Positions 1-64,000 of a stretch of 64,000 nucleotides of DNA are shown one piece after another. The notes under the pieces are model-generated. The model was not told the DNA's origin. It made no database searches and was given only the letters and a program-made list of their open reading frames with translations. This stretch comes from Opitutaceae bacterium. GTDB taxonomy: Bacteria; Verrucomicrobiota; Verrucomicrobiia; Opitutales; Opitutaceae. The stretch covers positions 1 to 64,000 of the forward strand of contig JAHCAZ010000014.1 in assembly GCA_019634615.1 (NCBI GenBank). The letters run 5' to 3'. Within the stretch, counting starts at the first letter, position 1. The number at the start of each line of letters is the position of its first letter. The translations under genes and the position numbers were made by a program.

Positions 1-160
1 CTTCGTCGGCTGGTCCAACAACGACACCGGCTGGGAAGTCTACTCCGACCGCATCCGCCCGAACGTCCCCGAGCCCTCGACCTACGGCCTGGTCCTCACC
101 GCCGCCGGCCTTGCCCTCCTCGGCTGGCGCCGCTGGCGGGGCCGGGCGAAGGCGTGTTAA
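1..160 (+). CDS. PEP-CTERM sorting domain protein, C-terminal end (partial)
   Basis: The reading frame is open from base 2 to the TAA at 158-160, giving 52 residues of a protein that begins outside the window. The tail reads VPEPSTYGLVLTAAG, followed by a hydrophobic segment and an arginine-rich end (RRWRGR). This is the classic PEP-CTERM signal: a VPEP motif, one membrane span and a basic cluster. Such proteins are exported and processed by an exosortase, usually for surface or exopolysaccharide-associated display. The upstream domain cannot be seen, so the function of the protein is unknown. Confidence 0.85.
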   Translation, partial: FVGWSNNDTGWEVYSDRIRPNVPEPSTYGLVLTAAGLALLGWRRWRGRAKAC

Positions 161-196
161 AGGGTAAGGTATAAGGGGTAAGGGCGTAAGTGGCTT

Positions 197-268
197 GTAG
201 CAACGAGCGTGAGCGAGTGGGCGCTTGGCGTGCGCGGCACCTACCCACGCGCTCACGCTCGTGGCTAC
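197..268. repeat. Inverted repeat with GTAGC...GCTAC ends
   Basis: The left arm (197-221, GTAGCAACGAGCGTGAGCG...) pairs with the right arm (244-268, ...CGCTCACGCTCGTGGCTAC) with one or two mismatches. The loop is about 22 bases. It lies just downstream of the PEP-CTERM gene. Its GTAG/CTAC ends match the palindromes at 6391-6454 and 35604-35652. It could form a hairpin in RNA and act as a terminator, but there is no T-tract. Confidence 0.7.
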
Positions 269-337
269 CCGGCAGCGGGGCGGAATTTTGAACGTCCGGG
301 CCCCGGCTGCGTCTTACTGGGTGTTCGTCATCGTTCT

Positions 338-366
338 TTGCTTGGTTCATATGTTTGTAGTTTAGT
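338..366 (+). promoter_or_regulatory. Possible sigma-70 promoter for rsmE
   Basis: TTGCTT (338-343) and TTTAGT (361-366) are separated by 17 bases and lie in the only A/T-rich island upstream of rsmE. The match to consensus is partial (3/6 and 4/6), so this is a weak prediction. Confidence 0.3.
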
Positions 367-466
367 CGGCAAGGGCGTCGGACTTCGGTTCGGCGCCCTT
401 TCTGATTTTTGGGGCCGCGGAAAGACCCTCGACTCGGCCCGGGCCGGCGCCTTCATTCGGGACGCC

Positions 467-1222
467 ATGCCGGATTTCCGCGCCTTCTGCACGCCGCCGA
501 CCGCCGAGCCCGCCGCGATCGTCCTCTCCCCGGAGGAATCCCACCACCTCATCGCCGTGAACCGCGCCCGCATCGGCAGCACCGTCGTCGCCTTCGACGG
601 CAAGGGCACCGAGTGGATCTGTGAGCTCACCGACGACCGCCGCCAGGCCGCCGTGCTCTCGGTGCGTTTCCGGCAGAAGCTTAAGCCCCTGGCCTACGAG
701 ATCACCCTCGGCCAGGCCCTGCCCAAGGGCCAGTACATGGATGCGATCGTGCGCAAGGCCACGGAGATCGGCACCGCGGCCATCGTGCCCCTGGAAAGCG
801 AACGCACCCAGGTCCATCTCGACGGCGACCGCCAGGACCGGAAGATCGAGAAATGGCAGGTCGCCGCCCTCGAGGCCGCCAAGCAATGCGGCAATGCCTA
901 TGTGCCGACCATCCACCCGGTCCAGCAGGCCATGGTCTACCTGGAATCGGCCCGCGGCTTCGACCTGAAACTCATCGCCAGCCTGCAGCCCGGCGCGCGC
1001 TCGCTGAAATCCGTCCTCGCGGCCTACCAAGGTGCCAACGGCCGGCCGCCACGCCGGGTCCTGTGGCTCGTCGGCCCCGAGGGCGATTTCACACCCGCCG
1101 AGATGAGCCACGCCAAGAGCTGCGGCTTCGAGTTCATCACCCTCGGCCCGCTCGTGCTCCGCTGCGAGACCGCCGCGACGTACGCGCTCAGCATCCTGAG
1201 CTACGAGCTGCAGAACAGCTGA
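467..1222 (+). CDS. rsmE: 16S rRNA (uracil1498-N3)-methyltransferase RsmE
   Basis: This 251-residue protein belongs to the RsmE family of SPOUT methyltransferases, which methylate U1498 of 16S rRNA using S-adenosylmethionine. The C-terminal trefoil-knot motifs are clear: LVGPEGDFTPAE and LGPLVLRCETAA. The N-terminal part (SPEESHHLIAVNRARIG) matches the PUA-like RNA-binding domain. The frame is open much further upstream, but ATG 467 (MPDFRAFC) gives the usual family length and starts at the first conserved residues. It is convergent with the lipoyl protein gene, only three bases apart. Confidence 0.92.
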   Translation: MPDFRAFCTPPTAEPAAIVLSPEESHHLIAVNRARIGSTVVAFDGKGTEWICELTDDRRQAAVLSVRFRQKLKPLAYEITLGQALPKGQYMDAIVRKATEIGTAAIVPLESERTQVHLDGDRQDRKIEKWQVAALEAAKQCGNAYVPTIHPVQQAMVYLESARGFDLKLIASLQPGARSLKSVLAAYQGANGRPPRRVLWLVGPEGDFTPAEMSHAKSCGFEFITLGPLVLRCETAATYALSILSYELQNS

Positions 1223-1225
1223 CGC

Positions 1226-1702
1226 TCAACCCTTGCGCTTGGCGAGGTAGCGCTGGACGTCCTCGCTCGAAACCCGGTTGCCGGGGCCCGTCGCCTCGAT
1301 GTCGGTGATCTTTGCGGGATCGAGCCCGGCCTCCTGCGCGAGCTTGGTCGCCTTGGGCGTCCAGACGACCGCTCCCGCCGCCTTGGGCGCGGCGGCCGGG
1401 GCCGGGGCGGCGCTGGTTGACGCCGTCTGGGACTTCAGGTGCAGCATGCTCGCGTCGCTGGTCTCGATCTGCAGGAAAAGGTCGCCCGACTGCATGATCT
1501 GGCCGCCCTTCGCGGCGATGGCGTGGATGACGCCGTCGCAGGGGCTCTCGAACTCGAACGCGGACTTGTCGCTCTCCAGGTCGGCCATGCGCTGACCCTT
1601 CGTAACCCGTTCGCCGGGAGCCACCTTGATGACGATCACGTTCATTTCACTGACGGTGGCGCCCATGGACGGCACGGGCACATCGATGATGAAGGTTTCC
1701 AT
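1226..1702 (-). CDS. Free-standing lipoyl domain plus E3-binding domain protein
   Basis: The 158-residue product has an N-terminal biotinyl/lipoyl domain (about residues 1-80) with the lipoylation motif ESDKSAFEFES, modified lysine K46. An Ala/Pro linker follows (about 90-108), then a peripheral subunit-binding domain (about 110-157; PKATKLAQEAGLDPAKI, GPGNRVSSEDVQRYL). In 2-oxoacid dehydrogenase E2 proteins these two domains precede a catalytic acyltransferase domain of about 230 residues, which is absent here. The stop lies directly after the binding domain and no remnant follows. No E1, E2 or E3 gene lies nearby; the next gene upstream is kdsA. It could be a swinging-arm donor or a dehydrogenase-complex accessory. 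The domains are secure, the role is not. Confidence 0.85.
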   Translation of the reverse strand: METFIIDVPVPSMGATVSEMNVIVIKVAPGERVTKGQRMADLESDKSAFEFESPCDGVIHAIAAKGGQIMQSGDLFLQIETSDASMLHLKSQTASTSAAPAPAAAPKAAGAVVWTPKATKLAQEAGLDPAKITDIEATGPGNRVSSEDVQRYLAKRKG

Positions 1703-1740
1703 TGGATTGTGCCTTCAGCTTGGCCGGCGCCGGCCCCCGG

Positions 1741-2535
1741 TCAATGCCGCACGGCTCGCCACACCGCCAGGCAATCAATGAGGAGATTCGGCAGCTGCGC
1801 GAGCGGGACCATGTTGGGGCCATCGGAGATGGCCTTGTCGGGGTCCGGATGCGTCTCGATGAAGAGCCCATCCGCCCCCGCGGCGAGCGCGGCCTTGGCC
1901 AGCGGCGGCACGAACTCGCGCTGTCCGCCGCTCTTGCCGCCGGCGGCGCCGGGCAGTTGCACGCTGTGGGTGGCGTCGAAGATCGTCGGGCAGCCGTTCT
2001 GCCGCATGATCGCGAACGAGCGCATGTCGACGACGAGGTTCTGGTAGCCGAAGGTCGTGCCGCGCTCAGTCTGCCAGACCTCGGTGGCGCGGCCATCGCG
2101 GAGCTTGCCCGTGACGTGCACCATCTCCTGCGGGGAGAGGAACTGGCCCTTCTTCACGTTCACCACGCGACCCGTCGCGGCGGCGGCGAGCAAGAGGTCG
2201 GTCTGCCGGCAGAGGAACGCCGGGATCTGCACGACGTCGCACACGGCGGCCACGGGCGCCACCTGCTCGCGCTCATGCACGTCGGTCAGCACCGGGAAGC
2301 CGTACTCGCGCTTGATGAGCGCCAGCAGCTTGAGGCCCTCCTCGAGGCCCGTGCCGCGCGGGCCGGAGGCCGAGGTGCGGTTGGCCTTGTCGAACGAGCC
2401 CTTGAAAAGGAGGTTCAGCTCCGGGTGCGCCACGCGCATGGCCACGAGCTTCTCGGCGACCGCCCGGCAGACGGACTCACTCTCGAGCGAGCAGGGACCG
2501 GCGATGATCGTGAGGCGTTTGGGATCGTGGAGCAT
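1741..2535 (-). CDS. kdsA: 3-deoxy-8-phosphooctulonate synthase KdsA
   Basis: This 264-residue enzyme condenses phosphoenolpyruvate with arabinose 5-phosphate to give KDO 8-phosphate, the first committed step of KDO synthesis for lipopolysaccharide. The N-terminal [13 protein letters not shown], the [12 protein letters not shown] block and the C-terminal [17 protein letters not shown] are family signatures, and the length is typical. The arabinose-5-phosphate isomerase gene kdsD begins at the other end of the window. The gene lies between pyrG and the lipoyl protein on the same strand and could be cotranscribed with both, although a long inverted repeat separates it from pyrG. Confidence 0.95.
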
Positions 2536-2539
2536 GGGA

Positions 2540-4273
<1,734 letters not shown>

Positions 4274-4329
4274 TTAAGCGGGGCGCTTTCGCGGAGACAA
4301 GTAAAGAGTCCGGGGCTTGCCCCGGACCC

Positions 4330-5382
4330 TCAACCCTTCACCGCGACCTCGCGACCCTTGGCCTGCGCCGCGTAGACCGCCTCGAGGATGCCGATGACCT
4401 TGATGGTCTCGGTCCACGGCACCGGCGACGGTTTGCCGTTGAGGACGCAGTCGGTGAAGGCCGCGATCTCGTTCCAGTGCGGGTGCGGCACCGCGACCGG
4501 GTGCGTGAGCGAGCCCTGGGCGTGCGTGCCGTTGATGACCGTGGTGAACTCGGCGGACGGCCACTTGATGCCGCCCTTGGTGCCGTAGAGCTGGGTGCTC
4601 ATGTCCTCGTTCTCCGGCTGGTGCGACATCCATGCGGCCTCGAGGACGAGGGTGGCGCCGTTGTCGAAGTGCACGAAGCCCGCGGCGAAGTCCTCGACCG
4701 AGTAGCGCTGGCGGTCCCATTCACCCCAGAGGTTCGGCATGGTCTTGCCCTTGGCGAAGACCGTGCGGGCGACGCCGGTGGCGCGCACGGGCTTCGGGAA
4801 GCCCATGAGCCACAGGCAGAGGTCGAGGGCGTGCACGCCGATGTCCATGCACGGCCCGCCGCCCGAGAGCTTGGCGTCGATGAACCCGGGCGCCGGCGGC
4901 AGCCAGGCGCGGCGCATGGCGCGCACGCGGGCGTGGTAGGCCTCGCCGAGGTTGCCGGCATCGACCCAGGCCTTGGCTGCGACGCCCGACTGGGTGAAGC
5001 GCTGGTGCTGGGCGGTCATGAGCTTGAGCTTCTTGCGATCCGCCAGTTGACCCATCTGCTTCACCTCGGCGGTCGTGACCGCGAGGGGTTTTTCGCACAG
5101 GACGTGGCAACCCCTGCTGAGCGCCGCCAGCGCCGCCGGCGTGTGCACCTTGTTGGGCGTGCAGATGTCGACCGCGTCGAGGTCGAGCTTCAGCAGGTCG
5201 CGGTAATCCGTGAACACCTGCGCCGTGCCGGCGAGGGCCGCGGCCTTCTGCGCCGTGGCGGGGGAGACGTCGGCCACGCCGACGATCTCGACTTCCGGCA
5301 GGTTCTTCCAGCCGGGGATGTGCACGGCCTGGGCGATGCCGCCGCCGCCGATCAGGCCAACACGGAATTTGCGGGTGCTCAT
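4330..5382 (-). CDS. Gfo/Idh/MocA family NAD(P)-dependent oxidoreductase
   Basis: The 350-residue product starts MSTRKFRVGLIGGGGIAQ with a Rossmann GxGxxA-type motif. It carries the family signature CEKPLAVTTAEV at about residue 95, and its C-terminal half has the mixed alpha/beta substrate domain (KLSGGGPCMDIGVHALD). Members oxidise or reduce sugars, inositols and related polyols; the substrate cannot be read from the sequence. The open frame continues upstream to 5754, but the start at 5382 places the Rossmann motif at the normal position. It is divergent from the PfkB kinase gene (5516), with a 133-base gap that should hold both promoters. Substrates of the two may be related. Confidence 0.88.
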   Translation of the reverse strand: MSTRKFRVGLIGGGGIAQAVHIPGWKNLPEVEIVGVADVSPATAQKAAALAGTAQVFTDYRDLLKLDLDAVDICTPNKVHTPAALAALSRGCHVLCEKPLAVTTAEVKQMGQLADRKKLKLMTAQHQRFTQSGVAAKAWVDAGNLGEAYHARVRAMRRAWLPPAPGFIDAKLSGGGPCMDIGVHALDLCLWLMGFPKPVRATGVARTVFAKGKTMPNLWGEWDRQRYSVEDFAAGFVHFDNGATLVLEAAWMSHQPENEDMSTQLYGTKGGIKWPSAEFTTVINGTHAQGSLTHPVAVPHPHWNEIAAFTDCVLNGKPSPVPWTETIKVIGILEAVYAAQAKGREVAVKG

Positions 5383-5515
5383 GGTTGGGGAATGTCGGCC
5401 AAGCGATGCCGCGACCGCCCGGATGCGACAATCCCAAAACCGATCTCCGCGCCGCCGCGGCCTGAACAATCTTGTTGCCCGCGCGGGGCCCGTGCGGTGA
5501 CGTGCGCGCAGCATC

Positions 5516-6394
5516 ATGAACGGCGCCCGCCCCTCCCTGCTCTGCCTCGGCGAGATCCTGTGGGACTTCCTGCCGGCCGGGCTTTTTCCCGGCGGCGCCC
5601 CGTTCAATGTCGCGTACCACCTGCATCGCCAGGGCGCCGACGTCACCGTGGTCTCCGCGGTGGGCCGCGACGTGCTCGGCGCCGAGCTGCGCCGGCGCCT
5701 CGCCGGCTGGGGACTCGATGCGGCCGGCATCACCGAGGTCGACGACCGGCCCACCGGCTATGTGCGCGCCACCGTCTCGCCGCGGGGCGACGCCACCTAC
5801 GAGATCGTCACCGACGTTGCCTGGGACCGCATCGCGCTCCCGGCGCCCGTCCTCGCCCGCGCCCGCGCCGCGCGCGGCCTGATCTACGGTTCGCTCGCGC
5901 TGCGGGAGCAGCCCAATCGCCAAGTGCTGAAGGCACTGCTCGCCGCGCTGCCGCGCGAGGCCTGGCGGGTGTTCGACGTCAACCTGCGCGCCCCGTTTGA
6001 CGACCCGGCGCTCGTGCACGAACTCGCCGCGGGCGCCACCCTGCTGAAGTTGAACGCGGCCGAGGCCGCGCGGTTGGCGGCCGGTGCCGCGGAATCACCC
6101 GGGCGCGAGGAAGCCGACGCCCGCGTGCTCGCGCACCGGACTCGCTGCCCCCTCGTCTGCATCACCGCCGGCGAACGCGGCGCCGGCCTGCTGCAGGATG
6201 GACGCTGGTATTGGGAGCCGGGCCGGTCGGTTCAGGTGGCCGACACCGTCGGCGCCGGGGACGCCTTTCTCGCCGCGCTGGTGCTCCGCCTCCTGCGCGA
6301 TCCGCAGTCGCCTGCCGTCGCTCTCGCGCACGCCTGCCGCACCGGCGAATGGGTGGCGAGCTGCCACGGCGCAACGCCGGAGTACCCAGTGTAG
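5516..6394 (+). CDS. PfkB family carbohydrate kinase (fructokinase-like)
   Basis: The 292-residue protein is a ribokinase/PfkB fold sugar kinase. It has the N-terminal GEILWDFLPAG and GGAPFNVAYHL segments and the C-terminal signature DTVGAGDAFLAAL, whose aspartate is the catalytic base. The N-terminal wording resembles fructokinases, but the phosphoryl acceptor is not certain. The gene is divergent from the Gfo/Idh/MocA oxidoreductase. Its TAG stop (6392-6394) lies inside the left arm of an inverted repeat shared with the convergent PEP-CTERM gene. Confidence 0.88.
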   Translation: MNGARPSLLCLGEILWDFLPAGLFPGGAPFNVAYHLHRQGADVTVVSAVGRDVLGAELRRRLAGWGLDAAGITEVDDRPTGYVRATVSPRGDATYEIVTDVAWDRIALPAPVLARARAARGLIYGSLALREQPNRQVLKALLAALPREAWRVFDVNLRAPFDDPALVHELAAGATLLKLNAAEAARLAAGAAESPGREEADARVLAHRTRCPLVCITAGERGAGLLQDGRWYWEPGRSVQVADTVGAGDAFLAALVLRLLRDPQSPAVALAHACRTGEWVASCHGATPEYPV

Positions 6395-6454
6395 GAGCAG
6401 CTTTACGCCGCGATCGAGCGCGCCCCATCGCGGCGCAAGGCCGCCCCAACCTAC
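6391..6454. repeat. GTAGG...CCTAC inverted repeat supplying two stop codons
   Basis: GTAGGAGCAGCTTTACGCCG at 6391 pairs imperfectly with the sequence ending CCTAC at about 6454, around a CGCGATCGAGCGCGCC centre. The left end supplies the TAG stop of the kinase gene and the right end (CTA at 6451-6453, read on the minus strand) supplies the TAG stop of the PEP-CTERM gene. It occupies the entire convergent gap and could act as a bidirectional terminator. Confidence 0.75.
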
Positions 6455-7269
6455 CGGCGGCGACGCCAAACCGACCAGCCGACCACCGCCAACCCCAGCC
6501 CCATCAGGGCGTAGGTCGAGGGCTCGGGCACGGCCAGGCCGTTGGTCAGGAAAGTCTCCGAGAAACCAAACCCCAGCACCTCGTGGTTGCCGTACGCCTG
6601 GCCCGTCGCGGCGGTGAAGCCGACATACGCCGCCGAACCACCGATCGTGGCGGCAATATCGATGCTCTTGGCGAGTTGCGCGGTCGCCGGCCGCTGACCG
6701 TCCTGGCTCGCCCGCACCTCAAGGGTCGATCCGTTGTAGTCGACCCACACCGTCCAAATCGTGCCGTTGTCGAACGCCTGCGCGATGTCGGCCGTCACCA
6801 CGGAGGACATGCTGCCACCGGTGTTGAGGCCGATGTGGTTCGAATTGGGATCGTAGTTGTTGGCGAAGGTGTCGAACTCGACCGCGATGCTGTTGTTGAT
6901 GCCGCCGTAGCCGATGCCGGCGCCCAACTGGCCGAGCTGCGTCGAGGCCACGCGCTGCAGCGTGAAGGTAAGCCCGTCGGCGCCGGCGGAGGTGCCGTCA
7001 CTGATGCCGCCCGGGCTTGCGATGCGGAACTGGAAGACCGCGCTGAATTGCGCGACCCCGTACTGGGACGACGTGAAGATCGAGCCGCGGCGATCGTTAT
7101 GGCTGGAGGCAAGCAGGATCGACGAGCCCGACACCACCGCATCGTTCAACTGCAGGCCGGTCCGGACCGAAAAATCCTGATAGGGCAGCACCGTCTGCGC
7201 CGCCAGCGGCGACAGCAGACCGACACAGGCCGCAAGGATCACAAGGGGGCGCGCAGACATCGGTGTCAT
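6451..7269 (-). CDS. PEP-CTERM protein with L-type lectin-like domain
   Basis: The product (272 residues from the chosen start) has an N-terminal signal peptide (SARPLVILAACVGLLSPLAAQ). The middle is rich in beta structure and resembles bacterial legume-lectin/LamG-like domains: the segment SIAVEFDTFANNYDPNSNH matches the metal-binding FDT...D.N region of L-type lectins. The C-terminus is VPEPSTYALMGLGLAVVGW followed by RRRR, a PEP-CTERM exosortase signal. ATG 7269 was chosen because AAGGGA lies 11-12 bases upstream; ATG 7260 and ATG 7302 are alternatives. The protein is probably surface-exposed and binds carbohydrate (inferred from fold only). Its stop codon lies in a shared inverted repeat. 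Confidence 0.8.
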   Translation of the reverse strand: MTPMSARPLVILAACVGLLSPLAAQTVLPYQDFSVRTGLQLNDAVVSGSSILLASSHNDRRGSIFTSSQYGVAQFSAVFQFRIASPGGISDGTSAGADGLTFTLQRVASTQLGQLGAGIGYGGINNSIAVEFDTFANNYDPNSNHIGLNTGGSMSSVVTADIAQAFDNGTIWTVWVDYNGSTLEVRASQDGQRPATAQLAKSIDIAATIGGSAAYVGFTAATGQAYGNHEVLGFGFSETFLTNGLAVPEPSTYALMGLGLAVVGWSVWRRRR

Positions 7270-7349
7270 GACACTGCAATCCCTTTGCGACATCGCGAGC
7301 AAATATCCCTCGCGTAGGGTATACTCCTTACCAATTGGGTGCTAGGCGT

Positions 7350-8063
7350 TTACGGCAAATCTCCCAGCTGTGGCCGCAGGATGATCTCCTCGACGACGGT
7401 GCGCCGACCCAGCCGATACACGTCGAGGATCGCCCGGCCAATGTCTTCCGCCGGCATGATCCGCTCGGCCGCCACCCCGCTGCCGTCCCAGGACGGCGTG
7501 AACGTCGCCCCCGGGCACACGAGCGTGACCCGAACGCCTTTCGTTTTGAGCTCGTCGCGCATGACCTTGGTCAATCCGGTCACGCCAAACTTCGCGGCAC
7601 AATACGCCGCCCCACCCGGATAGGACTGAAGGCCGGCGATCGATCCCATATTGAACACGTCGCCGCGACCGCGCCGCGCCATCGCTGGCACGAACGCCTG
7701 CGACACCAGCAGCACGCTGCGCAGGTTGACCGCCAGCAGCTCGTCGAATTGCGCCGGGGAGGTCTCGAGGAGCGGGGCCGGGCGAAACACCCCGGCGTTG
7801 TTGACGAGCACATCCACCACGCCAAAGCGCCGGGTCACTGCCCGGGCCAGGGCTTTCACGGCCGCAGCGTCAGTAACGTCACAAGGGAACGCCGCCACTT
7901 CCGCGCCCAGCCTGGCGCAGGCGCGGGCGATGGTGGTGAGGTTGCGCGCCGACCGCGCCACGAGCGCGAGCCGCGCGCCCTTGAGCTCGCGGGCAAAGGT
8001 CTTGGCGATGGCGGCGCCGATCCCCTGCGAGGCGCCGGTGATGAGGATGACGGTCTTGGGCAT
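7350..8063 (-). CDS. Short-chain dehydrogenase/reductase, possible sepiapterin reductase
   Basis: This 237-residue classical SDR has the cofactor motif TGASQGIG (residues 10-17), NNAG (88-91) and catalytic S141, Y154 and K158 (YCAAK). The sequence alone supports NAD(P)H-dependent ketone/alcohol chemistry without naming a substrate. Context suggests one: FolE2 and a PTPS-type pterin synthase lie directly upstream on the same strand, and the third enzyme of tetrahydrobiopterin synthesis, sepiapterin reductase, is an SDR. The alternative is a generic 3-oxoacyl-ACP-reductase-like enzyme that happens to be adjacent; a family A repeat separates it from folE2. Confidence 0.85.
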   Translation of the reverse strand: MPKTVILITGASQGIGAAIAKTFARELKGARLALVARSARNLTTIARACARLGAEVAAFPCDVTDAAAVKALARAVTRRFGVVDVLVNNAGVFRPAPLLETSPAQFDELLAVNLRSVLLVSQAFVPAMARRGRGDVFNMGSIAGLQSYPGGAAYCAAKFGVTGLTKVMRDELKTKGVRVTLVCPGATFTPSWDGSGVAAERIMPAEDIGRAILDVYRLGRRTVVEEIILRPQLGDLP

Positions 8064-8072
8064 GAGTCGGAG

Positions 8073-8172
8073 TTAAGCGCAAAGCGGCAAAGACGCGAAG
8101 ACCGGAATTAAAGAAATGACACCAATCCGTCCCCTTCGCCCCGACCTTCGCACCTTCGCGTCTTTGCGCTTC
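8073..8172. repeat. Family A inverted repeat between folE2 and the SDR gene
   Basis: The left arm TTAAGCGCAAAGCGGCAAAG begins at 8073 and the right arm CTTCGCGTCTTTGCGCTTC ends at about 8172. It is the same unit as at 2540-2679, here with a loop of about 30 bases, and fills nearly the whole gap between two same-strand genes. It would form a stable RNA hairpin downstream of folE2. Confidence 0.85.
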
Positions 8173-8185
8173 AAAAATCGCCCGC

Positions 8186-9163
8186 TCAACAGAGCAGCGA
8201 GCCGAAATCCATGAAGTCCGCCGTGAAGCCGCCCTTCACGCCCTTGCAGATCACGCTCACCGCGTCGTGCGAGTGCAGCGACTCGAGGTGCGAGCAGGCG
8301 ATGCGGAAGTCGCGGATGCGCTTGTCGGCGTCGAACTCGCGGTACAGCAGCCGGGCCGCGTCCTCGACGAACTTGAGGTGCGCACCGTTGAGCTCGGCGA
8401 ACGCCTGCTCGTCCTCGCGCTTCACCATGACCTGCGTCTCGGTGCGCAGCGCCCTCAGGCAGAGGGCGTGCACGTCCTCGATCCAGATCTTTTTGCCGTC
8501 GGCCTCCTCGACGGTGACGCGTGCCTTGCTGCGCTGCGAATGCGGCACGCCGTACACGCCGCGCTGGTCGCGCGCGTGCTCATTGAGCTCGGCCGAACAC
8601 GGGCAGGCGGACGAATAGACGAAGTCGAAGTGGATGAACCGCCGGTACTGCCCCTCGTGGGTCATCACGCCCTCGAAGGCCACCTTGTAGAACTGGTAGC
8701 CATCGAGGCCGCTGCGCAGGCTGCGCTGCGTCATCGGGTACGAGAAGCTGATCTTCAGGCGGGCATCCTTGCTCCGCACGTTGCGCAGGTAGGACTTGAG
8801 GATCTTGCCCACCCATTCGCCGGTGAAGACCTCGTCCTTGTGGTCGTAGAACGACCGGACGATGCGGCTCATGTTGATGCCCTTGAGCTCGGCCTCCAGG
8901 GAAACCGTGCCGGTGATGCTGGCCTCGAGGGTGAGGAGCTTGCCCTGCTTGGTGCGGAACTTGAGGGGCAGCTTGAAATTGTGCACGCCCACCTGCTGGA
9001 TCGGAACGTTGACCCCGTGGATGGCGTCGTGCGCCGACTCCATCATGTCGGGCAGCGAGGCGCGATAGGCGTTCGAGACGCGGAACTTCGCGTCGTAGCC
9101 GCGCTTGAGCTTGGGTTCGACTCCGGCCGCGGAGCGGTGGAGATACATCTGCTTCTTTTTCAT
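8186..9163 (-). CDS. folE2: GTP cyclohydrolase I type IB (FolE2)
   Basis: The 325-residue enzyme converts GTP to 7,8-dihydroneopterin triphosphate, the entry step to folate, queuosine and biopterin. It carries the FolE2 metal/active-site segment [10 protein letters not shown], the conserved [12 protein letters not shown] and the C-terminal [13 protein letters not shown]. FolE2 enzymes can use several divalent metals and are often made when zinc is scarce. The open frame extends to 9253, but ATG 9163 ([12 protein letters not shown]) gives the usual length. The gene follows the PTPS-like gene on the same strand after 70 bases, consistent with an operon. Confidence 0.93.
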
Positions 9164-9233
9164 GTCGTTTTTGTCGGGGTGGCGGCCAGGCGGTTGGGAC
9201 GATAACCGTAGGACCGGCGGTGTGGTGCCGGCC

Positions 9234-9710
9234 TTAGCTGGCCTCGGGTCCAAAGTATTCGGCGTAATTGCGGGGAGTCTCGTAGAGGCGCACGCAGTGG
9301 AGGCGGCCGGCCTTCACGTGCGGCGCGATTTCGTTCCAGAAGGCGATGACGAGGTTCTCAGTCGACGGGATGACGCCGCGCAGGAAGGGCACTTCCTCGT
9401 TGAGGTTGCGGTGGTCGCACTTGTCCACGACAGCGCGATGGAGGATGCGCTTCAGCTCGCCGAGGTCGATGATGTACCCGGTCTCCGGGTCCGGCTGGCC
9501 CTTGACGGTGACCTCGAGGACGTAGTTGTGCCCGTGCCAATGCGGGTTGGTGCACAGGCCGTACTGCTTCTGGTTCCAGGCGAGGCTCTTCGTCGGGTTG
9601 TAGAGCCGGTGCGCCGCATTGAAATGCACCTGCCGCGTGATGAACACGGTGCCGGTCAGCACGCGCGGGGCGCGGGACCGGGCGGAGCGGCGGGTGGGTT
9701 GAGCGGGCAT
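9234..9710 (-). CDS. 6-pyruvoyl-tetrahydropterin synthase family protein (PTPS-type active site)
   Basis: The product has 158 residues from ATG 9710. Zinc ligands are H34 (HFNAAHRL), H59 and H61; the active-site cysteine is C53, spaced C-x5-HGH ([11 protein letters not shown]). D99-H100 and E144 complete the site. The C-x5-HGH spacing is that of animal-type PTPS, whereas QueD enzymes use C-x3-HGH, so tetrahydrobiopterin-type chemistry is favoured over queuosine synthesis (this rests on motif spacing only). The next gene, folE2, makes its substrate. The frame is open to 9839; ATG 9734 is another possible start. It is divergent from the nucleotidyltransferase gene at 9842. Confidence 0.85.
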
Positions 9711-9841
9711 GCGGAGGGAACCAAGGGAAGCCATCCCCGTCCCGGCGTCAACCCGCGGCCCGGGATATTTGGGCGGCCGGCCATGCAATCGGAAACGCAT
9801 TGAACCGCGCGCGCCGTTGGCGCTGACTAGCCGCTGCATCC

Positions 9842-10684
9842 ATGAACATCCGCAAGGCCCTGATCACCGCGGCCAACCCCCAACAGCGGCAACTGCCGCT
9901 GCAAATGCTCATCGGTCCGCAGGGCGAGGCGAAATCCGCCCTCCGGCTGCTCCTCGAGGAGGCCGCTGGCGCCGGCATCGAGGAGTTCTGCGTCGTCGTC
10001 GGTCCCGGCGACGAATCCGCCTTCGGCGAGGCCTGCGGCCCGCTCCGCAATCGCGTGCATTTCGCCGTGCAGCCCGAGCCGCGCGGCTACGGCCACGCCG
10101 TGCTCTGCGGCCGCGACTTCTGCGGCGATGCGCCCTTCCTCCACCTCGTCGGTGACCACCTGCCCGTCGCGACCGGCCAGGTGAGCTGCGCGCGGCAACT
10201 GATCGACATCGCGACCGCCCACAACTGCCCCGTCTCGGCGGTGCAACCCACGCGCGAGCATCTGCTCACGTCGTTCGGCGCGGTCGGCGGCAAGCTCGTC
10301 GGCGGTGAACTGCCGCTCTACCAGGTCGAGGCAGTCCTCGAGAAACCCACGCCCACGGTCGCCGAGCAGGAACTCCTCGTGCCCGGGCTGCGGGCCGGTT
10401 TCTTCCTCTGCTTTTTCGGTCTGCACGTGCTCGACGGCGAGATCTTCCGCCTGCTCGACGAGCAGCTGGTCGCCGCGCCCGACCGCCGCCTCAGCCTCTC
10501 CCCCGCCCTGCACGCCCTCGCCGGTCGCCGGCGCTACCTGGCGTTCACGGTCGCCGGGCAGCGCTACGACATCGGCGCGCCGTACGGCCTGCTCTTCGCC
10601 CAGCTCGCCCTCGCCCTGGCCGGTCGCGACCGCGACCCGGTGCTGACGCAGATCGTCGAACTGCTCGCCCAACGCCCGCGCTGA
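9842..10684 (+). CDS. GalU-like nucleotidyltransferase with an altered nucleotide loop
   Basis: The 280-residue protein follows the GalU (UTP-glucose-1-phosphate uridylyltransferase) plan: an N-terminal strand KALITAA, EEAAGAGIEEFCVVVGPGDE, QPEPRGYGHAVLCGRDF, a VGDHLP segment where the metal-binding aspartate should be, LEKP, and RAGFFLCFFGLHVLDGEIF. The glycine-rich loop normally reading AAGxGTRxLP is here AANPQQRQLP, and the KEML lysine motif is replaced by QMLIG. It may be a noncatalytic or altered-specificity relative. The stop lies three bases before the next ATG, so it is almost certainly cotranslated with the 1108-residue kinase/pyrophosphorylase fusion. Confidence 0.75.
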   Translation: MNIRKALITAANPQQRQLPLQMLIGPQGEAKSALRLLLEEAAGAGIEEFCVVVGPGDESAFGEACGPLRNRVHFAVQPEPRGYGHAVLCGRDFCGDAPFLHLVGDHLPVATGQVSCARQLIDIATAHNCPVSAVQPTREHLLTSFGAVGGKLVGGELPLYQVEAVLEKPTPTVAEQELLVPGLRAGFFLCFFGLHVLDGEIFRLLDEQLVAAPDRRLSLSPALHALAGRRRYLAFTVAGQRYDIGAPYGLLFAQLALALAGRDRDPVLTQIVELLAQRPR

Positions 10685-10687
10685 GCC

Positions 10688-13600
10688 ATGGCTCCGTCCC
10701 TCACCGCCATCATCGGCGGCGCCGACCCGGCGCTGCGCGACCTCGCCATCGACTCGTGGTGCGAAGGCAAGTCCACCGCCGCCCTGCTGCAGGCCGCCGG
10801 CGAGCTCGACGCCTACCGCAAGACCGAGACGAACCTCTACCACCGCGTCCGTGCGCTTTTCTTCCTGAGCGCGCTGCACCGCTATCACCTGCCCGCCCGC
10901 GCCGACTTCCCCCGCTCCGGCCGCATCCCGCACGAGGGCTTCACCCATCTGCTCGAGCGGCGCTTCGAGGAGGCCATCGGCAGTTTCCAGCGCGCCGCCG
11001 CCGCGGCCGGGCCCAGTGAAACCCTGTCCAGCGCCCTCGCCGCCGCGTATCACGCCCTCGCCTTCCAGACGCTCGCCGACCAGGTCCGCCGCACCGTGCG
11101 CTCCACCCGCGGCAACGCCTGGATGTTCCGCCTCGGCCATCCGCTCGACCAGCCGCTGCGCGTGCACCGCGACCTGCTCACGCGCCCCGCGCCCGACGCG
11201 CCGCTGCCGATCCTGCGTGAGAGCACCCCGGTGCGCATGGACCTCACCCACTGCGGCTGGAGCGACATCTTTTTCCTCGGGATGGATTTCCCCGAGGGCG
11301 CCCGCGTGCTCAATGTCTCGATCGACCTCGGCGTGCACGGCCGCGACGCCGCGCCCCAGCCGCCGGTCGAGGCGTACTTCCGGGTCATCGACGAGCCGGT
11401 CATCCGCCTCGCGAGCGTGGACCTCGAGGCCGAGGCCCGGCTGACGACGGTCGACGAGGTCTTCGATTTCGGTCGCGACTACCTCGGCCTGCTGAAGGCC
11501 GCCGTGATCGCCTCCGGCCTCGTGCCGCCCGGCATCGAGCGCTCCGGCACGAGCCTCGCCGACCTGCTCGCGCGCATCTTCGGCCCGGGCCGGGGTTTCG
11601 AGCTCGTCAGCAACGTCAACCGCATCCCGAAAGGCTCGCGCCTCGCCGTCTCGACGAACCTCCTCGGCGCGCTGATCGCCGCCTGCATGCGCGCCACGGG
11701 CCAGATCGGCTCGCTCACCGGCCCGCTGCGGGAGGGCGAACGCCGCATCCTCGCCGCGCGCGCCATCCTCGGCGAATGGCTTGGCGGCTCCGGCGGCGGC
11801 TGGCAGGACTCCGGCGGCCTGTGGCCCGGGATCAAGTTGATCGAGGGCGTGCGCGCCCAGCCCGGCGACGCCGAGCACGGCATCAGCCGCGGCTGCCTGT
11901 TGCCACGACACACGCTGCTCGGGACCGACCGCATCCCGCCCGCCGCCCGCGCGCGGCTGCAGGAATCCCTCGTCCTCGTCCACGGCGGCATGGCCCAGAA
12001 TGTCGGCCCCATCCTCGAGATGGTGACCGAGAAATATCTCCTCCGCGGCGTCGCCGAATGGGCCGCGCGCCGCCAGGCCAACGCCACGCTGGATCACATC
12101 CTCGGGCTCCTCAGCCGCGGCGACATCCGCGCCCTCGGCCGCGCCCTCACCGACAACTTCACCGGCCCGCTGCAGACGATCATCCCCTGGGTCACCAACC
12201 TCTACACCGAGCGGTTGATCGCGGATGCGCGCCGCGATTTCGGCGACGACTTCTGGGGCTTCTGGATGCTGGGCGGCATGTCCGGCGGCGGCATGGGCTT
12301 CATCTTCGATCCCAAGCGCCGCGCCGCGGCGCAGGCCCGGCTGCAGGAGATCATGCTCGCGGCGAAGCGCGACCTGCAGTCCGCGCTGCCTTTCGCGATG
12401 GATCCGGTGGTCTACGATTTCGCGGTCAACGAAAACGGCTCGACGGCCACGCTGCTGACCGGCCCGGGGGCCCTGTTGCCGGTCGGCTATTACCGGCAGG
12501 CGATCCCGCCGCTCCTGCGGCGCGAGGCCCGCGATCTCACCGGCCGCGAGCGCAGCGACCTGCAGCAGTTCACGCATGCCGCTCAGGCCCGGCCCGACTT
12601 CGCCGCGGCCCTGCCCGCGCTGCTGGAGCGCATGCTGCCCGTCGCCGCCGACCAGGCCGGCGCCGCCCGTGCTTTGGAAACGCTGCTGGCCGAAAACGGC
12701 TTCGATCCCGTCCAGCACGAGCAGATCCGCAACGACCTGCGCAGCGGCCGCATCGGCCTCGCCAGCAACCGCCTCCCGGCCACCACCCGCATCGAGGACG
12801 TGCACGAGGGCGATCTCACCGCAATCTCGTCCGGTCCCGCCGCCTGGCGCCGCGAGGGCGAAGCCGCGTTGCGCCGGGGCGAGGTGGCCGTGGTCACCTA
12901 CGCGGCCGGCGTCGGCAGCCGGTGGACCCAGGGTGCCGGCGTCGTCAAGGGTCTCCACCCGTTCGCCCGGTTTGCGGGGCGCCACCGCAACTTCATCGAG
13001 GTGCACCTCGCCAAGACCCGCCGTCTCGCGCGGCTCCATGGCGCCAGCCTGCCGCACATCTTCACCACCAGTTACCTGACCCACGAGCCCATCGAGCGCT
13101 TCGTGCGCCGCCTCGTCGGCGAACGCTGGGAGAAGGACGTCCGGCTCTCCTCCGGCCGCTCGATCGGCCTCCGTCTCGTGCCGACGGTGCGCGACCTGCA
13201 TTTCGCGTGGCAGGAGACGGCCCAGCAGCGCCTCGACGAACAGAAGGAAAAAGTCCGCGAGAGCGTGCGCGCCGCCCTCACCGGTTGGGCGCGCGGCCGC
13301 GGCGAGGCGGCCGACTACACCGACAACCTGCCGGGCCAATGCCTGCACCCGGTCGGTCACTGGTTCGAGATCCCCAACCTCCTCAAGAACGGCACCCTCG
13401 CCCGCCTGGTCGCCGCGCAGCCGCAGCTGCGCACCCTCCTCGTGCACAATATCGACACCCTCGGCGCCACGCCCGATCCGGCGGTGCTGGGCTGGTTCCG
13501 CGCCACGGGCGCCACGCTGGGCTGGGAAGTGATCGCCAAGCGCATCGAGGACCACGGCGGCGGCCTGGCGCGCGTGGACGGCCGCGTCCGCCTCGTCGAG

Positions 13601-14014
13601 GGTCTAGCGCTCCCGCAGGAGGCGGACGAGTTCAAGCTCTCCTACTACAACACCAACACCTGCTGGATCGACCTCGACCGGCTGCTCGCCCTCTTCGACC
13701 TCAGCCGCGCCGACCTCGCCGACGCCGCCAAGACCGCCGCCGCCGTGCGCGCCCTCGCCGCCCGCATGCCGACCTACGTGACCCTCAAGGAGGTCAAGAA
13801 GCGCTGGGGCCAGGGCCAGGAGGACGTCTATCCGGTCGCCCAATTCGAAAAGCTCTGGGGCGACATGACCGGCCTCGCCGAGTGCCCGAACGCCTTCGCC
13901 CTGGTTTCCCGCGACCGCGGCCAGCAGCTCAAGGACCAGGCGCAGCTTGATGGCTGGCAGCGCGACGGCTCCGCCGCGGGGATCGCGGCGCTGTGCGACT
14001 GGGACAACCCGTAA
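10688..14014 (+). CDS. GHMP-type sugar kinase fused to UDPGP-type pyrophosphorylase (1108 aa)
   Basis: Residues 1-160 form a helical region without a recognised domain. Residues about 180-590 look like a GHMP kinase: PVRMDLTHCGWSDIFFLGMD then VLNVSIDLG (about 181-213), a central segment SNVNRIPKGSRLAVSTNLLGAL, GGSGGGWQDSGGLWPGIK (366-383), and GGMSGGGMGFIFDP (529-542). These resemble fucokinase/heptokinase motifs. Residues about 735-1000 resemble UDP-glucose/UDP-sugar pyrophosphorylases: VVTYAAGVGSRWTQGAGVVKG, IFTTSYLTHEPIERF and HNIDTLGATPDPAVL. The enzyme could phosphorylate a sugar at C1 and then activate it to a nucleotide sugar. The order (kinase first) is the reverse of the known bifunctional fucokinase FKP. 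Sugar and nucleotide are unknown. Confidence 0.75.
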   Translation: MAPSLTAIIGGADPALRDLAIDSWCEGKSTAALLQAAGELDAYRKTETNLYHRVRALFFLSALHRYHLPARADFPRSGRIPHEGFTHLLERRFEEAIGSFQRAAAAAGPSETLSSALAAAYHALAFQTLADQVRRTVRSTRGNAWMFRLGHPLDQPLRVHRDLLTRPAPDAPLPILRESTPVRMDLTHCGWSDIFFLGMDFPEGARVLNVSIDLGVHGRDAAPQPPVEAYFRVIDEPVIRLASVDLEAEARLTTVDEVFDFGRDYLGLLKAAVIASGLVPPGIERSGTSLADLLARIFGPGRGFELVSNVNRIPKGSRLAVSTNLLGALIAACMRATGQIGSLTGPLREGERRILAARAILGEWLGGSGGGWQDSGGLWPGIKLIEGVRAQPGDAEHGISRGCLLPRHTLLGTDRIPPAARARLQESLVLVHGGMAQNVGPILEMVTEKYLLRGVAEWAARRQANATLDHILGLLSRGDIRALGRALTDNFTGPLQTIIPWVTNLYTERLIADARRDFGDDFWGFWMLGGMSGGGMGFIFDPKRRAAAQARLQEIMLAAKRDLQSALPFAMDPVVYDFAVNENGSTATLLTGPGALLPVGYYRQAIPPLLRREARDLTGRERSDLQQFTHAAQARPDFAAALPALLERMLPVAADQAGAARALETLLAENGFDPVQHEQIRNDLRSGRIGLASNRLPATTRIEDVHEGDLTAISSGPAAWRREGEAALRRGEVAVVTYAAGVGSRWTQGAGVVKGLHPFARFAGRHRNFIEVHLAKTRRLARLHGASLPHIFTTSYLTHEPIERFVRRLVGERWEKDVRLSSGRSIGLRLVPTVRDLHFAWQETAQQRLDEQKEKVRESVRAALTGWARGRGEAADYTDNLPGQCLHPVGHWFEIPNLLKNGTLARLVAAQPQLRTLLVHNIDTLGATPDPAVLGWFRATGATLGWEVIAKRIEDHGGGLARVDGRVRLVEGLALPQEADEFKLSYYNTNTCWIDLDRLLALFDLSRADLADAAKTAAAVRALAARMPTYVTLKEVKKRWGQGQEDVYPVAQFEKLWGDMTGLAECPNAFALVSRDRGQQLKDQAQLDGWQRDGSAAGIAALCDWDNP

Positions 14015-14084
14015 GGAGGGTCCTTTCCCTCCCGCCGGATTTTCCGTTGCGCCCCGCCGGCCGGCGCTGCATGCAGACGCCTCG

Positions 14085-14882
14085 ATGGCCATGCGATTCT
14101 GCATTCTCGGGAGCGGCAGCGCCGGCAACGCCGCGTTCCTCCAGACGGAGGGCGCCCGCGTGCTGATCGATGCCGGCTTCTCGGCCCGCCGTCTCGGCGC
14201 CCTCCTCGGGGGCGTGGGCGAGAGCCTGGAGCGGATCGACGCCATCTTCCTGACGCATGAGCACGGCGACCATGCCGCCGCCCTCGACGGGTTGAAGAAG
14301 CACCCGCACATCCGCGTCTTCGCCAACGCCGCCACCGCGCGCGCCGTGCAGGCCGGCCTCAAGCACCGGCCGGACTGGCAGATCTTCGAGACCGGCGCCG
14401 TGTTTCGTTTCCGCGACCTCGAGATCCGCAGCTTCTCGGTCCCGCACGACGCCCATGAACCCGTGGGCTACCGCTTCACCGCCGGCACCGAGGGCGACCT
14501 GTTCGCGCCGCGACGCAGCCTGGCCTGGGTCACCGACCTCGGCTACGCCCCGCCGCACGTCCACGAGCACCTGCGCGCCGCCGATGTCGTCGTGATCGAG
14601 TCCAATTACTCGACCGAGCTCCTCCAGGCCGATCCCAAGCGCCCCTGGTCGCTCAAGCAGCGCATCAGCGGCCGCCACGGCCACCTTTCCAACCAGCACG
14701 CCCGCGAGCTCATCGAGGCCGCCGCCTCGCCCCAGTGGCGGCATGTCTTCCTCGCGCACCTCAGCCGCGACTGCAATTCCGTCGCCGCCGTCGAGGCCGC
14801 CTGCGCCGCGGCGCTCGCTGACCGGCGCTGCGCCTACTCCATCGTCGCCCCCGGCGCTGGCACCCCAGTCCACGATTTCTAG
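14085..14882 (+). CDS. MBL-fold metallohydrolase (YycJ/WalJ-like)
   Basis: This 265-residue protein has the metallo-beta-lactamase fold: MRFCILGSGSAGNA at the start, the metal-binding LTHEHGDHAAALDGL, then H of SVPHDAHEP, VTDLGY, and the late histidine of the HGHLSNQHA block. The GSGSAGN opening is characteristic of the YycJ/WalJ group, predicted nucleases or hydrolases linked to cell-wall control in Firmicutes. ATG 14091 is an alternative start two codons in. It precedes the pyruvate kinase gene by four bases, so the two are probably cotranscribed. Confidence 0.85.
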   Translation: MAMRFCILGSGSAGNAAFLQTEGARVLIDAGFSARRLGALLGGVGESLERIDAIFLTHEHGDHAAALDGLKKHPHIRVFANAATARAVQAGLKHRPDWQIFETGAVFRFRDLEIRSFSVPHDAHEPVGYRFTAGTEGDLFAPRRSLAWVTDLGYAPPHVHEHLRAADVVVIESNYSTELLQADPKRPWSLKQRISGRHGHLSNQHARELIEAAASPQWRHVFLAHLSRDCNSVAAVEAACAAALADRRCAYSIVAPGAGTPVHDF

Positions 14883-14886
14883 CCGC

Positions 14887-16314
14887 ATGACCACCGCCTC
14901 CCGCCGCACCAAGATCATCGTCACGCTGGGTCCCGCCACCGAGGGCGAGGCCATGCTCGAGCGCCTCATCGCCAACGGCGTCGACATCATACGCCTCAAC
15001 ATGGCGCACGCGAAGCACGACTGGACGCGCGCCGTCATCCGCCGCATCCGCGCCCTCAGCACCCGCGCCGGCCGCGAGGTCGCCATCCTGATGGACATCA
15101 AGGGCCCGGAGATCCGCACCGGCGACCTGGCCGCCCCCATCGAGCTCAAGCCCGGCGAAATCTTCGACTTCACGGTCAAGCCCGGCGCCGGCCGCGAGAA
15201 CGCCGAGGAGATTCGCTCCGTCGACGTCAATTACCAGGACCTCGTGAACGACATCCAGGTGGGCGACACCGTCCTCGTGGACAACGGCCTCATCCGCCTC
15301 GAGGTCCTCGCCAAGGATGCCGCCCACATCCGCTGCCGCGTGCTCATCCCCGGCCAGCTTACGTCCCGCCGCCACATCAACCTCCCCGGCGTGAAGGTGA
15401 ACCTGCCGTCGTTCACCGAGAAGGACCGGGCCGACGCCCTCGTGGGCCTCGAGGAGGGGATCGATTTCCTCGCCCTGTCGTTCGTGCGCGAGGCCGCCGA
15501 TGTCACCCGCCTGCGCGATTTCCTCGACGCTCGAAAGTCGAAGGTCGGCATCATCGCCAAGATCGAGGACCAATCCGCCATCGCCAACCTTGATGAGATC
15601 GTGCGCGCCTGCGACGGCCTCATGATCGCCCGCGGCGACCTCGGCATCGAGTGTCCCTTCGAGGAGCTGCCCGTCATCCAGCGCCGCGCCGTGCGCACCT
15701 GCCTCGCGCAGGGCCGGCCCGTCATCGTGGCCACGCACATGCTCGAGTCGATGATCAGCCAGCCGGTACCCACGCGCGCGGAGATCACCGACGTGGCCAA
15801 CGCCGTCTACGAGCTCGCCGACTGCGTCATGCTCTCCGGCGAGACCACCGTCGGCAAATACCCGCTCGAGTGCGTGCAGATCCTCGACAAGATCGCGCGG
15901 CGCATCGAGGCCGAGAATCAGGACGACGAACCGCAGGCCTTGGCCGGACACAGCGAGCGCCTCCGCGTCCTGCACTCCGCCGTGGTCCTCGCCAACAGCC
16001 TGCCCGGCTCGAAACTGCTCACGTTCACCCGCTACGGCACGATGGTCCGCGGCCTCGCCGCCCTCCGCCCGGCCTGCGCGCCGATCCTCGCCTTCACGCC
16101 GGCGATCGGCCTGCACCGCCAGATGCGCCTCCTGCGCGCGGTCGAGCCCTACCTGATGCCGTTTGCGTCGGAACCCGACATCACGATCGAGAACGCGATT
16201 TCCTACCTGCGCCGCGCCGGCCGCGTCGCCCCCGGCGACAAATTGATTGTGGCCACCGACATCCTTTCGCAGGACCGCCTCGTGGAAAGCGTGCAGCTGC
16301 GCACCGTGCGCTGA
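14887..16314 (+). CDS. pyk: Pyruvate kinase
   Basis: The 475-residue enzyme transfers phosphate from phosphoenolpyruvate to ADP in glycolysis. Diagnostic segments are TKIIVTLGPATEG and IIRLNMAHAKHD at the N-terminus, MDIKGPEIRTG, the active-site block GIIAKIEDQSAIANLDEI, MIARGDLGIE, and THMLESMISQPVPTRAEITD. The C-terminal allosteric domain is present (LLTFTRYGTMVRGLAALRP). The frame is open to 14743, but ATG 14887 gives the family start and follows the MBL gene stop by four bases. Confidence 0.96.
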   Translation: MTTASRRTKIIVTLGPATEGEAMLERLIANGVDIIRLNMAHAKHDWTRAVIRRIRALSTRAGREVAILMDIKGPEIRTGDLAAPIELKPGEIFDFTVKPGAGRENAEEIRSVDVNYQDLVNDIQVGDTVLVDNGLIRLEVLAKDAAHIRCRVLIPGQLTSRRHINLPGVKVNLPSFTEKDRADALVGLEEGIDFLALSFVREAADVTRLRDFLDARKSKVGIIAKIEDQSAIANLDEIVRACDGLMIARGDLGIECPFEELPVIQRRAVRTCLAQGRPVIVATHMLESMISQPVPTRAEITDVANAVYELADCVMLSGETTVGKYPLECVQILDKIARRIEAENQDDEPQALAGHSERLRVLHSAVVLANSLPGSKLLTFTRYGTMVRGLAALRPACAPILAFTPAIGLHRQMRLLRAVEPYLMPFASEPDITIENAISYLRRAGRVAPGDKLIVATDILSQDRLVESVQLRTVR

Positions 16315-16317
16315 CGT

Positions 16318-16341
16318 TTCCTGGGGTAAACCACCCAGGAA
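16318..16341 (+). terminator. Hairpin after pyruvate kinase
   Basis: TTCCTGGGGT and ACCCAGGAA form a stem of about nine pairs with one extra G and a five-base loop, starting three bases after the pyk stop. No T-tract follows, so it may be a factor-assisted terminator or an RNA-stabilising stem. Confidence 0.4.
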
Positions 16342-16365
16342 CCGGACTGGCCGAATCGCTGTAAT
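16338..16365 (+). promoter_or_regulatory. Possible ECF-type promoter of the cus operon
   Basis: GGAACC (16338-16343) is the common ECF -35 element. After a 16-base spacer comes TGTAAT (16360-16365). The first gene of the metal island starts at 16407, and an ECF sigma gene lies in the same transcription unit. This is one weak match; the -35 overlaps the pyk hairpin. Confidence 0.28.
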
Positions 16366-16406
16366 ACTTGCCTCAATCGTCCGTCTGCCTATCCGTTCTC
16401 CATCCC

Positions 16407-16766
16407 ATGAAGCACGTCGTCTGGCTCCTGCTCGCCGCCTGCTGCCTCGCCTTCGGCCAGGTGCAGCCCGCGGCGTCGCCAGCCGCCGGCGACGCGCATT
16501 GCACCTGCTGCGATTGCGCCGGGGCCTGCGGCATGCCGGAGTGCGCGCCGCCGCCGGTGGCACGCACCCCCGTCTTTGCCCAGAACGAGGCCCGACCCGT
16601 CAAGGCTGAGGTCGCCCGCCGCGCCACACCCGCGCCTGCGCCGGTCGTCGCCTTTCCGCCGCTTTGCCCGTCGATCAAGCTTTCGCCCCATTCCCGGGGT
16701 CTCGCCCACGGCCTGCCGGTCGTCGATACACCGGTCTTCCTGGTGCACTGCAGTCTCCTGATCTGA
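16407..16766 (+). CDS. Small secreted Cys-rich protein
   Basis: The 119-residue product has a signal peptide (KHVVWLLLAACCLAFGQVQP) and a cysteine cluster HCTCCDCAGACGMPEC at about 31-46. An Ala/Pro-rich linker follows, and a conserved-looking end holds the last cysteine (FLVHCSLLI). I do not recognise a named family. It opens the copper/silver efflux cluster, and its cysteines suggest it binds soft metal ions in the periplasm. A similar small secreted protein lies before the second efflux operon at 28357. The upstream in-frame ATG at 16368 is a less likely start because it would bury the signal peptide. Confidence 0.7.
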   Translation: MKHVVWLLLAACCLAFGQVQPAASPAAGDAHCTCCDCAGACGMPECAPPPVARTPVFAQNEARPVKAEVARRATPAPAPVVAFPPLCPSIKLSPHSRGLAHGLPVVDTPVFLVHCSLLI

Positions 16767-16869
16767 GAGCACAGGGTTAGTGTGTCCCGCCGCGGCGCCC
16801 TGCGCGCCGCTTGCCCCGATCCGTCCGCCGCGACGCATCGCGTCCGCCCAACCCGACCGTGCCCTCATC

Positions 16870-18552
16870 ATGAAGACTCTCTCCCTCCTCGCCCTCCTTC
16901 TGCTCATCGCCGCCGGCGCCTATTTCGCCGGACGCCAGCATCACCATCATTCCTCCGCCGCGGCCCCGGCCGCGGGAGCCGCCGCCGCAGTCTACCAGTG
17001 CCCGATGCACCCGTGGATCAAGTCCGACCACGCGGACGCCAAGTGCACCATCTGCGGCATGGCGCTCGTCGCCGCCACCGGCGGTCCCGCCGCCGACCAG
17101 GCCGTCGATCCCAACCTCGTCACCCTCACCCCGGCCCAGGCCGCGGTGACCGGCGTGCAGACCGCGACCGTCACCCGCGGACCGCTCGTGCGCACGATTC
17201 GCGTCAACGGCGTGATCGACGACGACGACACCCGCCACCGCATCCTCGCCGCCCGTGTGCCCGGCCGCATCGAAAAGCTGCATGTCAACTATGTCGGCGC
17301 CGAGGTCGAGGCCGGCGCCCCGCTCGCCACCGTCTTCAGCCCCGAGATGCTCACCGCCCAGCGCACCTACGTCGAGCGCCTCAAGGGAGGCATCTCCTTC
17401 ACTGTCTCCGAACGCGCCCTCGCCCGCGAGCGCCTCCTCGAACTCGGGCTCACCGAGGAGGAAATCCGCATTCTCGAAGGCACGCTCCAGCCGACCGCGA
17501 TGGTCAACGTCCGCGCCCCGCTTTCCGGCACCGTCGTCTCCCGTTCGGTCTATGAGGGCCAATACGTCGAGACCAACGACCCGCTCTTCGAGATCGGCGA
17601 CTTCTCCCGCATGTGGTTCGTCTTCGACGCCTACGAACCCGACCTGGCCTGGATCAAGCCCGGCCAGACGGTCGAACTCACGGTGCCCTCGCTGCCGGGC
17701 CAGATTCTCACGGCGCCGATCACCTTCATCGATCCCAACCTCGATGCCAACGCCCGCACCGCCCGCGTGCGCGTGATCCTCGACAACGCCCAGCGCCTCC
17801 TCCTGCACAAGCAGACGGCCCAGGCCATCGTGCGCACAGAGTCACCGGAGACGCTCCTCGTCCCCCGTTCCGCCGTCCTCCAGCACGGCGGCAAGCCTGT
17901 CGTCTTCGTTGCCCGTGACGGCCACGCCTACAGCGCGCGGGAGATTCGGCTCGGCCGCAGCGGCGATCGCCACGCCGAGGTGCTCGCCGGCCTGCGCGAA
18001 GGCGACCGCGTCGTCACCGAGGGCGCCTTGATCCTCGACGGCCAGGCCCAGCTCGCCCACGCCGCCGTGGGTGGCGGCGACCACGACCACGGCACCGCCG
18101 CGCCGACACCCGTGTCTGTCGCCGCCCCGGAGCATGACGCCGCGGCCGTCGAGTTGCTGAAGGCCCTGGCCTTCGCCACGGCCGATGCCGCCGATGCGCT
18201 CGCAAGCGACGACCTCGCCGCCTACGAGCGGCACCTCGCCCACCTGCGCCCGGCCGCCGCCGCCTATGTCGCGGGCTTTGCCCCCGCCGCCCGCGGGCCG
18301 CTGGTCGGATTCGCCGACAAACTCGTGGCCGGGCCCGACCTCGACGCCGCCCGCCGCGCCTTCGAGCCGTTCAGCACCGCGGTCGCCGACGCCGCCCGCG
18401 CGGAACACCTCCACCACCGCGAGAAGCTCTGGATCTACCAATGCCCGATGACCCCCGTCCTCGGCACCGGCCGCTGGCTCTCGCGCCAACCCGAACTCCG
18501 CAACCCCTTCTTCGGCTCCGCCATGCTCGAGTGCGGCGACGAAGTGAACTGA
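16870..18552 (+). CDS. cusB: CusB-like periplasmic adaptor of a heavy-metal RND pump
   Basis: This 560-residue membrane fusion protein starts with a signal anchor (MKTLSLLALLLLIAAGAYFAG) and a His run. A heavy-metal-binding domain follows (YQCPMHPWIKSDHADAKC...CGM, about 41-66). The adaptor core is at about 80-400: lipoyl-like VPGRIEKLHVNYVGAEVEAG, alpha-hairpin with TAQRTYVERLKGG, and beta-barrel parts. A His-rich linker (GGGDHDHG) leads to a C-terminal DUF3347-like domain (about 424-560; EKLWIYQCPMTPVLGTG). This matches CusB/SilB adaptors of Cu(I)/Ag(I) efflux. The stop is seven bases before the CusA gene. ATG 16870 fits the signal sequence best. Confidence 0.9.
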   Translation: MKTLSLLALLLLIAAGAYFAGRQHHHHSSAAAPAAGAAAAVYQCPMHPWIKSDHADAKCTICGMALVAATGGPAADQAVDPNLVTLTPAQAAVTGVQTATVTRGPLVRTIRVNGVIDDDDTRHRILAARVPGRIEKLHVNYVGAEVEAGAPLATVFSPEMLTAQRTYVERLKGGISFTVSERALARERLLELGLTEEEIRILEGTLQPTAMVNVRAPLSGTVVSRSVYEGQYVETNDPLFEIGDFSRMWFVFDAYEPDLAWIKPGQTVELTVPSLPGQILTAPITFIDPNLDANARTARVRVILDNAQRLLLHKQTAQAIVRTESPETLLVPRSAVLQHGGKPVVFVARDGHAYSAREIRLGRSGDRHAEVLAGLREGDRVVTEGALILDGQAQLAHAAVGGGDHDHGTAAPTPVSVAAPEHDAAAVELLKALAFATADAADALASDDLAAYERHLAHLRPAAAAYVAGFAPAARGPLVGFADKLVAGPDLDAARRAFEPFSTAVADAARAEHLHHREKLWIYQCPMTPVLGTGRWLSRQPELRNPFFGSAMLECGDEVN

Positions 18553-18558
18553 CCCGCC

Positions 18559-21500
18559 ATGATCAACCGCATCATCACGTGGTCCCTGCACCACCGGTTT
18601 CTGGTTATCAGCGGCTTCCTCGCGCTGTGCGCGTGGGGTGTGCTTTCCATTCAGCGCGTGCCGATCGACGCGATCCCCGACCTGTCGGAAAACCAGGTCA
18701 TCGTCTATGCCGACTGGCCCGGGCGCTCGCCGCAGGAGGTGGAGGACCAGATCACCTACCCGCTCAGCGTCTCGCTCCAAGGCCTTGCCGGCGTGAAGAG
18801 CGTGCGCGCCACCTCAATGTTCGGGTTCTCGTTCCTGACCGTCATCTTCGAGGACCGCATCGATCCCTACTTCGCCCGCACCCGCGTGCTCGAGCGCTTG
18901 AACTCGCTCGGCGACACCCTGCCCGGCGGCGTCGCCGCCCGCCTCGGGCCCGATGCCACGGGCCTCGGGTGGGTTTACCAGTATTACCTCAAGGACGCCT
19001 CCGGCGCGCATGACCTGGGTTCGCTGCGCACGATCCAGGACACCTACGTCCGCTACCAGCTCGCCGCGGTGCCCGGCGTCTCCGAGGTCGCCAGCATCGG
19101 CGGCTTCGTCCGCCAGTGGCAGGTCGAGGTCTCGGCCCTCAAGCTGCGGCAATACGACGTCATGCTGGGCGAGGTCATGGACGCGGTCGCGGCCGCCAAC
19201 CTAAACGTCGGCGGCAAGACGATCGAGGAGAACGGCGCCGAGTACGTCGTGCGCGGCGTTGGTCTCGTCAGTTCCGCCGCCGACCTCGAGGCGATCGCGC
19301 TCAAGCCCCGCGACGGCAAGCCCCTGTACCTGCGCGACGTGGCCCAAGTGCGCATCGGCGGCGACTTCCGCCGCGGCGCGCTCGACGTCAACGGCCGCGC
19401 CGCCGTCGGCGGCATCGTCATCATGCGCTACGGCGAGAACGCCTGGCGCGTCATCCAGGACGTGAAGGCCCGACTCGCCGCGCTCGCCCCCGGCCTGCCA
19501 GCTGGCGTCACGGTCGAGCCGTTCTACGACCGGAGCGACCTCATCGCCCGGGCGATCGACACGCTCAAGCACGCGCTCACCGAGGAAATCATCCTCGTGA
19601 CCCTCGCGCACATCCTGTTCCTGTTCCATTTCCGCAGCATCCTGATCGTCACGCTGCCGCTGCCGGCCTCGATCTTGATCTCGTTCATCCTGATGGACCA
19701 GTTCGGCATCCCGTCGCATATCATGTCGCTGACGGGCATCGCGATCTCGATCGGCGTGCTGGTGGACGCCGGCATCGTGATGACCGAAAACGTCATCCGG
19801 CACTGCGAGCGGGCCGAGGGGGATCTCGGCCGGCGCCTCACCGGACCGGAGGTGTTCCAGCACACGTTGACCGCGGCCACGCAGGTCGGCCGGCCGATGT
19901 TCTTCTCGATGCTCGTGATCATCTTGGCCTTCGTGCCGGTGTTCCTGCTCACGGGCCAGGAAGGAAAGCTCTTTCATCCGCTCGCCTTCACGAAGTCCTT
20001 CGCCCTGATCGGCGCCGTGCTGCTCGCGGTGACGGCCGTGCCGGTGTTCTGCACCTTGCTCGTGCGCGGACCCTTCAAACCCGAGAGCGAAAACTGGCTG
20101 ATGCGGGCGCTGCTGCGCATCTACAATCCCGTCCTCGACTGGGCCTTCGTCCACCGCAAGACCGTGCTCACCCTCGCCGGCGCGCTGCTCGCGGTCTGCC
20201 TCGTGGTGGCCTTCGGTCTGCCGCGGAGCGTGAACGCCCGTCTCCCCGCCGCCGTCGCCAAGCACACCCAGGGTTTCGGCAGCGAATTCATGCCGACCCT
20301 CGAGGAGGGTTCGCTGCTTTTCATGCCGGTGCTCCTGCCTGCGACCTCGCTGACCGAGGTGCAGCGCATCATGGCCTGGCAGGACAAGGTCATGAGCGAG
20401 CACCCCGCGGTCGCCTCCGTCGCCGGCAAGCTCGGCCGCGCCGAGACCGCCACCGATCCGGCGCCGGTCGAGATGATCGAGACCACGATCATGCTGAGAC
20501 CCGAGCGCGAGTGGCCCGCCGGCACGACCAAAGCGTCCATCATCGCCGACCTCTCGGCGAAACTGATGAACGTCCCCGGCTACGTGCCCGGCTTCCTCCA
20601 GCCGATCGAGAATCGCATCCTCATGACAAGCACCGGCATCCGGGCGCAGGTCGGCGTGAAGATCTTCGGCGACAACCTCGACGCCCTCCAGCAGAAGGCC
20701 TTCGAGGTCGAGCGGGTGATCAACCGCATCCCGGGCGCCACCGGCGTCGCCCCCTCGCGGGTGCAGGGCAAGCCGTACCTCGAGGTCAGTGTCCGCCGCG
20801 GCGAACTCGCCCGCTACGGCCTAAGCGTCAAGGACGTGTTCGAGTACGTCGAGGCCGGCATCGGCGGCGCCACCGTCGGCACCACGATCCGCGGCCGCGA
20901 GCGCTGGCCGCTGCAGGTGCGCCTCGACGAGAGCGACCGCGGCGACATCGACCGGCTCGCCGACCTGGTGCTGGCGACGCCCTCTGGGGCGACGATTCGC
21001 CTCGGCCAGGTGGCCGACATCAAGCGCGTGGTTGGCCCCAACGAGATCGCGTCCGAGAACGGCCGGCTCCGCGTCTTCGTGCAGGCCAACGTGCAGGACC
21101 GCGACCTCGGCGGCTTCGTCGGGGAGATCAAGGAACGCGTCGAGCGCGAGGTGCGCCTCGATCCGGGCATGAGCCTCGAGTACTCCGGCCAGTACGAGCA
21201 CCAGCTGCGCGCGCGGCAGACGCTGCTGTATGTGTTCCCGGCGGTGATCCTGATCATCTTTGCCCTCCTGGTGATCACGTTCCGGTCGGTCGCCGAGGCC
21301 GCCCACGTGATCCTCGCGGTGCCGTTCGCCCTCACCGGCGGCGTGCTGCTGCAGGCCTGGATGGGGTTCAACTTCAGCGTCGCCGTGTGGGTCGGCTACA
21401 TCGCCCTCTTCGGCACGGCGATCCAGACCGGCGTCGTGATGGTCGTGTACCTCGAGGAGGCGGTCCAGCAGGCCCGCGCCGCGAAGGGCGCCGCGCTCGA

Positions 21501-21744
21501 CCGCGCCGATCTCCTCGCCGCCATCAAGGCCGGCGCCCGCCTGCGCCTGCGGCCCAAGGTCATGACGGTCGCGACCACGGTGGCCTCGCTGCTCCCGATC
21601 TTCTGGAGTAACCGCACCGGCGTGGAGATCATGCAGCCCCTGGCCGCCCCGGTGGTCGGCGGCATGCTGTCGAGCCTCGTGCATATCCTGATTGTCACGC
21701 CCGTGATCTTCGCGTGGCTTCGGGAGCGGAAACTCCGCCCCTGA
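18559..21744 (+). CDS. cusA: CusA-type Cu(I)/Ag(I) RND efflux pump
   Basis: The 1061-residue inner-membrane pump exports monovalent copper or silver using the proton gradient. It has the HME-RND layout with twelve membrane segments and two large periplasmic loops. In transmembrane helix 4 the sequence is SIGVLVDAGIVMTEN, as in the CusA/SilA group rather than the DFG-type of divalent-metal pumps. The three metal-relay methionines of CusA can be placed at EFMPTLEEGSLLFMP, PVEMIETT and NRILMTSTGIR (about residues 577, 635 and 687). It is coupled to the adaptor upstream; the sigma gene starts five bases after its stop. No outer-membrane channel gene is in this unit. Confidence 0.95.
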   Translation: MINRIITWSLHHRFLVISGFLALCAWGVLSIQRVPIDAIPDLSENQVIVYADWPGRSPQEVEDQITYPLSVSLQGLAGVKSVRATSMFGFSFLTVIFEDRIDPYFARTRVLERLNSLGDTLPGGVAARLGPDATGLGWVYQYYLKDASGAHDLGSLRTIQDTYVRYQLAAVPGVSEVASIGGFVRQWQVEVSALKLRQYDVMLGEVMDAVAAANLNVGGKTIEENGAEYVVRGVGLVSSAADLEAIALKPRDGKPLYLRDVAQVRIGGDFRRGALDVNGRAAVGGIVIMRYGENAWRVIQDVKARLAALAPGLPAGVTVEPFYDRSDLIARAIDTLKHALTEEIILVTLAHILFLFHFRSILIVTLPLPASILISFILMDQFGIPSHIMSLTGIAISIGVLVDAGIVMTENVIRHCERAEGDLGRRLTGPEVFQHTLTAATQVGRPMFFSMLVIILAFVPVFLLTGQEGKLFHPLAFTKSFALIGAVLLAVTAVPVFCTLLVRGPFKPESENWLMRALLRIYNPVLDWAFVHRKTVLTLAGALLAVCLVVAFGLPRSVNARLPAAVAKHTQGFGSEFMPTLEEGSLLFMPVLLPATSLTEVQRIMAWQDKVMSEHPAVASVAGKLGRAETATDPAPVEMIETTIMLRPEREWPAGTTKASIIADLSAKLMNVPGYVPGFLQPIENRILMTSTGIRAQVGVKIFGDNLDALQQKAFEVERVINRIPGATGVAPSRVQGKPYLEVSVRRGELARYGLSVKDVFEYVEAGIGGATVGTTIRGRERWPLQVRLDESDRGDIDRLADLVLATPSGATIRLGQVADIKRVVGPNEIASENGRLRVFVQANVQDRDLGGFVGEIKERVEREVRLDPGMSLEYSGQYEHQLRARQTLLYVFPAVILIIFALLVITFRSVAEAAHVILAVPFALTGGVLLQAWMGFNFSVAVWVGYIALFGTAIQTGVVMVVYLEEAVQQARAAKGAALDRADLLAAIKAGARLRLRPKVMTVATTVASLLPIFWSNRTGVEIMQPLAAPVVGGMLSSLVHILIVTPVIFAWLRERKLRP

Positions 21745-21749
21745 GTCCC

Positions 21750-22322
21750 ATGGCCCGATCCCCCACCCAGCTCGCCGAAGCCCTCAACGCCCGCCGCGCC
21801 ACCTTCAAGGCGTTCCTCACCCGGCGCGTCGGCAGCGCGGCGCTCGCGGAAGACCTGTTGCAGGACAGTCTGATCAAGGCCCTGCGGCATGCCGACTCCG
21901 TGACCGAAGACGAGCGGACCACGGCCTGGTTCTACCGGATCCTGCGCAACGCCGTGATCGACCACTACCGGTCCGCCGCCTCCGCCCGAAGGCGCGACGA
22001 CGCCCTCGGCACGCTCGTGGCGAGCCTGGGCGAGGACATCGCCGAGGCCTCCGGCAGCTGGGAGAAGCAGCTCTGCGGCTGTCTCAAGTCCATCGCCGCC
22101 ACCCTGAAACCGCCGCAGGCGGAACTCATCCGCCGCGTCGATCTCGAGGGCGAATCCGTCCAGGCGGTCGCCAAGGCGCTCGGCCTCACCGCCAACCACG
22201 CCAGCGTGCTCCTGCACCGCGGACGCAAGGAGCTGCGGGTGCGCCTCGAGCGCTTCTGCGGCGCCTGCGCCCAAGGCGCGTGTCTGGACTGCGATTGCGC
22301 GGCGACCGCAAAGACCCAGTAA
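21750..22322 (+). CDS. ECF sigma factor with a Cys-rich C-terminal tail (CorE-like)
   Basis: The 190-residue protein has sigma region 2 (FKAFLTRRVGSAALAEDLLQ...WFYRILRNAVIDHYR, about 19-74) and region 4 (about 120-165; LEGESVQAVAKALGLTANHASVLLHRGRKEL). Unusually it ends in a cysteine cluster: C170, C173, C178, C181 and C183, with C109 and C111 between the domains. This arrangement recalls the metal-sensing CorE sigma factors, which respond directly to copper or cadmium through a C-terminal cysteine-rich domain and need no anti-sigma factor. None is visible nearby. It is cotranscribed with cusBA and is the only regulator I found in the island. Confidence 0.82.
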   Translation: MARSPTQLAEALNARRATFKAFLTRRVGSAALAEDLLQDSLIKALRHADSVTEDERTTAWFYRILRNAVIDHYRSAASARRRDDALGTLVASLGEDIAEASGSWEKQLCGCLKSIAATLKPPQAELIRRVDLEGESVQAVAKALGLTANHASVLLHRGRKELRVRLERFCGACAQGACLDCDCAATAKTQ

Positions 22323-22340
22323 GCCAGGACCCGGCAGGTG

Positions 22341-22488
22341 AACCGCGAAGAACGCGAAGGGCCGCGAAGGAAATTGGCGAGTATCATGATGAAAGGAACA
22401 CGTATCCATCGGGGATAGGTTCATTTGCCAGAAGAGATCCCATTCCACCTGCAAATCTTCGCGAGCCTTAGCGCCCTTCGCGGTATTC
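22341..22488. repeat. Diverged family A inverted repeat after the sigma gene
   Basis: GAACCGCGAAGAACGCGAAGG... (from 22341) pairs with ...CTTCGCGAGCCTTAGCGCCCTTCGCGGT ending at about 22484. The loop of about 80 bases contains no gene. It separates the cusBA-sigma unit from the genes downstream. Confidence 0.65.
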
Positions 22489-22552
22489 CACTGAATTATT
22501 CCGTGTAAGGTTTCACCCCGGCACCCGTCTCCGGCATGAATCCATCAACATC

Positions 22553-22711
22553 ATGCCCAAGACCAACACCTCCTCCGTCATCCCGCCCTGTGGTTGCGCC
22601 CGCTGCCCATGCGATCGCGGCCCGCGCTGCCGCTGCCACGATCTCAACGCCCTGCTGGCCCTCGCCCTTTGGGACTACGGCCGGATGATCCGCCGTCGCC
22701 GGACCCGGTGA
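22553..22711 (+). CDS. 52-residue Cys-rich peptide, possible metallothionein or metal chaperone
   Basis: This short frame runs from ATG 22553 to TGA 22709-22711. The N-terminal half holds six cysteines and a histidine in the pattern CGCARCPC...CRCH (C13, C15, C18, C20, C26, C28, H29). A short hydrophobic helix (LNALLALALWDYG) and a basic tail (RRRRTR) follow. Third codon positions are almost all G or C, as in neighbouring genes, which supports real coding. The cysteine density and position inside a copper/silver efflux island suggest binding of soft metal ions. No Shine-Dalgarno sequence is seen, but most genes here lack one. I do not recognise a named family. Confidence 0.65.
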   Translation: MPKTNTSSVIPPCGCARCPCDRGPRCRCHDLNALLALALWDYGRMIRRRRTR

Positions 22712-22773
22712 ATCCACCGATTCATGGCTTTATCTCCGCGTCGAACCGTCGCAGCCTCCCTCCGACCCCGACC

Positions 22774-23235
22774 ATGCGAACCCTCGAGTTGAAAATCCCG
22801 CCGGCCGTCGTGGGCCTCGCGGTCGGCGCCGCGATGTGGGCGGCCGCCCGTTACGGGCCGGTCGGCAATTTCGCGCTGCCGGCGAACCGGCTCATCGCCG
22901 CCGTCCTGGCCTCAACCGGGGTTGTCGTTGCCGTTTTGGGCGTCGCCGCGTTTCGCCGGGCCCGGACCACCGTCAACCCCCTGCAACCCGGGAACGCCTC
23001 GAGCCTGGTCGTCTCGGGCATCTACCGTCGGACACGCAATCCCATGTATCTCGGCATGCTGCTGGTGCTGCTGGGCTGGGCGGTGTTGCTCGCGAACGCT
23101 CTGGCCTTTGCCATCGCCGCGGTGTTCATTCCGCTGATGAACCGGCTCCAGATTCGGCCCGAGGAAAAGATCCTGGCCGCGCGTTTCGGGACAGCCTTCA
23201 CCGACTATCAATCCGCGGTGCGCCGCTGGATCTGA
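22774..23235 (+). CDS. Isoprenylcysteine carboxyl methyltransferase-like integral membrane protein
   Basis: The 153-residue protein has about four hydrophobic helices and the family signature GIYRRTRNPMYLGMLLVLLGW, followed by RPEEKILAARFGTAFTDYQSAVRRWI. This is the phospholipid methyltransferase/ICMT-like family, S-adenosylmethionine-dependent enzymes of the inner membrane. Bacterial members are common in metal-resistance clusters, where their role is unclear. ATG 22774 (MRTLELKIPP) was chosen over the longer open frame, which overlaps the Cys-rich peptide gene. The next gene starts 24 bases after its stop. Confidence 0.8.
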   Translation: MRTLELKIPPAVVGLAVGAAMWAAARYGPVGNFALPANRLIAAVLASTGVVVAVLGVAAFRRARTTVNPLQPGNASSLVVSGIYRRTRNPMYLGMLLVLLGWAVLLANALAFAIAAVFIPLMNRLQIRPEEKILAARFGTAFTDYQSAVRRWI

Positions 23236-23258
23236 ACCTCCAACCCACCGGAAACCCC

Positions 23259-23660
23259 ATGGAATATCTCATTGGTTTCGGCCTGGCCCTGGCCGCCGCC
23301 CTGTTCGCCCGTTTCACCGGTCTCGACCGTGACCGGGCCTTTTATCCGACCGTCATGATCGTGATCGCGCTGACCTACGGCTTGTTCGCCGCCATGGCCG
23401 GTTCCCTGTCGGTGCTCGCCCTGGAATCCGTGGCCATCGTCGGATTCATCGTGGTCGCAGTGCTGGGATTCAAATTCAGCGCGTGGATCGTGGTCGCGGC
23501 CTTGGCCGGCCACGGAATCTACGATTTCTTTCATCCCCATGTGCTGAACAATCCCGGCGTGCCCGTGTGGTGGCCGGGGTTCTGCCTGACCTACGATGTC
23601 ACCGCCGCCGGCTACCTCGCTTGGCTGCTGCTGAGGCGGCAGGCCGACACCGCCCGCTGA
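23259..23660 (+). CDS. Small integral membrane protein (DUF6010-like)
   Basis: This 133-residue protein has four or five hydrophobic segments, starting MEYLIGFGLALAAALFARF. Conserved-looking polar residues lie near the C-terminus (GHGIYDFFHPHVLNNPGVPVWW, FCLTYDVTAAGYLA). I think this is the DUF6010 group, known only by sequence; that is recall, not a search. Function is unknown. It lies between the ICMT-like gene and the copper ATPase on the same strand and may share their transcript. The His/Asp residues in HGIYDFFHPH could bind a metal, which is speculation. Confidence 0.65.
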   Translation: MEYLIGFGLALAAALFARFTGLDRDRAFYPTVMIVIALTYGLFAAMAGSLSVLALESVAIVGFIVVAVLGFKFSAWIVVAALAGHGIYDFFHPHVLNNPGVPVWWPGFCLTYDVTAAGYLAWLLLRRQADTAR

Positions 23661-23757
23661 ACCCACCGCCGTGGCGGCGCGATCGCATCGACTCGCCTTC
23701 TGGGCGTCGTAAGAAATCACTTTCGAATCCGTCTCATGCCATGAAATCACCCAACGC

Positions 23758-25815
23758 ATGACACACGATCACTCCTCCCCCACCCACCCTCACGCCGGAC
23801 CAGACCAGCCGGACACGCCCGCGCCCGACGAACTCGTCTACATGGGCCTGCCGCACGAGCGCTACCTGCGCCCGCGGTTCTATGTCGCCGTCGCCCTCAC
23901 GCTGCCGGTGCTGTTCCTTTCGATGACCCCGATGGTCACGCACGAGATCTACGATTGGATGACCATGCACCAGTCGGCGTGGCTGCAGGCGATCCTGACC
24001 ACGCCCGTGTTCTTCTGGGCCGGCTGGCCGTTCATCCGCCGCTGGTGGAAGTCCATCGTCGAGCGCGACACCAACATGTTCACGCTGACGGTCACTGGCA
24101 CCGGCGCCGCGTATTTCTTCAGTCTCGCCGCGACGATCTTCTGGTACCGGTTCCCCGCCGAGTATTTCACGCACCACGGCGGCCCGATCTATTTCGAGGG
24201 CACGGCCTTCATCACGACGATCGTGCTGCTAGGCCAGATCCTCGAGCAGCGCGCCCACGCGCGCACCGATGCCGCCATCCGCGCGCTCATGGACCTCGCC
24301 CCCAAGACCGCTCACCGCCAGCGCGCCGACGGCACCGAGGAGGACGTGCCGGTCGCAGACGTGCAACCCGGGGACAACCTGCGGGTGCGGCCCGGCGAGC
24401 GTCTGCCGGTGGATGGTGTTCTCGCTGCGGGCGCGGCCGAGGTCGACGAATCGATGTTAACTGGCGAACCGCTCCCGGTGGCCAAGACCGCCGGTGACAA
24501 GCTCAGCGCCGGCTCACTCAACACCACCGGCACCTTCGTCTACCGCGCCGAGCGCGTTGGCGCCGACACGCTGCTGGCGCAGATTGTCCGCCTCGTCGAG
24601 CAAGCCGTCGAGAGCGAGGCCCCCATCGCCCGCCTCGCCGACCGCGTCTCTGCGTGGTTCGTGCCCGCCGTGCTCGCGATCGCCGTCACCACCTTTTTCG
24701 CCTGGGGCCTGCTCGTCCCGGACCGCGGTTGGCTCATGGGCCTGTTGAACGCCGTCGCCGTCCTCATCATCGCCTGCCCCTGCGCCCTCGGCCTCGCCAC
24801 GCCTGTCTCGCTCGTCACCGGCATCGGTCGCGGCGCGCAGGCCGGCGTGCTGGTCAAGGACGCCGCCGCGCTCGAGCACTTCGCCGCCGCCGACACGCTG
24901 CTGATCGACAAGACCGGCACGTTGACGGCCGGACGGCCCGAGGTCGTGGCGGTGCTGCCGGCGTCAGGCGTCAGCCAAAGCGAACTGCTCACGCTCGCCG
25001 CCGCCGCCGAATCCGCCAGTGAGCATCCGCTGGCCCGGGCGATCGTCGCCGCGGCCCAGGCACGCGGGCTCAGTCTGCCGGCCGCCACGGAATTTGTCGC
25101 AGAGCCGGGATTTGGGGTTCGCGCGATGGTCGGCGGACGCCGCGTCGCCGTGGGGCGCGCGCCGATCCCGGCACGTCCGGAGGCCGTGCCCTACCCCCTG
25201 AGCGCAACCGTGGTGGCGGTTACGGTGGACGCAGGCGAGATCGGCACCTTGGCGCTGGCCGACACGGTCAAGCCCACGACCCCGGCGGCGATCGCGGAGC
25301 TGCAGCGTCTCGGCCTGCGGGTTGTGATGGTCACGGGCGACCGCGAGGAATCGGCGCGCGCCCTGGCTGCCGAGCTTCACCTCGACGGTTACCATGCCGG
25401 CGTCACGCCGGCGCGGAAGCAGGAACTGGTACGCGAACATCAAGCCCGTGGCGAAAAGGTGGCTTTCGCCGGCGACGGCCTGAACGACGCCCCCGCGCTC
25501 GCGGCCGCCGACACCGGCATCGCCATGGGCACCGGGACCGACGTCGCCATGCACAGCGCCGGCATCGTGCTCGTGAAGGGCGACCTGCAGGCGCTCGTGC
25601 GCGCCGTGCACCTGAGCCGCGCCGTGATGCGCAACATCAAGCAGAACCTCTTCTGGGCCTTCGCCTATAACACCCTCGGCCTGCCCCTCGCCGCTGGCCT
25701 GCTTTACCCGCTCTTCGGCTGGCTCCTGCAACCGATGGTCGCCGGCGCGGCGATGAGCATCAGCTCGATCACGGTCGTCTCCAACGCGTTGCGGCTGCGG
25801 CGGTCGAGGCTCTAG
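23758..25815 (+). CDS. Copper-translocating P1B-type ATPase
   Basis: The 685-residue pump exports Cu(I) or Ag(I) from the cytoplasm using ATP. It has the metal-path motif CPCALGLATP, phosphorylation site DKTGTLTAG, phosphatase loop TGEPLPV, and hinge GDGLNDAPALAAADTGIAMGTG. The N-terminus lacks any HMA domain; instead it has a short His-rich tail (MTHDHSSPTHPHAG). Eight membrane helices are expected. The CPC motif argues for copper/silver over zinc/cadmium. It would deliver metal to the periplasm, where CusBA-type systems remove it. Length is typical for HMA-less copper ATPases. Confidence 0.93.
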   Translation: MTHDHSSPTHPHAGPDQPDTPAPDELVYMGLPHERYLRPRFYVAVALTLPVLFLSMTPMVTHEIYDWMTMHQSAWLQAILTTPVFFWAGWPFIRRWWKSIVERDTNMFTLTVTGTGAAYFFSLAATIFWYRFPAEYFTHHGGPIYFEGTAFITTIVLLGQILEQRAHARTDAAIRALMDLAPKTAHRQRADGTEEDVPVADVQPGDNLRVRPGERLPVDGVLAAGAAEVDESMLTGEPLPVAKTAGDKLSAGSLNTTGTFVYRAERVGADTLLAQIVRLVEQAVESEAPIARLADRVSAWFVPAVLAIAVTTFFAWGLLVPDRGWLMGLLNAVAVLIIACPCALGLATPVSLVTGIGRGAQAGVLVKDAAALEHFAAADTLLIDKTGTLTAGRPEVVAVLPASGVSQSELLTLAAAAESASEHPLARAIVAAAQARGLSLPAATEFVAEPGFGVRAMVGGRRVAVGRAPIPARPEAVPYPLSATVVAVTVDAGEIGTLALADTVKPTTPAAIAELQRLGLRVVMVTGDREESARALAAELHLDGYHAGVTPARKQELVREHQARGEKVAFAGDGLNDAPALAAADTGIAMGTGTDVAMHSAGIVLVKGDLQALVRAVHLSRAVMRNIKQNLFWAFAYNTLGLPLAAGLLYPLFGWLLQPMVAGAAMSISSITVVSNALRLRRSRL

Positions 25816-25853
25816 CCCTGCTGGAACCGCCGAAGTCGCGCTTGTCCGATCCC

Positions 25854-25926
25854 ATCGCGGAAAGGCGGAAGGACGGAGGCGCGGAATCTCTCTGACTGTT
25901 ATATTCAGTTTCCGCGTTTCCTCCCG
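25854..25926. repeat. Family C inverted repeat after the copper ATPase
   Basis: ATCGCGGAAAGGCGGAAGGA... pairs with ...TTTCCGCGTTTCCTCC around a short A/T-rich loop (TGACTGTTATATTCAG). It is built from units of about eight bases containing GCGGAAG. A larger member lies at 49507-49673. It probably marks the 3' end of the ATPase transcript. Confidence 0.7.
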
Positions 25927-26056
25927 GGCCTCGATCGCGAACAAGCGTGCTTCACATCTGATCGCGGCGCCGTCCGGCGCTAATTTTTCTCCATCCAACC
26001 CGTAACCATTTGTCAGGAGCGCAGGTTGTCAGCTAGCAACTGACTCTCCTGCCCTG

Positions 26057-28216
26057 ATGTCGCCCCCGGTTCCGGCCTACCTGCGGCTGCGCCGCTTTCT
26101 TCCGCTTTGGTTGCTCGCCTGCCTCGCCGGGACCCTGGCGGCTGCGCCGGTGTTGGACATCACGCGCACCGCCACGCCACCGGTAATCGACGGCGTCCTC
26201 GATGATCCGGCCTGGACCGCAGCCGCCCACAGCGAAGCCTTTCGGCAGGTGTCGCCGCTCGAGAACGAGGCGCCCACCGAGCGCACCGAGTTTTGGGTCA
26301 CGTATGACGCCGACCATCTCTACGTCGCCGTGCGCTGCCATGACTCGGCGGGGCTCGCCGGCATCAGCGCCTATTCACTGCAGCGCGACCAGGACAACGA
26401 TTCCGACGACATCGTCGGCATCATCCTCGACACCTTTCGCCGGCAGAGCGACGGCTACTACTTCGGCCTCAGCGCGGCCGGCGGGCAGATCGACGGGCTC
26501 GTCCAGGACAAGGATCAGGCCAACGACGACTGGGACGGCCTCTGGCACGGCCGCGTCACGCGGGATGCCGGCGGCTGGAGCGCCGAGTTCTCCCTCCCGC
26601 TGAAAACCCTGTCCTTCGACCCCGCCAGCGATGCCTGGGGCTTCAACGTCATGCGTGCCATCCGACGCAAGCAGGAGACCGTGCGCTGGTCCGGCTTCTC
26701 ACGTGCGCGGCCCGACGTGGCCCTGCCGGAGCTCGGCGAGATCCGCGGCCTGGCCGGCCTGCGGCAGGGCCGCGGACTCGAGCTCAAGCCCTACGCCAGC
26801 GCCACCCGCCGGTCCGATCCGCGCGCCGGGGAAAAGGGCAGCGAGTTCAAACCCGGCCTCGACGTCGTCTGGCACGCCACGCCCTCGCTCGCGGCCACGC
26901 TCACGTTCAACACCGACTTCGCCGACGCCGAGGTCGACGAGCGCCAGGTCAACCTCGGCCGCTTCCCGCTGTTCTTCCCGGAGAAGCGGTCTTTCTTCAC
27001 TCAGGATGCCTCGCTCTTCTCCTTCGGCGGCATCACCAACGATCCGGTGCCGTTCTACTCGCGCCGCATCGGCCTGGCCGCGGATGGCTCGAAAATCGAC
27101 CTGCTGGGCGGCGCCAAGGTCACCGGGCGCGCCGGACCGTGGACCATCGGCCTCCTCGACGTACAGACCGACGATCATGCCGGCATCGCGTCAAAAAATC
27201 TCTTCGTCGGCCGGGTCGCCCGGCAGTTGCTCGCCGAGTCGAGCGTCGGCCTGATCGCCACCCACGGCGACCCGCGCGGGCCGGGAAAAAACGCCCTCGT
27301 CGGTGCCGACTTCGCCTACGTCAACAGCCAGGTCGCCGGCACGAAGTCGCTGAGCATCCGCGGCTCGGCCCAGTTCACGGACTCCGACCGCGCCGGCGAC
27401 ACGGGTTCGAACCTGAACATCTGGGTCAATTTCCCGAACGAGCCGTTCTATCTCACCCACTGGTACAACCGGACCTCGGACCGTTTCGACCCCGCCCTCG
27501 GCTTCGTCGCCCGCACGGGCATCCAGGACTTCTACACCAACCAAGGCTTCAAGTGGCACCCCAAGACCCGGTTGGTCCAGACAGTGGAGATCTTCTCTGA
27601 AACCGACCACATCACGGATCTCGACTCCAACCTGCTCGATGACGGCGTCTGGCTCGGGGCGCACCTGACTAGCCCGCGGGGCGATTTCCTCAATGTCTGG
27701 GGCAGCCACCGGCGCGAAGCGTTTCTCACGCCGTTCTCGATCCGCCCTGGCATCGTGATCCCGGTGGGGAACCATGGTGGTGAGACTTTCCAGACCCGGA
27801 TCGGCACGGCCACCTCCCGCGCGGTCAGCGGTTTGATTCGCTGGCAGCATGGCGATTATCTCACCGGCCGGACCGACGACATTCAGGCCGAACTGGCCCT
27901 CCGCGTCGGCTTCCGGTTCGAATTCGATCTCTCCTCTCGCTTCCGCGACATACGCCTGCCGCAAGGCAGCTTCGTCGTCCGCACCGTCTACGCGAAATCC
28001 ATCTACAACTTCAGCCCTGACCTGCAGCTCAGCCTCCTCGGCCAGTACGACAACCTCTCGGAAACTCTCGGCATGAACTGCCGCCTGAAGTGGATCATGC
28101 AGCCCGGCGACGAGTTCTTCCTCGTGATCAACCAGGGCTACGACACCGACCGCGCCGGCCTGCGCCCCCTGGCCAACGAAATCTCGTGCAAGGGCGCTTG
28201 GACGTACCGGTACTGA
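26057..28216 (+). CDS. DUF5916-like outer-membrane protein with CBM9-like domain
   Basis: The 719-residue product has a signal peptide (RRFLPLWLLACLAGTLAAAP). An N-terminal CBM9-like beta-sandwich follows at about 33-220 (PPVIDGVLDDPAWTAA, FWVTYDADHLYVAVRCHDS, WSAEFSLPLKTLSF). The rest (about 230-719) resembles DUF5916, a predicted outer-membrane beta-barrel with FNTDFADAEVDERQVNLGRF and FFPEKRSFF. Members are widespread in Gram-negative bacteria; the substrate is unknown, though CBM9-like domains often bind sugars. It sits between the two metal-efflux units on the same strand but has no obvious metal-binding motif. It may be an unrelated passenger. Confidence 0.83.
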   Translation: MSPPVPAYLRLRRFLPLWLLACLAGTLAAAPVLDITRTATPPVIDGVLDDPAWTAAAHSEAFRQVSPLENEAPTERTEFWVTYDADHLYVAVRCHDSAGLAGISAYSLQRDQDNDSDDIVGIILDTFRRQSDGYYFGLSAAGGQIDGLVQDKDQANDDWDGLWHGRVTRDAGGWSAEFSLPLKTLSFDPASDAWGFNVMRAIRRKQETVRWSGFSRARPDVALPELGEIRGLAGLRQGRGLELKPYASATRRSDPRAGEKGSEFKPGLDVVWHATPSLAATLTFNTDFADAEVDERQVNLGRFPLFFPEKRSFFTQDASLFSFGGITNDPVPFYSRRIGLAADGSKIDLLGGAKVTGRAGPWTIGLLDVQTDDHAGIASKNLFVGRVARQLLAESSVGLIATHGDPRGPGKNALVGADFAYVNSQVAGTKSLSIRGSAQFTDSDRAGDTGSNLNIWVNFPNEPFYLTHWYNRTSDRFDPALGFVARTGIQDFYTNQGFKWHPKTRLVQTVEIFSETDHITDLDSNLLDDGVWLGAHLTSPRGDFLNVWGSHRREAFLTPFSIRPGIVIPVGNHGGETFQTRIGTATSRAVSGLIRWQHGDYLTGRTDDIQAELALRVGFRFEFDLSSRFRDIRLPQGSFVVRTVYAKSIYNFSPDLQLSLLGQYDNLSETLGMNCRLKWIMQPGDEFFLVINQGYDTDRAGLRPLANEISCKGAWTYRY

Positions 28217-28222
28217 GGCGGG

Positions 28223-28293
28223 GAACGCTGATCTGCGCTGATCGACGCTAGTCCTTTTTTTGCATCAGCGTGGATCAGCGCAGATCAGCGTTC
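28223..28293. repeat. Family D inverted repeat with a T-rich loop
   Basis: GAACGCTGATCTGCGCTGAT (from 28223) pairs with ...ATCAGCGCAGATCAGCGTTC (to 28293). The loop contains seven consecutive T. It starts seven bases after the stop of the DUF5916-like gene. A single arm of the same unit occurs at 61311-61343. Confidence 0.8.
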
Positions 28294-28356
28294 GTGTCAT
28301 TTCCGGCGCTTGACACCCCGACCCTGTGGGCGACTGTTCCCGCCGTGCAATGCTGC

Positions 28357-28740
28357 GTGAAGTTCGTCTCGCTGCTCCTGCTGGCGCTCTGGCTGCCGGT
28401 CACGCTGCATTGCCAGCTCGAGGCGGCCGATCTTTGGCCGGAGCACGACGACCATGCCGCCACGGCGTGCTGCACGCCTCAGCAAGGATGCATGAAGGAT
28501 GCCTGCGGCGTCCTGGAAGGCGATGCCCTCCGCACCGCCGACAACTTCACGCGAGGCCCGCTGCCGGTGCCTTTTGTCTGCCTTTGCCTGATCTGTTTCC
28601 GCCCGGCCGAGCCGGTGATCCTCGCCGCCCCCGTGCCGGAGCAGGTGGCTTTTCGTCAGGCCCTCGCGTGGGTCCCAACCTGGCATTTTGCCCGCCGGGC
28701 CGCGCCCTGGTCGGGCGCCCCTTCGCTGACTGTCGCCTGA
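28357..28740 (+). CDS. Small secreted Cys-containing protein preceding the second efflux operon
   Basis: From GTG 28357 the product has 127 residues: a signal peptide (KFVSLLLLALWLPVTLHC), then a His/Cys segment (EHDDHAATACCTPQQGCMKDACG), a second hydrophobic stretch with CLCLICF, and a tail rich in Ala/Pro. I recognise no family. The start is uncertain; GTG 28345 is an alternative, and the frame is open to 28270 inside a repeat. Position and composition parallel the secreted Cys-rich protein at 16407, so both may be periplasmic metal binders belonging to their efflux operons. Confidence 0.55.
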   Translation: MKFVSLLLLALWLPVTLHCQLEAADLWPEHDDHAATACCTPQQGCMKDACGVLEGDALRTADNFTRGPLPVPFVCLCLICFRPAEPVILAAPVPEQVAFRQALAWVPTWHFARRAAPWSGAPSLTVA

Positions 28741-28760
28741 TCAGTCCCTGCGCGGACTGA
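28741..28760 (+). terminator. Hairpin after the small secreted protein gene
   Basis: TCAGTCC and GGACTGA form a perfect seven-base-pair stem around CTGCGC, immediately after the TGA stop. There is no T-tract, so it may be an attenuator or RNA-processing stem rather than a full terminator. Confidence 0.4.
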
Positions 28761-28774
28761 CGGCCTACTGTTCC

Positions 28775-28793
28775 CACGGTGCGTCGCACCGTG
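28775..28793. promoter_or_regulatory. Perfect dyad upstream of the outer-membrane factor gene
   Basis: CACGGTGCG-T-CGCACCGTG is a perfect nine-base inverted repeat with a one-base centre, 54 bases before the ATG of the TolC-like gene. Size and position suit an operator, but it could also be a short genomic repeat. Confidence 0.4.
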
Positions 28794-28847
28794 TACCTGC
28801 CGCGGACCGATGTGTCCGGGCTTCTGCCATTACCCTTCCTTTCCGTC

Positions 28848-30125
28848 ATGACCTTTTCCCCTTCCCTCGTCCGCCCGCTCTGCGGGCTTCTCCTGCTGAC
28901 CGGCCTCCTGCGCGCGGAGCCGGCCGCCGCGCCGGTTCCCCTGGAGGAACTGGTCGCGGACATCCTCGCGCAACATCCCGAGCTCGGCTTTTACGAGGCC
29001 GAGATCACCGCCGCCCGGGCCGGTGTGCGCACCGCCGGCGCCCGCGCCAATCCCGAGCTCGCGCTCGACCTCGGCCGCCGGCGCGTCACCGATCCTGCCG
29101 GCGTGCTGGCCGGGGAAGGCACCGCCTGGGGCGTGTCGGTCACCCAGACTTTCGAGTGGCCCGGGCGGATCGCGCTGCGCAAGGCGCTGGCCAGCCAGCA
29201 GGTCGAGCTCGCCGAGCTCGGCCTCGCCCGCTACCGCGCCGCGCTCGCCGCCCGCGCCCGGCAACTCGCCTTCAATCTTCACGCTGCCGGTGAGAAGAGC
29301 GCCGCCGTGCGCGAGGTCGCCGACCGCTTCGCCGCCCTCAAGGCGATCTTTCTCGCCCGCGAACCCGCCGGGCTCACGCCCCTGCTCGAGACCCGCGTCA
29401 TCGAGGCGCAGGAGCTCGCCCTGCAGCGCCGCGCCACCGCCGCCGCCCTCGCGGCCAATGCCGCTCTCGTGGAGCTAAACCAACTGCGCGGCCAACCCGC
29501 GACGGCACCTCTCCAAGTGACCGTCGCCGCCAGCCGGCCGCAAACCGCGCCCGCCGCGGCGGAACTGCTCGCCGCCGCCCGTGAGCACAACTTCGACTTC
29601 CGTGCCCGCCGCGTCGAACTGGAACAGCAGGGCTTCGTCGTCCAGCTTGCACGCCACGAGCGCAACCCCGGCTTCAGCGTGAGCCCCTATTACTCGCAGG
29701 CCCGGGCCGGTGACAAGGAGCAGAACTTCGGCATCGGTCTCTCCCTTCCCCTGCCCACTCCGGCTGGCAGCGCCGCGACCGATGCCGCCCGCGCCCGCCA
29801 TCGTCAGGCCGAGGTCGCCGTCGTCGTCGCCGAACGCGAACTCGAGCGCGCCGTCCTCACCGCCGCGCAGGCCTACGCGGCCAAGGTCGCGGAAATGCAG
29901 CGCTGGGCGCCCGACGCCGTGGAGCAGTTCCGCGAAGCCGCCGCCCTCGCCGACCGGCATTACCGTCTCGGCGCCGTGCCCATCGGCACCTACGTCGAGC
30001 TCCAATCGAGCTACCTCGACGCCGTCGAGGCCCTGCTCGACACCCAGGCCGAGGCCCTCGCGGCCGCCCTCGAACTCAACCAACTCACCGGCCTCGACCT
30101 CGGCCGCCTCGGAGTCACGCCATGA
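28848..30125 (+). CDS. TolC/CusC-family outer-membrane efflux channel
   Basis: The 425-residue product has a signal peptide (RPLCGLLLLTGLLRAEP) and the long helical repeats of outer-membrane factors: LVADILAQHPELGFYEAEI..., TQTFEWPGRIALRKALA, and a second repeat ending RHYRLGAVPIGTYVELQSSYLDAVEAL-like. This matches CzcC/CusC family channels. It is the only outer-membrane factor in the island, so it may serve both RND pumps. The stop TGA overlaps the ATG of the mini-adaptor gene (ATGA), indicating translational coupling. ATG 28848 fits the signal peptide. Confidence 0.9.
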   Translation: MTFSPSLVRPLCGLLLLTGLLRAEPAAAPVPLEELVADILAQHPELGFYEAEITAARAGVRTAGARANPELALDLGRRRVTDPAGVLAGEGTAWGVSVTQTFEWPGRIALRKALASQQVELAELGLARYRAALAARARQLAFNLHAAGEKSAAVREVADRFAALKAIFLAREPAGLTPLLETRVIEAQELALQRRATAAALAANAALVELNQLRGQPATAPLQVTVAASRPQTAPAAAELLAAAREHNFDFRARRVELEQQGFVVQLARHERNPGFSVSPYYSQARAGDKEQNFGIGLSLPLPTPAGSAATDAARARHRQAEVAVVVAERELERAVLTAAQAYAAKVAEMQRWAPDAVEQFREAAALADRHYRLGAVPIGTYVELQSSYLDAVEALLDTQAEALAAALELNQLTGLDLGRLGVTP

Positions 30126-30580
30126 AGACACTTTTTCCGTTGATCCCGCTCGCGCTGCTCGCCGCCGTTCTCGCTGGGTGCAGCCCCACCCACGCCGAGG
30201 ATGACCACGAGCACGCCGCCGAGGCCACCGCAGCCCACTACAAAGAGGGCCACGGTGTCCGCCTTTCACCCACCGCCGCCGCCTTCGTGGGCCTGGCCAC
30301 CGCGGAGGTCGCGGTTCAATCCGTCGGTGCCGCCGGCGAGGTTCCCGCCATCCCCGTCGCCGCGCTCCTGCGCACGGTCAAGGGCGACTTCGTCTTCGTG
30401 GCCAACGGCGAATGGTTTCTCCGCACCCCCGTGACGGTCGGTGCCGCCCACGGCGATTGGCTCGAGATCCGCGAAGGCCTCTACGAGGGCGACATCGTGG
30501 TCAGCGCCGGCGCCCAGGCCCTCTGGCTCGCGGAGCTCCAGGCCGTCAACGGAGGCGTCGGCTGCGCCGACGGACACTGA
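30122..30580 (+). CDS. Mini-adaptor lipoprotein lacking the lipoyl and hairpin domains
   Basis: The 152-residue product is a lipoprotein (lipobox LAGC, cysteine 20). After a His/Asp/Glu-rich stretch (EDDHEHAAEATAAHYKEGH) comes HGVRLSPTAAAFVGLATAEV, resembling the N-terminal part of CzcB adaptors. It is joined directly to VPAIPVAALLRTVKGDFVFV...VGAAHGDWLEIREGLYEGDIVV, resembling their C-terminal membrane-proximal domain. The 200 or more residues that normally form the lipoyl, alpha-hairpin and barrel parts are missing. The frame is intact and overlaps both neighbours (ATGA with the channel gene, TGATG with the pump gene), so it does not look like a decaying gene. How it would bridge pump and channel is unclear. 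Confidence 0.78.
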   Translation: MKTLFPLIPLALLAAVLAGCSPTHAEDDHEHAAEATAAHYKEGHGVRLSPTAAAFVGLATAEVAVQSVGAAGEVPAIPVAALLRTVKGDFVFVANGEWFLRTPVTVGAAHGDWLEIREGLYEGDIVVSAGAQALWLAELQAVNGGVGCADGH

Positions 30581-33500
30581 TGCTCAACCGCATCATCGAC
30601 TTCTCCCTGCAGCGGCGGGGCTTCGTGATCTTCGCCACGCTGCTCCTCGTGGTCGCGGGCGTGTGGTCCGCCACGCGCGTCGCCATCGACGCGGTCCCCG
30701 ACATCACCAGCCCGCAGGTCCAGATCAACACCCCGGTCGCCGCCCTCGCTCCCGAGGAAACCGAGACCCTCGTCACCGTCCCCATCGAGATGGAGATGTC
30801 GGGCCTCCCGGGCCTGACCGAACTGCGCTCGCTCTCGAAGTTCGGCCTGTCGCAGGTGACGATGACCTTCCACGACGGAGCCGACATCTACCGTTTGCGG
30901 CAGCTCGTGACCGAGCGGCTCGCCCACGCGCAGGAACGCCTCCCCGCCGGCATCGTGCCCAGCCTCGCCCCGATCAGCACCGGGTTGGGCGAAATCGTCT
31001 ACTACACCGTCCGCTACCGGGCCGATGCCGCGGATCGTCCGGCCGACCGTGCCGACCAATTGCGCGCCCTGCGGCAACTGCACGACTTCACGATCAAGCC
31101 GCTCCTCCGCGCCACGCCCGGCCTCGCCGAGGTCAACGCCATCGGCGGCTACGAGCGGCAGATCGTGATCGAGCCCGATCCGCGCAAACTGACCGACGCC
31201 GGCGTGAGCTTCGACCAGCTCGCCGAGATCGTCGCCCGCAGCACCGAGAACGCCGGTGGCGGCCTGCTCGAGCTTGGGGCCGAGGCCATTGTCGTCCGGG
31301 CCGACACCCGGGTTCGCACGCTGGAGGACCTGGCCAACCTGCCCGTCAAATTCGTCGGCGCCGCCCACCCGCTGCTCGTCCGCGATCTCGCCTCGGTCGG
31401 CATCGGCTCGGCCGTGCGCACCGGCGCCTCGACCGAGGATGGCGAGGAGACCGTGACCGGCGCCGCCGTGATGCTCGCCGGCGAGAACAGCCGCCTCGTG
31501 GCCCGCGCAGCGGTCGCCCGCCTCGAGGAAATCCAGGAGAAGCTGCCGCCCGGCATCGAGCTGCGCTTGGTCTACGACCGCTCCGACCTGGTGCACCGCA
31601 CCATCCGCACGGTGAGCACCAACCTCTTCGAGGGCGCCGTGCTCGTGGCCGCCATTCTCTTCGCCCTGCTCGGCCACTGGCGCGCCGCGCTGATCGTGAC
31701 CCTCGCGATCCCGCTCGCTTTTCTCTTTATGCTCACCGGCATGGCGCAGGGTCGGATCAGCGCCAACATCATGAGCCTGGGCGCGATCGACTTCGGCCTG
31801 ATCGTGGACGGCTCGATCGTGATGGTGGAGCACATCCTCCGCCGGCTTTCCGGCCGACAGCAGGACCTCGGCCGGCCGCTCGCGCCGGCGGAGCGGCTTG
31901 CCGAGGTGCGCACGGCGGCCCACGAGGTCGCGCGGCCGATGTTCTTCGGCGTCCTGATCATCTTGCTCGTCTATGTCCCCGTCCTCGCCCTGTCGGGCAT
32001 CGAGGGGAAGATGTTCCGGCCCATGGCGCTGGCGGTGATGCTGGCCATCGGCGGCGCCCTGGCGCTGGCGCTGACCCTGATGCCGGTGCTGTGCGCCCGG
32101 TTCCTCACCGGCGGCCTGAACCATCGCGAAAGCTGGCTCATCCGGGTCGCCCGCGCCGTCTATACGCCCCTGCTCGGTTGGGCGCTGCGGGCGCGCACCC
32201 TCGTCGTCGCGGGGTCCATCGTGCTGATTGCGGTCGCCGGCTGGCAGTTCTCGCGCCTCGGCGCCGAGTTCATCCCGCAGCTCGACGAGGGCGCGATCGC
32301 GATCCAGATGATCCGCGGCAACAGTGTCGGCCTCGCCGCCTCCGTCGATCTGCAGCGCCGTTCCGAGCGGCTCCTGCGCGAGAAGTTCCCCGAGGTCAGC
32401 CATGTGTTCGCGCGGCTTGGCACGGCCGAGATTGCAATGGATCCGATGGGGCCCAACACCTCCGACACCTACGTCTTCTTCCACCCGCGCAGCACCTGGC
32501 GGACGATCAACGGCCGGACCGTGACCAGGGCGGAGCTGGTGGAACTCATCCGGGACGAACTCGCCGCCACCATTCCGGGCCAGACGTACCTCTTCACGCA
32601 GCCCGTGCAGCTCCGGTTCAACGAGATCATGGCCGGGGCGCGGGCCGATCTCTCCCTCAAGATCTACGGCGACGATTTCGCCGAGCTCGAGCGCCTCGCC
32701 GCCGCCGCCCGCGACGTGCTGCGAGGGATCCCGGGCGGGGGTGACGTGGAGTTCGACGCCCTCGGTCGCCTGCCCGTGCTCGAGGTCACGGCGCAACGGG
32801 CGAACCTGCAGAAGCTCAATCTCCACGCCGACGAGATCAACCGCGTCGTCGCCACCGCCCTCGGCGGTCGCGAGGCCGGCACGCTGCCGGAGGGCAGCCG
32901 GCAGATCCCGGTTGTCGTGCGCCTGCCGGAAACGCGCCGGCTCGACGTGGCCGCACTCGGCGACCTGCCGGTGCGGACCGACGAGGATGACGGCGTGCAG
33001 GTGCCGCTGCGCCGGCTGGCCGACCTCGCGGTCGTCGACCGCATCGGGACGATCACCCGCGAGGACACCCAGCGCCGCGTGGCGATCCTCATCAACGTCC
33101 GTGGTCGCGACACCGAGGGCTTCGTGCGCGAGGCCGACGCCGCCCTGCGCCGGTCCCTGCCGCTGCCTCCGGGCTACACGTATGCCTTCGGTGGCCAGTT
33201 CGAAAACCTGCAGGCCGCCCGCGCCCGCCTGGCGCTCATCGTCCCGGCGGCGCTCGCCCTGATCTTTGGGCTGATCTACGCGACCTTCGGCAGCGCGCGG
33301 CAGGCAGCAGTCATCTTCGTCTGCGTTCCGCTGGCGGCGGTCGGCGGCATCGCGGCGCTGTGGCTGCGGGGCTTGCCGTTCACGATCCCGGCGGCGGTGG
33401 GCTTCGTCGCGCTCTCCGGCATCGCGGTGCTCAACGGCATCATGCTGTTGAGCTTCATGAACCTGCTCCGCCAGCAGGGACACAGCGTGCGCGACGCCGT

Positions 33501-33723
33501 GATCGAGGGCACCCTCACGCGCCTCCGGCCGTTGCTCATGACCGCCCTCGTCGCCTCGGTGGGCTTCGTGCCGATGGCGCTCTCGACCGGCCCCGGCGCC
33601 GAGGTGCAGCGACCACTCGCGACCGTCGTCATCGGCGGCATCGTCACCGCCACGCTGCTCACGCTCGTGGTCCTGCCGGTGCTTTACGACTGGATCGAAA
33701 GCAAAACGAACCGAACCCTTTAA
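30580..33723 (+). CDS. CzcA/CnrA-type divalent-metal RND efflux pump
   Basis: This 1047-residue inner-membrane RND pump belongs to the heavy-metal efflux group. Helix 4 reads IDFGLIVDGSIVMVEH, with the DFG...D...E acidic residues typical of CzcA/CnrA-like pumps for Zn, Co, Cd or Ni. That differs from the CusA at 18559, whose helix lacks DFG. The periplasmic segments SRLGAEFIPQLDEGAIAI and RFNEIMAGARADLSLKIYG also follow the CzcA pattern and lack the CusA methionines. Which metal is carried cannot be decided. Start ATG 30580 overlaps the mini-adaptor stop. The TAA stop is the first part of a family B repeat. Confidence 0.93.
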   Translation: MLNRIIDFSLQRRGFVIFATLLLVVAGVWSATRVAIDAVPDITSPQVQINTPVAALAPEETETLVTVPIEMEMSGLPGLTELRSLSKFGLSQVTMTFHDGADIYRLRQLVTERLAHAQERLPAGIVPSLAPISTGLGEIVYYTVRYRADAADRPADRADQLRALRQLHDFTIKPLLRATPGLAEVNAIGGYERQIVIEPDPRKLTDAGVSFDQLAEIVARSTENAGGGLLELGAEAIVVRADTRVRTLEDLANLPVKFVGAAHPLLVRDLASVGIGSAVRTGASTEDGEETVTGAAVMLAGENSRLVARAAVARLEEIQEKLPPGIELRLVYDRSDLVHRTIRTVSTNLFEGAVLVAAILFALLGHWRAALIVTLAIPLAFLFMLTGMAQGRISANIMSLGAIDFGLIVDGSIVMVEHILRRLSGRQQDLGRPLAPAERLAEVRTAAHEVARPMFFGVLIILLVYVPVLALSGIEGKMFRPMALAVMLAIGGALALALTLMPVLCARFLTGGLNHRESWLIRVARAVYTPLLGWALRARTLVVAGSIVLIAVAGWQFSRLGAEFIPQLDEGAIAIQMIRGNSVGLAASVDLQRRSERLLREKFPEVSHVFARLGTAEIAMDPMGPNTSDTYVFFHPRSTWRTINGRTVTRAELVELIRDELAATIPGQTYLFTQPVQLRFNEIMAGARADLSLKIYGDDFAELERLAAAARDVLRGIPGGGDVEFDALGRLPVLEVTAQRANLQKLNLHADEINRVVATALGGREAGTLPEGSRQIPVVVRLPETRRLDVAALGDLPVRTDEDDGVQVPLRRLADLAVVDRIGTITREDTQRRVAILINVRGRDTEGFVREADAALRRSLPLPPGYTYAFGGQFENLQAARARLALIVPAALALIFGLIYATFGSARQAAVIFVCVPLAAVGGIAALWLRGLPFTIPAAVGFVALSGIAVLNGIMLLSFMNLLRQQGHSVRDAVIEGTLTRLRPLLMTALVASVGFVPMALSTGPGAEVQRPLATVVIGGIVTATLLTLVVLPVLYDWIESKTNRTL

Positions 33724-33893
33724 CCACGGATTTCACGGATGACACGGATATAGCGAATGAAGCCGGGAGAGATGGCCAAAAAAGGCACAGAAGGCGCAAA
33801 AGCAGGACCCAAATTCTGTGCCTTTTGCGCCTCTTGTGGCCATCCCACCATGCTCCATCCGCCGGATCCGTGAAATCCGTGTAATCCGTGGTT
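33722..33893. repeat. Family B inverted repeat after the CzcA-like gene
   Basis: The outer arms are AACCACGGATTTCACGGAT... and ...ATCCGTGTAATCCGTGGTT. The inner arms are GGCCAAAAAAGGCACAGAAGG and CTGTGCCTTTTGCGCCTC...GGCC. The two nested pairs give a cruciform-like structure of about 170 bases. The first bases (TAA) are the stop codon of the pump gene. Related copies: 39818-39992, 42921-43134 and 44099-44287. Confidence 0.85.
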
Positions 33894-33907
33894 CAAAAAC
33901 GATCCCT

Positions 33908-34342
33908 ATGAAAACAATAACCATCCTGATTTCCTTCCTCCTTGCGGTCGCGGCCGCCAGCGCAGCCGAAACGACAGTCGCAGGTCCCAAGGGCGGGCGG
34001 ATGTTGATCGCCCACCCGGTTCGGGCCGAGTTCTTCGTCACGACCGAGCGCCGGGTCGAGCTCTCATTCTTTGATGAAGCGGGTAAAACGGTTTCACCGG
34101 GTACCACCGCCGTGACCGTGACCGCCGAAACCACGGGCGGTCGCGTGGCCGTGCCGCTCGTGTCGCAGGACGCCACGCTCGTGTCGGTCGAGCCGCTGCC
34201 GCCAGGCGACCCCTACCGCGTCGTGGTGCAGGTGCGGTCCGCGCCGGGCGCTCGACCGAGCAACTTCCGGATCGAGCTCAATCTCCACGAATGCGGCGAG
34301 TGCCAGCGGGCGGAATACGCCTGCACCTGCGCCAGCCACTAG
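33908..34342 (+). CDS. Small secreted metal-island protein with a Cys-rich end
   Basis: The 144-residue product has a signal peptide (MKTITILISFLLAVAAASA) and a beta-rich body beginning VAGPKGGRMLIAHPVRAEFFV. It ends HECGECQRAEYACTCASH, with five cysteines and two histidines in the last 20 residues. The opening GG(R)ML...aEFfV pattern is shared with the His-rich lipoprotein at 36337 ([18 protein letters not shown]), suggesting one fold. I recognise no named family. Probably a periplasmic metal-binding partner of the efflux operon upstream. Start ATG 33908 lies 15 bases after a family B repeat. Confidence 0.72.
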   Translation: MKTITILISFLLAVAAASAAETTVAGPKGGRMLIAHPVRAEFFVTTERRVELSFFDEAGKTVSPGTTAVTVTAETTGGRVAVPLVSQDATLVSVEPLPPGDPYRVVVQVRSAPGARPSNFRIELNLHECGECQRAEYACTCASH

Positions 34343-34383
34343 GGAGCTTGCGCGGCGGAACGGGTTGGCGAACATCGCCGGCG

Positions 34384-35595
34384 ATGAGCGTCCACCCTGC
34401 CCCCGCGAAGGCGCCAGCACGCCAGCTCGGCGTGATCGCCGGCGCGTTCCTGCGGCTGGGTTGCACGTCGTTCGGCGGACCGGTCGCGCATCTCGGCTAC
34501 CTGCGCGAGGAGTTTGTGGTGCGGCGGCGCTGGCTGGATGACGCGGCCTTCGCCGACATCGTGGCGCTGTGCCAGTTCCTGCCCGGCCCGGCGAGCAGCC
34601 AGGTGGTTTATGCGCTGGGAATGCAGCGGGCCGGGCTCGCCGGCGCCCTGGTGGCGTCGGCCTGCTTCACGCTGCCCTCGGCGGTGCTGATGATCCTGTT
34701 CGCGTATGGCGTGATTGCGCTGGGCGACCTGCGCACCGCCGGTTGGCTGCACGGATTGAAGGTGGCGGCGGTGGCGGTCGTGGCCCAGGCCGTCTGGGGC
34801 ATGGGGCGGCGGCTGTGCCCGGATGCGCCGCGCATCGCCCTGGCGCTTGCCGCGGCGACCGCACTTTTGCTGGTGCCGAATGCCATGTTCCAGGTCGGCG
34901 TCATCGCGGCGGGGGCGGCGCTTGGATGGATCGTTTACCGGCGGGAAGCGCCGACCAGCCCGACCGCCCCGACGGGTCTGGCTCGGTCGCACCTGTGGGC
35001 GGCGGGAGTCCTTTGCGCGTGCGGTGCGCTCCTGGCGACATTGCCGCTGGTCGCGACGGCGGCCGGGTCGCAGCCGCTTGCGATCTTCGACAGTTTCTAC
35101 CGGGCCGGCTCGCTCGTCTTCGGCGGCGGCCACGTCATCTTGCCAATGCTACGGGCCGAGGTCGTGCCGCCGGGCTGGATTGCCGACGACATGTTTCTCG
35201 CGGGCTACGGCGCGGCGCAGGCCTTGCCGGGTCCGCTGTTCACCTTTGCCGCGTATCTGGGCACGGTCATCCGCGGCGGCGACGCGGCTTGGCTGGGCGG
35301 ACTCTGGTGCCTGCTCGCGATCTTCCTGCCGGCATGGATGCTGATCGGCGGCGCGCTGCCGTTCTGGCACGTGCTCCGGAGCCGGGTCGGGACCCAGGCG
35401 GCGCTCCGCGGTGCCAATGCGGCCGTGGTCGGCGTGCTGCTCGCCGCCTTTTACAATCCGGTGTGGAAGGAAGGCATCACCGGCTGGTCCGATGTGGTCG
35501 CGGCCGTCGTGGCGCTCATCCTGCTCGAGCGCCGCCTCGCCCCGCCGTGGCTGGTCGTGATTCTGGCGGCCGTGGCGGGACCGTGGTTGGTGTGA
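34384..35595 (+). CDS. chrA: Chromate transporter ChrA
   Basis: This 403-residue membrane protein has two homologous CHR domains, each with about six helices. The first begins AGAFLRLGCTSFGGPVAHLGYLREEFV and includes ALCQFLPGPASSQVVYALG; the second contains SLVFGGGHVILPMLRAEVV and GYGAAQALPGPLFTFAAYLG. The FGGP and LPGP pairs are ChrA signatures. ChrA exports chromate that enters through sulfate transporters. It adds an oxyanion function to the metal island. The start at 34384 (MSVHPAPAK) follows the previous gene by 41 bases. It is convergent with the ferritin gene. Confidence 0.92.
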   Translation: MSVHPAPAKAPARQLGVIAGAFLRLGCTSFGGPVAHLGYLREEFVVRRRWLDDAAFADIVALCQFLPGPASSQVVYALGMQRAGLAGALVASACFTLPSAVLMILFAYGVIALGDLRTAGWLHGLKVAAVAVVAQAVWGMGRRLCPDAPRIALALAAATALLLVPNAMFQVGVIAAGAALGWIVYRREAPTSPTAPTGLARSHLWAAGVLCACGALLATLPLVATAAGSQPLAIFDSFYRAGSLVFGGGHVILPMLRAEVVPPGWIADDMFLAGYGAAQALPGPLFTFAAYLGTVIRGGDAAWLGGLWCLLAIFLPAWMLIGGALPFWHVLRSRVGTQAALRGANAAVVGVLLAAFYNPVWKEGITGWSDVVAAVVALILLERRLAPPWLVVILAAVAGPWLV

Positions 35596-35603
35596 CGGTT
35601 CCC

Positions 35604-35652
35604 GTAGGACAGCGCGCGCGCCCGAGCCGCGCCCGCAAGCGGGCTGCCCTAC
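35604..35652. repeat. GTAGG...CCTAC inverted repeat between chrA and ferritin
   Basis: GTAGGACAGCGCG (from 35604) pairs with GCGGGCTGCCCTAC (to 35652), with an inner pair GCCCGCAAGCGGGC. It fills most of the 70-base gap between two convergent genes and is a plausible bidirectional terminator. Ends resemble those at 197-268 and 6391-6454. Confidence 0.7.
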
Positions 35653-35665
35653 AAGGCACCCACCC

Positions 35666-36166
35666 TCACTCGCCGAGCAGTTCCTTCTCCAGGTGGTGGT
35701 CGAGGTAGAAGCTGCCGCCGCCGCAGGAGGCGCGCTCGACCTTGGCGACCATCTTTTCGCCCCAAGCCTCCTCCTCGACCTGCTCGTTGATGAACCACTG
35801 GAGCATGACCTGGGCCGGGTAGTCCTTGTGCTCAACCGCCACGGCGTAGGCGGCGTTGATCCCGGCCGTGTTGGTCCGCTCGAGCGCAAGAGCCGTGCGA
35901 GCCACCTCGATCAGGGCCGGGAATTCGTGCCGCGGCGCCGGCAGGGCGCCAATGCGCGGCAGCACCCCGCGATCGACGAGGTGATCGAGCACCTTCCCCG
36001 CATGCTCGCGCTCCTCGCCCGCCTGCTTGTGGAAAAATTTCGCGAACCCATCCCAGTCGTTGACCGAGCACCAGTAAGCCATCGCAAGGTAGCAGTTGGC
36101 GGCGTGGAGCTCGTGGTTGAGTTGCTTTTCGAGGGCTTCGACGACGGCGGGAACGGGAGTGCTCAT
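35666..36166 (-). CDS. ftnA: Bacterial non-heme ferritin
   Basis: The 166-residue protein has the ferritin four-helix bundle. Ferroxidase ligands can be placed: E of LNHELHAANCYLAMAYW, E-x-x-H of GEEREHAGKVLDHL, and E of NEQVEEEAWGEKMV. It oxidises Fe(II) and stores iron as a mineral in a 24-mer. Length is typical of FtnA. The longer open frame (to 36316) has no homology; ATG 36166 (MSTPVPAVVEALEKQLNHE) is the clear start. Its position in a metal island suggests shared protection against metal stress; no Fur box was identified with confidence. Confidence 0.93.
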   Translation of the reverse strand: MSTPVPAVVEALEKQLNHELHAANCYLAMAYWCSVNDWDGFAKFFHKQAGEEREHAGKVLDHLVDRGVLPRIGALPAPRHEFPALIEVARTALALERTNTAGINAAYAVAVEHKDYPAQVMLQWFINEQVEEEAWGEKMVAKVERASCGGGSFYLDHHLEKELLGE

Positions 36167-36255
36167 GGTGGGCGGAGTTGAAGGCTGGATGTTGGCGTTG
36201 GAGGGGTAAAACAAGGCAACCCCACGGGAGGCGGATGTCAAACGTGGGACGGTTC

Positions 36256-36291
36256 GATCGCGGAGGCGCGGACAGACGGAAGCGCGGAAAC
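36256..36291 (+). repeat. Single arm of a family C repeat
   Basis: GATCGCGGAGGCGCGGACAG followed by ACGGAAGCGCGGAAAC is one arm only. Its inverted partner lies at 36836-36873, on the other side of the lipoprotein gene at 36337. Confidence 0.55.
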
Positions 36292-36336
36292 ACCGTTCTG
36301 ACTCGCTGACGATCATGGCGCCCGTAGCCTGCGGGC

Positions 36337-36801
36337 ATGATGCGCTTCATAGGTCCGACCATCACACTGCTGAGTCTTGCCCTGGCCTGCGGTTGCGGAC
36401 GCCCCCACGATCACGCAGCGGAGCCCGGTCACGCCCACACGCACCAGCATGCGGCGCCCCACGGCGGCATGCTGGTCGAGGTCGGCGATCATCGGTTCAA
36501 CGTCGAGCTCGTCCACGATGCCGGCACCGGCACGTTGACGCTCTACACGCTCGACGCGCACGCGGAGAACTTCGTCCGCACCGCCATGCCGGTGATCGAG
36601 CTTTCGCTCACCGCCGGGAGCCAGACCCATACCCTCAGCCTGCTCCCGGTGGCCAACCCCGCTACCGGCGAAACCGTGGGCGCAACGTCGCAATACCAAG
36701 CCGAAGCCGCTTGGCTGAAGGGCGCGACGGGCCTGACCGGAACCATCACCCGCCTCGATTTCAACGGCGCAGAGTTCATCCAAATCCCGTTCGGCCAGTA
36801 G
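36337..36801 (+). CDS. His-rich lipoprotein of the metal island
   Basis: The 154-residue product starts with a lipoprotein signal ([13 protein letters not shown]; probable lipid-modified cysteine near residue 18). A histidine-rich stretch follows, [21 protein letters not shown], then a beta-rich domain beginning [17 protein letters not shown]. That domain resembles the body of the secreted protein at 33908. It likely binds zinc, copper or nickel at the outer face of the membrane and could feed or buffer the efflux pumps. I recognise no named family. It is flanked by the two halves of a family C repeat and lies upstream of the COG0523 GTPase. Confidence 0.75.
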
Positions 36802-36803
36802 CA

Positions 36804-36818
36804 CAGGTCAGAGACCTG
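36804..36818 (+). repeat. Short palindrome CAGGTC-AGA-GACCTG
   Basis: A perfect six-base stem with a three-base loop starts two bases after the stop of the His-rich lipoprotein gene. It may be a small terminator stem or a fragment of a dispersed repeat. Confidence 0.45.
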
Positions 36819-36835
36819 CCCAACTCCACAGCTCC

Positions 36836-36873
36836 TTCGGCGTTTTCGCCCTTCCGCGCTTCCGCGATTCCCT
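36836..36873 (-). repeat. Single arm of a family C repeat (inverted partner of 36256-36291)
   Basis: CTTCGGCGTTTTCGCCCTTC continues with CGCGCTTCCGCGATTC. It is the inverted counterpart of the arm at 36256-36291, so the two halves enclose the lipoprotein gene. Confidence 0.5.
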
Positions 36874-36955
36874 CTCCCCAACTTTGCAGCTTCGCGCTCC
36901 GGTCCGCACCCCGCACTTGCGTCAGCGCGCCTCGCGGATTCAGTTGAACCTCCGC

Positions 36956-38356
36956 ATGTCCGCCATCCCTGTCACCGTCCTCACCGGCTTCCTCGGCGCC
37001 GGTAAAACCACTCTGCTCAACCGCATCCTCACCGAGCAGCACGGCAAGAAGATCGCCGTCATCGAGAACGAGTTCGGCGAGGTCGGCGTCGACAACCAGC
37101 TCGTGATCTCCTCGGACGAGGAGCTATTCGAGATGAACAACGGCTGCATCTGCTGCACCGTGCGCGGCGACCTCATCCGCATCCTCGGCCGCCTGCTGAA
37201 GCGCAAGGACCGGCTCGACGCCATCCTCATCGAGACCACCGGCATGGCCAACCCGGCGCCCGTCGCGCAGACGTTCTTCACCGACGACGAGATGCGGTCG
37301 AGCTTCCGCCTCGACGCCATCGTGACACTGGTCGACGCCAAGCACATCAGCCAGCACCTCGGCAGCGATGACGAGGCCCTCAAGCAGATCGCATTCGCCG
37401 ATGTGATTCTCCTCAACAAGACCGACCTCGTCGCCCCGCCCGAACTCGACGCCCTCGAGACCCGCGTCCGTGGTATCAACGCCGTCGCCAAGATCCACCG
37501 CACGCAGAATGCCGGCATCGCGTTGGACAAGGTCATCGACGTCGGCGGCTTCAATCTCTACCGCGCCACCGAGCTCGACCCCAAGTTCCTCGAGCCCGAG
37601 TACCCCTTCGAATGGGCCGGCGCCTACCCGCTCCCCGCCGGGACGCACGAGCTGGAGATCGGCCACGGCGACGACGAGCCGCACGATCACGACCACAAGC
37701 ATGAAGGGTGCAACCACGAGCACCATCACCACGGCAACGAGAACGAGCTCGACGTCGTGATTTTGCCCGTGGCGAACCTTGCGGCAGACACCATCGCCGC
37801 CGTGCGCGACGTCGCCGGCCCCATCTTCGGCGACTGGGAATACCGCATCGGCGCCGGCGAGAAGGTCGTGCCCGGCGCGCGGCTCCACCGCCTGCTCCTC
37901 AACGAGGGCAACGGCAAGTTCCCGCTCGAGATCGACACCGCCGGCCACTACCTCGTCTTCGAGGCCTGCGGCGAACACCCGCTGCACATCAATGTCGCGG
38001 ACAGATTCGTGAAGCCCGTCTGGCAGCAGGACTTCCACGCGGCGCACACGCACAACGACGCCGTGAAGTCCGTGGGGATCACCGCCCCCGGCGACCTCGA
38101 CGGGAAGCGCCTCAACGACTGGATCAGCGAACTGCTCCGCGTGAAGGGCGGCGACATCTACCGCATGAAGGGCGTGCTCGCGGTCAAGGGCACCAACAAG
38201 CGCCTCGTCTTCCAGGGCGTGCACATGCTCTTCGACGCCAAGTTCGACCGCGAGTGGGCCGCCGGCGAAGCGCGCACCAACACCCTCGTCTTCATCGGCA
38301 AGAACCTCGACCGCACCGCGCTGACCGAGGCGTTCAAGGCCTGTCTGGCGGGGTGA
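36956..38356 (+). CDS. COG0523 (CobW/ZNG) GTP-dependent metallochaperone with an inserted domain
   Basis: This 466-residue G3E GTPase has Walker [10 protein letters not shown] (about 10-18), the metal-binding GCICC motif (about 62-66), and NKTD for guanine recognition. A histidine-rich loop ([18 protein letters not shown], about 244-261) follows. The CobW C-terminal domain occupies about 367-466. Between loop and C-terminal domain are some 100 residues ([20 protein letters not shown]...[20 protein letters not shown]) not present in the compact family members I know. The family moves Zn, Co or Ni to client proteins. The frame is open to 36884, but ATG 36956 ([11 protein letters not shown]) fits. 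It closes the metal island. Confidence 0.88.
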
Positions 38357-38365
38357 GCCGGAGTC

Positions 38366-39823
38366 CTACTCCGCCCATTCCACGCGGATGACACGGTAGC
38401 GGTCGCCCGGCGCGGTGACTTTCAGGCGGCCGTCGCGGATCTCGTGATCCAATTCGCCCGGCTGCCCGAGCAGGCGCACCGACTTCACCCGGCCCCGCAC
38501 CGTCAGCTCGACGGGCTGCTGCCAGACGGCGAAGGCATGGAGGTAGGTGACGTTACCCTTCTCCGTCGTCGGCACATTCGCCAGACCCTCCGGGCCACCG
38601 TGGGCGCCGTGGATGGCCTCGCCGTTGGCCGCCATCCAAGCCGCCAACTCGGACCACACCGCCTCGAGGCCGGAAGGCAGACGGCCCTCCGGATCCGGAC
38701 CGATGTTCAGCAGGTAGTTGCCATTCCACGTACGGATGCGCCCGAGGCGCTCAAGCTCGACCGGCAGGTCACCGGCGTAGGGTCCGGAATATCCCCAGTG
38801 GCCATACCAGCTCCGGCAATATTCCCAGGCTCCTTCCGGTCGCTCGCTCAACGCCGTGTACTCATGGGTGGTGAAGTCGCCGAATTTCACCGTGGTCGTG
38901 TCGCTCCCGTCCGGCGTGCGCACGCGGCCCCAGCGGTCGTTGATGAGGATCTGCGGCTGCAGCGAGCGGATCCACCGATAGACGGACTTGGTCGGAAAGG
39001 TCACGCCTGGCCACCCGAGGCCGTCGAACCACAACTCATCGATCGGGCCGTAACCCGTCAGGAGTTCGTGCAGCTGCGCGATCGTATAGATGAAGAACTC
39101 CCGCGCCTCCCCCGCGTTGGCCGCCGGATCGGCGATGGGCGGACGCTGGTTGCGCTGCTGGTGGTCGAAGTTCACGTCCCCGAGCGGGAATCCTGGATAA
39201 TGCCAGTCCTGCGGCGAGAAATAGAACCCGACCTTCAGTCCCGCCGCCCGCAGTCCATCGACGTACGGCCGCAACAGATCGCGCCCCTCACAGTACTGCC
39301 GGGTTGAGAAATTGCCCCAACGCGTGGGCCACAGCGCGAAGCCGTCGTGGTGCTTGGCGGTGAGCACGGCATAGCGGAACCCGGCGGCATGCGCCAGCGG
39401 GGTCCACGCCGCCGGTGTCCAATGCTGCGGATTGAACCGCTCCGCCAGGCGGAAATAACCCATGCCGTGGAAGCGCGCATCCTCCGTGCCGTACGGATAG
39501 CCACGGATGGACGCCCAGGACGGCTGCAACTGCTCCACGCTGTGAAATCCCCAGTGCAAGAACAGGCCGAGCCCCGCGTCGCGCCACCAGGCCGCCCCCG
39601 GGTGCGGATTCGGCGTCGGCACGTCGGTCACGGTCTTGTCGGGCGTCGCCAACAGCTCGAGCGCCAGCGCCCGCAACGCCGGATCGGTCACCCGGTACGC
39701 TGCACGCGCCTCCGGTGTGTCGAGCGCGACCGTGGGATTTTCAAACGCGTACAAGGGCGTACCCATGACGCACGCGACGATGAGACCGCCCAGCGACAGT
39801 CGCGAGCGGAGAAATACAACCAC
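38366..39823 (-). CDS. GH29 alpha-L-fucosidase, secreted
   Basis: The product (485 residues from GTG 39823) has the GH29 barrel: WWRDAGLGLFLHWGFHSV, TAKHHDGFALWPTRWGNF and the nucleophile segment ELWFDGLGWP, plus INDRWG and NYLLNIGPDPEG. It removes terminal alpha-L-fucose from glycans. A signal-like stretch (LGGLIVACVMGTPLYAFE) precedes the domain, so export is likely. The start is uncertain: no ATG gives a full signal peptide except one inside the upstream repeat (39895), and GTG 39823 itself lies in the repeat terminus. The C-terminal 80 residues form the usual beta domain. It fits the sugar-related genes upstream. Confidence 0.88.
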   Translation of the reverse strand: MVVFLRSRLSLGGLIVACVMGTPLYAFENPTVALDTPEARAAYRVTDPALRALALELLATPDKTVTDVPTPNPHPGAAWWRDAGLGLFLHWGFHSVEQLQPSWASIRGYPYGTEDARFHGMGYFRLAERFNPQHWTPAAWTPLAHAAGFRYAVLTAKHHDGFALWPTRWGNFSTRQYCEGRDLLRPYVDGLRAAGLKVGFYFSPQDWHYPGFPLGDVNFDHQQRNQRPPIADPAANAGEAREFFIYTIAQLHELLTGYGPIDELWFDGLGWPGVTFPTKSVYRWIRSLQPQILINDRWGRVRTPDGSDTTTVKFGDFTTHEYTALSERPEGAWEYCRSWYGHWGYSGPYAGDLPVELERLGRIRTWNGNYLLNIGPDPEGRLPSGLEAVWSELAAWMAANGEAIHGAHGGPEGLANVPTTEKGNVTYLHAFAVWQQPVELTVRGRVKSVRLLGQPGELDHEIRDGRLKVTAPGDRYRVIRVEWAE

Positions 39824-39992
39824 GGATTCTACGGATATCACGGAATTGGCGGATGGGGCCCAACTGCGTAGCCACAAAAGGCACATAAAGCACATAAAGA
39901 ACCAGGGCCTGGATCTACCTTGTCCCTTTTGCGCCTTATGTGGCTATCCAACCGCGGATCATTCGCCGGACTCATGTAAATCGTGTCTAGTT
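39818..39992. repeat. Family B inverted repeat between the ceramidase-like and fucosidase genes
   Basis: The left outer arm AACCACGGATTCTACGGAT (from 39818) is clear, and the inner arms GCCACAAAAGGCACATAAAG and CCTTTTGCGCCTTATGTGGC pair well. The right outer arm is degenerate (CGGACTCATGTAAATCGTG). It overlaps the 5' end of the fucosidase gene and the last codons of the ceramidase-like gene. Confidence 0.75.
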
Positions 39993-41357
39993 CAGATCGT
40001 GGGCCAGTTTCACGAGCTCGCGAGGAAGCTCCGCGTAAATCTTGGTGTACGGCAGCTCGCCGCACATGAGCGGGACGAAGTCGCCCGAGTAGCCGGCGCG
40101 CTCGACGGCCGCTCGGTCGGGTGCGTAGCCGATGCCGCCGACGAGGCTCACCAGCCACGTGTGCGGGTGCGGCGACCCGGCGAGCACCGGGGTCTGCAGG
40201 CTATGGTAGGCCTCAAGCCCGCAACCGAGCAGCGCCACGGGCCCGATGCGCACACCGTGCAGGCAGACCGGACGGTTGGGCGCGCGATTGCCCCGATATT
40301 GCGCCAGCACTTCGCGCAGACCCTGAAGGCGGGCCAACTCCATCCCGTTGGTGAGCAGCGGCGGCTGTCCACCCGTGTGCGGAAAATCGGTCACGCCCGG
40401 TTGGGCGAAGATCTTTTCGAGTTCGGCGATGCGCCGCTCGACCTTGCGCCGGGGCCAGGCCTGGCGCGTGAAGATGATGTCGCGGTGAACCGACCTCAGC
40501 GGCAACGCCTCGACGGGCTGCCCCGCGCGCAATCCGCGCATGATGTTGCCGGCATACTGGCGGGCGATGGCCTTCACGGCCCGCTTCGATTCCGCCGGCA
40601 CGCGGTGGTTGAGCTTCGGGTTGATGTCACCCAAGGCGCCCGGGAGAAAGATCGCGACCGCGCCGGCATGCTTCCGCTCGATCTCCAGCGAGGCCAGGCC
40701 CGCGTAGTCGCCGTGGATCGAGGCGGTCTTTTCGCCATACACGACCGGGTGACAGCCGAAGTGGTGCAGGCAGCCGACGAGCTTCTTGCCGACATAGGCC
40801 GCGAGCACGCGCACGGTCGGGTCGGTCTGCTCCGGGTGCGCCGGGCGCCACTGCGGATCGAGGCGCTCGGCAAAGTTGGCGTTCATCGCAAACCCGGCAT
40901 CGGTCTCGCGGTTGACCGCAATGCCCTCGCAGGGAACCTGCGCATGGCGCCATTCGACCTTCGTCAGTGCCGCCCACGCCCGTGCCGCGGCCTCGGCCGC
41001 GCGCACCGGCAGGGTCTCGACGTACATCATGTCGGCCTCGCCCCAGCCATACATGCCGCCGACGGCCGGGCAGCTGTGCGTATGCGTGACCGAAAGGAAT
41101 ACATCCTCCGCCCGGCAGGGGATCCGCGCCGCCACCGCCGCCCGGATCGCCGCTGCGAGCGGCCGCGGCGTGCCGCAGTTCTCCAGGCTGAGCACGACCA
41201 CGGTCCGTTTCCCCTCGGTCAGCACCAGCGCCCGCGCATGGATCGGCGCCAGGATCTCCTGCGCCGCCCGGTTGCGGTACGGACCATAACCCGCCAACTG
41301 CACCCCCAGCCGGGGCGTGATGTCGCTGATGCCAAAGCCAACAGAGGAAGAAGGCAT
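39987..41357 (-). CDS. Neutral ceramidase-like hydrolase (N-terminal domain type)
   Basis: The 456-residue protein matches the catalytic domain of neutral/alkaline ceramidases: GFGISDITPRLGVQLAGYG at the start, VVVLSLENCGTP, the zinc-ligand segment SVTHTHSCPAVGG, the second HHFGCHPVVYG, and the FLPGALGDINPKL block. True ceramidases cleave ceramide to sphingosine and fatty acid and have an extra C-terminal domain, absent here. No signal peptide is visible, so it may act inside the cell. Related single-domain proteins are frequent in Verrucomicrobia-like genomes near sugar genes, with unknown substrate. The neighbourhood of fucosidase and aminotransferase suggests glycan or glycolipid breakdown. 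Confidence 0.8.
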   Translation of the reverse strand: MPSSSVGFGISDITPRLGVQLAGYGPYRNRAAQEILAPIHARALVLTEGKRTVVVLSLENCGTPRPLAAAIRAAVAARIPCRAEDVFLSVTHTHSCPAVGGMYGWGEADMMYVETLPVRAAEAAARAWAALTKVEWRHAQVPCEGIAVNRETDAGFAMNANFAERLDPQWRPAHPEQTDPTVRVLAAYVGKKLVGCLHHFGCHPVVYGEKTASIHGDYAGLASLEIERKHAGAVAIFLPGALGDINPKLNHRVPAESKRAVKAIARQYAGNIMRGLRAGQPVEALPLRSVHRDIIFTRQAWPRRKVERRIAELEKIFAQPGVTDFPHTGGQPPLLTNGMELARLQGLREVLAQYRGNRAPNRPVCLHGVRIGPVALLGCGLEAYHSLQTPVLAGSPHPHTWLVSLVGGIGYAPDRAAVERAGYSGDFVPLMCGELPYTKIYAELPRELVKLAHDLN

Positions 41358-41410
41358 GGGGAAATCGATTTACAGGAAGAAACAGAGGGAACGGGGAGAC
41401 TCGAACCGAA

Positions 41411-41497
41411 TTAAGCGCAAAGACGCGAAGCTGCTAAGGTCGATCCTAAAGAATACATCTTTGCTCCGACCTTCGCACCTTGGCGCCTTTGCGCTTC
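41411..41497. repeat. Family A inverted repeat between the aminotransferase and ceramidase-like genes
   Basis: TTAAGCGCAAAGACGCGAAG (from 41411) pairs with ...CTTGGCGCCTTTGCGCTTC (to 41497). The second half of each arm (GCTAAGGTCG / CGACCTTCGC) also pairs. It lies seven bases from the 3' end of the aminotransferase gene. Confidence 0.85.
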
Positions 41498-41503
41498 ACT
41501 CCC

Positions 41504-42829
41504 TCAGCGCCGCGCCGGGGCGGCCGGGCCCTGGGCGCGCTCGTAGTCGCGCAGGGCGCCGATGTTGGCCTCGACCTTGTGGATGATCTCCGCGATGCGA
41601 TTGACCATCCCTTCGTTCGGATCGACGTAATCGAAGCGCGTCTCGATCGAGTTGGCGACGCGCCAGCGGCAATTCGGCAGCGCCATCCCGCGGTAGTCGA
41701 CGTTCGCGGCCGCGAGGCTGGATAGCCACGACACGCGCGGGCCGCGGTAGTCCTGCCAGTGCAGGCGGGGCCAGTCCGGGATGGGCGACGGCACGTAGCC
41801 AAAGGCCAGCATGCCCTCGGCCTTCATCGCCGCGGCGAAGGTATCGCGGGAGACGCCAGCCGCCACGGGATCGAAGTTAAAGCTCATCAGGTGGAACACC
41901 GGCTTCACGCCCGGCGCATAGTCGGGCATGCGCAGGAACTTCGCCCCGGCCAGTTTGGCCCGGAGCAGGTCGGCATGGCGGCGGCGCTCGGCGATCCAGC
42001 CGTCGAGGCGGCCGAACTGCTCGGTGAGCAGCACCGAGTTCAGCGGGGTGATGCGGTAGGTGTAGACGAGCGAGTCCACCCACGGCCGCAGGTCGTCCGG
42101 GAAATCCTTCTCGGGCGAGCGCCCCATGTGCTGGCCGATCATGGCGGCCTTCCAGATGACGCGCTCGTGCGGGCTGACGAGGTAGCCGGCCTCGGTCGTG
42201 GGCAGCACCTTGCCGCCCATGCAGGAGAAGCCGGCGGCATCGCCGACATTGCCGACGCGCACGCCGTCGATCTCGGCCCCATGCGCCTGGCTGCCGTCCT
42301 CGATGAGCATCAGCTTGTGCTTGTCGGCGATGGCACGCAGGGCCTGGAGGTTCGCCGGCTGGCCGAAGATGTGCACCGCGAGGATCGCCTTGGTGCGCGG
42401 CGTGATGGCGGCCTCGACGGCCGCGGGATCGATCAGGCCGGTCTCGCGCTCGACGTCGACGAAGACCGGGATGGCATTCTGGTGGAGGATGCAGGAGATG
42501 GAGGCGCCCCACGTGTAGGGCGTGGTGATGACCTCGTCGCCGCCGCAGATCTCGAGCCCGGCCAGCGCGCCCTGCAGGGCCGCATGGCCCGAGCCGCACG
42601 CGAGCACGCGCCGGCCGCCGTGGTAGCGCGAGATGGTGTCCTCGGCCTCGCCGATCTCAGGCGAGTGGAAACGGCCGAGCCCGACCGCCTTGCCGGCGCG
42701 TAGGACGTCGGCGACGCGGGCGATCGCCTGCTCGGAGAAATGCGGGAACCGCGAATACGTGACTTCGCCGACACGGGTGCCGCCCAGGAGGGCGAGCTTG
42801 GAAGCAGCAGGGGCCAGGGTGGAGCTCAT
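41504..42829 (-). CDS. DegT/DnrJ/EryC1/StrS family PLP-dependent aminotransferase
   Basis: The 441-residue protein has the family pattern: GSGHAALQGALAGLEI and DEVITTPYTWGAS, LAVHIFGQPANL, LIEDGSQAHGAEI, and the PLP-lysine segment GFSCMGGKVLPTTEAGYLV. These enzymes transfer an amino group to keto-sugars or keto-inositols. The substrate is not readable. With a Gfo/Idh/MocA oxidoreductase gene beyond the divergent AraC regulator, an oxidise-then-aminate pathway on a sugar or inositol is possible. ATG 42829 (MSSTLAPAASK) was chosen over the upstream ATG because it begins the homologous region. Confidence 0.88.
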   Translation of the reverse strand: MSSTLAPAASKLALLGGTRVGEVTYSRFPHFSEQAIARVADVLRAGKAVGLGRFHSPEIGEAEDTISRYHGGRRVLACGSGHAALQGALAGLEICGGDEVITTPYTWGASISCILHQNAIPVFVDVERETGLIDPAAVEAAITPRTKAILAVHIFGQPANLQALRAIADKHKLMLIEDGSQAHGAEIDGVRVGNVGDAAGFSCMGGKVLPTTEAGYLVSPHERVIWKAAMIGQHMGRSPEKDFPDDLRPWVDSLVYTYRITPLNSVLLTEQFGRLDGWIAERRRHADLLRAKLAGAKFLRMPDYAPGVKPVFHLMSFNFDPVAAGVSRDTFAAAMKAEGMLAFGYVPSPIPDWPRLHWQDYRGPRVSWLSSLAAANVDYRGMALPNCRWRVANSIETRFDYVDPNEGMVNRIAEIIHKVEANIGALRDYERAQGPAAPARR

Positions 42830-42920
42830 GGTCCCCCAGCCTACCAGACCCCGGCGCACCCGGGAATGGCCGCGGTTACGAACCCATGTCTTAACTTACG
42901 CGGGCGGCCGGGGATTTTTC

Positions 42921-43134
42921 AACCACGGATTACCCTCCTTCGCCGAGCCTACGGAGGGCAGGCACGGATGACACGGATCAGGAAAATGCGGATGAAGCGT
43001 GATGAGATGGCCACATAAGGCGCAAGAGGCGCCAAATCAGACCTCATTTTCTGTGCCTCTTGTGCCTTTTGTGGCCATCCAGCTACGCTTCATCTGCCTG
43101 AATCCAATCCGTGAAATCCGTGTAATCCGTGGTT
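42921..43134. repeat. Family B inverted repeat carrying an inserted palindrome
   Basis: The outer arms AACCACGGATTA...CACGGATGACACGGAT and ATCCGTGTAATCCGTGGTT enclose inner arms ATGGCCACATAAGGCGCAAG and TGTGCCTTTTGTGGCCAT. The left outer arm is split by about 30 bases (near 42933-42962, CCCTCC...GGAGGG) absent from the other family members. Confidence 0.85.
42933..42962. repeat. Small palindrome inserted into a family B arm
   Basis: CCCTCC-TTCGCCGAGCCTAC-GGAGGGCAGG interrupts the GGATTA/CACGGATG sequence of the host repeat. Ends CCCTCC/GGAGGG pair perfectly. No target duplication is clear. It looks like one repeat type nested in another. Confidence 0.55.
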
Positions 43135-43148
43135 CTCCGGTCTGGTCT

Positions 43149-44042
43149 TCAGTGGTTGATGACCGCGCGCGGGGATTTGCCGGTGACACGCTTGAAGGCG
43201 CGGCTGAAGGTGAAGGGGTCGGCGAAGCCGAGGTCGAGGGCGACGGACTTCACCGTCGCACCGTCGCGGGCGAGCGCCTGCTGGGCGCGGGTGATGCGCT
43301 CGCCGAGGATGAAGCGGCCGAGCGAGACGCCGGTTTCCTTGCGGAAGAGGCCGGTGAGATAATTCGGTGACACGTGGACGGCACGAGCGACGTCCGCGAG
43401 CGCCAGGGGGCGACCAGCCTCGGCGCGGACGAAATCCGCCGCCCGCCGCACCAACTGCGCCCGGCTGTCGAGCTGGGCCGCACCGCCGTCGAGCACCCGG
43501 CGATAGAGCACCAGCGCGATGGTGAGCATGGCCTCGCGCAGGGCATCGGCCGCGGGCGGCTGCACACCGGCGGTCAGGCGCCGCAGGACCTGCAGGCGTT
43601 CGCGCGCCTCGGCCGGGAGCAGGCCGAGGTCCATCACGTGCTCCATCGCGAAGCCGCCGCGGCGGCTGTAGCGCGTGGCGTGCAGGCGCGGATCGGATTC
43701 GCTCAGGCTCCACCACACGAGGCGGTAGCCGTCGCCGGGCCGCACGTAAGCCTCGGCATGCGCCACACCGGCCGGGCAGACCACGAGGTCGCCGGGGCGC
43801 AGCACGCAGCCCTCGTGTTGAAAGCTGAACCGACAGACGCCCTCGATCAGCAGGCAGAGCTCGGCGTGGCCGTGCGCGTGGTCCTCGCCATAGAGCACGG
43901 GCGCGAACCGCATGCGCCGCCGCCGATCAGCCGGGCAGCGTCCGCGCCACGGCCCCAGCACCTGCGCCGGCGCGAGCCGCCCGAGCGCGGTGACGAGTTC
44001 GGAGCCGATGAAATGCGGGAGGGACACCGAATGAATTCCCAA
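43149..44042 (-). CDS. AraC-family transcriptional regulator
   Basis: The 297-residue protein has an N-terminal cupin-like sensor domain (LYGEDHAHGHAELCLLIEGVCRF, LRPGDLVVCPAGVAHAEAY). Its C-terminal double helix-turn-helix covers about 195-297 (LALADVARAVHVSPNYLTGLFRKETGVSLGRFI and VKSVALDLGFADPFTFSRAFKRVTGKSPRAV). The sensor domain probably binds a sugar. It is divergent from the Gfo/Idh/MocA gene at 44394 and heads the minus-strand run of aminotransferase, ceramidase-like and fucosidase genes, so it is a candidate regulator of both. Long repeats lie between it and each neighbour. Confidence 0.9.
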   Translation of the reverse strand: MGIHSVSLPHFIGSELVTALGRLAPAQVLGPWRGRCPADRRRRMRFAPVLYGEDHAHGHAELCLLIEGVCRFSFQHEGCVLRPGDLVVCPAGVAHAEAYVRPGDGYRLVWWSLSESDPRLHATRYSRRGGFAMEHVMDLGLLPAEARERLQVLRRLTAGVQPPAADALREAMLTIALVLYRRVLDGGAAQLDSRAQLVRRAADFVRAEAGRPLALADVARAVHVSPNYLTGLFRKETGVSLGRFILGERITRAQQALARDGATVKSVALDLGFADPFTFSRAFKRVTGKSPRAVINH

Positions 44043-44393
44043 ACGGTTTTAACCGCGAATGCACACCAAATTACGCCAATGCCTCGAACCCAAAGCGGTT
44101 AACCACGGATTACACGGATGGCACGGATGGATTATAGGCGAATGGAGCGTCGATGGATGGCCACAGAAGGCACAAGAGGCACAGAAAACAGAAACCCGAT
44201 CTTGTGCTTTTTGCGCCTCTTGTGGCCATCCTGTCCGGCATCATCCGCGATTCATCCATCCGTGAGATCCGTGTAATCCGTGGTTAAAAACTCTTCCGCT
44301 CCCTACAGCTAGAAAACCATCGCCACGACGGAAGACAGGATACGCTCTAGACATTGGTTCGGGGGCGTGTGAAGCAAACAGGGCACATCTCCC
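44043..44393. other. 351-base divergent gap between AraC and Gfo/Idh/MocA genes
   Basis: No gene is visible. It holds a repeat fragment (TTTTAACCGCGAATGCACAC at 44047) and a complete family B repeat at 44099-44287. The final 105 bases before ATG 44394 should include the promoter of the oxidoreductase gene. Confidence 0.6.
44099..44287. repeat. Family B inverted repeat (most complete copy)
   Basis: The outer arms TTAACCACGGATTACACGGA and TCCGTGTAATCCGTGGTTAA pair almost perfectly over about 25 bases. Inner arms GATGGCCACAGAAGGCACAA and TTTGCGCCTCTTGTGGCCAT also pair. Both ends are TTAA. Confidence 0.88.
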
Positions 44394-45446
44394 ATGCTCA
44401 ACCTCGCCGTCATCGGTTGCGGAGTGATCGCGCAGTATCACCTGCGGGCCCTCGCCAAACTCAAAACCGCCCGCGCCGCCGCCGTCTGCGACCTGCGCGG
44501 CGAAATGGCCCAGAAGACCGCGGCCGAGTTCGGTGTGCCACGCTGGACGACCAGCGCCGACGAGCTGCTGGCCGATCCCAAGATCGACGGCGTGATCCTC
44601 GCCCTGCCCGCCTTCGCTCGCACCGAGCTGGCGATCAAGGCGTTCAAGCAGGGCAAGCACGTCCTCAACGAGAAACCCGTGGCGATGAACGCCACGGAGG
44701 TGCGCGCCATGATCGCCGCGCAGGGTGACCGCGTGGGCGCCGTCTGCTCTTCGCGCTACCGCTCGTTCGAGTCAGCCCGCGTCGCCACCGAGTTCATTCG
44801 CAAGGGCGGCCTCGGCAAGATCCGCACGATCACCTGCCGCGGCATCAGCCAGCCCGGGCCGACGCCGAAGAACACCCCGCCCGTCTGGCGCCTGCGCCGT
44901 GACCTCAACGGCGGCGGCATCTTCGTCAACTGGGGCTGCTACGACCTCGACTACCTGCTCGGCCTCGTCGACTTCAAGCTGACCCCGCAGTTCGCCCTCG
45001 CCCGCACCTGGCAGGTGCCGCCGGCCTTCTCGGCCTACGCGGCGCCGGGGTCGGATGCCGAGACGCACCTGAGCGGTTTCGTCACGTTCGCCGAAGGCTG
45101 CGTGCTCAACTACGAGCGCGCCGAGGCGACCACCCTGCCCCCGGGCAGCATGTGGGTGATCGGCGGCGAAAAGGCCTCGCTCAACCTGCAGATGCTCAAG
45201 GCCAAGTCGGCCAACGTCGTGCTGATCGAGCCGAACCCCGAGACCGGCACCAAGACGAGCGTGCTCTGGGAGGGCGACGAGGCCTCCTCGACCAGCGAAC
45301 ACGACGGCGTGGTCTTCGATTTCGTCGACGCCATCCTGCAGAAGCGCAAACCGCAGACGACGCTGCAGGAAGCCCTCCTCTTCGCCCGCATCGCCGACGC
45401 CTTCTACGCCTCGGCGGATTCCGGAAAACCCGTGGCGGTGGCTTGA
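44394..45446 (+). CDS. Gfo/Idh/MocA family oxidoreductase
   Basis: The 350-residue product starts MLNLAVIGCGVIAQYHLRAL with the Rossmann nucleotide-binding motif and has the signature LNEKPVAMNATEV (about 89-101). The C-terminal domain includes NGGGIFVNWGCYDLDYLLGLV. It is a dinucleotide-dependent sugar or inositol dehydrogenase by family. It is divergent from an AraC regulator and near a DegT/DnrJ aminotransferase gene, so a keto-sugar product is a reasonable guess. It differs clearly from the family member at 4330. The family A repeat at 45451 lies right behind it, between it and the convergent hutI. Confidence 0.88.
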   Translation: MLNLAVIGCGVIAQYHLRALAKLKTARAAAVCDLRGEMAQKTAAEFGVPRWTTSADELLADPKIDGVILALPAFARTELAIKAFKQGKHVLNEKPVAMNATEVRAMIAAQGDRVGAVCSSRYRSFESARVATEFIRKGGLGKIRTITCRGISQPGPTPKNTPPVWRLRRDLNGGGIFVNWGCYDLDYLLGLVDFKLTPQFALARTWQVPPAFSAYAAPGSDAETHLSGFVTFAEGCVLNYERAEATTLPPGSMWVIGGEKASLNLQMLKAKSANVVLIEPNPETGTKTSVLWEGDEASSTSEHDGVVFDFVDAILQKRKPQTTLQEALLFARIADAFYASADSGKPVAVA

Positions 45447-45450
45447 TGGA

Positions 45451-45539
45451 TTAAGCGCAAAGACGCGAAGGTCGATCCAGAAAGAATTGGATTCCTTACC
45501 TTCGCTCAGTTCTTCGCGTCTTTGCGTCTTCGCGCTTAA
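45451..45539. repeat. Family A inverted repeat supplying the hutI stop codon
   Basis: TTAAGCGCAAAGACGCGAAG (from 45451) pairs with ...CGTCTTTGCGTCTTCGCGCTTAA (to 45539). It fills the convergent gap. The TTA at 45536-45538, part of its right end, is the TAA stop of hutI on the minus strand. Confidence 0.88.
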
Positions 45540-46738
45540 CTCAACGCCCCGTTGCAGATGACGCGGTCGACCGGGTTGCCGCCGACTTCGTAGGCGAGCA
45601 GGCGTTCGTCCTTGTGGTGCAGGAGGATCATATCGGCGCGCAGGCCGGGCTCGATGCGGCCGCGGTCCTTGAGGCCGAGCACGGCGGCGGCGTTGACCGT
45701 CGCCGCGGCGATCGCCTCGGCCGGCGTGAGGCCGCAGTGCCGCACCGCCAGCGCGATGGCGAACGGCATCGAGTGCACCGGCGCCGAGCCCGGGTTGCAG
45801 TTGGTCGCCAGCGCGAGCGCCCCACCCTGGTCCACGAAGAAGCCGGCACGCGCATAGCGGCCGTCGGTGTGGAAGCCCGTGCACGGCAAGATCACCCCCA
45901 CGGTGGGTGACTTCGCGAGGGCGATCAGGTCGTCCTTCCGACTCGCCTCGAGGTGGTCGACGCTGCGGGCGAAAAGCCGGATGGCCTCGGGGATCATGCC
46001 GAGGGGATTGAACTGGTCGGCGTGAACGCGGATCGGGTGGTGCTTGTGCGCTTTCTCGAAGAGCTTCACGCAGGCCTCGACCGACCAGGCCTCCTTCTCG
46101 CAGAAAGCGTCGACCGCGATGTCGGGGAACTCCTTCACGATCTCCGACAGCATCTCCTTCACGACCATGCGGGCGTAGGTTTCGAGGTCGCCCTCGACGG
46201 CGTGGCCGAGCAGCGCGGTGGGCACGACGGTGCCGGGCCAATCGACGGCGGCGCGACGGATGGCGCGGAGCATCTTGAGCTCGGCCTCGGTGGTGAGACC
46301 GTAGCCGCTCTTCACCTCTACCGTCGTGGTGCCCTCGCGCAGCATCGCCGCGAGGCGGTCGCGGAGGTTGGCCGCGAGTTGCTTCTGCGTGGCCTCGCGC
46401 ACGGCGCGGACAGTGGCGTGGATGCCGCCGCCCTTTTTGAGGATTTCCAGGTAAGGCACGCCGCGGCGCTTCATCTCCCACTCGTCGAGGCGGTCGCCGG
46501 CCCAGCAGGCGTGCGTGTGGCAATCCACGAAACCCGGCATGAGCACGCGGCCGTTGGCCTCGATCACGGTGGCGTCGGCCGGCGCAGTGAGGCCAGGACC
46601 GACGGCGGTGATGCGCCCGTCGGCGACGACGACATCCCCGGTCGCCACGACACCGAGCTCGCCCAGGGCCTTGCCCCGCCGCGGTTCGGCCCCGCCGGCC
46701 AGCGTGAGGAGGCGCGCATTGCGGATATGCAGCGTCAT
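45536..46738 (-). CDS. hutI: Imidazolonepropionase HutI
   Basis: The 400-residue amidohydrolase opens the imidazolone ring to give N-formimidoyl-glutamate, step three of histidine breakdown. It has the metal-binding FVDCHTHACWAGDR, the EVKSGYGL segment, RVHADQFNP, and the late NPGSAPVHSMPFA. Start ATG 46738 overlaps the hutG stop (ATGA), so the two are translationally coupled. The open frame upstream to 47113 runs through hutG and is not real. The stop comes from a repeat arm. Confidence 0.96.
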   Translation of the reverse strand: MTLHIRNARLLTLAGGAEPRRGKALGELGVVATGDVVVADGRITAVGPGLTAPADATVIEANGRVLMPGFVDCHTHACWAGDRLDEWEMKRRGVPYLEILKKGGGIHATVRAVREATQKQLAANLRDRLAAMLREGTTTVEVKSGYGLTTEAELKMLRAIRRAAVDWPGTVVPTALLGHAVEGDLETYARMVVKEMLSEIVKEFPDIAVDAFCEKEAWSVEACVKLFEKAHKHHPIRVHADQFNPLGMIPEAIRLFARSVDHLEASRKDDLIALAKSPTVGVILPCTGFHTDGRYARAGFFVDQGGALALATNCNPGSAPVHSMPFAIALAVRHCGLTPAEAIAAATVNAAAVLGLKDRGRIEPGLRADMILLHHKDERLLAYEVGGNPVDRVICNGALS

Positions 46739-47601
46739 CGGCGGGCGAACCCTTGCAGGAAGGTCAGGAACAGGTGGGCCGCGACGCGCGCGGTACGACC
46801 GGAGGGATCGAAGGTCGGGTTCAATTCCATGAGATCGAAGCACCGCACGCGCGGCTCGGCGCCGCAGGTTGCCACCCAGGCCTCGGCCTCGCGCACGGTC
46901 CAACCGGCAGGGTTCGTGGCGCTCACGCCCGGGGCATGCGCGGCGTCGAGCACGTCGAGATCGAAGCTGACGAAGAGGTCGCCCGTTGCGGGCAGGTCGA
47001 CGGCCGCCCCGTCGGGGTGAAGCTGGCCGCCGTGGGCGGCGAACCACTCGAGATGCTCGCGCGCATTGACCAGCGGGCGAAAGCCGTGCAGGTGCAACGC
47101 GGCCACGCCGCAATCCTCGACGAGCTTGCGAAACGCCATGCCGGAGCCCGGGCTCTCGCGCACGTCGAGATGCGCATCGAAGTAGATCCCGATGGGTTGC
47201 GGGTGCCGGGCCGCGACGGCACGCACCAGAGGGAAGGTTAGGTCATGGCCCCCGCCGATCGCGATGGGGAACAGGCCGCGGGCCAGGAGCTCGGTCACGG
47301 CCGCGGTGACGCGGTCGTGGGTCTCGTCGAGGGTGCGGCCCGGGCGGATGTCGCCGGCGTCGTAGACAAACGGAAGCTCCGGAAGGTTCGCGCCGTAGCG
47401 CGCCAGCGCCGCACGAAACGCGGTGGGCCCGCCGGCGGCGCCCGGGCGGCCGTGGTTGAGCTTCACGCCCGTGTCGTCGCCCAGCCCGATAAGCGCGACC
47501 TCGCAGTCATCGGGTGCATCGGCGCGGATCGTCGCCGCAAACCGCCCGGCGCCAATCTGCCCGGGCCACTCGGGGGAGGTCGTATGGGGAATCAGCCGCA
47601 T
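46735..47601 (-). CDS. hutG: Formimidoylglutamase HutG (arginase family)
   Basis: This 288-residue member of the arginase/agmatinase family hydrolyses N-formimidoyl-L-glutamate to glutamate and formamide. The binuclear manganese ligands are seen in GGGHDLTFPLV, IYFDAHLDVRES and VSFDLDVLDAAHAPG. Presence of HutG rather than a HutF/formylglutamate route indicates the one-step formamide-releasing branch. It overlaps hutI by four bases. A repeat-filled gap of 216 bases separates it from hutU upstream. Confidence 0.93.
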   Translation of the reverse strand: MRLIPHTTSPEWPGQIGAGRFAATIRADAPDDCEVALIGLGDDTGVKLNHGRPGAAGGPTAFRAALARYGANLPELPFVYDAGDIRPGRTLDETHDRVTAAVTELLARGLFPIAIGGGHDLTFPLVRAVAARHPQPIGIYFDAHLDVRESPGSGMAFRKLVEDCGVAALHLHGFRPLVNAREHLEWFAAHGGQLHPDGAAVDLPATGDLFVSFDLDVLDAAHAPGVSATNPAGWTVREAEAWVATCGAEPRVRCFDLMELNPTFDPSGRTARVAAHLFLTFLQGFARR

Positions 47602-47644
47602 GGGGAGGAGGACGGAGGGAATCTAGCGACTGATTTCGCAGATG

Positions 47645-47804
47645 GCACGGCTTTGTTTCACTCGCGGATCCGCGGGGGACGCGGAGTTGCTAACCACTTA
47701 TGTTCACTGATGAGCACTGGTGGAGAGGTATTCCGATCATTTCGGTGAAGATAAGTGTGCATCAGTGGTGCCCAAACTCCGCGGCCTCCGTGCCTCCGCG
47801 TGAG
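47645..47804. repeat. Nested inverted repeat between hutU and hutG
   Basis: Inner arms TAACCACTTATGTTCACTGA (from 47691) and ATAAGTGTGCATCAGTGGTG (to about 47770) pair imperfectly. Outer arms CTCGCGGATCCGCGGGGGAC and CGGCCTCCGTGCCTCCGCGT also pair in part. The rest of this 216-base gap shows nothing else. It interrupts the hut gene run. Confidence 0.65.
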
Positions 47805-47817
47805 AAAATTCCTGAGG

Positions 47818-49485
47818 TTATATGTTTCTTTGCCCCATCGGGATTGGCACGCGCAGGCGTTTGGCGCATTTTCTCGCCTGGTCGTAGCCAGCGTCGGCGT
47901 GGCGGAAGAGGCCCATCATGGGATCGTTGGTGAGGACGCGCTCGAGGCGTGCTGCGGCCTCGGGGGTGCCGTCGGCGACGATGACCTGGCCGGCGTGCTG
48001 GCTGTAGCCGATGCCCACGCCGCCGCCGTGGTGGAAGCTTACCCACGAGGCGCCGCTGGCGACGTTGACCATCGCGTTGAGCAGAGCCCAGTCGCTGACG
48101 GCGTCGGTGCCGTCCTTCATCGCCTCGGTCTCGCGGTTGGGACTCGCCACAGAGCCGCAGTCGAGGTGGTCGCGGCCGATGACGATGGGCGCCTTGACGC
48201 GGCCGTCGGCCACCATGCGGTTGAACAGCAGGCCCGCGCGATGGCGCTCACCGAGGCCCAGCCAACAGATGCGGGCCGGCAGGCCTTGGAAGGCGACGCG
48301 TTCACCAGCGAGTTTGAGCCAGCGGTGCAGGCCGGCGTCCTTGGGGAACAGGTCCATGAGCGCGGCATCGGTCGCGCGAATGTCGGCGGGATCGCCCGAG
48401 AGCGCCACCCAGCGGAAGGGTCCGCGGCCGAGGCAGAACTGCGGCCGGATGTAGGCCGGCACGAAACCGGGGAAGGCGAAGGCGCGCTTCACGCCCTGAT
48501 CGAAGGCGTGCTGCCGGAGGTTGTTGCCGTAGTCGAAGGTCTTGGCCCCGCGCTTTTGCAGGGAGAGCATCGCGCGGACGTGCCGGGCCATCGAGGCGAG
48601 CGAGAGGCGCTGGTACTTCGCGGGGTCGGCCCTTCGCAGACGGGCAGCGGCCTTCAGGTCGAAACCCACCGGCACGTAGCCGACCAGCGGATCGTGCGCG
48701 CTGGTCTGGTCGGTGAGGACATCGACACGGATGCGGCGCGTGATCAGTCGCTCGAGAAGATCGGTGCTGTTGGCGACAACGCCGATACTGCGGGCCTCGC
48801 GGCGGCCGGCGCAATGGACAGCGCGGTCGATCGCGGCATCGAGGTCGGGGGCGATCTCGTCGAGGTAGCGGTCGTGGGCGCGTTTCGCGAGGCGCGAGCG
48901 GTCCACGTCGGCGATCAGGCAGGTACCCTCGGCCATGGTGATGGCGAGCGGTTGGGCGCCACCCATGCCGCCGCAGCCGCCGGTGACGCAGAGGCGGCCG
49001 GCCAGCGTGCCGCCAAAGTGCTGGCGCCCGCATTCCGCGAAGGTTTCATAGGTCCCCTGCAGGATGCCCTGCGTGCCGATGTAGATCCACGAACCGGCCG
49101 TCATCTGGCCGTACATCATGAGGCCGCGGCGCTCGAGGTCGTCGAAGTGCTCCTGCGTGGCCCACTTGGGCACCAGATTGCTGTTGGCGATGAGCACACG
49201 CGGGGCGTCGGCATGGGTGCGCACGACGCCGACGGGCTTGCCGGATTGGACGAGCAGGGTCTCATCCGGCGCGAGGCGGCGCAGGGCGGCGATGATGGCA
49301 TCGAAGCAGGCCCAGGTGCGCGCTGCCTTGCCGCGGCCGCCATAGACGACGAGGTCGGCCGGGCGCTCCGCCACCTCGGGGTCGAGGTTGTTCATGAGCA
49401 TGCGCATCGCGGCCTCGGCGGCCCAGGTGCGGCAGGAGAGCTTGGCCCCGCGCGGGGCGCGGATGGGGCGGGATGGGGAATTCAT
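47818..49485 (-). CDS. hutU: Urocanate hydratase HutU
   Basis: The 555-residue enzyme adds water to urocanate to give imidazolone propionate, using a tightly bound NAD+ as electrophile. The NAD-binding glycine loop is [19 protein letters not shown]. The conserved [15 protein letters not shown] and [23 protein letters not shown] blocks, with the active-site region [11 protein letters not shown], are present. ATG 49485 ([13 protein letters not shown]) was taken as start; ATG 49497 is four codons further upstream. It follows hutH after a 185-base gap filled by a repeat. Confidence 0.96.
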
Positions 49486-49506
49486 GGGTAAAGGCATTCG
49501 CGGTTA

Positions 49507-49673
49507 ATCGCGGAAGCGCGGAAGGGCGGAAGCACGGAAACAGGCCGAGGTGGAAATCAGGAACACTGGAAACAAAACCTCAGGGATCAGCCCGCTTCCG
49601 GTTTTCCTGATTTCCATATTCATATTCCGATGGATCGTTTCCGCGCTTCCGCCCTTCCGCGTTTCCGCGATCA
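49507..49673. repeat. Nested family C inverted repeat between hutH and hutU
   Basis: The outer arms ATCGCGGAAGCGCGGAAGGG... and ...CCCTTCCGCGTTTCCGCGAT pair over more than 25 bases. Inner arms GGAAATCAGGAACACTGGAA and TTCCGGTTTTCCTGATTTCC (49552-49617) form a second stem. Its right end overlaps the TGA stop of hutH (TCA at 49671-49673). It would make a large branched RNA structure. Confidence 0.85.
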
Positions 49674-51209
49674 ACTCAGCTTCCCGCTTTCGCGTTCGGC
49701 GGCCGATACAAGCGAACCTCCGCGCACCAACGCGAGCGCGGTCTGGATGTCGTTGTGGAACAACCGGTCGGCCTCGGCGAAGGCGAGGTGGCGGCGGACC
49801 TCGGCATGCGCGGCCTCGACGCCGCGGCCGGCCTTGAGCGGGTGGATGAAGTCGAGGGCCTGCGCGGCGCTCATGAGCTCAATGGCGAGGACGGTCTCGG
49901 TGTTGGCGACGACCTCGAGCAGCTTCGTCGCGGCGATGGCGCCCATGGACACGTGATCTTCCTGGCCGAGCGAGCTCGGGATCGAATCCACCGAGGCCGG
50001 GTGCGCCAGGACCTTGTTCTCCGAGACGAGCGCGGCGGCGGCGTATTGCGGGAGCATGAAGCCGCTGTTGAGACCGGTGTCGCTCATGAGGAGCTTGGGC
50101 AGCTTCTTGTCGCCCATCGTATCGCCGAGGAGCAGCAGGTAGAGGCGGCGCTCGGAGATCGAGGCGAGCTCGGCGGTCGCGATCGCGAGGTAATCGAGGG
50201 CGAAGGCGAGCGGCTCGCCGTGGAAGTTGCCGCCGCTGAGCACGTCGCCGTTGGGGAAGACGAGGGGGTTGTCAGTCGCAGCGTTGATCTCAATCTCGAC
50301 CGTGGCGCGGGCGTGGCGGACGGCGTCGCGCACGGCGCCGTGCACCTGCGGGACGCAGCGCAGCGAATACGGGTCCTGCACCTTGCCGCAGTTGAGGTGC
50401 GACGGGAGAATCTCGGAGTCGGCGAGCAGGCGGCGCACGTTGTCGGCTGTCTCCTGCTGACCGGCGTGCGGGCGAGCGGCGTGGATGCGGACGTCGAACG
50501 GCGTGGCGCTGCCGCGCATCGCCTCGAGGGTCATGGCCGCGGTGAGGTCGGCGGTCTTGAGGAGATCCTGGATGCGCAGTAGGGCGTGCACCGCGTGGGC
50601 GGCCATGAACTGCGTGCCGTTGATGAGCGCGAGGCCCTCCTTCGACTTGAGCCGCAGCGGGGCGAGGCCGAGGCGCGCGAGGGCTTCCGGCGCGGGGATC
50701 TTGCGGCCCTCCGCCCAGACTTCGCCGAGCCCGAGAAGGGCGAGCGTGAGGTGCGCCAGCGGCGCGAGGTCGCCCGAGGCGCCGAGGGAGCCCTTGGCGT
50801 AAACCACCGGACAAAGGCCGGCGTTGTGAAAACGGATAAGGTACTCGACGAGCACCGGGCGCACGCCGGAGAGGCCGAGCGCGAGGGCGTTGACCTTGAG
50901 CAGCAGCATCAGGCGGACGATCGCCGGGTCGACCTCGGCGCCGACGCCGACGGCGTGACTGAGGATGAGGTTTTCCTGGAGCTTCTCGATGTCGGCCAGT
51001 GGGATGTGCGTGTGCGCCAAGGCGCCGAACCCGGTGTTGATGCCGTAATACGACCGCTCGCCGGCTTGGAGCCGATCGACCACGGCCCGCGAGGCGGCGA
51101 TCCGCTCCTGCGCCCCGGGATCGAGGCCGATGGGACTGTCCGACCGAACAAGGTCGCGGATGCAATCGAGCGTGAGGCCGGTGCCGGTGAGCAAATGAGG
51201 GGCCGTCAT
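49671..51209 (-). CDS. hutH: Histidine ammonia-lyase HutH
   Basis: This 512-residue enzyme removes ammonia from histidine to give urocanate, the first step of the pathway. The Ala-Ser-Gly triad that cyclises to the MIO cofactor is in KGSLGASGDLAPLAH (about residue 145). Other signatures are YGINTGFGALAHTHIP, INGTQFMAAHAVHAL, QDPYSLRCVPQVHG and LGQEDHVSMGA. ATG 51209 (MTAPHLLTG) was chosen over the longer frame. It is the first gene of the minus-strand hut run and divergent from hemN. The 145-base gap should hold both promoters. Confidence 0.96.
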   Translation of the reverse strand: MTAPHLLTGTGLTLDCIRDLVRSDSPIGLDPGAQERIAASRAVVDRLQAGERSYYGINTGFGALAHTHIPLADIEKLQENLILSHAVGVGAEVDPAIVRLMLLLKVNALALGLSGVRPVLVEYLIRFHNAGLCPVVYAKGSLGASGDLAPLAHLTLALLGLGEVWAEGRKIPAPEALARLGLAPLRLKSKEGLALINGTQFMAAHAVHALLRIQDLLKTADLTAAMTLEAMRGSATPFDVRIHAARPHAGQQETADNVRRLLADSEILPSHLNCGKVQDPYSLRCVPQVHGAVRDAVRHARATVEIEINAATDNPLVFPNGDVLSGGNFHGEPLAFALDYLAIATAELASISERRLYLLLLGDTMGDKKLPKLLMSDTGLNSGFMLPQYAAAALVSENKVLAHPASVDSIPSSLGQEDHVSMGAIAATKLLEVVANTETVLAIELMSAAQALDFIHPLKAGRGVEAAHAEVRRHLAFAEADRLFHNDIQTALALVRGGSLVSAAERESGKLS

Positions 51210-51354
51210 GGAATTACGGGATTGGGGACCGCGATCTTGCTCCGGCAACTGTTGGCGGGCAAGGACAGGCCCAACTTGCGCCCTTGAATCCGCCGAAAGA
51301 ATGACTCTCTTAAGGGGCAACCAAACCGCGCCCGCCTCCGGGCGAGCCTTTTTC

Positions 51355-52752
51355 ATGATTTCGCCCAACGACACTCACTCCCCGGTCACCCTCGATCTGG
51401 ACCTGATCCGGAAATATTCCGTCGCGGGGCCCCGCTACACCTCGTATCCGCCGGCAACCCAGTTCACCGACCAGCTCCCGGCGCTGCGCCTCGAGGACGC
51501 CATCGCCGACGACAACCGCCCCGGGGCCGGACCGCTCTCGCTCTACTTCCACCTGCCCTTCTGTGAAACCCGTTGCTGGTTCTGCGGTTGCACGACCGTG
51601 ATCACCCGCCGGCGCGCGTCGGCCGGCGAATACCTCGTGGACCTGACCAAGGAGGTTGAGCTCACCGCGGCGCGCATGGACACGAGCCGGCCGGTGTCGC
51701 AGGTGCACTTTGGTGGCGGCACGCCGACGTTCTCGCCGCCGGACGAACTGCGCCGCCTGGGCGCGCTCATCCACAAGCACTTCAAGCTCGCCCCCGATTG
51801 CGAGTTCAGCATCGAGGTCGACCCGCGCCGCCTGACCGAGGACCACGTCAAGGCCCTCAAGGAGATCGGCGGCAACCGCGCCTCGCTGGGTGTCCAGGAC
51901 ACCAACGCGCAGGTGCAGCTCGCCGTGCACCGCATCCAGCCCCACGACCTCAACATCCAGGTCTTCGGCTGGCTGCGCTCGTACGGGTTCCGCTCGCTCA
52001 ACGTTGACCTGATCTTCGGCCTGCCGCTGCAGACGCCCGAGAGCTTCTCGCGCACGATCGACGATGTGCTCGGGCTCAACCCCGATCGCCTGTCCGTCTT
52101 CAGCTACGCCCACGTCCCGTGGATCAAGCCCGCGCAGAAGATCTTCGACGACCGGGCCAACCTGCCCGACGCCGAGACCAAGCTCGCGATGTTCGCCCTC
52201 GCCCACCGCAAGCTCACCGCGGCCGGTTACGTGGACATCGGCCTCGACCACTTCGCCCGGCCCGACGACGAGCTCGCCATCGCCCAGCGCGAGGAGACGC
52301 TGCACCGCAACTTCCAGGGCTACAGCACGCGCGCCGGCGCCTCGCTGTACGGTTTCGGCATGTCGTCCATCTCGCAGACCGCCGACACGTTCCGCCAGAA
52401 CATCAAGGACCTCGCCGAGTGGCGCGCCGCGCTCGCGAAGGGCGAACTCCCGACCGAGCGCGGCTACCGCCTCACCGAGGAGGACCAGCGTCGCCGCGTG
52501 CTCGTCATGAGCATCATGTGCCATCGGAAGCTCGACTACGCCGCGCTGTCCAAGCAGCTCGGCGTGGACGTGCCAACGACCTACGCAAAGGAGATAGCGT
52601 CGTTGTCCGACCTCGAGTCCGATGGCCTGCTCAAGCGTTCTTCCGCCGGCGTGCAGGTCACCCCGATCGGCGGCCCGCTCCTGCGTGTGATCGCGATGCG
52701 CTTCGACGCCTACCTTTCCAAGGCGCCGAACCGGCACTCGAAGACGATCTGA
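51355..52752 (+). CDS. hemN: Oxygen-independent coproporphyrinogen III oxidase HemN
   Basis: The 465-residue radical SAM enzyme decarboxylates coproporphyrinogen III to protoporphyrinogen IX for haem synthesis without oxygen. The cluster motif CETRCWFCGC (CxxxCxxC plus the extra HemN cysteine) follows the YFHLPF lead. Next come VHFGGGTPTFS, the second SAM contacts, and the C-terminal HemN domain (QGYSTRAGASLYGFGMSSIS). The RYTSYPPATQF trip-wire segment near the N-terminus identifies true HemN rather than HemW. It implies haem synthesis in low oxygen, in line with the PFOR nearby. It is followed by a very long hairpin. Confidence 0.95.
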   Translation: MISPNDTHSPVTLDLDLIRKYSVAGPRYTSYPPATQFTDQLPALRLEDAIADDNRPGAGPLSLYFHLPFCETRCWFCGCTTVITRRRASAGEYLVDLTKEVELTAARMDTSRPVSQVHFGGGTPTFSPPDELRRLGALIHKHFKLAPDCEFSIEVDPRRLTEDHVKALKEIGGNRASLGVQDTNAQVQLAVHRIQPHDLNIQVFGWLRSYGFRSLNVDLIFGLPLQTPESFSRTIDDVLGLNPDRLSVFSYAHVPWIKPAQKIFDDRANLPDAETKLAMFALAHRKLTAAGYVDIGLDHFARPDDELAIAQREETLHRNFQGYSTRAGASLYGFGMSSISQTADTFRQNIKDLAEWRAALAKGELPTERGYRLTEEDQRRRVLVMSIMCHRKLDYAALSKQLGVDVPTTYAKEIASLSDLESDGLLKRSSAGVQVTPIGGPLLRVIAMRFDAYLSKAPNRHSKTI

Positions 52753-52841
52753 GGATGGACGGGGGAAACCACTGATGGATTTCGCCCATGGGCGAAATCC
52801 ATCAGTGGTTTCTCCCCCGTCCATCCCGTCCATTGTTTTTT
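52753..52841 (+). terminator. Near-perfect 74-base palindrome and T-tract after hemN
   Basis: The core is a perfect palindrome of 46 bases (22-base arms AAACCACTGATGGATTTCGC+CC around AT). Outer arms GGATGGACGGGGGA and TCCCCCGTCCATCC extend it to 52753-52826 with a two-base bulge. It begins at the base after the hemN stop. A run of six T lies at 52836-52841. It likely ends the hemN transcript, though the stem is far longer than a normal terminator. Confidence 0.75.
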
Positions 52842-52889
52842 CAAAACCCGGCTTTGCGCCCGGCTGAGTTTCCGCTAGGTTCCCGGGCC

Positions 52890-53342
52890 ATGTCTGATCT
52901 CGCCGACCTTTACCAGCAGGTCATCCTCGACCACAACCGCCGCCCGCGGAATCGCGGCAAGCTGCCGACCGCCAATCGCGTGGCCCACGGCGACAATCCC
53001 ACCTGCGGCGACCAGTGCAGCGTCTACCTCCGCCTCGACGGCGATCGCATCGGGGAGATCACCTTCGACGGCTCCGGCTGCGCCATCTCGCAGGCCAGCG
53101 CCTCGCTCATGACGACGCAACTCAAGGGCAAGTCCGCCGCCGAGGCCGAGAAGCTTTACCAGCAATTCCACGAGATCGTCACCACCGGCAACGCCCCGGA
53201 GGAGATCAGCGACATCGGCGCCTTCGCCGGCGTCCACGCCTTCCCTGCCCGCATCAAGTGCGCTACCCTCGGCTGGCACGCCGCCCTCAACGCGCTGAAG
53301 GGCGACCCGATCCCGGCGACCACGGAAACGCACAAGGACTGA
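52890..53342 (+). CDS. sufU: SufU iron-sulfur assembly / zinc-dependent sulfur acceptor
   Basis: The 150-residue protein is of the NifU N-terminal/SufU family. Metal and sulfur ligands are seen: NPTCGDQC (Cys and Asp), FDGSGCAISQAS, and RIKCATLGWHAAL. SufU-type proteins bind zinc and accept persulfide sulfur from SufS in organisms that use the SufS-SufU pair. The sufS gene follows after two bases, which fits exactly. No SufBCD scaffold is in the window. ATG 52890 (MSDLADLYQQVILDHNRRPR) was chosen over an in-frame start inside the preceding palindrome. Confidence 0.92.
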   Translation: MSDLADLYQQVILDHNRRPRNRGKLPTANRVAHGDNPTCGDQCSVYLRLDGDRIGEITFDGSGCAISQASASLMTTQLKGKSAAEAEKLYQQFHEIVTTGNAPEEISDIGAFAGVHAFPARIKCATLGWHAALNALKGDPIPATTETHKD

Positions 53343-53344
53343 CC

Positions 53345-54583
53345 ATGCCCACCTGGCCCAACGTCCGCGCCGACTTTCCCGTCCTGCACCAGCAGGTGAA
53401 CGGCAAGCCCCTCGTCTACCTCGACAACGGTGCCACCTCGCAGAAGCCGCGCCCCGTGATCGACGCGCTCGTACGCTACTACGAGGGCTACAACAGCAAC
53501 GTCCACCGCGGGCTCCATGCGCTTTCGATGCGTGCGACCGACGCCTACGAGGGCGCCCGCGCCCGCGTCGCCAAGTTCATCAACGCCGCCGATCCCGCCG
53601 AGGTCATCTTCACGCGTGGCACGACCGAAAGCATCAACATCGTCGCGCGCAGCTGGGGCCACGCCCACCTCAAGCCCGGTGACGTGGTCCTCGCCACGGG
53701 CATGGAGCACCACTCCAACCTCGTTCCCTGGCAGCAGGCCGCCAAGGCCGCCGGCGCCACGTTCCAGTACGTGCCCGTGCTGGGCTCCGACGCCGAGGGC
53801 GGCCTCGACCTCGCCGCGCTCGACCGGCTGCTCACGCCGCAGGTCAAGGTCTTCGCCTTCACCCACATCTCCAACACGCTTGGCACGATCAATCCCGCCA
53901 CCGAGCTGTGCCGGAAGGCGCGCGCGGTCGGCGCGGTCACCGTGATCGACGCCGCCCAGTCCATCGGCCACGTGCCGCTGGACGTGCGCCAGCTTGACTG
54001 CGATTTCCTCGCCTTCTCCGGCCACAAGATGTGCGGCCCCACCGGCATCGGCGTGCTCTACGGCCGCCGCGCCTTGTTGGACAAGCTCGCGCCCGACGAG
54101 ACCGGCGGCGGCATGGTCGTCACGGTCAATTACGAAGGCGCCACCTGGAAGCCCGCCCCCGAGCGCTTCGAGGCCGGCACGCCCAACGTCGCCGATGCCA
54201 TCGCGCTCGGCGCCGCCTGCGACTATCTCGACGCCCTCGGCCGCGATAAGATCGCCGCCCACGACGCCCAACTCGCCCGGTACGCAATGAAGCACCTTTC
54301 GGACCTCCCCGGTATCCGCATCATCGGCCCGAAGTCCGGCGCACCGCGCAGCGGCCTCGTGAGCTTCGCCTTCGAGGGCGTGCACGCGCACGACATCGTG
54401 ACCTTTGCTGACGAGGACGGCGTCGCGCTCCGCGGCGGCCACCACTGCAACCAGCCCCTGATGCGCCACCTCGGCCTGACCAGCACCACGCGCGCGAGCT
54501 TCTACCTCTACAACACGGAGCAGGAAATCGACATCCTCGTGGCCAGCCTCCGGCGCATCCTCAAGTTCTTCGGGACGACGTAG
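53345..54583 (+). CDS. sufS: Cysteine desulfurase SufS
   Basis: This 412-residue PLP enzyme takes sulfur from cysteine for iron-sulfur clusters. It shows YLDNGATSQKP, NVHRGLHALS, TRGTTESIN, the PLP-lysine segment DFLAFSGHKMCGPTGIG, and the persulfide cysteine in RGGHHCNQPLM. These mark it as a group II (SufS) enzyme. It lies two bases after sufU and is surely cotranscribed. The long frame upstream overlaps sufU and is not used. It precedes the PFOR gene, whose clusters it may help build. Confidence 0.95.
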   Translation: MPTWPNVRADFPVLHQQVNGKPLVYLDNGATSQKPRPVIDALVRYYEGYNSNVHRGLHALSMRATDAYEGARARVAKFINAADPAEVIFTRGTTESINIVARSWGHAHLKPGDVVLATGMEHHSNLVPWQQAAKAAGATFQYVPVLGSDAEGGLDLAALDRLLTPQVKVFAFTHISNTLGTINPATELCRKARAVGAVTVIDAAQSIGHVPLDVRQLDCDFLAFSGHKMCGPTGIGVLYGRRALLDKLAPDETGGGMVVTVNYEGATWKPAPERFEAGTPNVADAIALGAACDYLDALGRDKIAAHDAQLARYAMKHLSDLPGIRIIGPKSGAPRSGLVSFAFEGVHAHDIVTFADEDGVALRGGHHCNQPLMRHLGLTSTTRASFYLYNTEQEIDILVASLRRILKFFGTT

Positions 54584-54626
54584 CCCCCGGGCCGAGGCGC
54601 GGCCGCTGACACTCTTTTACCTTCAC

Positions 54627-54651
54627 ATAGGTGCCGAAAACGGGCACCTAT
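54627..54651. repeat. Perfect 9-base inverted repeat between sufS and PFOR genes
   Basis: ATAGGTGCC and GGCACCTAT flank GAAAACG. It lies 43 bases after the sufS stop and 59 bases before the PFOR ATG. It could be a terminator stem (no T-tract follows) or an operator for the PFOR gene. Confidence 0.5.
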
Positions 54652-54710
54652 TCTGCGCCCCCGCGGAGCCCCCCTCTCCGTCACAGTTCCACACCTGTCG
54701 CCCGCTTTCC

Positions 54711-59438
<4,728 letters not shown>

Positions 59439-59456
59439 ACGTCGCGCTGCCGGATC

Positions 59457-59696
59457 TCACTTCAGCAGGCCAAAGGCCGCCACACTCAGCAGCGCCACGC
59501 CGACCAGCGTGAGCGCCGGGGCGAAGATTTTCCAGAATTGGATCTTCTTCGCCATCTCCCCCTCGGTGATCCGGCCGTCCTTGTGCCGGTCCTCGATCGC
59601 GGCGAGCCGGTACTGCATGTCCCAGTGCAGCCAGATGCTGATCAGGCTGACGACCAGCCCGCACAGACCAATGATTTCCGCCGTATTCAGCGACAT
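59457..59696 (-). CDS. Small membrane protein with two transmembrane segments
   Basis: The 79-residue product has two hydrophobic stretches (IIGLCGLVVSLISIWLHW and IFAPALTLVGVALLSVAAFG) joined by a charged linker (RLAAIEDRHKDGRITEGEMAKK). A hairpin of two membrane helices is likely. I do not recognise the family. It lies alone on the minus strand between PFOR and the PH-domain genes. The overlapping frames on either strand look less protein-like. The coding claim rests on the clean hydrophobic pattern and modest length. Confidence 0.6.
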   Translation of the reverse strand: MSLNTAEIIGLCGLVVSLISIWLHWDMQYRLAAIEDRHKDGRITEGEMAKKIQFWKIFAPALTLVGVALLSVAAFGLLK

Positions 59697-59820
59697 AACC
59701 GGATATGGGAGGGGTACTTAAAATATGCTTAGCGGCCACCCCGTCGGCTTGGCGAGGAAATACCCCAGCCCGCCCGCTCCGGAGTTGTCCCTAGGCCCGA
59801 TTGTCCTATTGCTGTCACCC

Positions 59821-60372
59821 GTGAACCCACCGCCCCCGGCCGCCGCGATCCATGCGATCACCCGCCCGCACCGCGACCTCATGACGTACTACACGCTGGC
59901 GTGCCTCGTCTTTCCGCCGGCTTTTCCGTTCCTGATTTTGCCCGCGTACTTCCGCTATCACACGATGCGGTACCGCTTCACCGACGAGGGCATCTCGATG
60001 AGCTGGGGCATCCTCTTCCGGCGCGAGACGATCATCAACTACGCGCGCATCCAGGACATCCACCTGCGTTCGAATTTCGTCGAGCGCTGGCTCGGGCTTG
60101 CCCGGGTGCTCGTGCAGACAGCGAGCGGCAACGCCTCGGCCGAGCTGACGCTCGAGGGCCTGAAGGAGTTCGAGGCGGTCCGCGACTATCTCTACGAGCG
60201 CATGCGCGGCGTGAAGGATCCGGTCAAGGCCGTCAGCGCCCCCGCCTCCGCCGGCGAGGGTCACACCGAACTGGCGACCGCCCTGCGCGAGGTGGCCGCG
60301 GAGTTGCGCGCCACCCGGCTCGCCCTTGAGTCGGCCCAGGCCGGCAAGTCCCAGGAGACGAACCATGGCTGA
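59821..60372 (+). CDS. Bacterial PH-domain (bPH2) membrane protein, YdbS-like
   Basis: The product has 183 residues from GTG 59821. A membrane hairpin (MTYYTLACLVFPPAFPFLILPAYF) is followed by a bacterial PH domain of the DUF304/bPH2 type: YRFTDEGISMSWGILFRRET, INYARIQDIHLRSNFVERWLGL, VLVQTASGN. The tail is helical. Such proteins occur in pairs (YdbS and YdbT in Bacillus), as here. An upstream ATG at 59725 would add a sequence without similarity, so GTG 59821 is preferred. The stop overlaps the ATG of the next gene. Function is unknown; roles in membrane stress are proposed for relatives. Confidence 0.8.
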   Translation: MNPPPPAAAIHAITRPHRDLMTYYTLACLVFPPAFPFLILPAYFRYHTMRYRFTDEGISMSWGILFRRETIINYARIQDIHLRSNFVERWLGLARVLVQTASGNASAELTLEGLKEFEAVRDYLYERMRGVKDPVKAVSAPASAGEGHTELATALREVAAELRATRLALESAQAGKSQETNHG

Positions 60373-61267
60373 TCGCCTGCGGCAATTCCTTCTGCGCTTC
60401 CTGCGCGTTCCGCCCGAGCCCCAGCCGCCCATCGGGGCACCGGGATCGATCAAGGTCTTCCGCGCCGGCCGCAATTACTTCAAACTCCGCCTCCTGCGCT
60501 GGGGCGTAACTCAGGTCGGCGCCATCGCCGGCATCATTTTCTCGCTCTATTTCTTCAGCCAGGTCGAGGCCAAGTTCGAGGCCGAGGCCAATGCGGCCCA
60601 ACCCGCCCCCACGGCCCCGGCGTCAACCCAGGTCGCCCCCACCGAGCCGGCACCCGAGCGTCCGCTGTCGAAGCGGGCCCGCCGCGACCGCGTGCGCGAC
60701 GAGCAAACCCGCAAGTTCATGCGCCAGTGGGGCCCCTGGATCTTTCCCGGCCTGCGTCTGCTTGAGTACGGCGCCATTGCACTCTTCATCCTGCAGATCC
60801 CGGTGACGCTGGCCGCCACCCGGCTCGAGTTCGAGCAGCACTGGTACATCGTGACCGACCGCAGCCTGCGGATCCGCACCGGCATCTTCCAGCTGACGGA
60901 GTCGACCATGAGCTTCGCCAATCTCCAGCAGGTCGAGGTGAAGCAGGGTCCGCTGCAGCGCCTGCTCGGCCTTGCCGACGTGCGCGTGCAGTCGGCCGGC
61001 GGCGGGGGCGCGCTGGACGAGAAACACCAGCACGATTCGCTGCACACGGGCGTCTTTCACAGCGTCGAGAACGCGACCGAGATCCGCGACCTCATCCTCG
61101 AGCGCCTGCGCCAGTTCCGCCAGGCCGGCCTGGGCGACCCGGACGACCACCAGCACCACGAGGCGCCGCCCGTTGTCGCGGTCTCGCCCGCAGACGCCCT
61201 CGCAGCCGCGCACGAGTTATTGGCCGAAGCCAAAGCCCTTCGCGTCGCGCTTTCGGCCAGATCCTGA
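60365..61267 (+). CDS. Bacterial PH-domain protein, YdbT-like partner
   Basis: The 300-residue product has two or three membrane segments (TQVGAIAGIIFSLYFF, LLEYGAIALFILQIPVTLAAT), separated by a long Ala/Pro-rich and then highly basic cytoplasm-like stretch (about 75-115). A bPH2 domain (EQHWYIVTDRSLRIRTGIFQ, FANLQQVEVKQGPLQRLLGL, VRVQSAGGG) and a His-rich tail segment (DPDDHQHHEAPP) follow. It overlaps the stop of the preceding PH-domain gene by eight bases, so the two are cotranslated and probably form a complex. Function is unknown. Confidence 0.8.
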   Translation: MADRLRQFLLRFLRVPPEPQPPIGAPGSIKVFRAGRNYFKLRLLRWGVTQVGAIAGIIFSLYFFSQVEAKFEAEANAAQPAPTAPASTQVAPTEPAPERPLSKRARRDRVRDEQTRKFMRQWGPWIFPGLRLLEYGAIALFILQIPVTLAATRLEFEQHWYIVTDRSLRIRTGIFQLTESTMSFANLQQVEVKQGPLQRLLGLADVRVQSAGGGGALDEKHQHDSLHTGVFHSVENATEIRDLILERLRQFRQAGLGDPDDHQHHEAPPVVAVSPADALAAAHELLAEAKALRVALSARS

Positions 61268-61288
61268 ACCAACGTGATCCGATCCGGG

Positions 61289-61308
61289 CTCACGCGGAGA
61301 CGCGTGAG
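61289..61308. terminator. Short hairpin between convergent genes
   Basis: CTCACGCG-GAGA-CGCGTGAG is a perfect eight-base stem with a four-base loop in the 80-base convergent gap. It is followed by a single arm of a family D repeat (61311-61343). It is a plausible bidirectional transcription stop, though there is no T-tract. Confidence 0.5.
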
Positions 61309-61310
61309 AA

Positions 61311-61343
61311 TCATCAGCGTCGATCAGCGCAGATCAGCGTTCC
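61311..61343 (-). repeat. Single arm of a family D repeat
   Basis: TCATCAGCGTCGATCAGCGC continues AGATCAGCGTTCC. It matches the right arm of the family D repeat at 28223-28293. No inverted partner lies in this short gap. Confidence 0.65.
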
Positions 61344-61347
61344 CCTA

Positions 61348-62502
61348 TCACCCGCGCCGCAGCTTCAGCAAGCGCTCGCCCGCCGCGTGCAGCGTGGCCG
61401 GCCGCTTCGCGAAATTGAGCCGGATGTAGCGGTTCTCGCCGTTGGCAAAGAAACTCGAGCCCGGCACCGGCGCCACGCCGATCTCCTTCGTCATCCAATG
61501 CGCGAACTCCACGTCGCTCGCGTAGCCAAAGGGTGAGATGTCGACCATCACGAAGTAGGCGCCCTCGGGCCGCGAGTATGCCAATCCGGTGCGATCGAGA
61601 TAGCTGAGCAGCACGTCGCGCGACTCCGCATACTCGGCGGCGAGGCCCGCGTAGTACTCCGCGGGAAAGTTGAGCGCGGTGACGACGGCATGCTGCAGCG
61701 GCGCGGCGGCGCCGACGGTGAGGAAGTCGTGCACCTTGCGCGCCTGCGCGATGACCTCCGGGGCCGCCTGCACGTAGCCGAGACGCCAGCCGGTGATCGA
61801 AAACGTCTTCGACAGCGACGAGCACATCAGCGTGCGCGACGCCATGCCGGGCAGGGTCGAGAAATACGTGTGCCGGTGCGGGGCGAAGACGATGTGCTCG
61901 TAGACCTCGTCCGTGAGCACCCACGTGTCGAATTCCTTCGCGAGCGCCGCGATCTGGAGCAGCTCCGCACGGGTGAAGACGCGACCGCAGGGGTTGGACG
62001 GGTTGCAGAGGACGAAGGCCTTGAGCCCGCTCGCGAAAGCCGCCCGCAGCTCGGCTGGATCGAAGTGGTAATGCGGCGGATGCAGCGGCACGTGCACGGC
62101 CTGCGCACCCGTGAGGATGGCGTCGGCGTTATAGTTCTCGTAAAAGGGCGAGAACAGGCCGACGCGGTCGCCGGGGTCGCAGACGGTCATCATCGCGACC
62201 ATCATCGCCTCGGTGGCGCCGCAGGTGACGACCAGTTCGCGGTCGGCGTCCACGGGCGCACCGGTGCAGCGCCCGATCTTGGCGGCGAGCGCCTGGCGGA
62301 TCTCCGCCGAACCCCACGTGACGGCATACTGGTGCCGGTGCTCGTCCATGGCGGCCTTGGCCGCCGCGACGAGGGCCGCGGGCGGGTCCCAGTCGGGAAA
62401 GCCCTGCGCGAGGTTGATCGCGTTGTGCCGCGCGGCGACCCGGGACATCTCGCGGATCAGGGACTCGGTGAAGACCGCCGTGCGGCGGGACGTGCGCGCC
62501 AT
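61348..62502 (-). CDS. Class I/II PLP-dependent aminotransferase
   Basis: The 384-residue enzyme has the aspartate aminotransferase fold. It shows NLAQGFPDWDPP at the N-terminus, VTCGATEAMMVAMM, VLCNPSNPCGRVF, LTDEVYEHIVF, the PLP-lysine segment SSLSKTFSITGWRLGY, and the C-terminal arginine in NRYIRLNFAKRP. The GFPDWD opening resembles kynurenine/glutamine transaminases and methionine aminotransferases (YbdL type), so a sulfur or aromatic amino acid is likely. The gene starts three bases after the stop of the LysM lipoprotein gene on the same strand and probably shares its transcript, although no functional link is evident. Confidence 0.9.
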   Translation of the reverse strand: MARTSRRTAVFTESLIREMSRVAARHNAINLAQGFPDWDPPAALVAAAKAAMDEHRHQYAVTWGSAEIRQALAAKIGRCTGAPVDADRELVVTCGATEAMMVAMMTVCDPGDRVGLFSPFYENYNADAILTGAQAVHVPLHPPHYHFDPAELRAAFASGLKAFVLCNPSNPCGRVFTRAELLQIAALAKEFDTWVLTDEVYEHIVFAPHRHTYFSTLPGMASRTLMCSSLSKTFSITGWRLGYVQAAPEVIAQARKVHDFLTVGAAAPLQHAVVTALNFPAEYYAGLAAEYAESRDVLLSYLDRTGLAYSRPEGAYFVMVDISPFGYASDVEFAHWMTKEIGVAPVPGSSFFANGENRYIRLNFAKRPATLHAAGERLLKLRRG

Positions 62503-62505
62503 GAC

Positions 62506-63366
62506 TCAGGGAATCACGAGTTCCATGCCCAGGCGCAGCGAGTTCGCGTCCGGCAGCTGGTTGCGGTTCGCCTCGTAGATATCGCGCCACCGCGAGCGGT
62601 TGCCGTAATACTGCTGGGCCAGGCTGAAGAGCGTGTCGCCGCGCGCGACCGTGTGGCGGCGTCCGGCCGGGCTGGCGGGCGCCGGCGGCGGGGTGGCGGG
62701 CGAAGCCGACACCGACGGCGACTCGACGATCTCGCCGACGGGTGAACGCGACGGGAGCGGGGCCATCGTGATCGGCGAGTCCTCGACCGCGGTCTCCTGC
62801 ACCATGATCGGGCCGGGCGAGCCCTGGCCGGCGGCGGAGTCCACCGGCACGATCAGGCGGTTGATCGGAGCGGAACCCCCGCTCCGGGCGACGCTGAGCT
62901 CGGCCTTGAGCTGCTCGATCTCGCGCTGGAGGCGCTCGACCTGGTCGAGCATGTCGAGGCGCTGCGTCTTGCTCTCGAGCGGGTTGCCGGGCAGCGACCG
63001 GGCGAACTCCCGCGTGGCGGCGTCGATCTGCCCGCGCACGAGGTCGGCCTGGCGTGAGTTCGGACGCAGCTCGACGTACTTCCGCAGATGGTAGATCGCC
63101 GCGATGTAGTCCTTCACGTGCTGCAGGTAGAGCAGGCCCGCCTCGAGGTGCGAGTCGGGCGCGCCGTCGCCGCGCGTCTCGATGGCCTTCAGGTAGGCGA
63201 CGAGCGCCTCCTGTTTGCGGTCCTGGCGCAGCAGCTGTTGGCCGCGCCGGTAATTCGGGTCATCCGTCTCGGGTCCCAGCATCGCGCCCGGATTGCGCTC
63301 GCAGCCGGCGGCCCAAAGCAATGCGCCCAACAGTAAAAGCGCGGGAACATTCAGGCATTTGCTCAT
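62506..63366 (-). CDS. LysM-domain lipoprotein with TPR-like and coiled-coil regions
   Basis: The 286-residue product is a lipoprotein (LLGALLWAAGC, lipobox cysteine about 22). A helical TPR-like region covers about 35-125 (YRRGQQLLRQDRKQEALVAYLKAIE). A short coiled coil follows (MLDQVERLQREIEQLKAELS, about 137-158), then a Pro/Ser linker, and a C-terminal LysM domain (HTVARGDTLFSLAQQYYGNRSRWRDIYEANRN, about 237-286) that binds peptidoglycan. It likely tethers the outer membrane to the wall. ATG 63366 (MSKCLNVPALLLLG) gives a proper signal; upstream ATG 63432 does not. It is divergent from kdsD. Confidence 0.85.
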   Translation of the reverse strand: MSKCLNVPALLLLGALLWAAGCERNPGAMLGPETDDPNYRRGQQLLRQDRKQEALVAYLKAIETRGDGAPDSHLEAGLLYLQHVKDYIAAIYHLRKYVELRPNSRQADLVRGQIDAATREFARSLPGNPLESKTQRLDMLDQVERLQREIEQLKAELSVARSGGSAPINRLIVPVDSAAGQGSPGPIMVQETAVEDSPITMAPLPSRSPVGEIVESPSVSASPATPPPAPASPAGRRHTVARGDTLFSLAQQYYGNRSRWRDIYEANRNQLPDANSLRLGMELVIP

Positions 63367-63383
63367 CTTATCCGGGAATGGGA

Positions 63384-63411
63384 TTGAACGGAGTTGGGTT
63401 GGCCGTAATTT
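63384..63411 (+). promoter_or_regulatory. Possible kdsD promoter
   Basis: TTGAAC (63384-63389) and TAATTT (63406-63411) with a 16-base spacer lie in the only A/T-rich part of the 74-base divergent gap. The -35 matches 4/6 and the -10 only 3/6, so confidence is low. Confidence 0.28.
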
Positions 63412-63440
63412 TCCAGTCTGTCTCCGCGACACAATCCTAA

Positions 63441-64000
63441 ATGGCCCTTCAACCGCAATCCGTCCTCCGCCGCGCCCGCGCCTGCATCCGCATCGAGAGT
63501 GACGCCCTGGCCGCGACCGCGAAGGGACTGGGAGCCGGGTTTGTCGCCACCGCCCGCGCCGTCGAGGCCGTCGCCGCCGCCGGCGGGAAACTGATTTTCA
63601 GCGGCGTCGGCAAATCCGCCCACATCGCGCAGAAGCTGACCGGGACCTTCAACAGCACCGGCGTCTCCTCCTGCTTCCTCGACGCCACGCAGGCGCTCCA
63701 CGGCGATCTCGGGCTCTGCGCCGAGGGCGACCTGGCGATCATCCTGAGCAACAGCGGCCAGACCGAGGAGGTGCTCCGCCTCGTGCCCATGCTCAAGCGC
63801 TTCGGCGTGAAACTGGTGGCCCTGACGAGTCATCCCGAGTCCGACCTGGCGCAGAGCGCCGACTACCGGCTCATCTACCGCGTACCGCGCGAGGCGTGCC
63901 CGCTCGAGCTGGCGCCCACCGCCAGCACGACGGCCGCGCTCGCCCTCGGCGACGCCCTCGCGATGGTCCTGCTGGAGGCCCGGGGCCTCACGCGCGACGA
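63441..64000 (+). CDS. kdsD: Arabinose-5-phosphate isomerase KdsD (KpsF/GutQ family), 5' part
   Basis: The visible 186 codons run off the window end. They encode a SIS domain: AAGGKLIFSGVGKSAHIAQKL, FLDATQALHGDLGLC, and the phosphosugar-binding IILSNSGQTEEVLRLVP, followed by PLELAPTASTTAALALGDALA. This is the KdsD/KpsF pattern, whose members convert ribulose 5-phosphate to arabinose 5-phosphate, the substrate of KdsA. In full-length members two CBS domains follow, beyond the window. The gene thus provides the first KDO step, while kdsA at 1741 provides the second. Confidence 0.93.
   Translation, partial: MALQPQSVLRRARACIRIESDALAATAKGLGAGFVATARAVEAVAAAGGKLIFSGVGKSAHIAQKLTGTFNSTGVSSCFLDATQALHGDLGLCAEGDLAIILSNSGQTEEVLRLVPMLKRFGVKLVALTSHPESDLAQSADYRLIYRVPREACPLELAPTASTTAALALGDALAMVLLEARGLTRD

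Follow-up and report, generated by a model that had tools for sequence, protein, structure and literature searches.

A predicted single-domain periplasmic adaptor encoded between channel and heavy-metal RND pump in Opitutaceae

How adaptor proteins join an RND pump to its outer-membrane channel has long been argued, with tip-to-tip bridging on one side and direct contact on the other. In RND systems, the membrane-proximal domain (MPD), the β-barrel, and the lipoyl domain of the adaptor contact the pump, and its α-helical hairpin reaches the channel (PMC3807786, PMC4446572). CusB of E. coli, which partners a metal RND pump, has all four of these parts, and CusB adaptors contact each other via their barrel and lipoyl domains (PMC3807786). 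The CzcB/ZneB-type adaptors of CzcCBA systems are encoded in the order channel, adaptor, pump, and they too have further periplasmic domains in addition to the C-terminal one. Reduced adaptors are also known. A 180-residue SilB construct (5a4g), comprising the N-terminal metal site and the MPD, is a man-made cut from a full adaptor. BesA of Borrelia burgdorferi is a natural one, reduced from the tip, and its operon also encodes a channel and a multidrug pump; it lacks the hairpin only and keeps the lipoyl domain, the barrel, and the MPD (PMC3807786). The tip-to-tip model has been described as facing perhaps its biggest challenge in BesA (PMC4446572), whose lipoyl domain has been proposed to take over the contact with the channel (PMC3807786).

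The locus described here goes beyond BesA: its adaptor has also lost the lipoyl domain and the barrel, and no adaptor gene at all is present in close relatives. It lies in a stretch of 64,000 nucleotides from an Opitutaceae bacterium, hereafter the window, and consists of a five-gene unit on the forward strand (window 28357-34342; Table 1). At its center is a 152-residue frame, the mini-adaptor, encoded with an RND pump and an outer-membrane channel (OMF). The stop codon of the channel (TGA, 30123-30125) overlaps the ATG of the mini-adaptor (30122-30124) in the sequence ATGA, and the mini-adaptor stop (TGA, 30578-30580) shares its last base with the ATG of the pump (30580-30582) in TGATG. An earlier, sequence-only reading had pointed out this frame and its overlapping stop and start codons on both sides, and its coordinates proved exact. 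A frameshifted full adaptor can be discarded, because the reading frames flanking both junctions are those of the channel and of the pump.

Table 1. Genes of the mini-adaptor unit, the separate full-length adaptor of the window, and related operons that lack an adaptor gene
Feature	Coordinates	Strand	Remarks
Small exported or membrane Cys/His-containing protein, 127 aa, GTG start, first operon gene	window 28357..28740	+	Homologues directly 5' of channel gene elsewhere
Outer-membrane channel, CzcC/TolC-family OMF, ~425 aa	window 28848..30125	+	Pfam OEP 3.7e-32
Mini-adaptor, 152-aa predicted lipoprotein	window 30122..30580	+	Signal (Cys20), acidic/His linker, predicted complete MPD (~41-143), Cys/His tail
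CzcA/CusA-family heavy-metal efflux RND pump, 1047 aa	window 30580..33723	+	TIGR00914 1185.5 bits, cut-off 701.45
Downstream small exported protein, 144 aa, predicted Ig-like CopC/CrdA-type fold	window 33908..34342	+	Conserved tail with C-x2-C and CxC; similar to N-terminal domain of fuller CzcB-type adaptors
Full-length CusB-type adaptor, 560 aa, separate CusBA pair, outside mini-adaptor unit	window 16870..18552	+	HlyD_D23 3.4e-57
Adaptor-less heavy-metal operon	L154 (G035) 7061-11502		
Adaptor-less heavy-metal operon	L155 (G034) 5522-11576		
Adaptor-less heavy-metal operon	L156 (G030) 668-5094		

The partners are easily placed. The pump passes the TIGR00914 threshold and thus belongs to the HME-RND (CzcA/CusA) class; its nearest solved structures are ZneA and then CusA. 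The OMF is 55-67% identical to those of the family's other operons, whether these have a mini-adaptor, a barrel form, or no adaptor, and a sequence search of the PDB gave no match for it. The first gene encodes a protein of no known family (a Pfam search gave no match), and its homologues immediately precede the channel gene in mini, barrel, and adaptor-less operons alike. Elsewhere in the window, no adjoining channel gene was recognized for the CusB-CusA pair (16870-21744), the sole channel gene recognized within 10000-36000 being that of the mini-adaptor operon, and a P-type metal ATPase is encoded at 23758-25815.

What is the mini-adaptor? Its N-terminus is a signal peptide with the lipobox LAGC (Cys20), so that the protein is probably exported and lipid-anchored. 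A short acidic, His-containing stretch follows, then ~100 residues of adaptor-like sequence and the tail GGVGCADGH. The N-terminal His residues are not kept in every member, and the C-terminal Cys tail is. TIGR01730 matches at its C-terminal end only (model positions 246-313 of 322), and the score of 36.7 bits for the whole protein is under the curated cut-off of 94.9; the NCBIfam model TIGR00999 likewise matches at its C-terminal end (196-268 of 271), and no adaptor domain was found with Pfam. An AlphaFold2 model built from 12 sequences has a pLDDT of ~90-97 over residues 41-140. With VIA-align, residues 43-143 of this model superpose on CusB 79..396 from the CusBA crystal (3ne5) with Z 14.3 and 1.9 Å over 101 residues; the scores for further structures are 12.6 for ZneB, ~10 for BesA, and 8.1 for the SilB construct, which is also the best sequence match in the PDB (E 1.8e-7). 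The partial TIGR01730 match, the predicted fold, and the CusB superposition thus converge on an MPD.

The range of the CusB chain covered in this superposition indicates that both the N-terminal strand and the C-terminal part of the MPD are kept, with a short linker in place of the central part. The barrel, the lipoyl domain, and the hairpin are nested between these two parts, and hence all are gone. The lipoyl domain and the hairpin were found neither by Pfam and NCBIfam nor in the AlphaFold2 model. As for the barrel, the linker joins the N-terminal MPD strand directly to the rest, and in one homologue (L091) it is shortened still further; ~240-aa relatives have ~85 further residues, which match the barrel part of adaptor models. 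The sequence-only reading was right about the missing lipoyl and hairpin parts, but it overlooked that the barrel is missing too and that the MPD alone remains. On the strength of the model, the mini-adaptor is a natural single-domain periplasmic adaptor, namely a predicted CzcB/CusB-type MPD minus barrel, lipoyl domain, and hairpin.

Set beside the described systems, the mini-adaptor has the same MPD fold as CusB, including the separate N-terminal strand, and likewise a metal RND pump as partner, but a short linker stands where CusB has its whole center. The SilB construct has nearly the same layout, yet it is an artificial fragment, whereas the mini-adaptor is a natural gene product. With BesA it shares the natural reduction and the operon with channel and pump, and with the CzcB/ZneB-type adaptors the gene order, a homologous C-terminal domain, and a CzcA/ZneA-type pump; the further periplasmic domains of the latter are missing.

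The short form is not a peculiarity of one genome. Among 252 genomes of the Opitutaceae, a sample dominated by MAGs, 22 from 11 genera carry it, with matches along most of its length and 23 copies in all, and full-length homologues with 57-67% identity at the same operon slot argue that the mini-adaptor is no product of chance. The order small protein, channel, mini-adaptor, pump, and downstream protein recurs in nearly all genomes with a long enough contig; one mini-adaptor operon (G202) gave no match to the downstream protein. A genome from another family of the phylum (G306) has a short form of 137 aa, apparently without a lipobox, together with a pump and the downstream protein. The occurrence of the same short form between channel and CzcA-type pump genes in other genomes, which had been suggested as a check, is thereby established for the 22 Opitutaceae genomes and one other verrucomicrobial family. 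Purifying selection acts on the mini-adaptor in close pairs (NG86 dN/dS 0.12-0.27), and the constraint is weaker than that on the pump (0.05-0.12). The matches on cyanobacterial plasmids that were opened are not short forms; they are C-terminal matches to proteins of ~550 aa. The carriers of the reduced adaptor are soil and water bacteria.

The mini-adaptor is one member of a graded series. In the clade of reduced pumps, the orthologous slot holds the ~150-aa form, a ~240-aa form, or nothing, and no full adaptor was found there. The larger form, present in other Opitutaceae as proteins of ~235-250 aa, matches barrel plus MPD, without lipoyl domain or hairpin, and similar forms occur in other families (G481, G514, G340, G427). 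The genome of the window itself has a second channel-adaptor-pump operon (G000:C19, L041 2742-3449) with a 235-aa adaptor of this type, so that two stages of reduction coexist in one cell. At the far end are three genomes (G034, G035, G030) in which the channel and CzcA pump genes share 4 bp and no gene separates them (Table 1). Profiles of the adaptor and of the downstream protein have no match in these operons, the sole adaptor match being the neighboring CusBA of G030. A fourth genome (G032) resembles them, on a poor contig. Overlapping TolC and CusA/CzcA genes, with no adaptor between, are also annotated on plasmids of Sphingomonas and Polymorphobacter (L199, NZ_CP155750.1, 2748-7171; L201, NZ_CP080242.1, 4688-9201), so this layout is not confined to Verrucomicrobiota. 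Together, the adaptor-less relatives and the sphingomonad plasmids suggest that this type of pump can do without a bridge.

In a tree of 37 pumps, those of the mini-adaptor operons form one clade (100/100), its sister being two barrel-form pumps (100/100). The reduced clade as a whole, comprising mini, barrel, and adaptor-less operons, is also supported at 100/100, and the pumps with full-length adaptors fall outside. The nearest of the latter (L137-L139) have adaptors of 422-432 aa, which on our reading of their sequences would be hairpin-less, the two lipoyl halves being directly joined. The full-length CzcB-type adaptors of other related pumps (L142-L145, L189-L191) appear to be built the same way, and thus to be BesA-like. 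The most parsimonious account has the lipoyl domain lost once, early, when the hairpin was already gone; the barrel was lost once, and a separate branch lost the whole adaptor once. The sequence-only reading had left room for a simple deletion product, with relatives keeping a full-length adaptor in the slot; this is ruled out by what the slot holds and by the retention of the short form at the orthologous place in many genera. Its proposal of a new minimal adaptor architecture is supported by this conservation, by the single clade of pumps, by purifying selection in close pairs, and by the confidently predicted stand-alone MPD fold. Beyond that reading, the barrel is lost as well, the adaptors form a graded series, some relatives have no adaptor, and a separate downstream protein resembles an adaptor N-terminal domain.

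The last gene of the unit deserves attention in its own right. Its product has a conserved GPKGGR motif after the signal peptide and conserved Cys pairs at its end, and the N-terminal domain of the fuller adaptors of L137-L139 begins with GPHxGRLL. When the downstream protein was compared with this domain by hhalign, the score was 35.3 and the probability 78%; controls gave at most 14.6 in 20 column shuffles and 16.7 against the rest of the same adaptors. This is moderate evidence that the two have a common origin. The model of the protein, made from 5 sequences only, has a pLDDT of 82-91 over the core and an Ig fold of the CopC/CrdA kind (Z ~10; other Ig-like proteins are matched as well). 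CrdA of Helicobacter pylori, part of the CrdAB-CzcBA efflux system (PMC12319023), has a similar Ig-like fold (Z 10.2), but only the fold is in common: identity is low (13%) and the tails differ. Could the downstream protein be the missing barrel? This was rejected, because its model has the CopC/CrdA-like Ig fold and its resemblance is to the N-terminal domain of fuller adaptors and not to the rest of them. It occurs with mini and barrel adaptors and is absent from adaptor-less operons, a distribution that would suit a protein working together with the adaptor remnant.

Turning to the pump, no compensating insertion of more than 3 residues is present in comparison with pumps that have fuller adaptors; a deletion of 9-10 residues near residue 804 is common to mini and barrel pumps with respect to L137-L139. 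In the alignment with ZneA the pump retains one aspartate, which we take to belong to the ZneA metal site, and the motif QLRFNE is presumably of the CzcA kind. Judged from these residues, divalent Zn, Co, Cd, or Ni would be a likelier substrate than Cu(I)/Ag(I).

How could such a system work? An MPD alone cannot form the adaptor tunnel, so the channel would either touch the pump directly or be coupled to it in an unsealed manner. Docking and regulation would be possible for an MPD-only protein, and walling a tunnel would not. This, together with the lack of any pump insertion that would make up for the lost domains, leads us to favor, with modest confidence, a metal-handling, activating MPD subunit that docks on a CzcA pump meeting its channel without an adaptor tunnel. 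The mini-adaptor would sit on the periplasmic (porter) face of the co-translated pump, in the way that the MPD of CusB docks on CusA. Together with the CopC/CrdA-like protein, and by means of its conserved Cys/His tail, it may capture metal or hand it to the pump and switch the pump. The co-translated channel would then contact the pump directly or receive ions without a sealed adaptor wall.

A wider account is conceivable, and we put it forward tentatively: a lineage of heavy-metal RND pumps may have shed its adaptor tunnel in steps, beginning with the innermost part (hairpin, then lipoyl domain, barrel, and finally everything), pump and channel coupling directly. The last remnant would be a pump-docked MPD with a detached metal-binding domain, in a machine made of two components plus a regulator.

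Adaptor sharing is known for TolC systems, and a full-length adaptor of HAE or HME type from another locus might build the tunnel, leaving the mini-adaptor as an extra subunit that tunes the pump or the delivery of metal. There is no shortage of candidates: all 14 genomes checked have other RND adaptors, with 14 to 34 TIGR01730 matches each, and, as the CusBA pair of the window has no recognized adjoining channel gene, channel sharing is possible. However, no common partner emerges. The sequence-only reading had offered the mini-adaptor as an accessory of the CusB at 16870, and this does not hold in general, because a clear orthologue (at least 56% identity) is present in 8 of the 21 short-form genomes checked; the other 13, including the single-contig G017, have only distant or partial CusB matches. 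Moreover, G034 has no adaptor gene closer than ~8 kb to its adaptor-less operon, and in the vicinity of the G035 operon the only one belongs to another pump-adaptor pair, which lies on the opposite strand and has its adaptor gene ~8 kb away from that of the channel. We regard an adaptor supplied from elsewhere as unlikely.

Less likely still is that channel and pump form no complex, the pump moving metal within the periplasm or from cytoplasm to periplasm, the channel acting separately, and the MPD protein regulating the pump. Such an arrangement would agree with the lack of a recognized bridging domain in any protein of the operon, and with a pump that shows no compensating insertion. Yet the channel gene remains next to the pump gene, in many cases overlapping it, across the reduced clade even where the adaptor is gone, and this persistence argues for a close partnership. 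That the mini-adaptor is a degenerating, functionless remnant is very improbable: it is reduced with respect to its homologues, and some relatives have no adaptor gene at the slot, but it is kept across 11 genera with intact core, invariant residues, and tail, the close-pair dN/dS is that given above, and the tight coupling is retained.

The preferred picture of a pump-docked MPD bears on the old dispute about bridging. Taken as a whole, these operons suggest that the usual bridge is dispensable for some metal pumps, and they make two points testable, namely whether an RND pump can act together with its channel when no bridge is present and what use is made of an MPD alone. No earlier description of MPD-only or adaptor-less RND systems was found in the open-access literature, which is weak evidence of novelty.

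Two further observations can be added. The mini-adaptor operon is also present in a MAG labelled Nevskiales, of the Gammaproteobacteria (L083, WYBE01000047.1); the pump encoded there has an Opitutia copy as its sister, which points to horizontal transfer or to misbinning. Near another pump, a 116-aa protein (L042 162-512) matches the C-terminal end of the window CusB only (505-560, 50%), and it is perhaps another detached adaptor domain.
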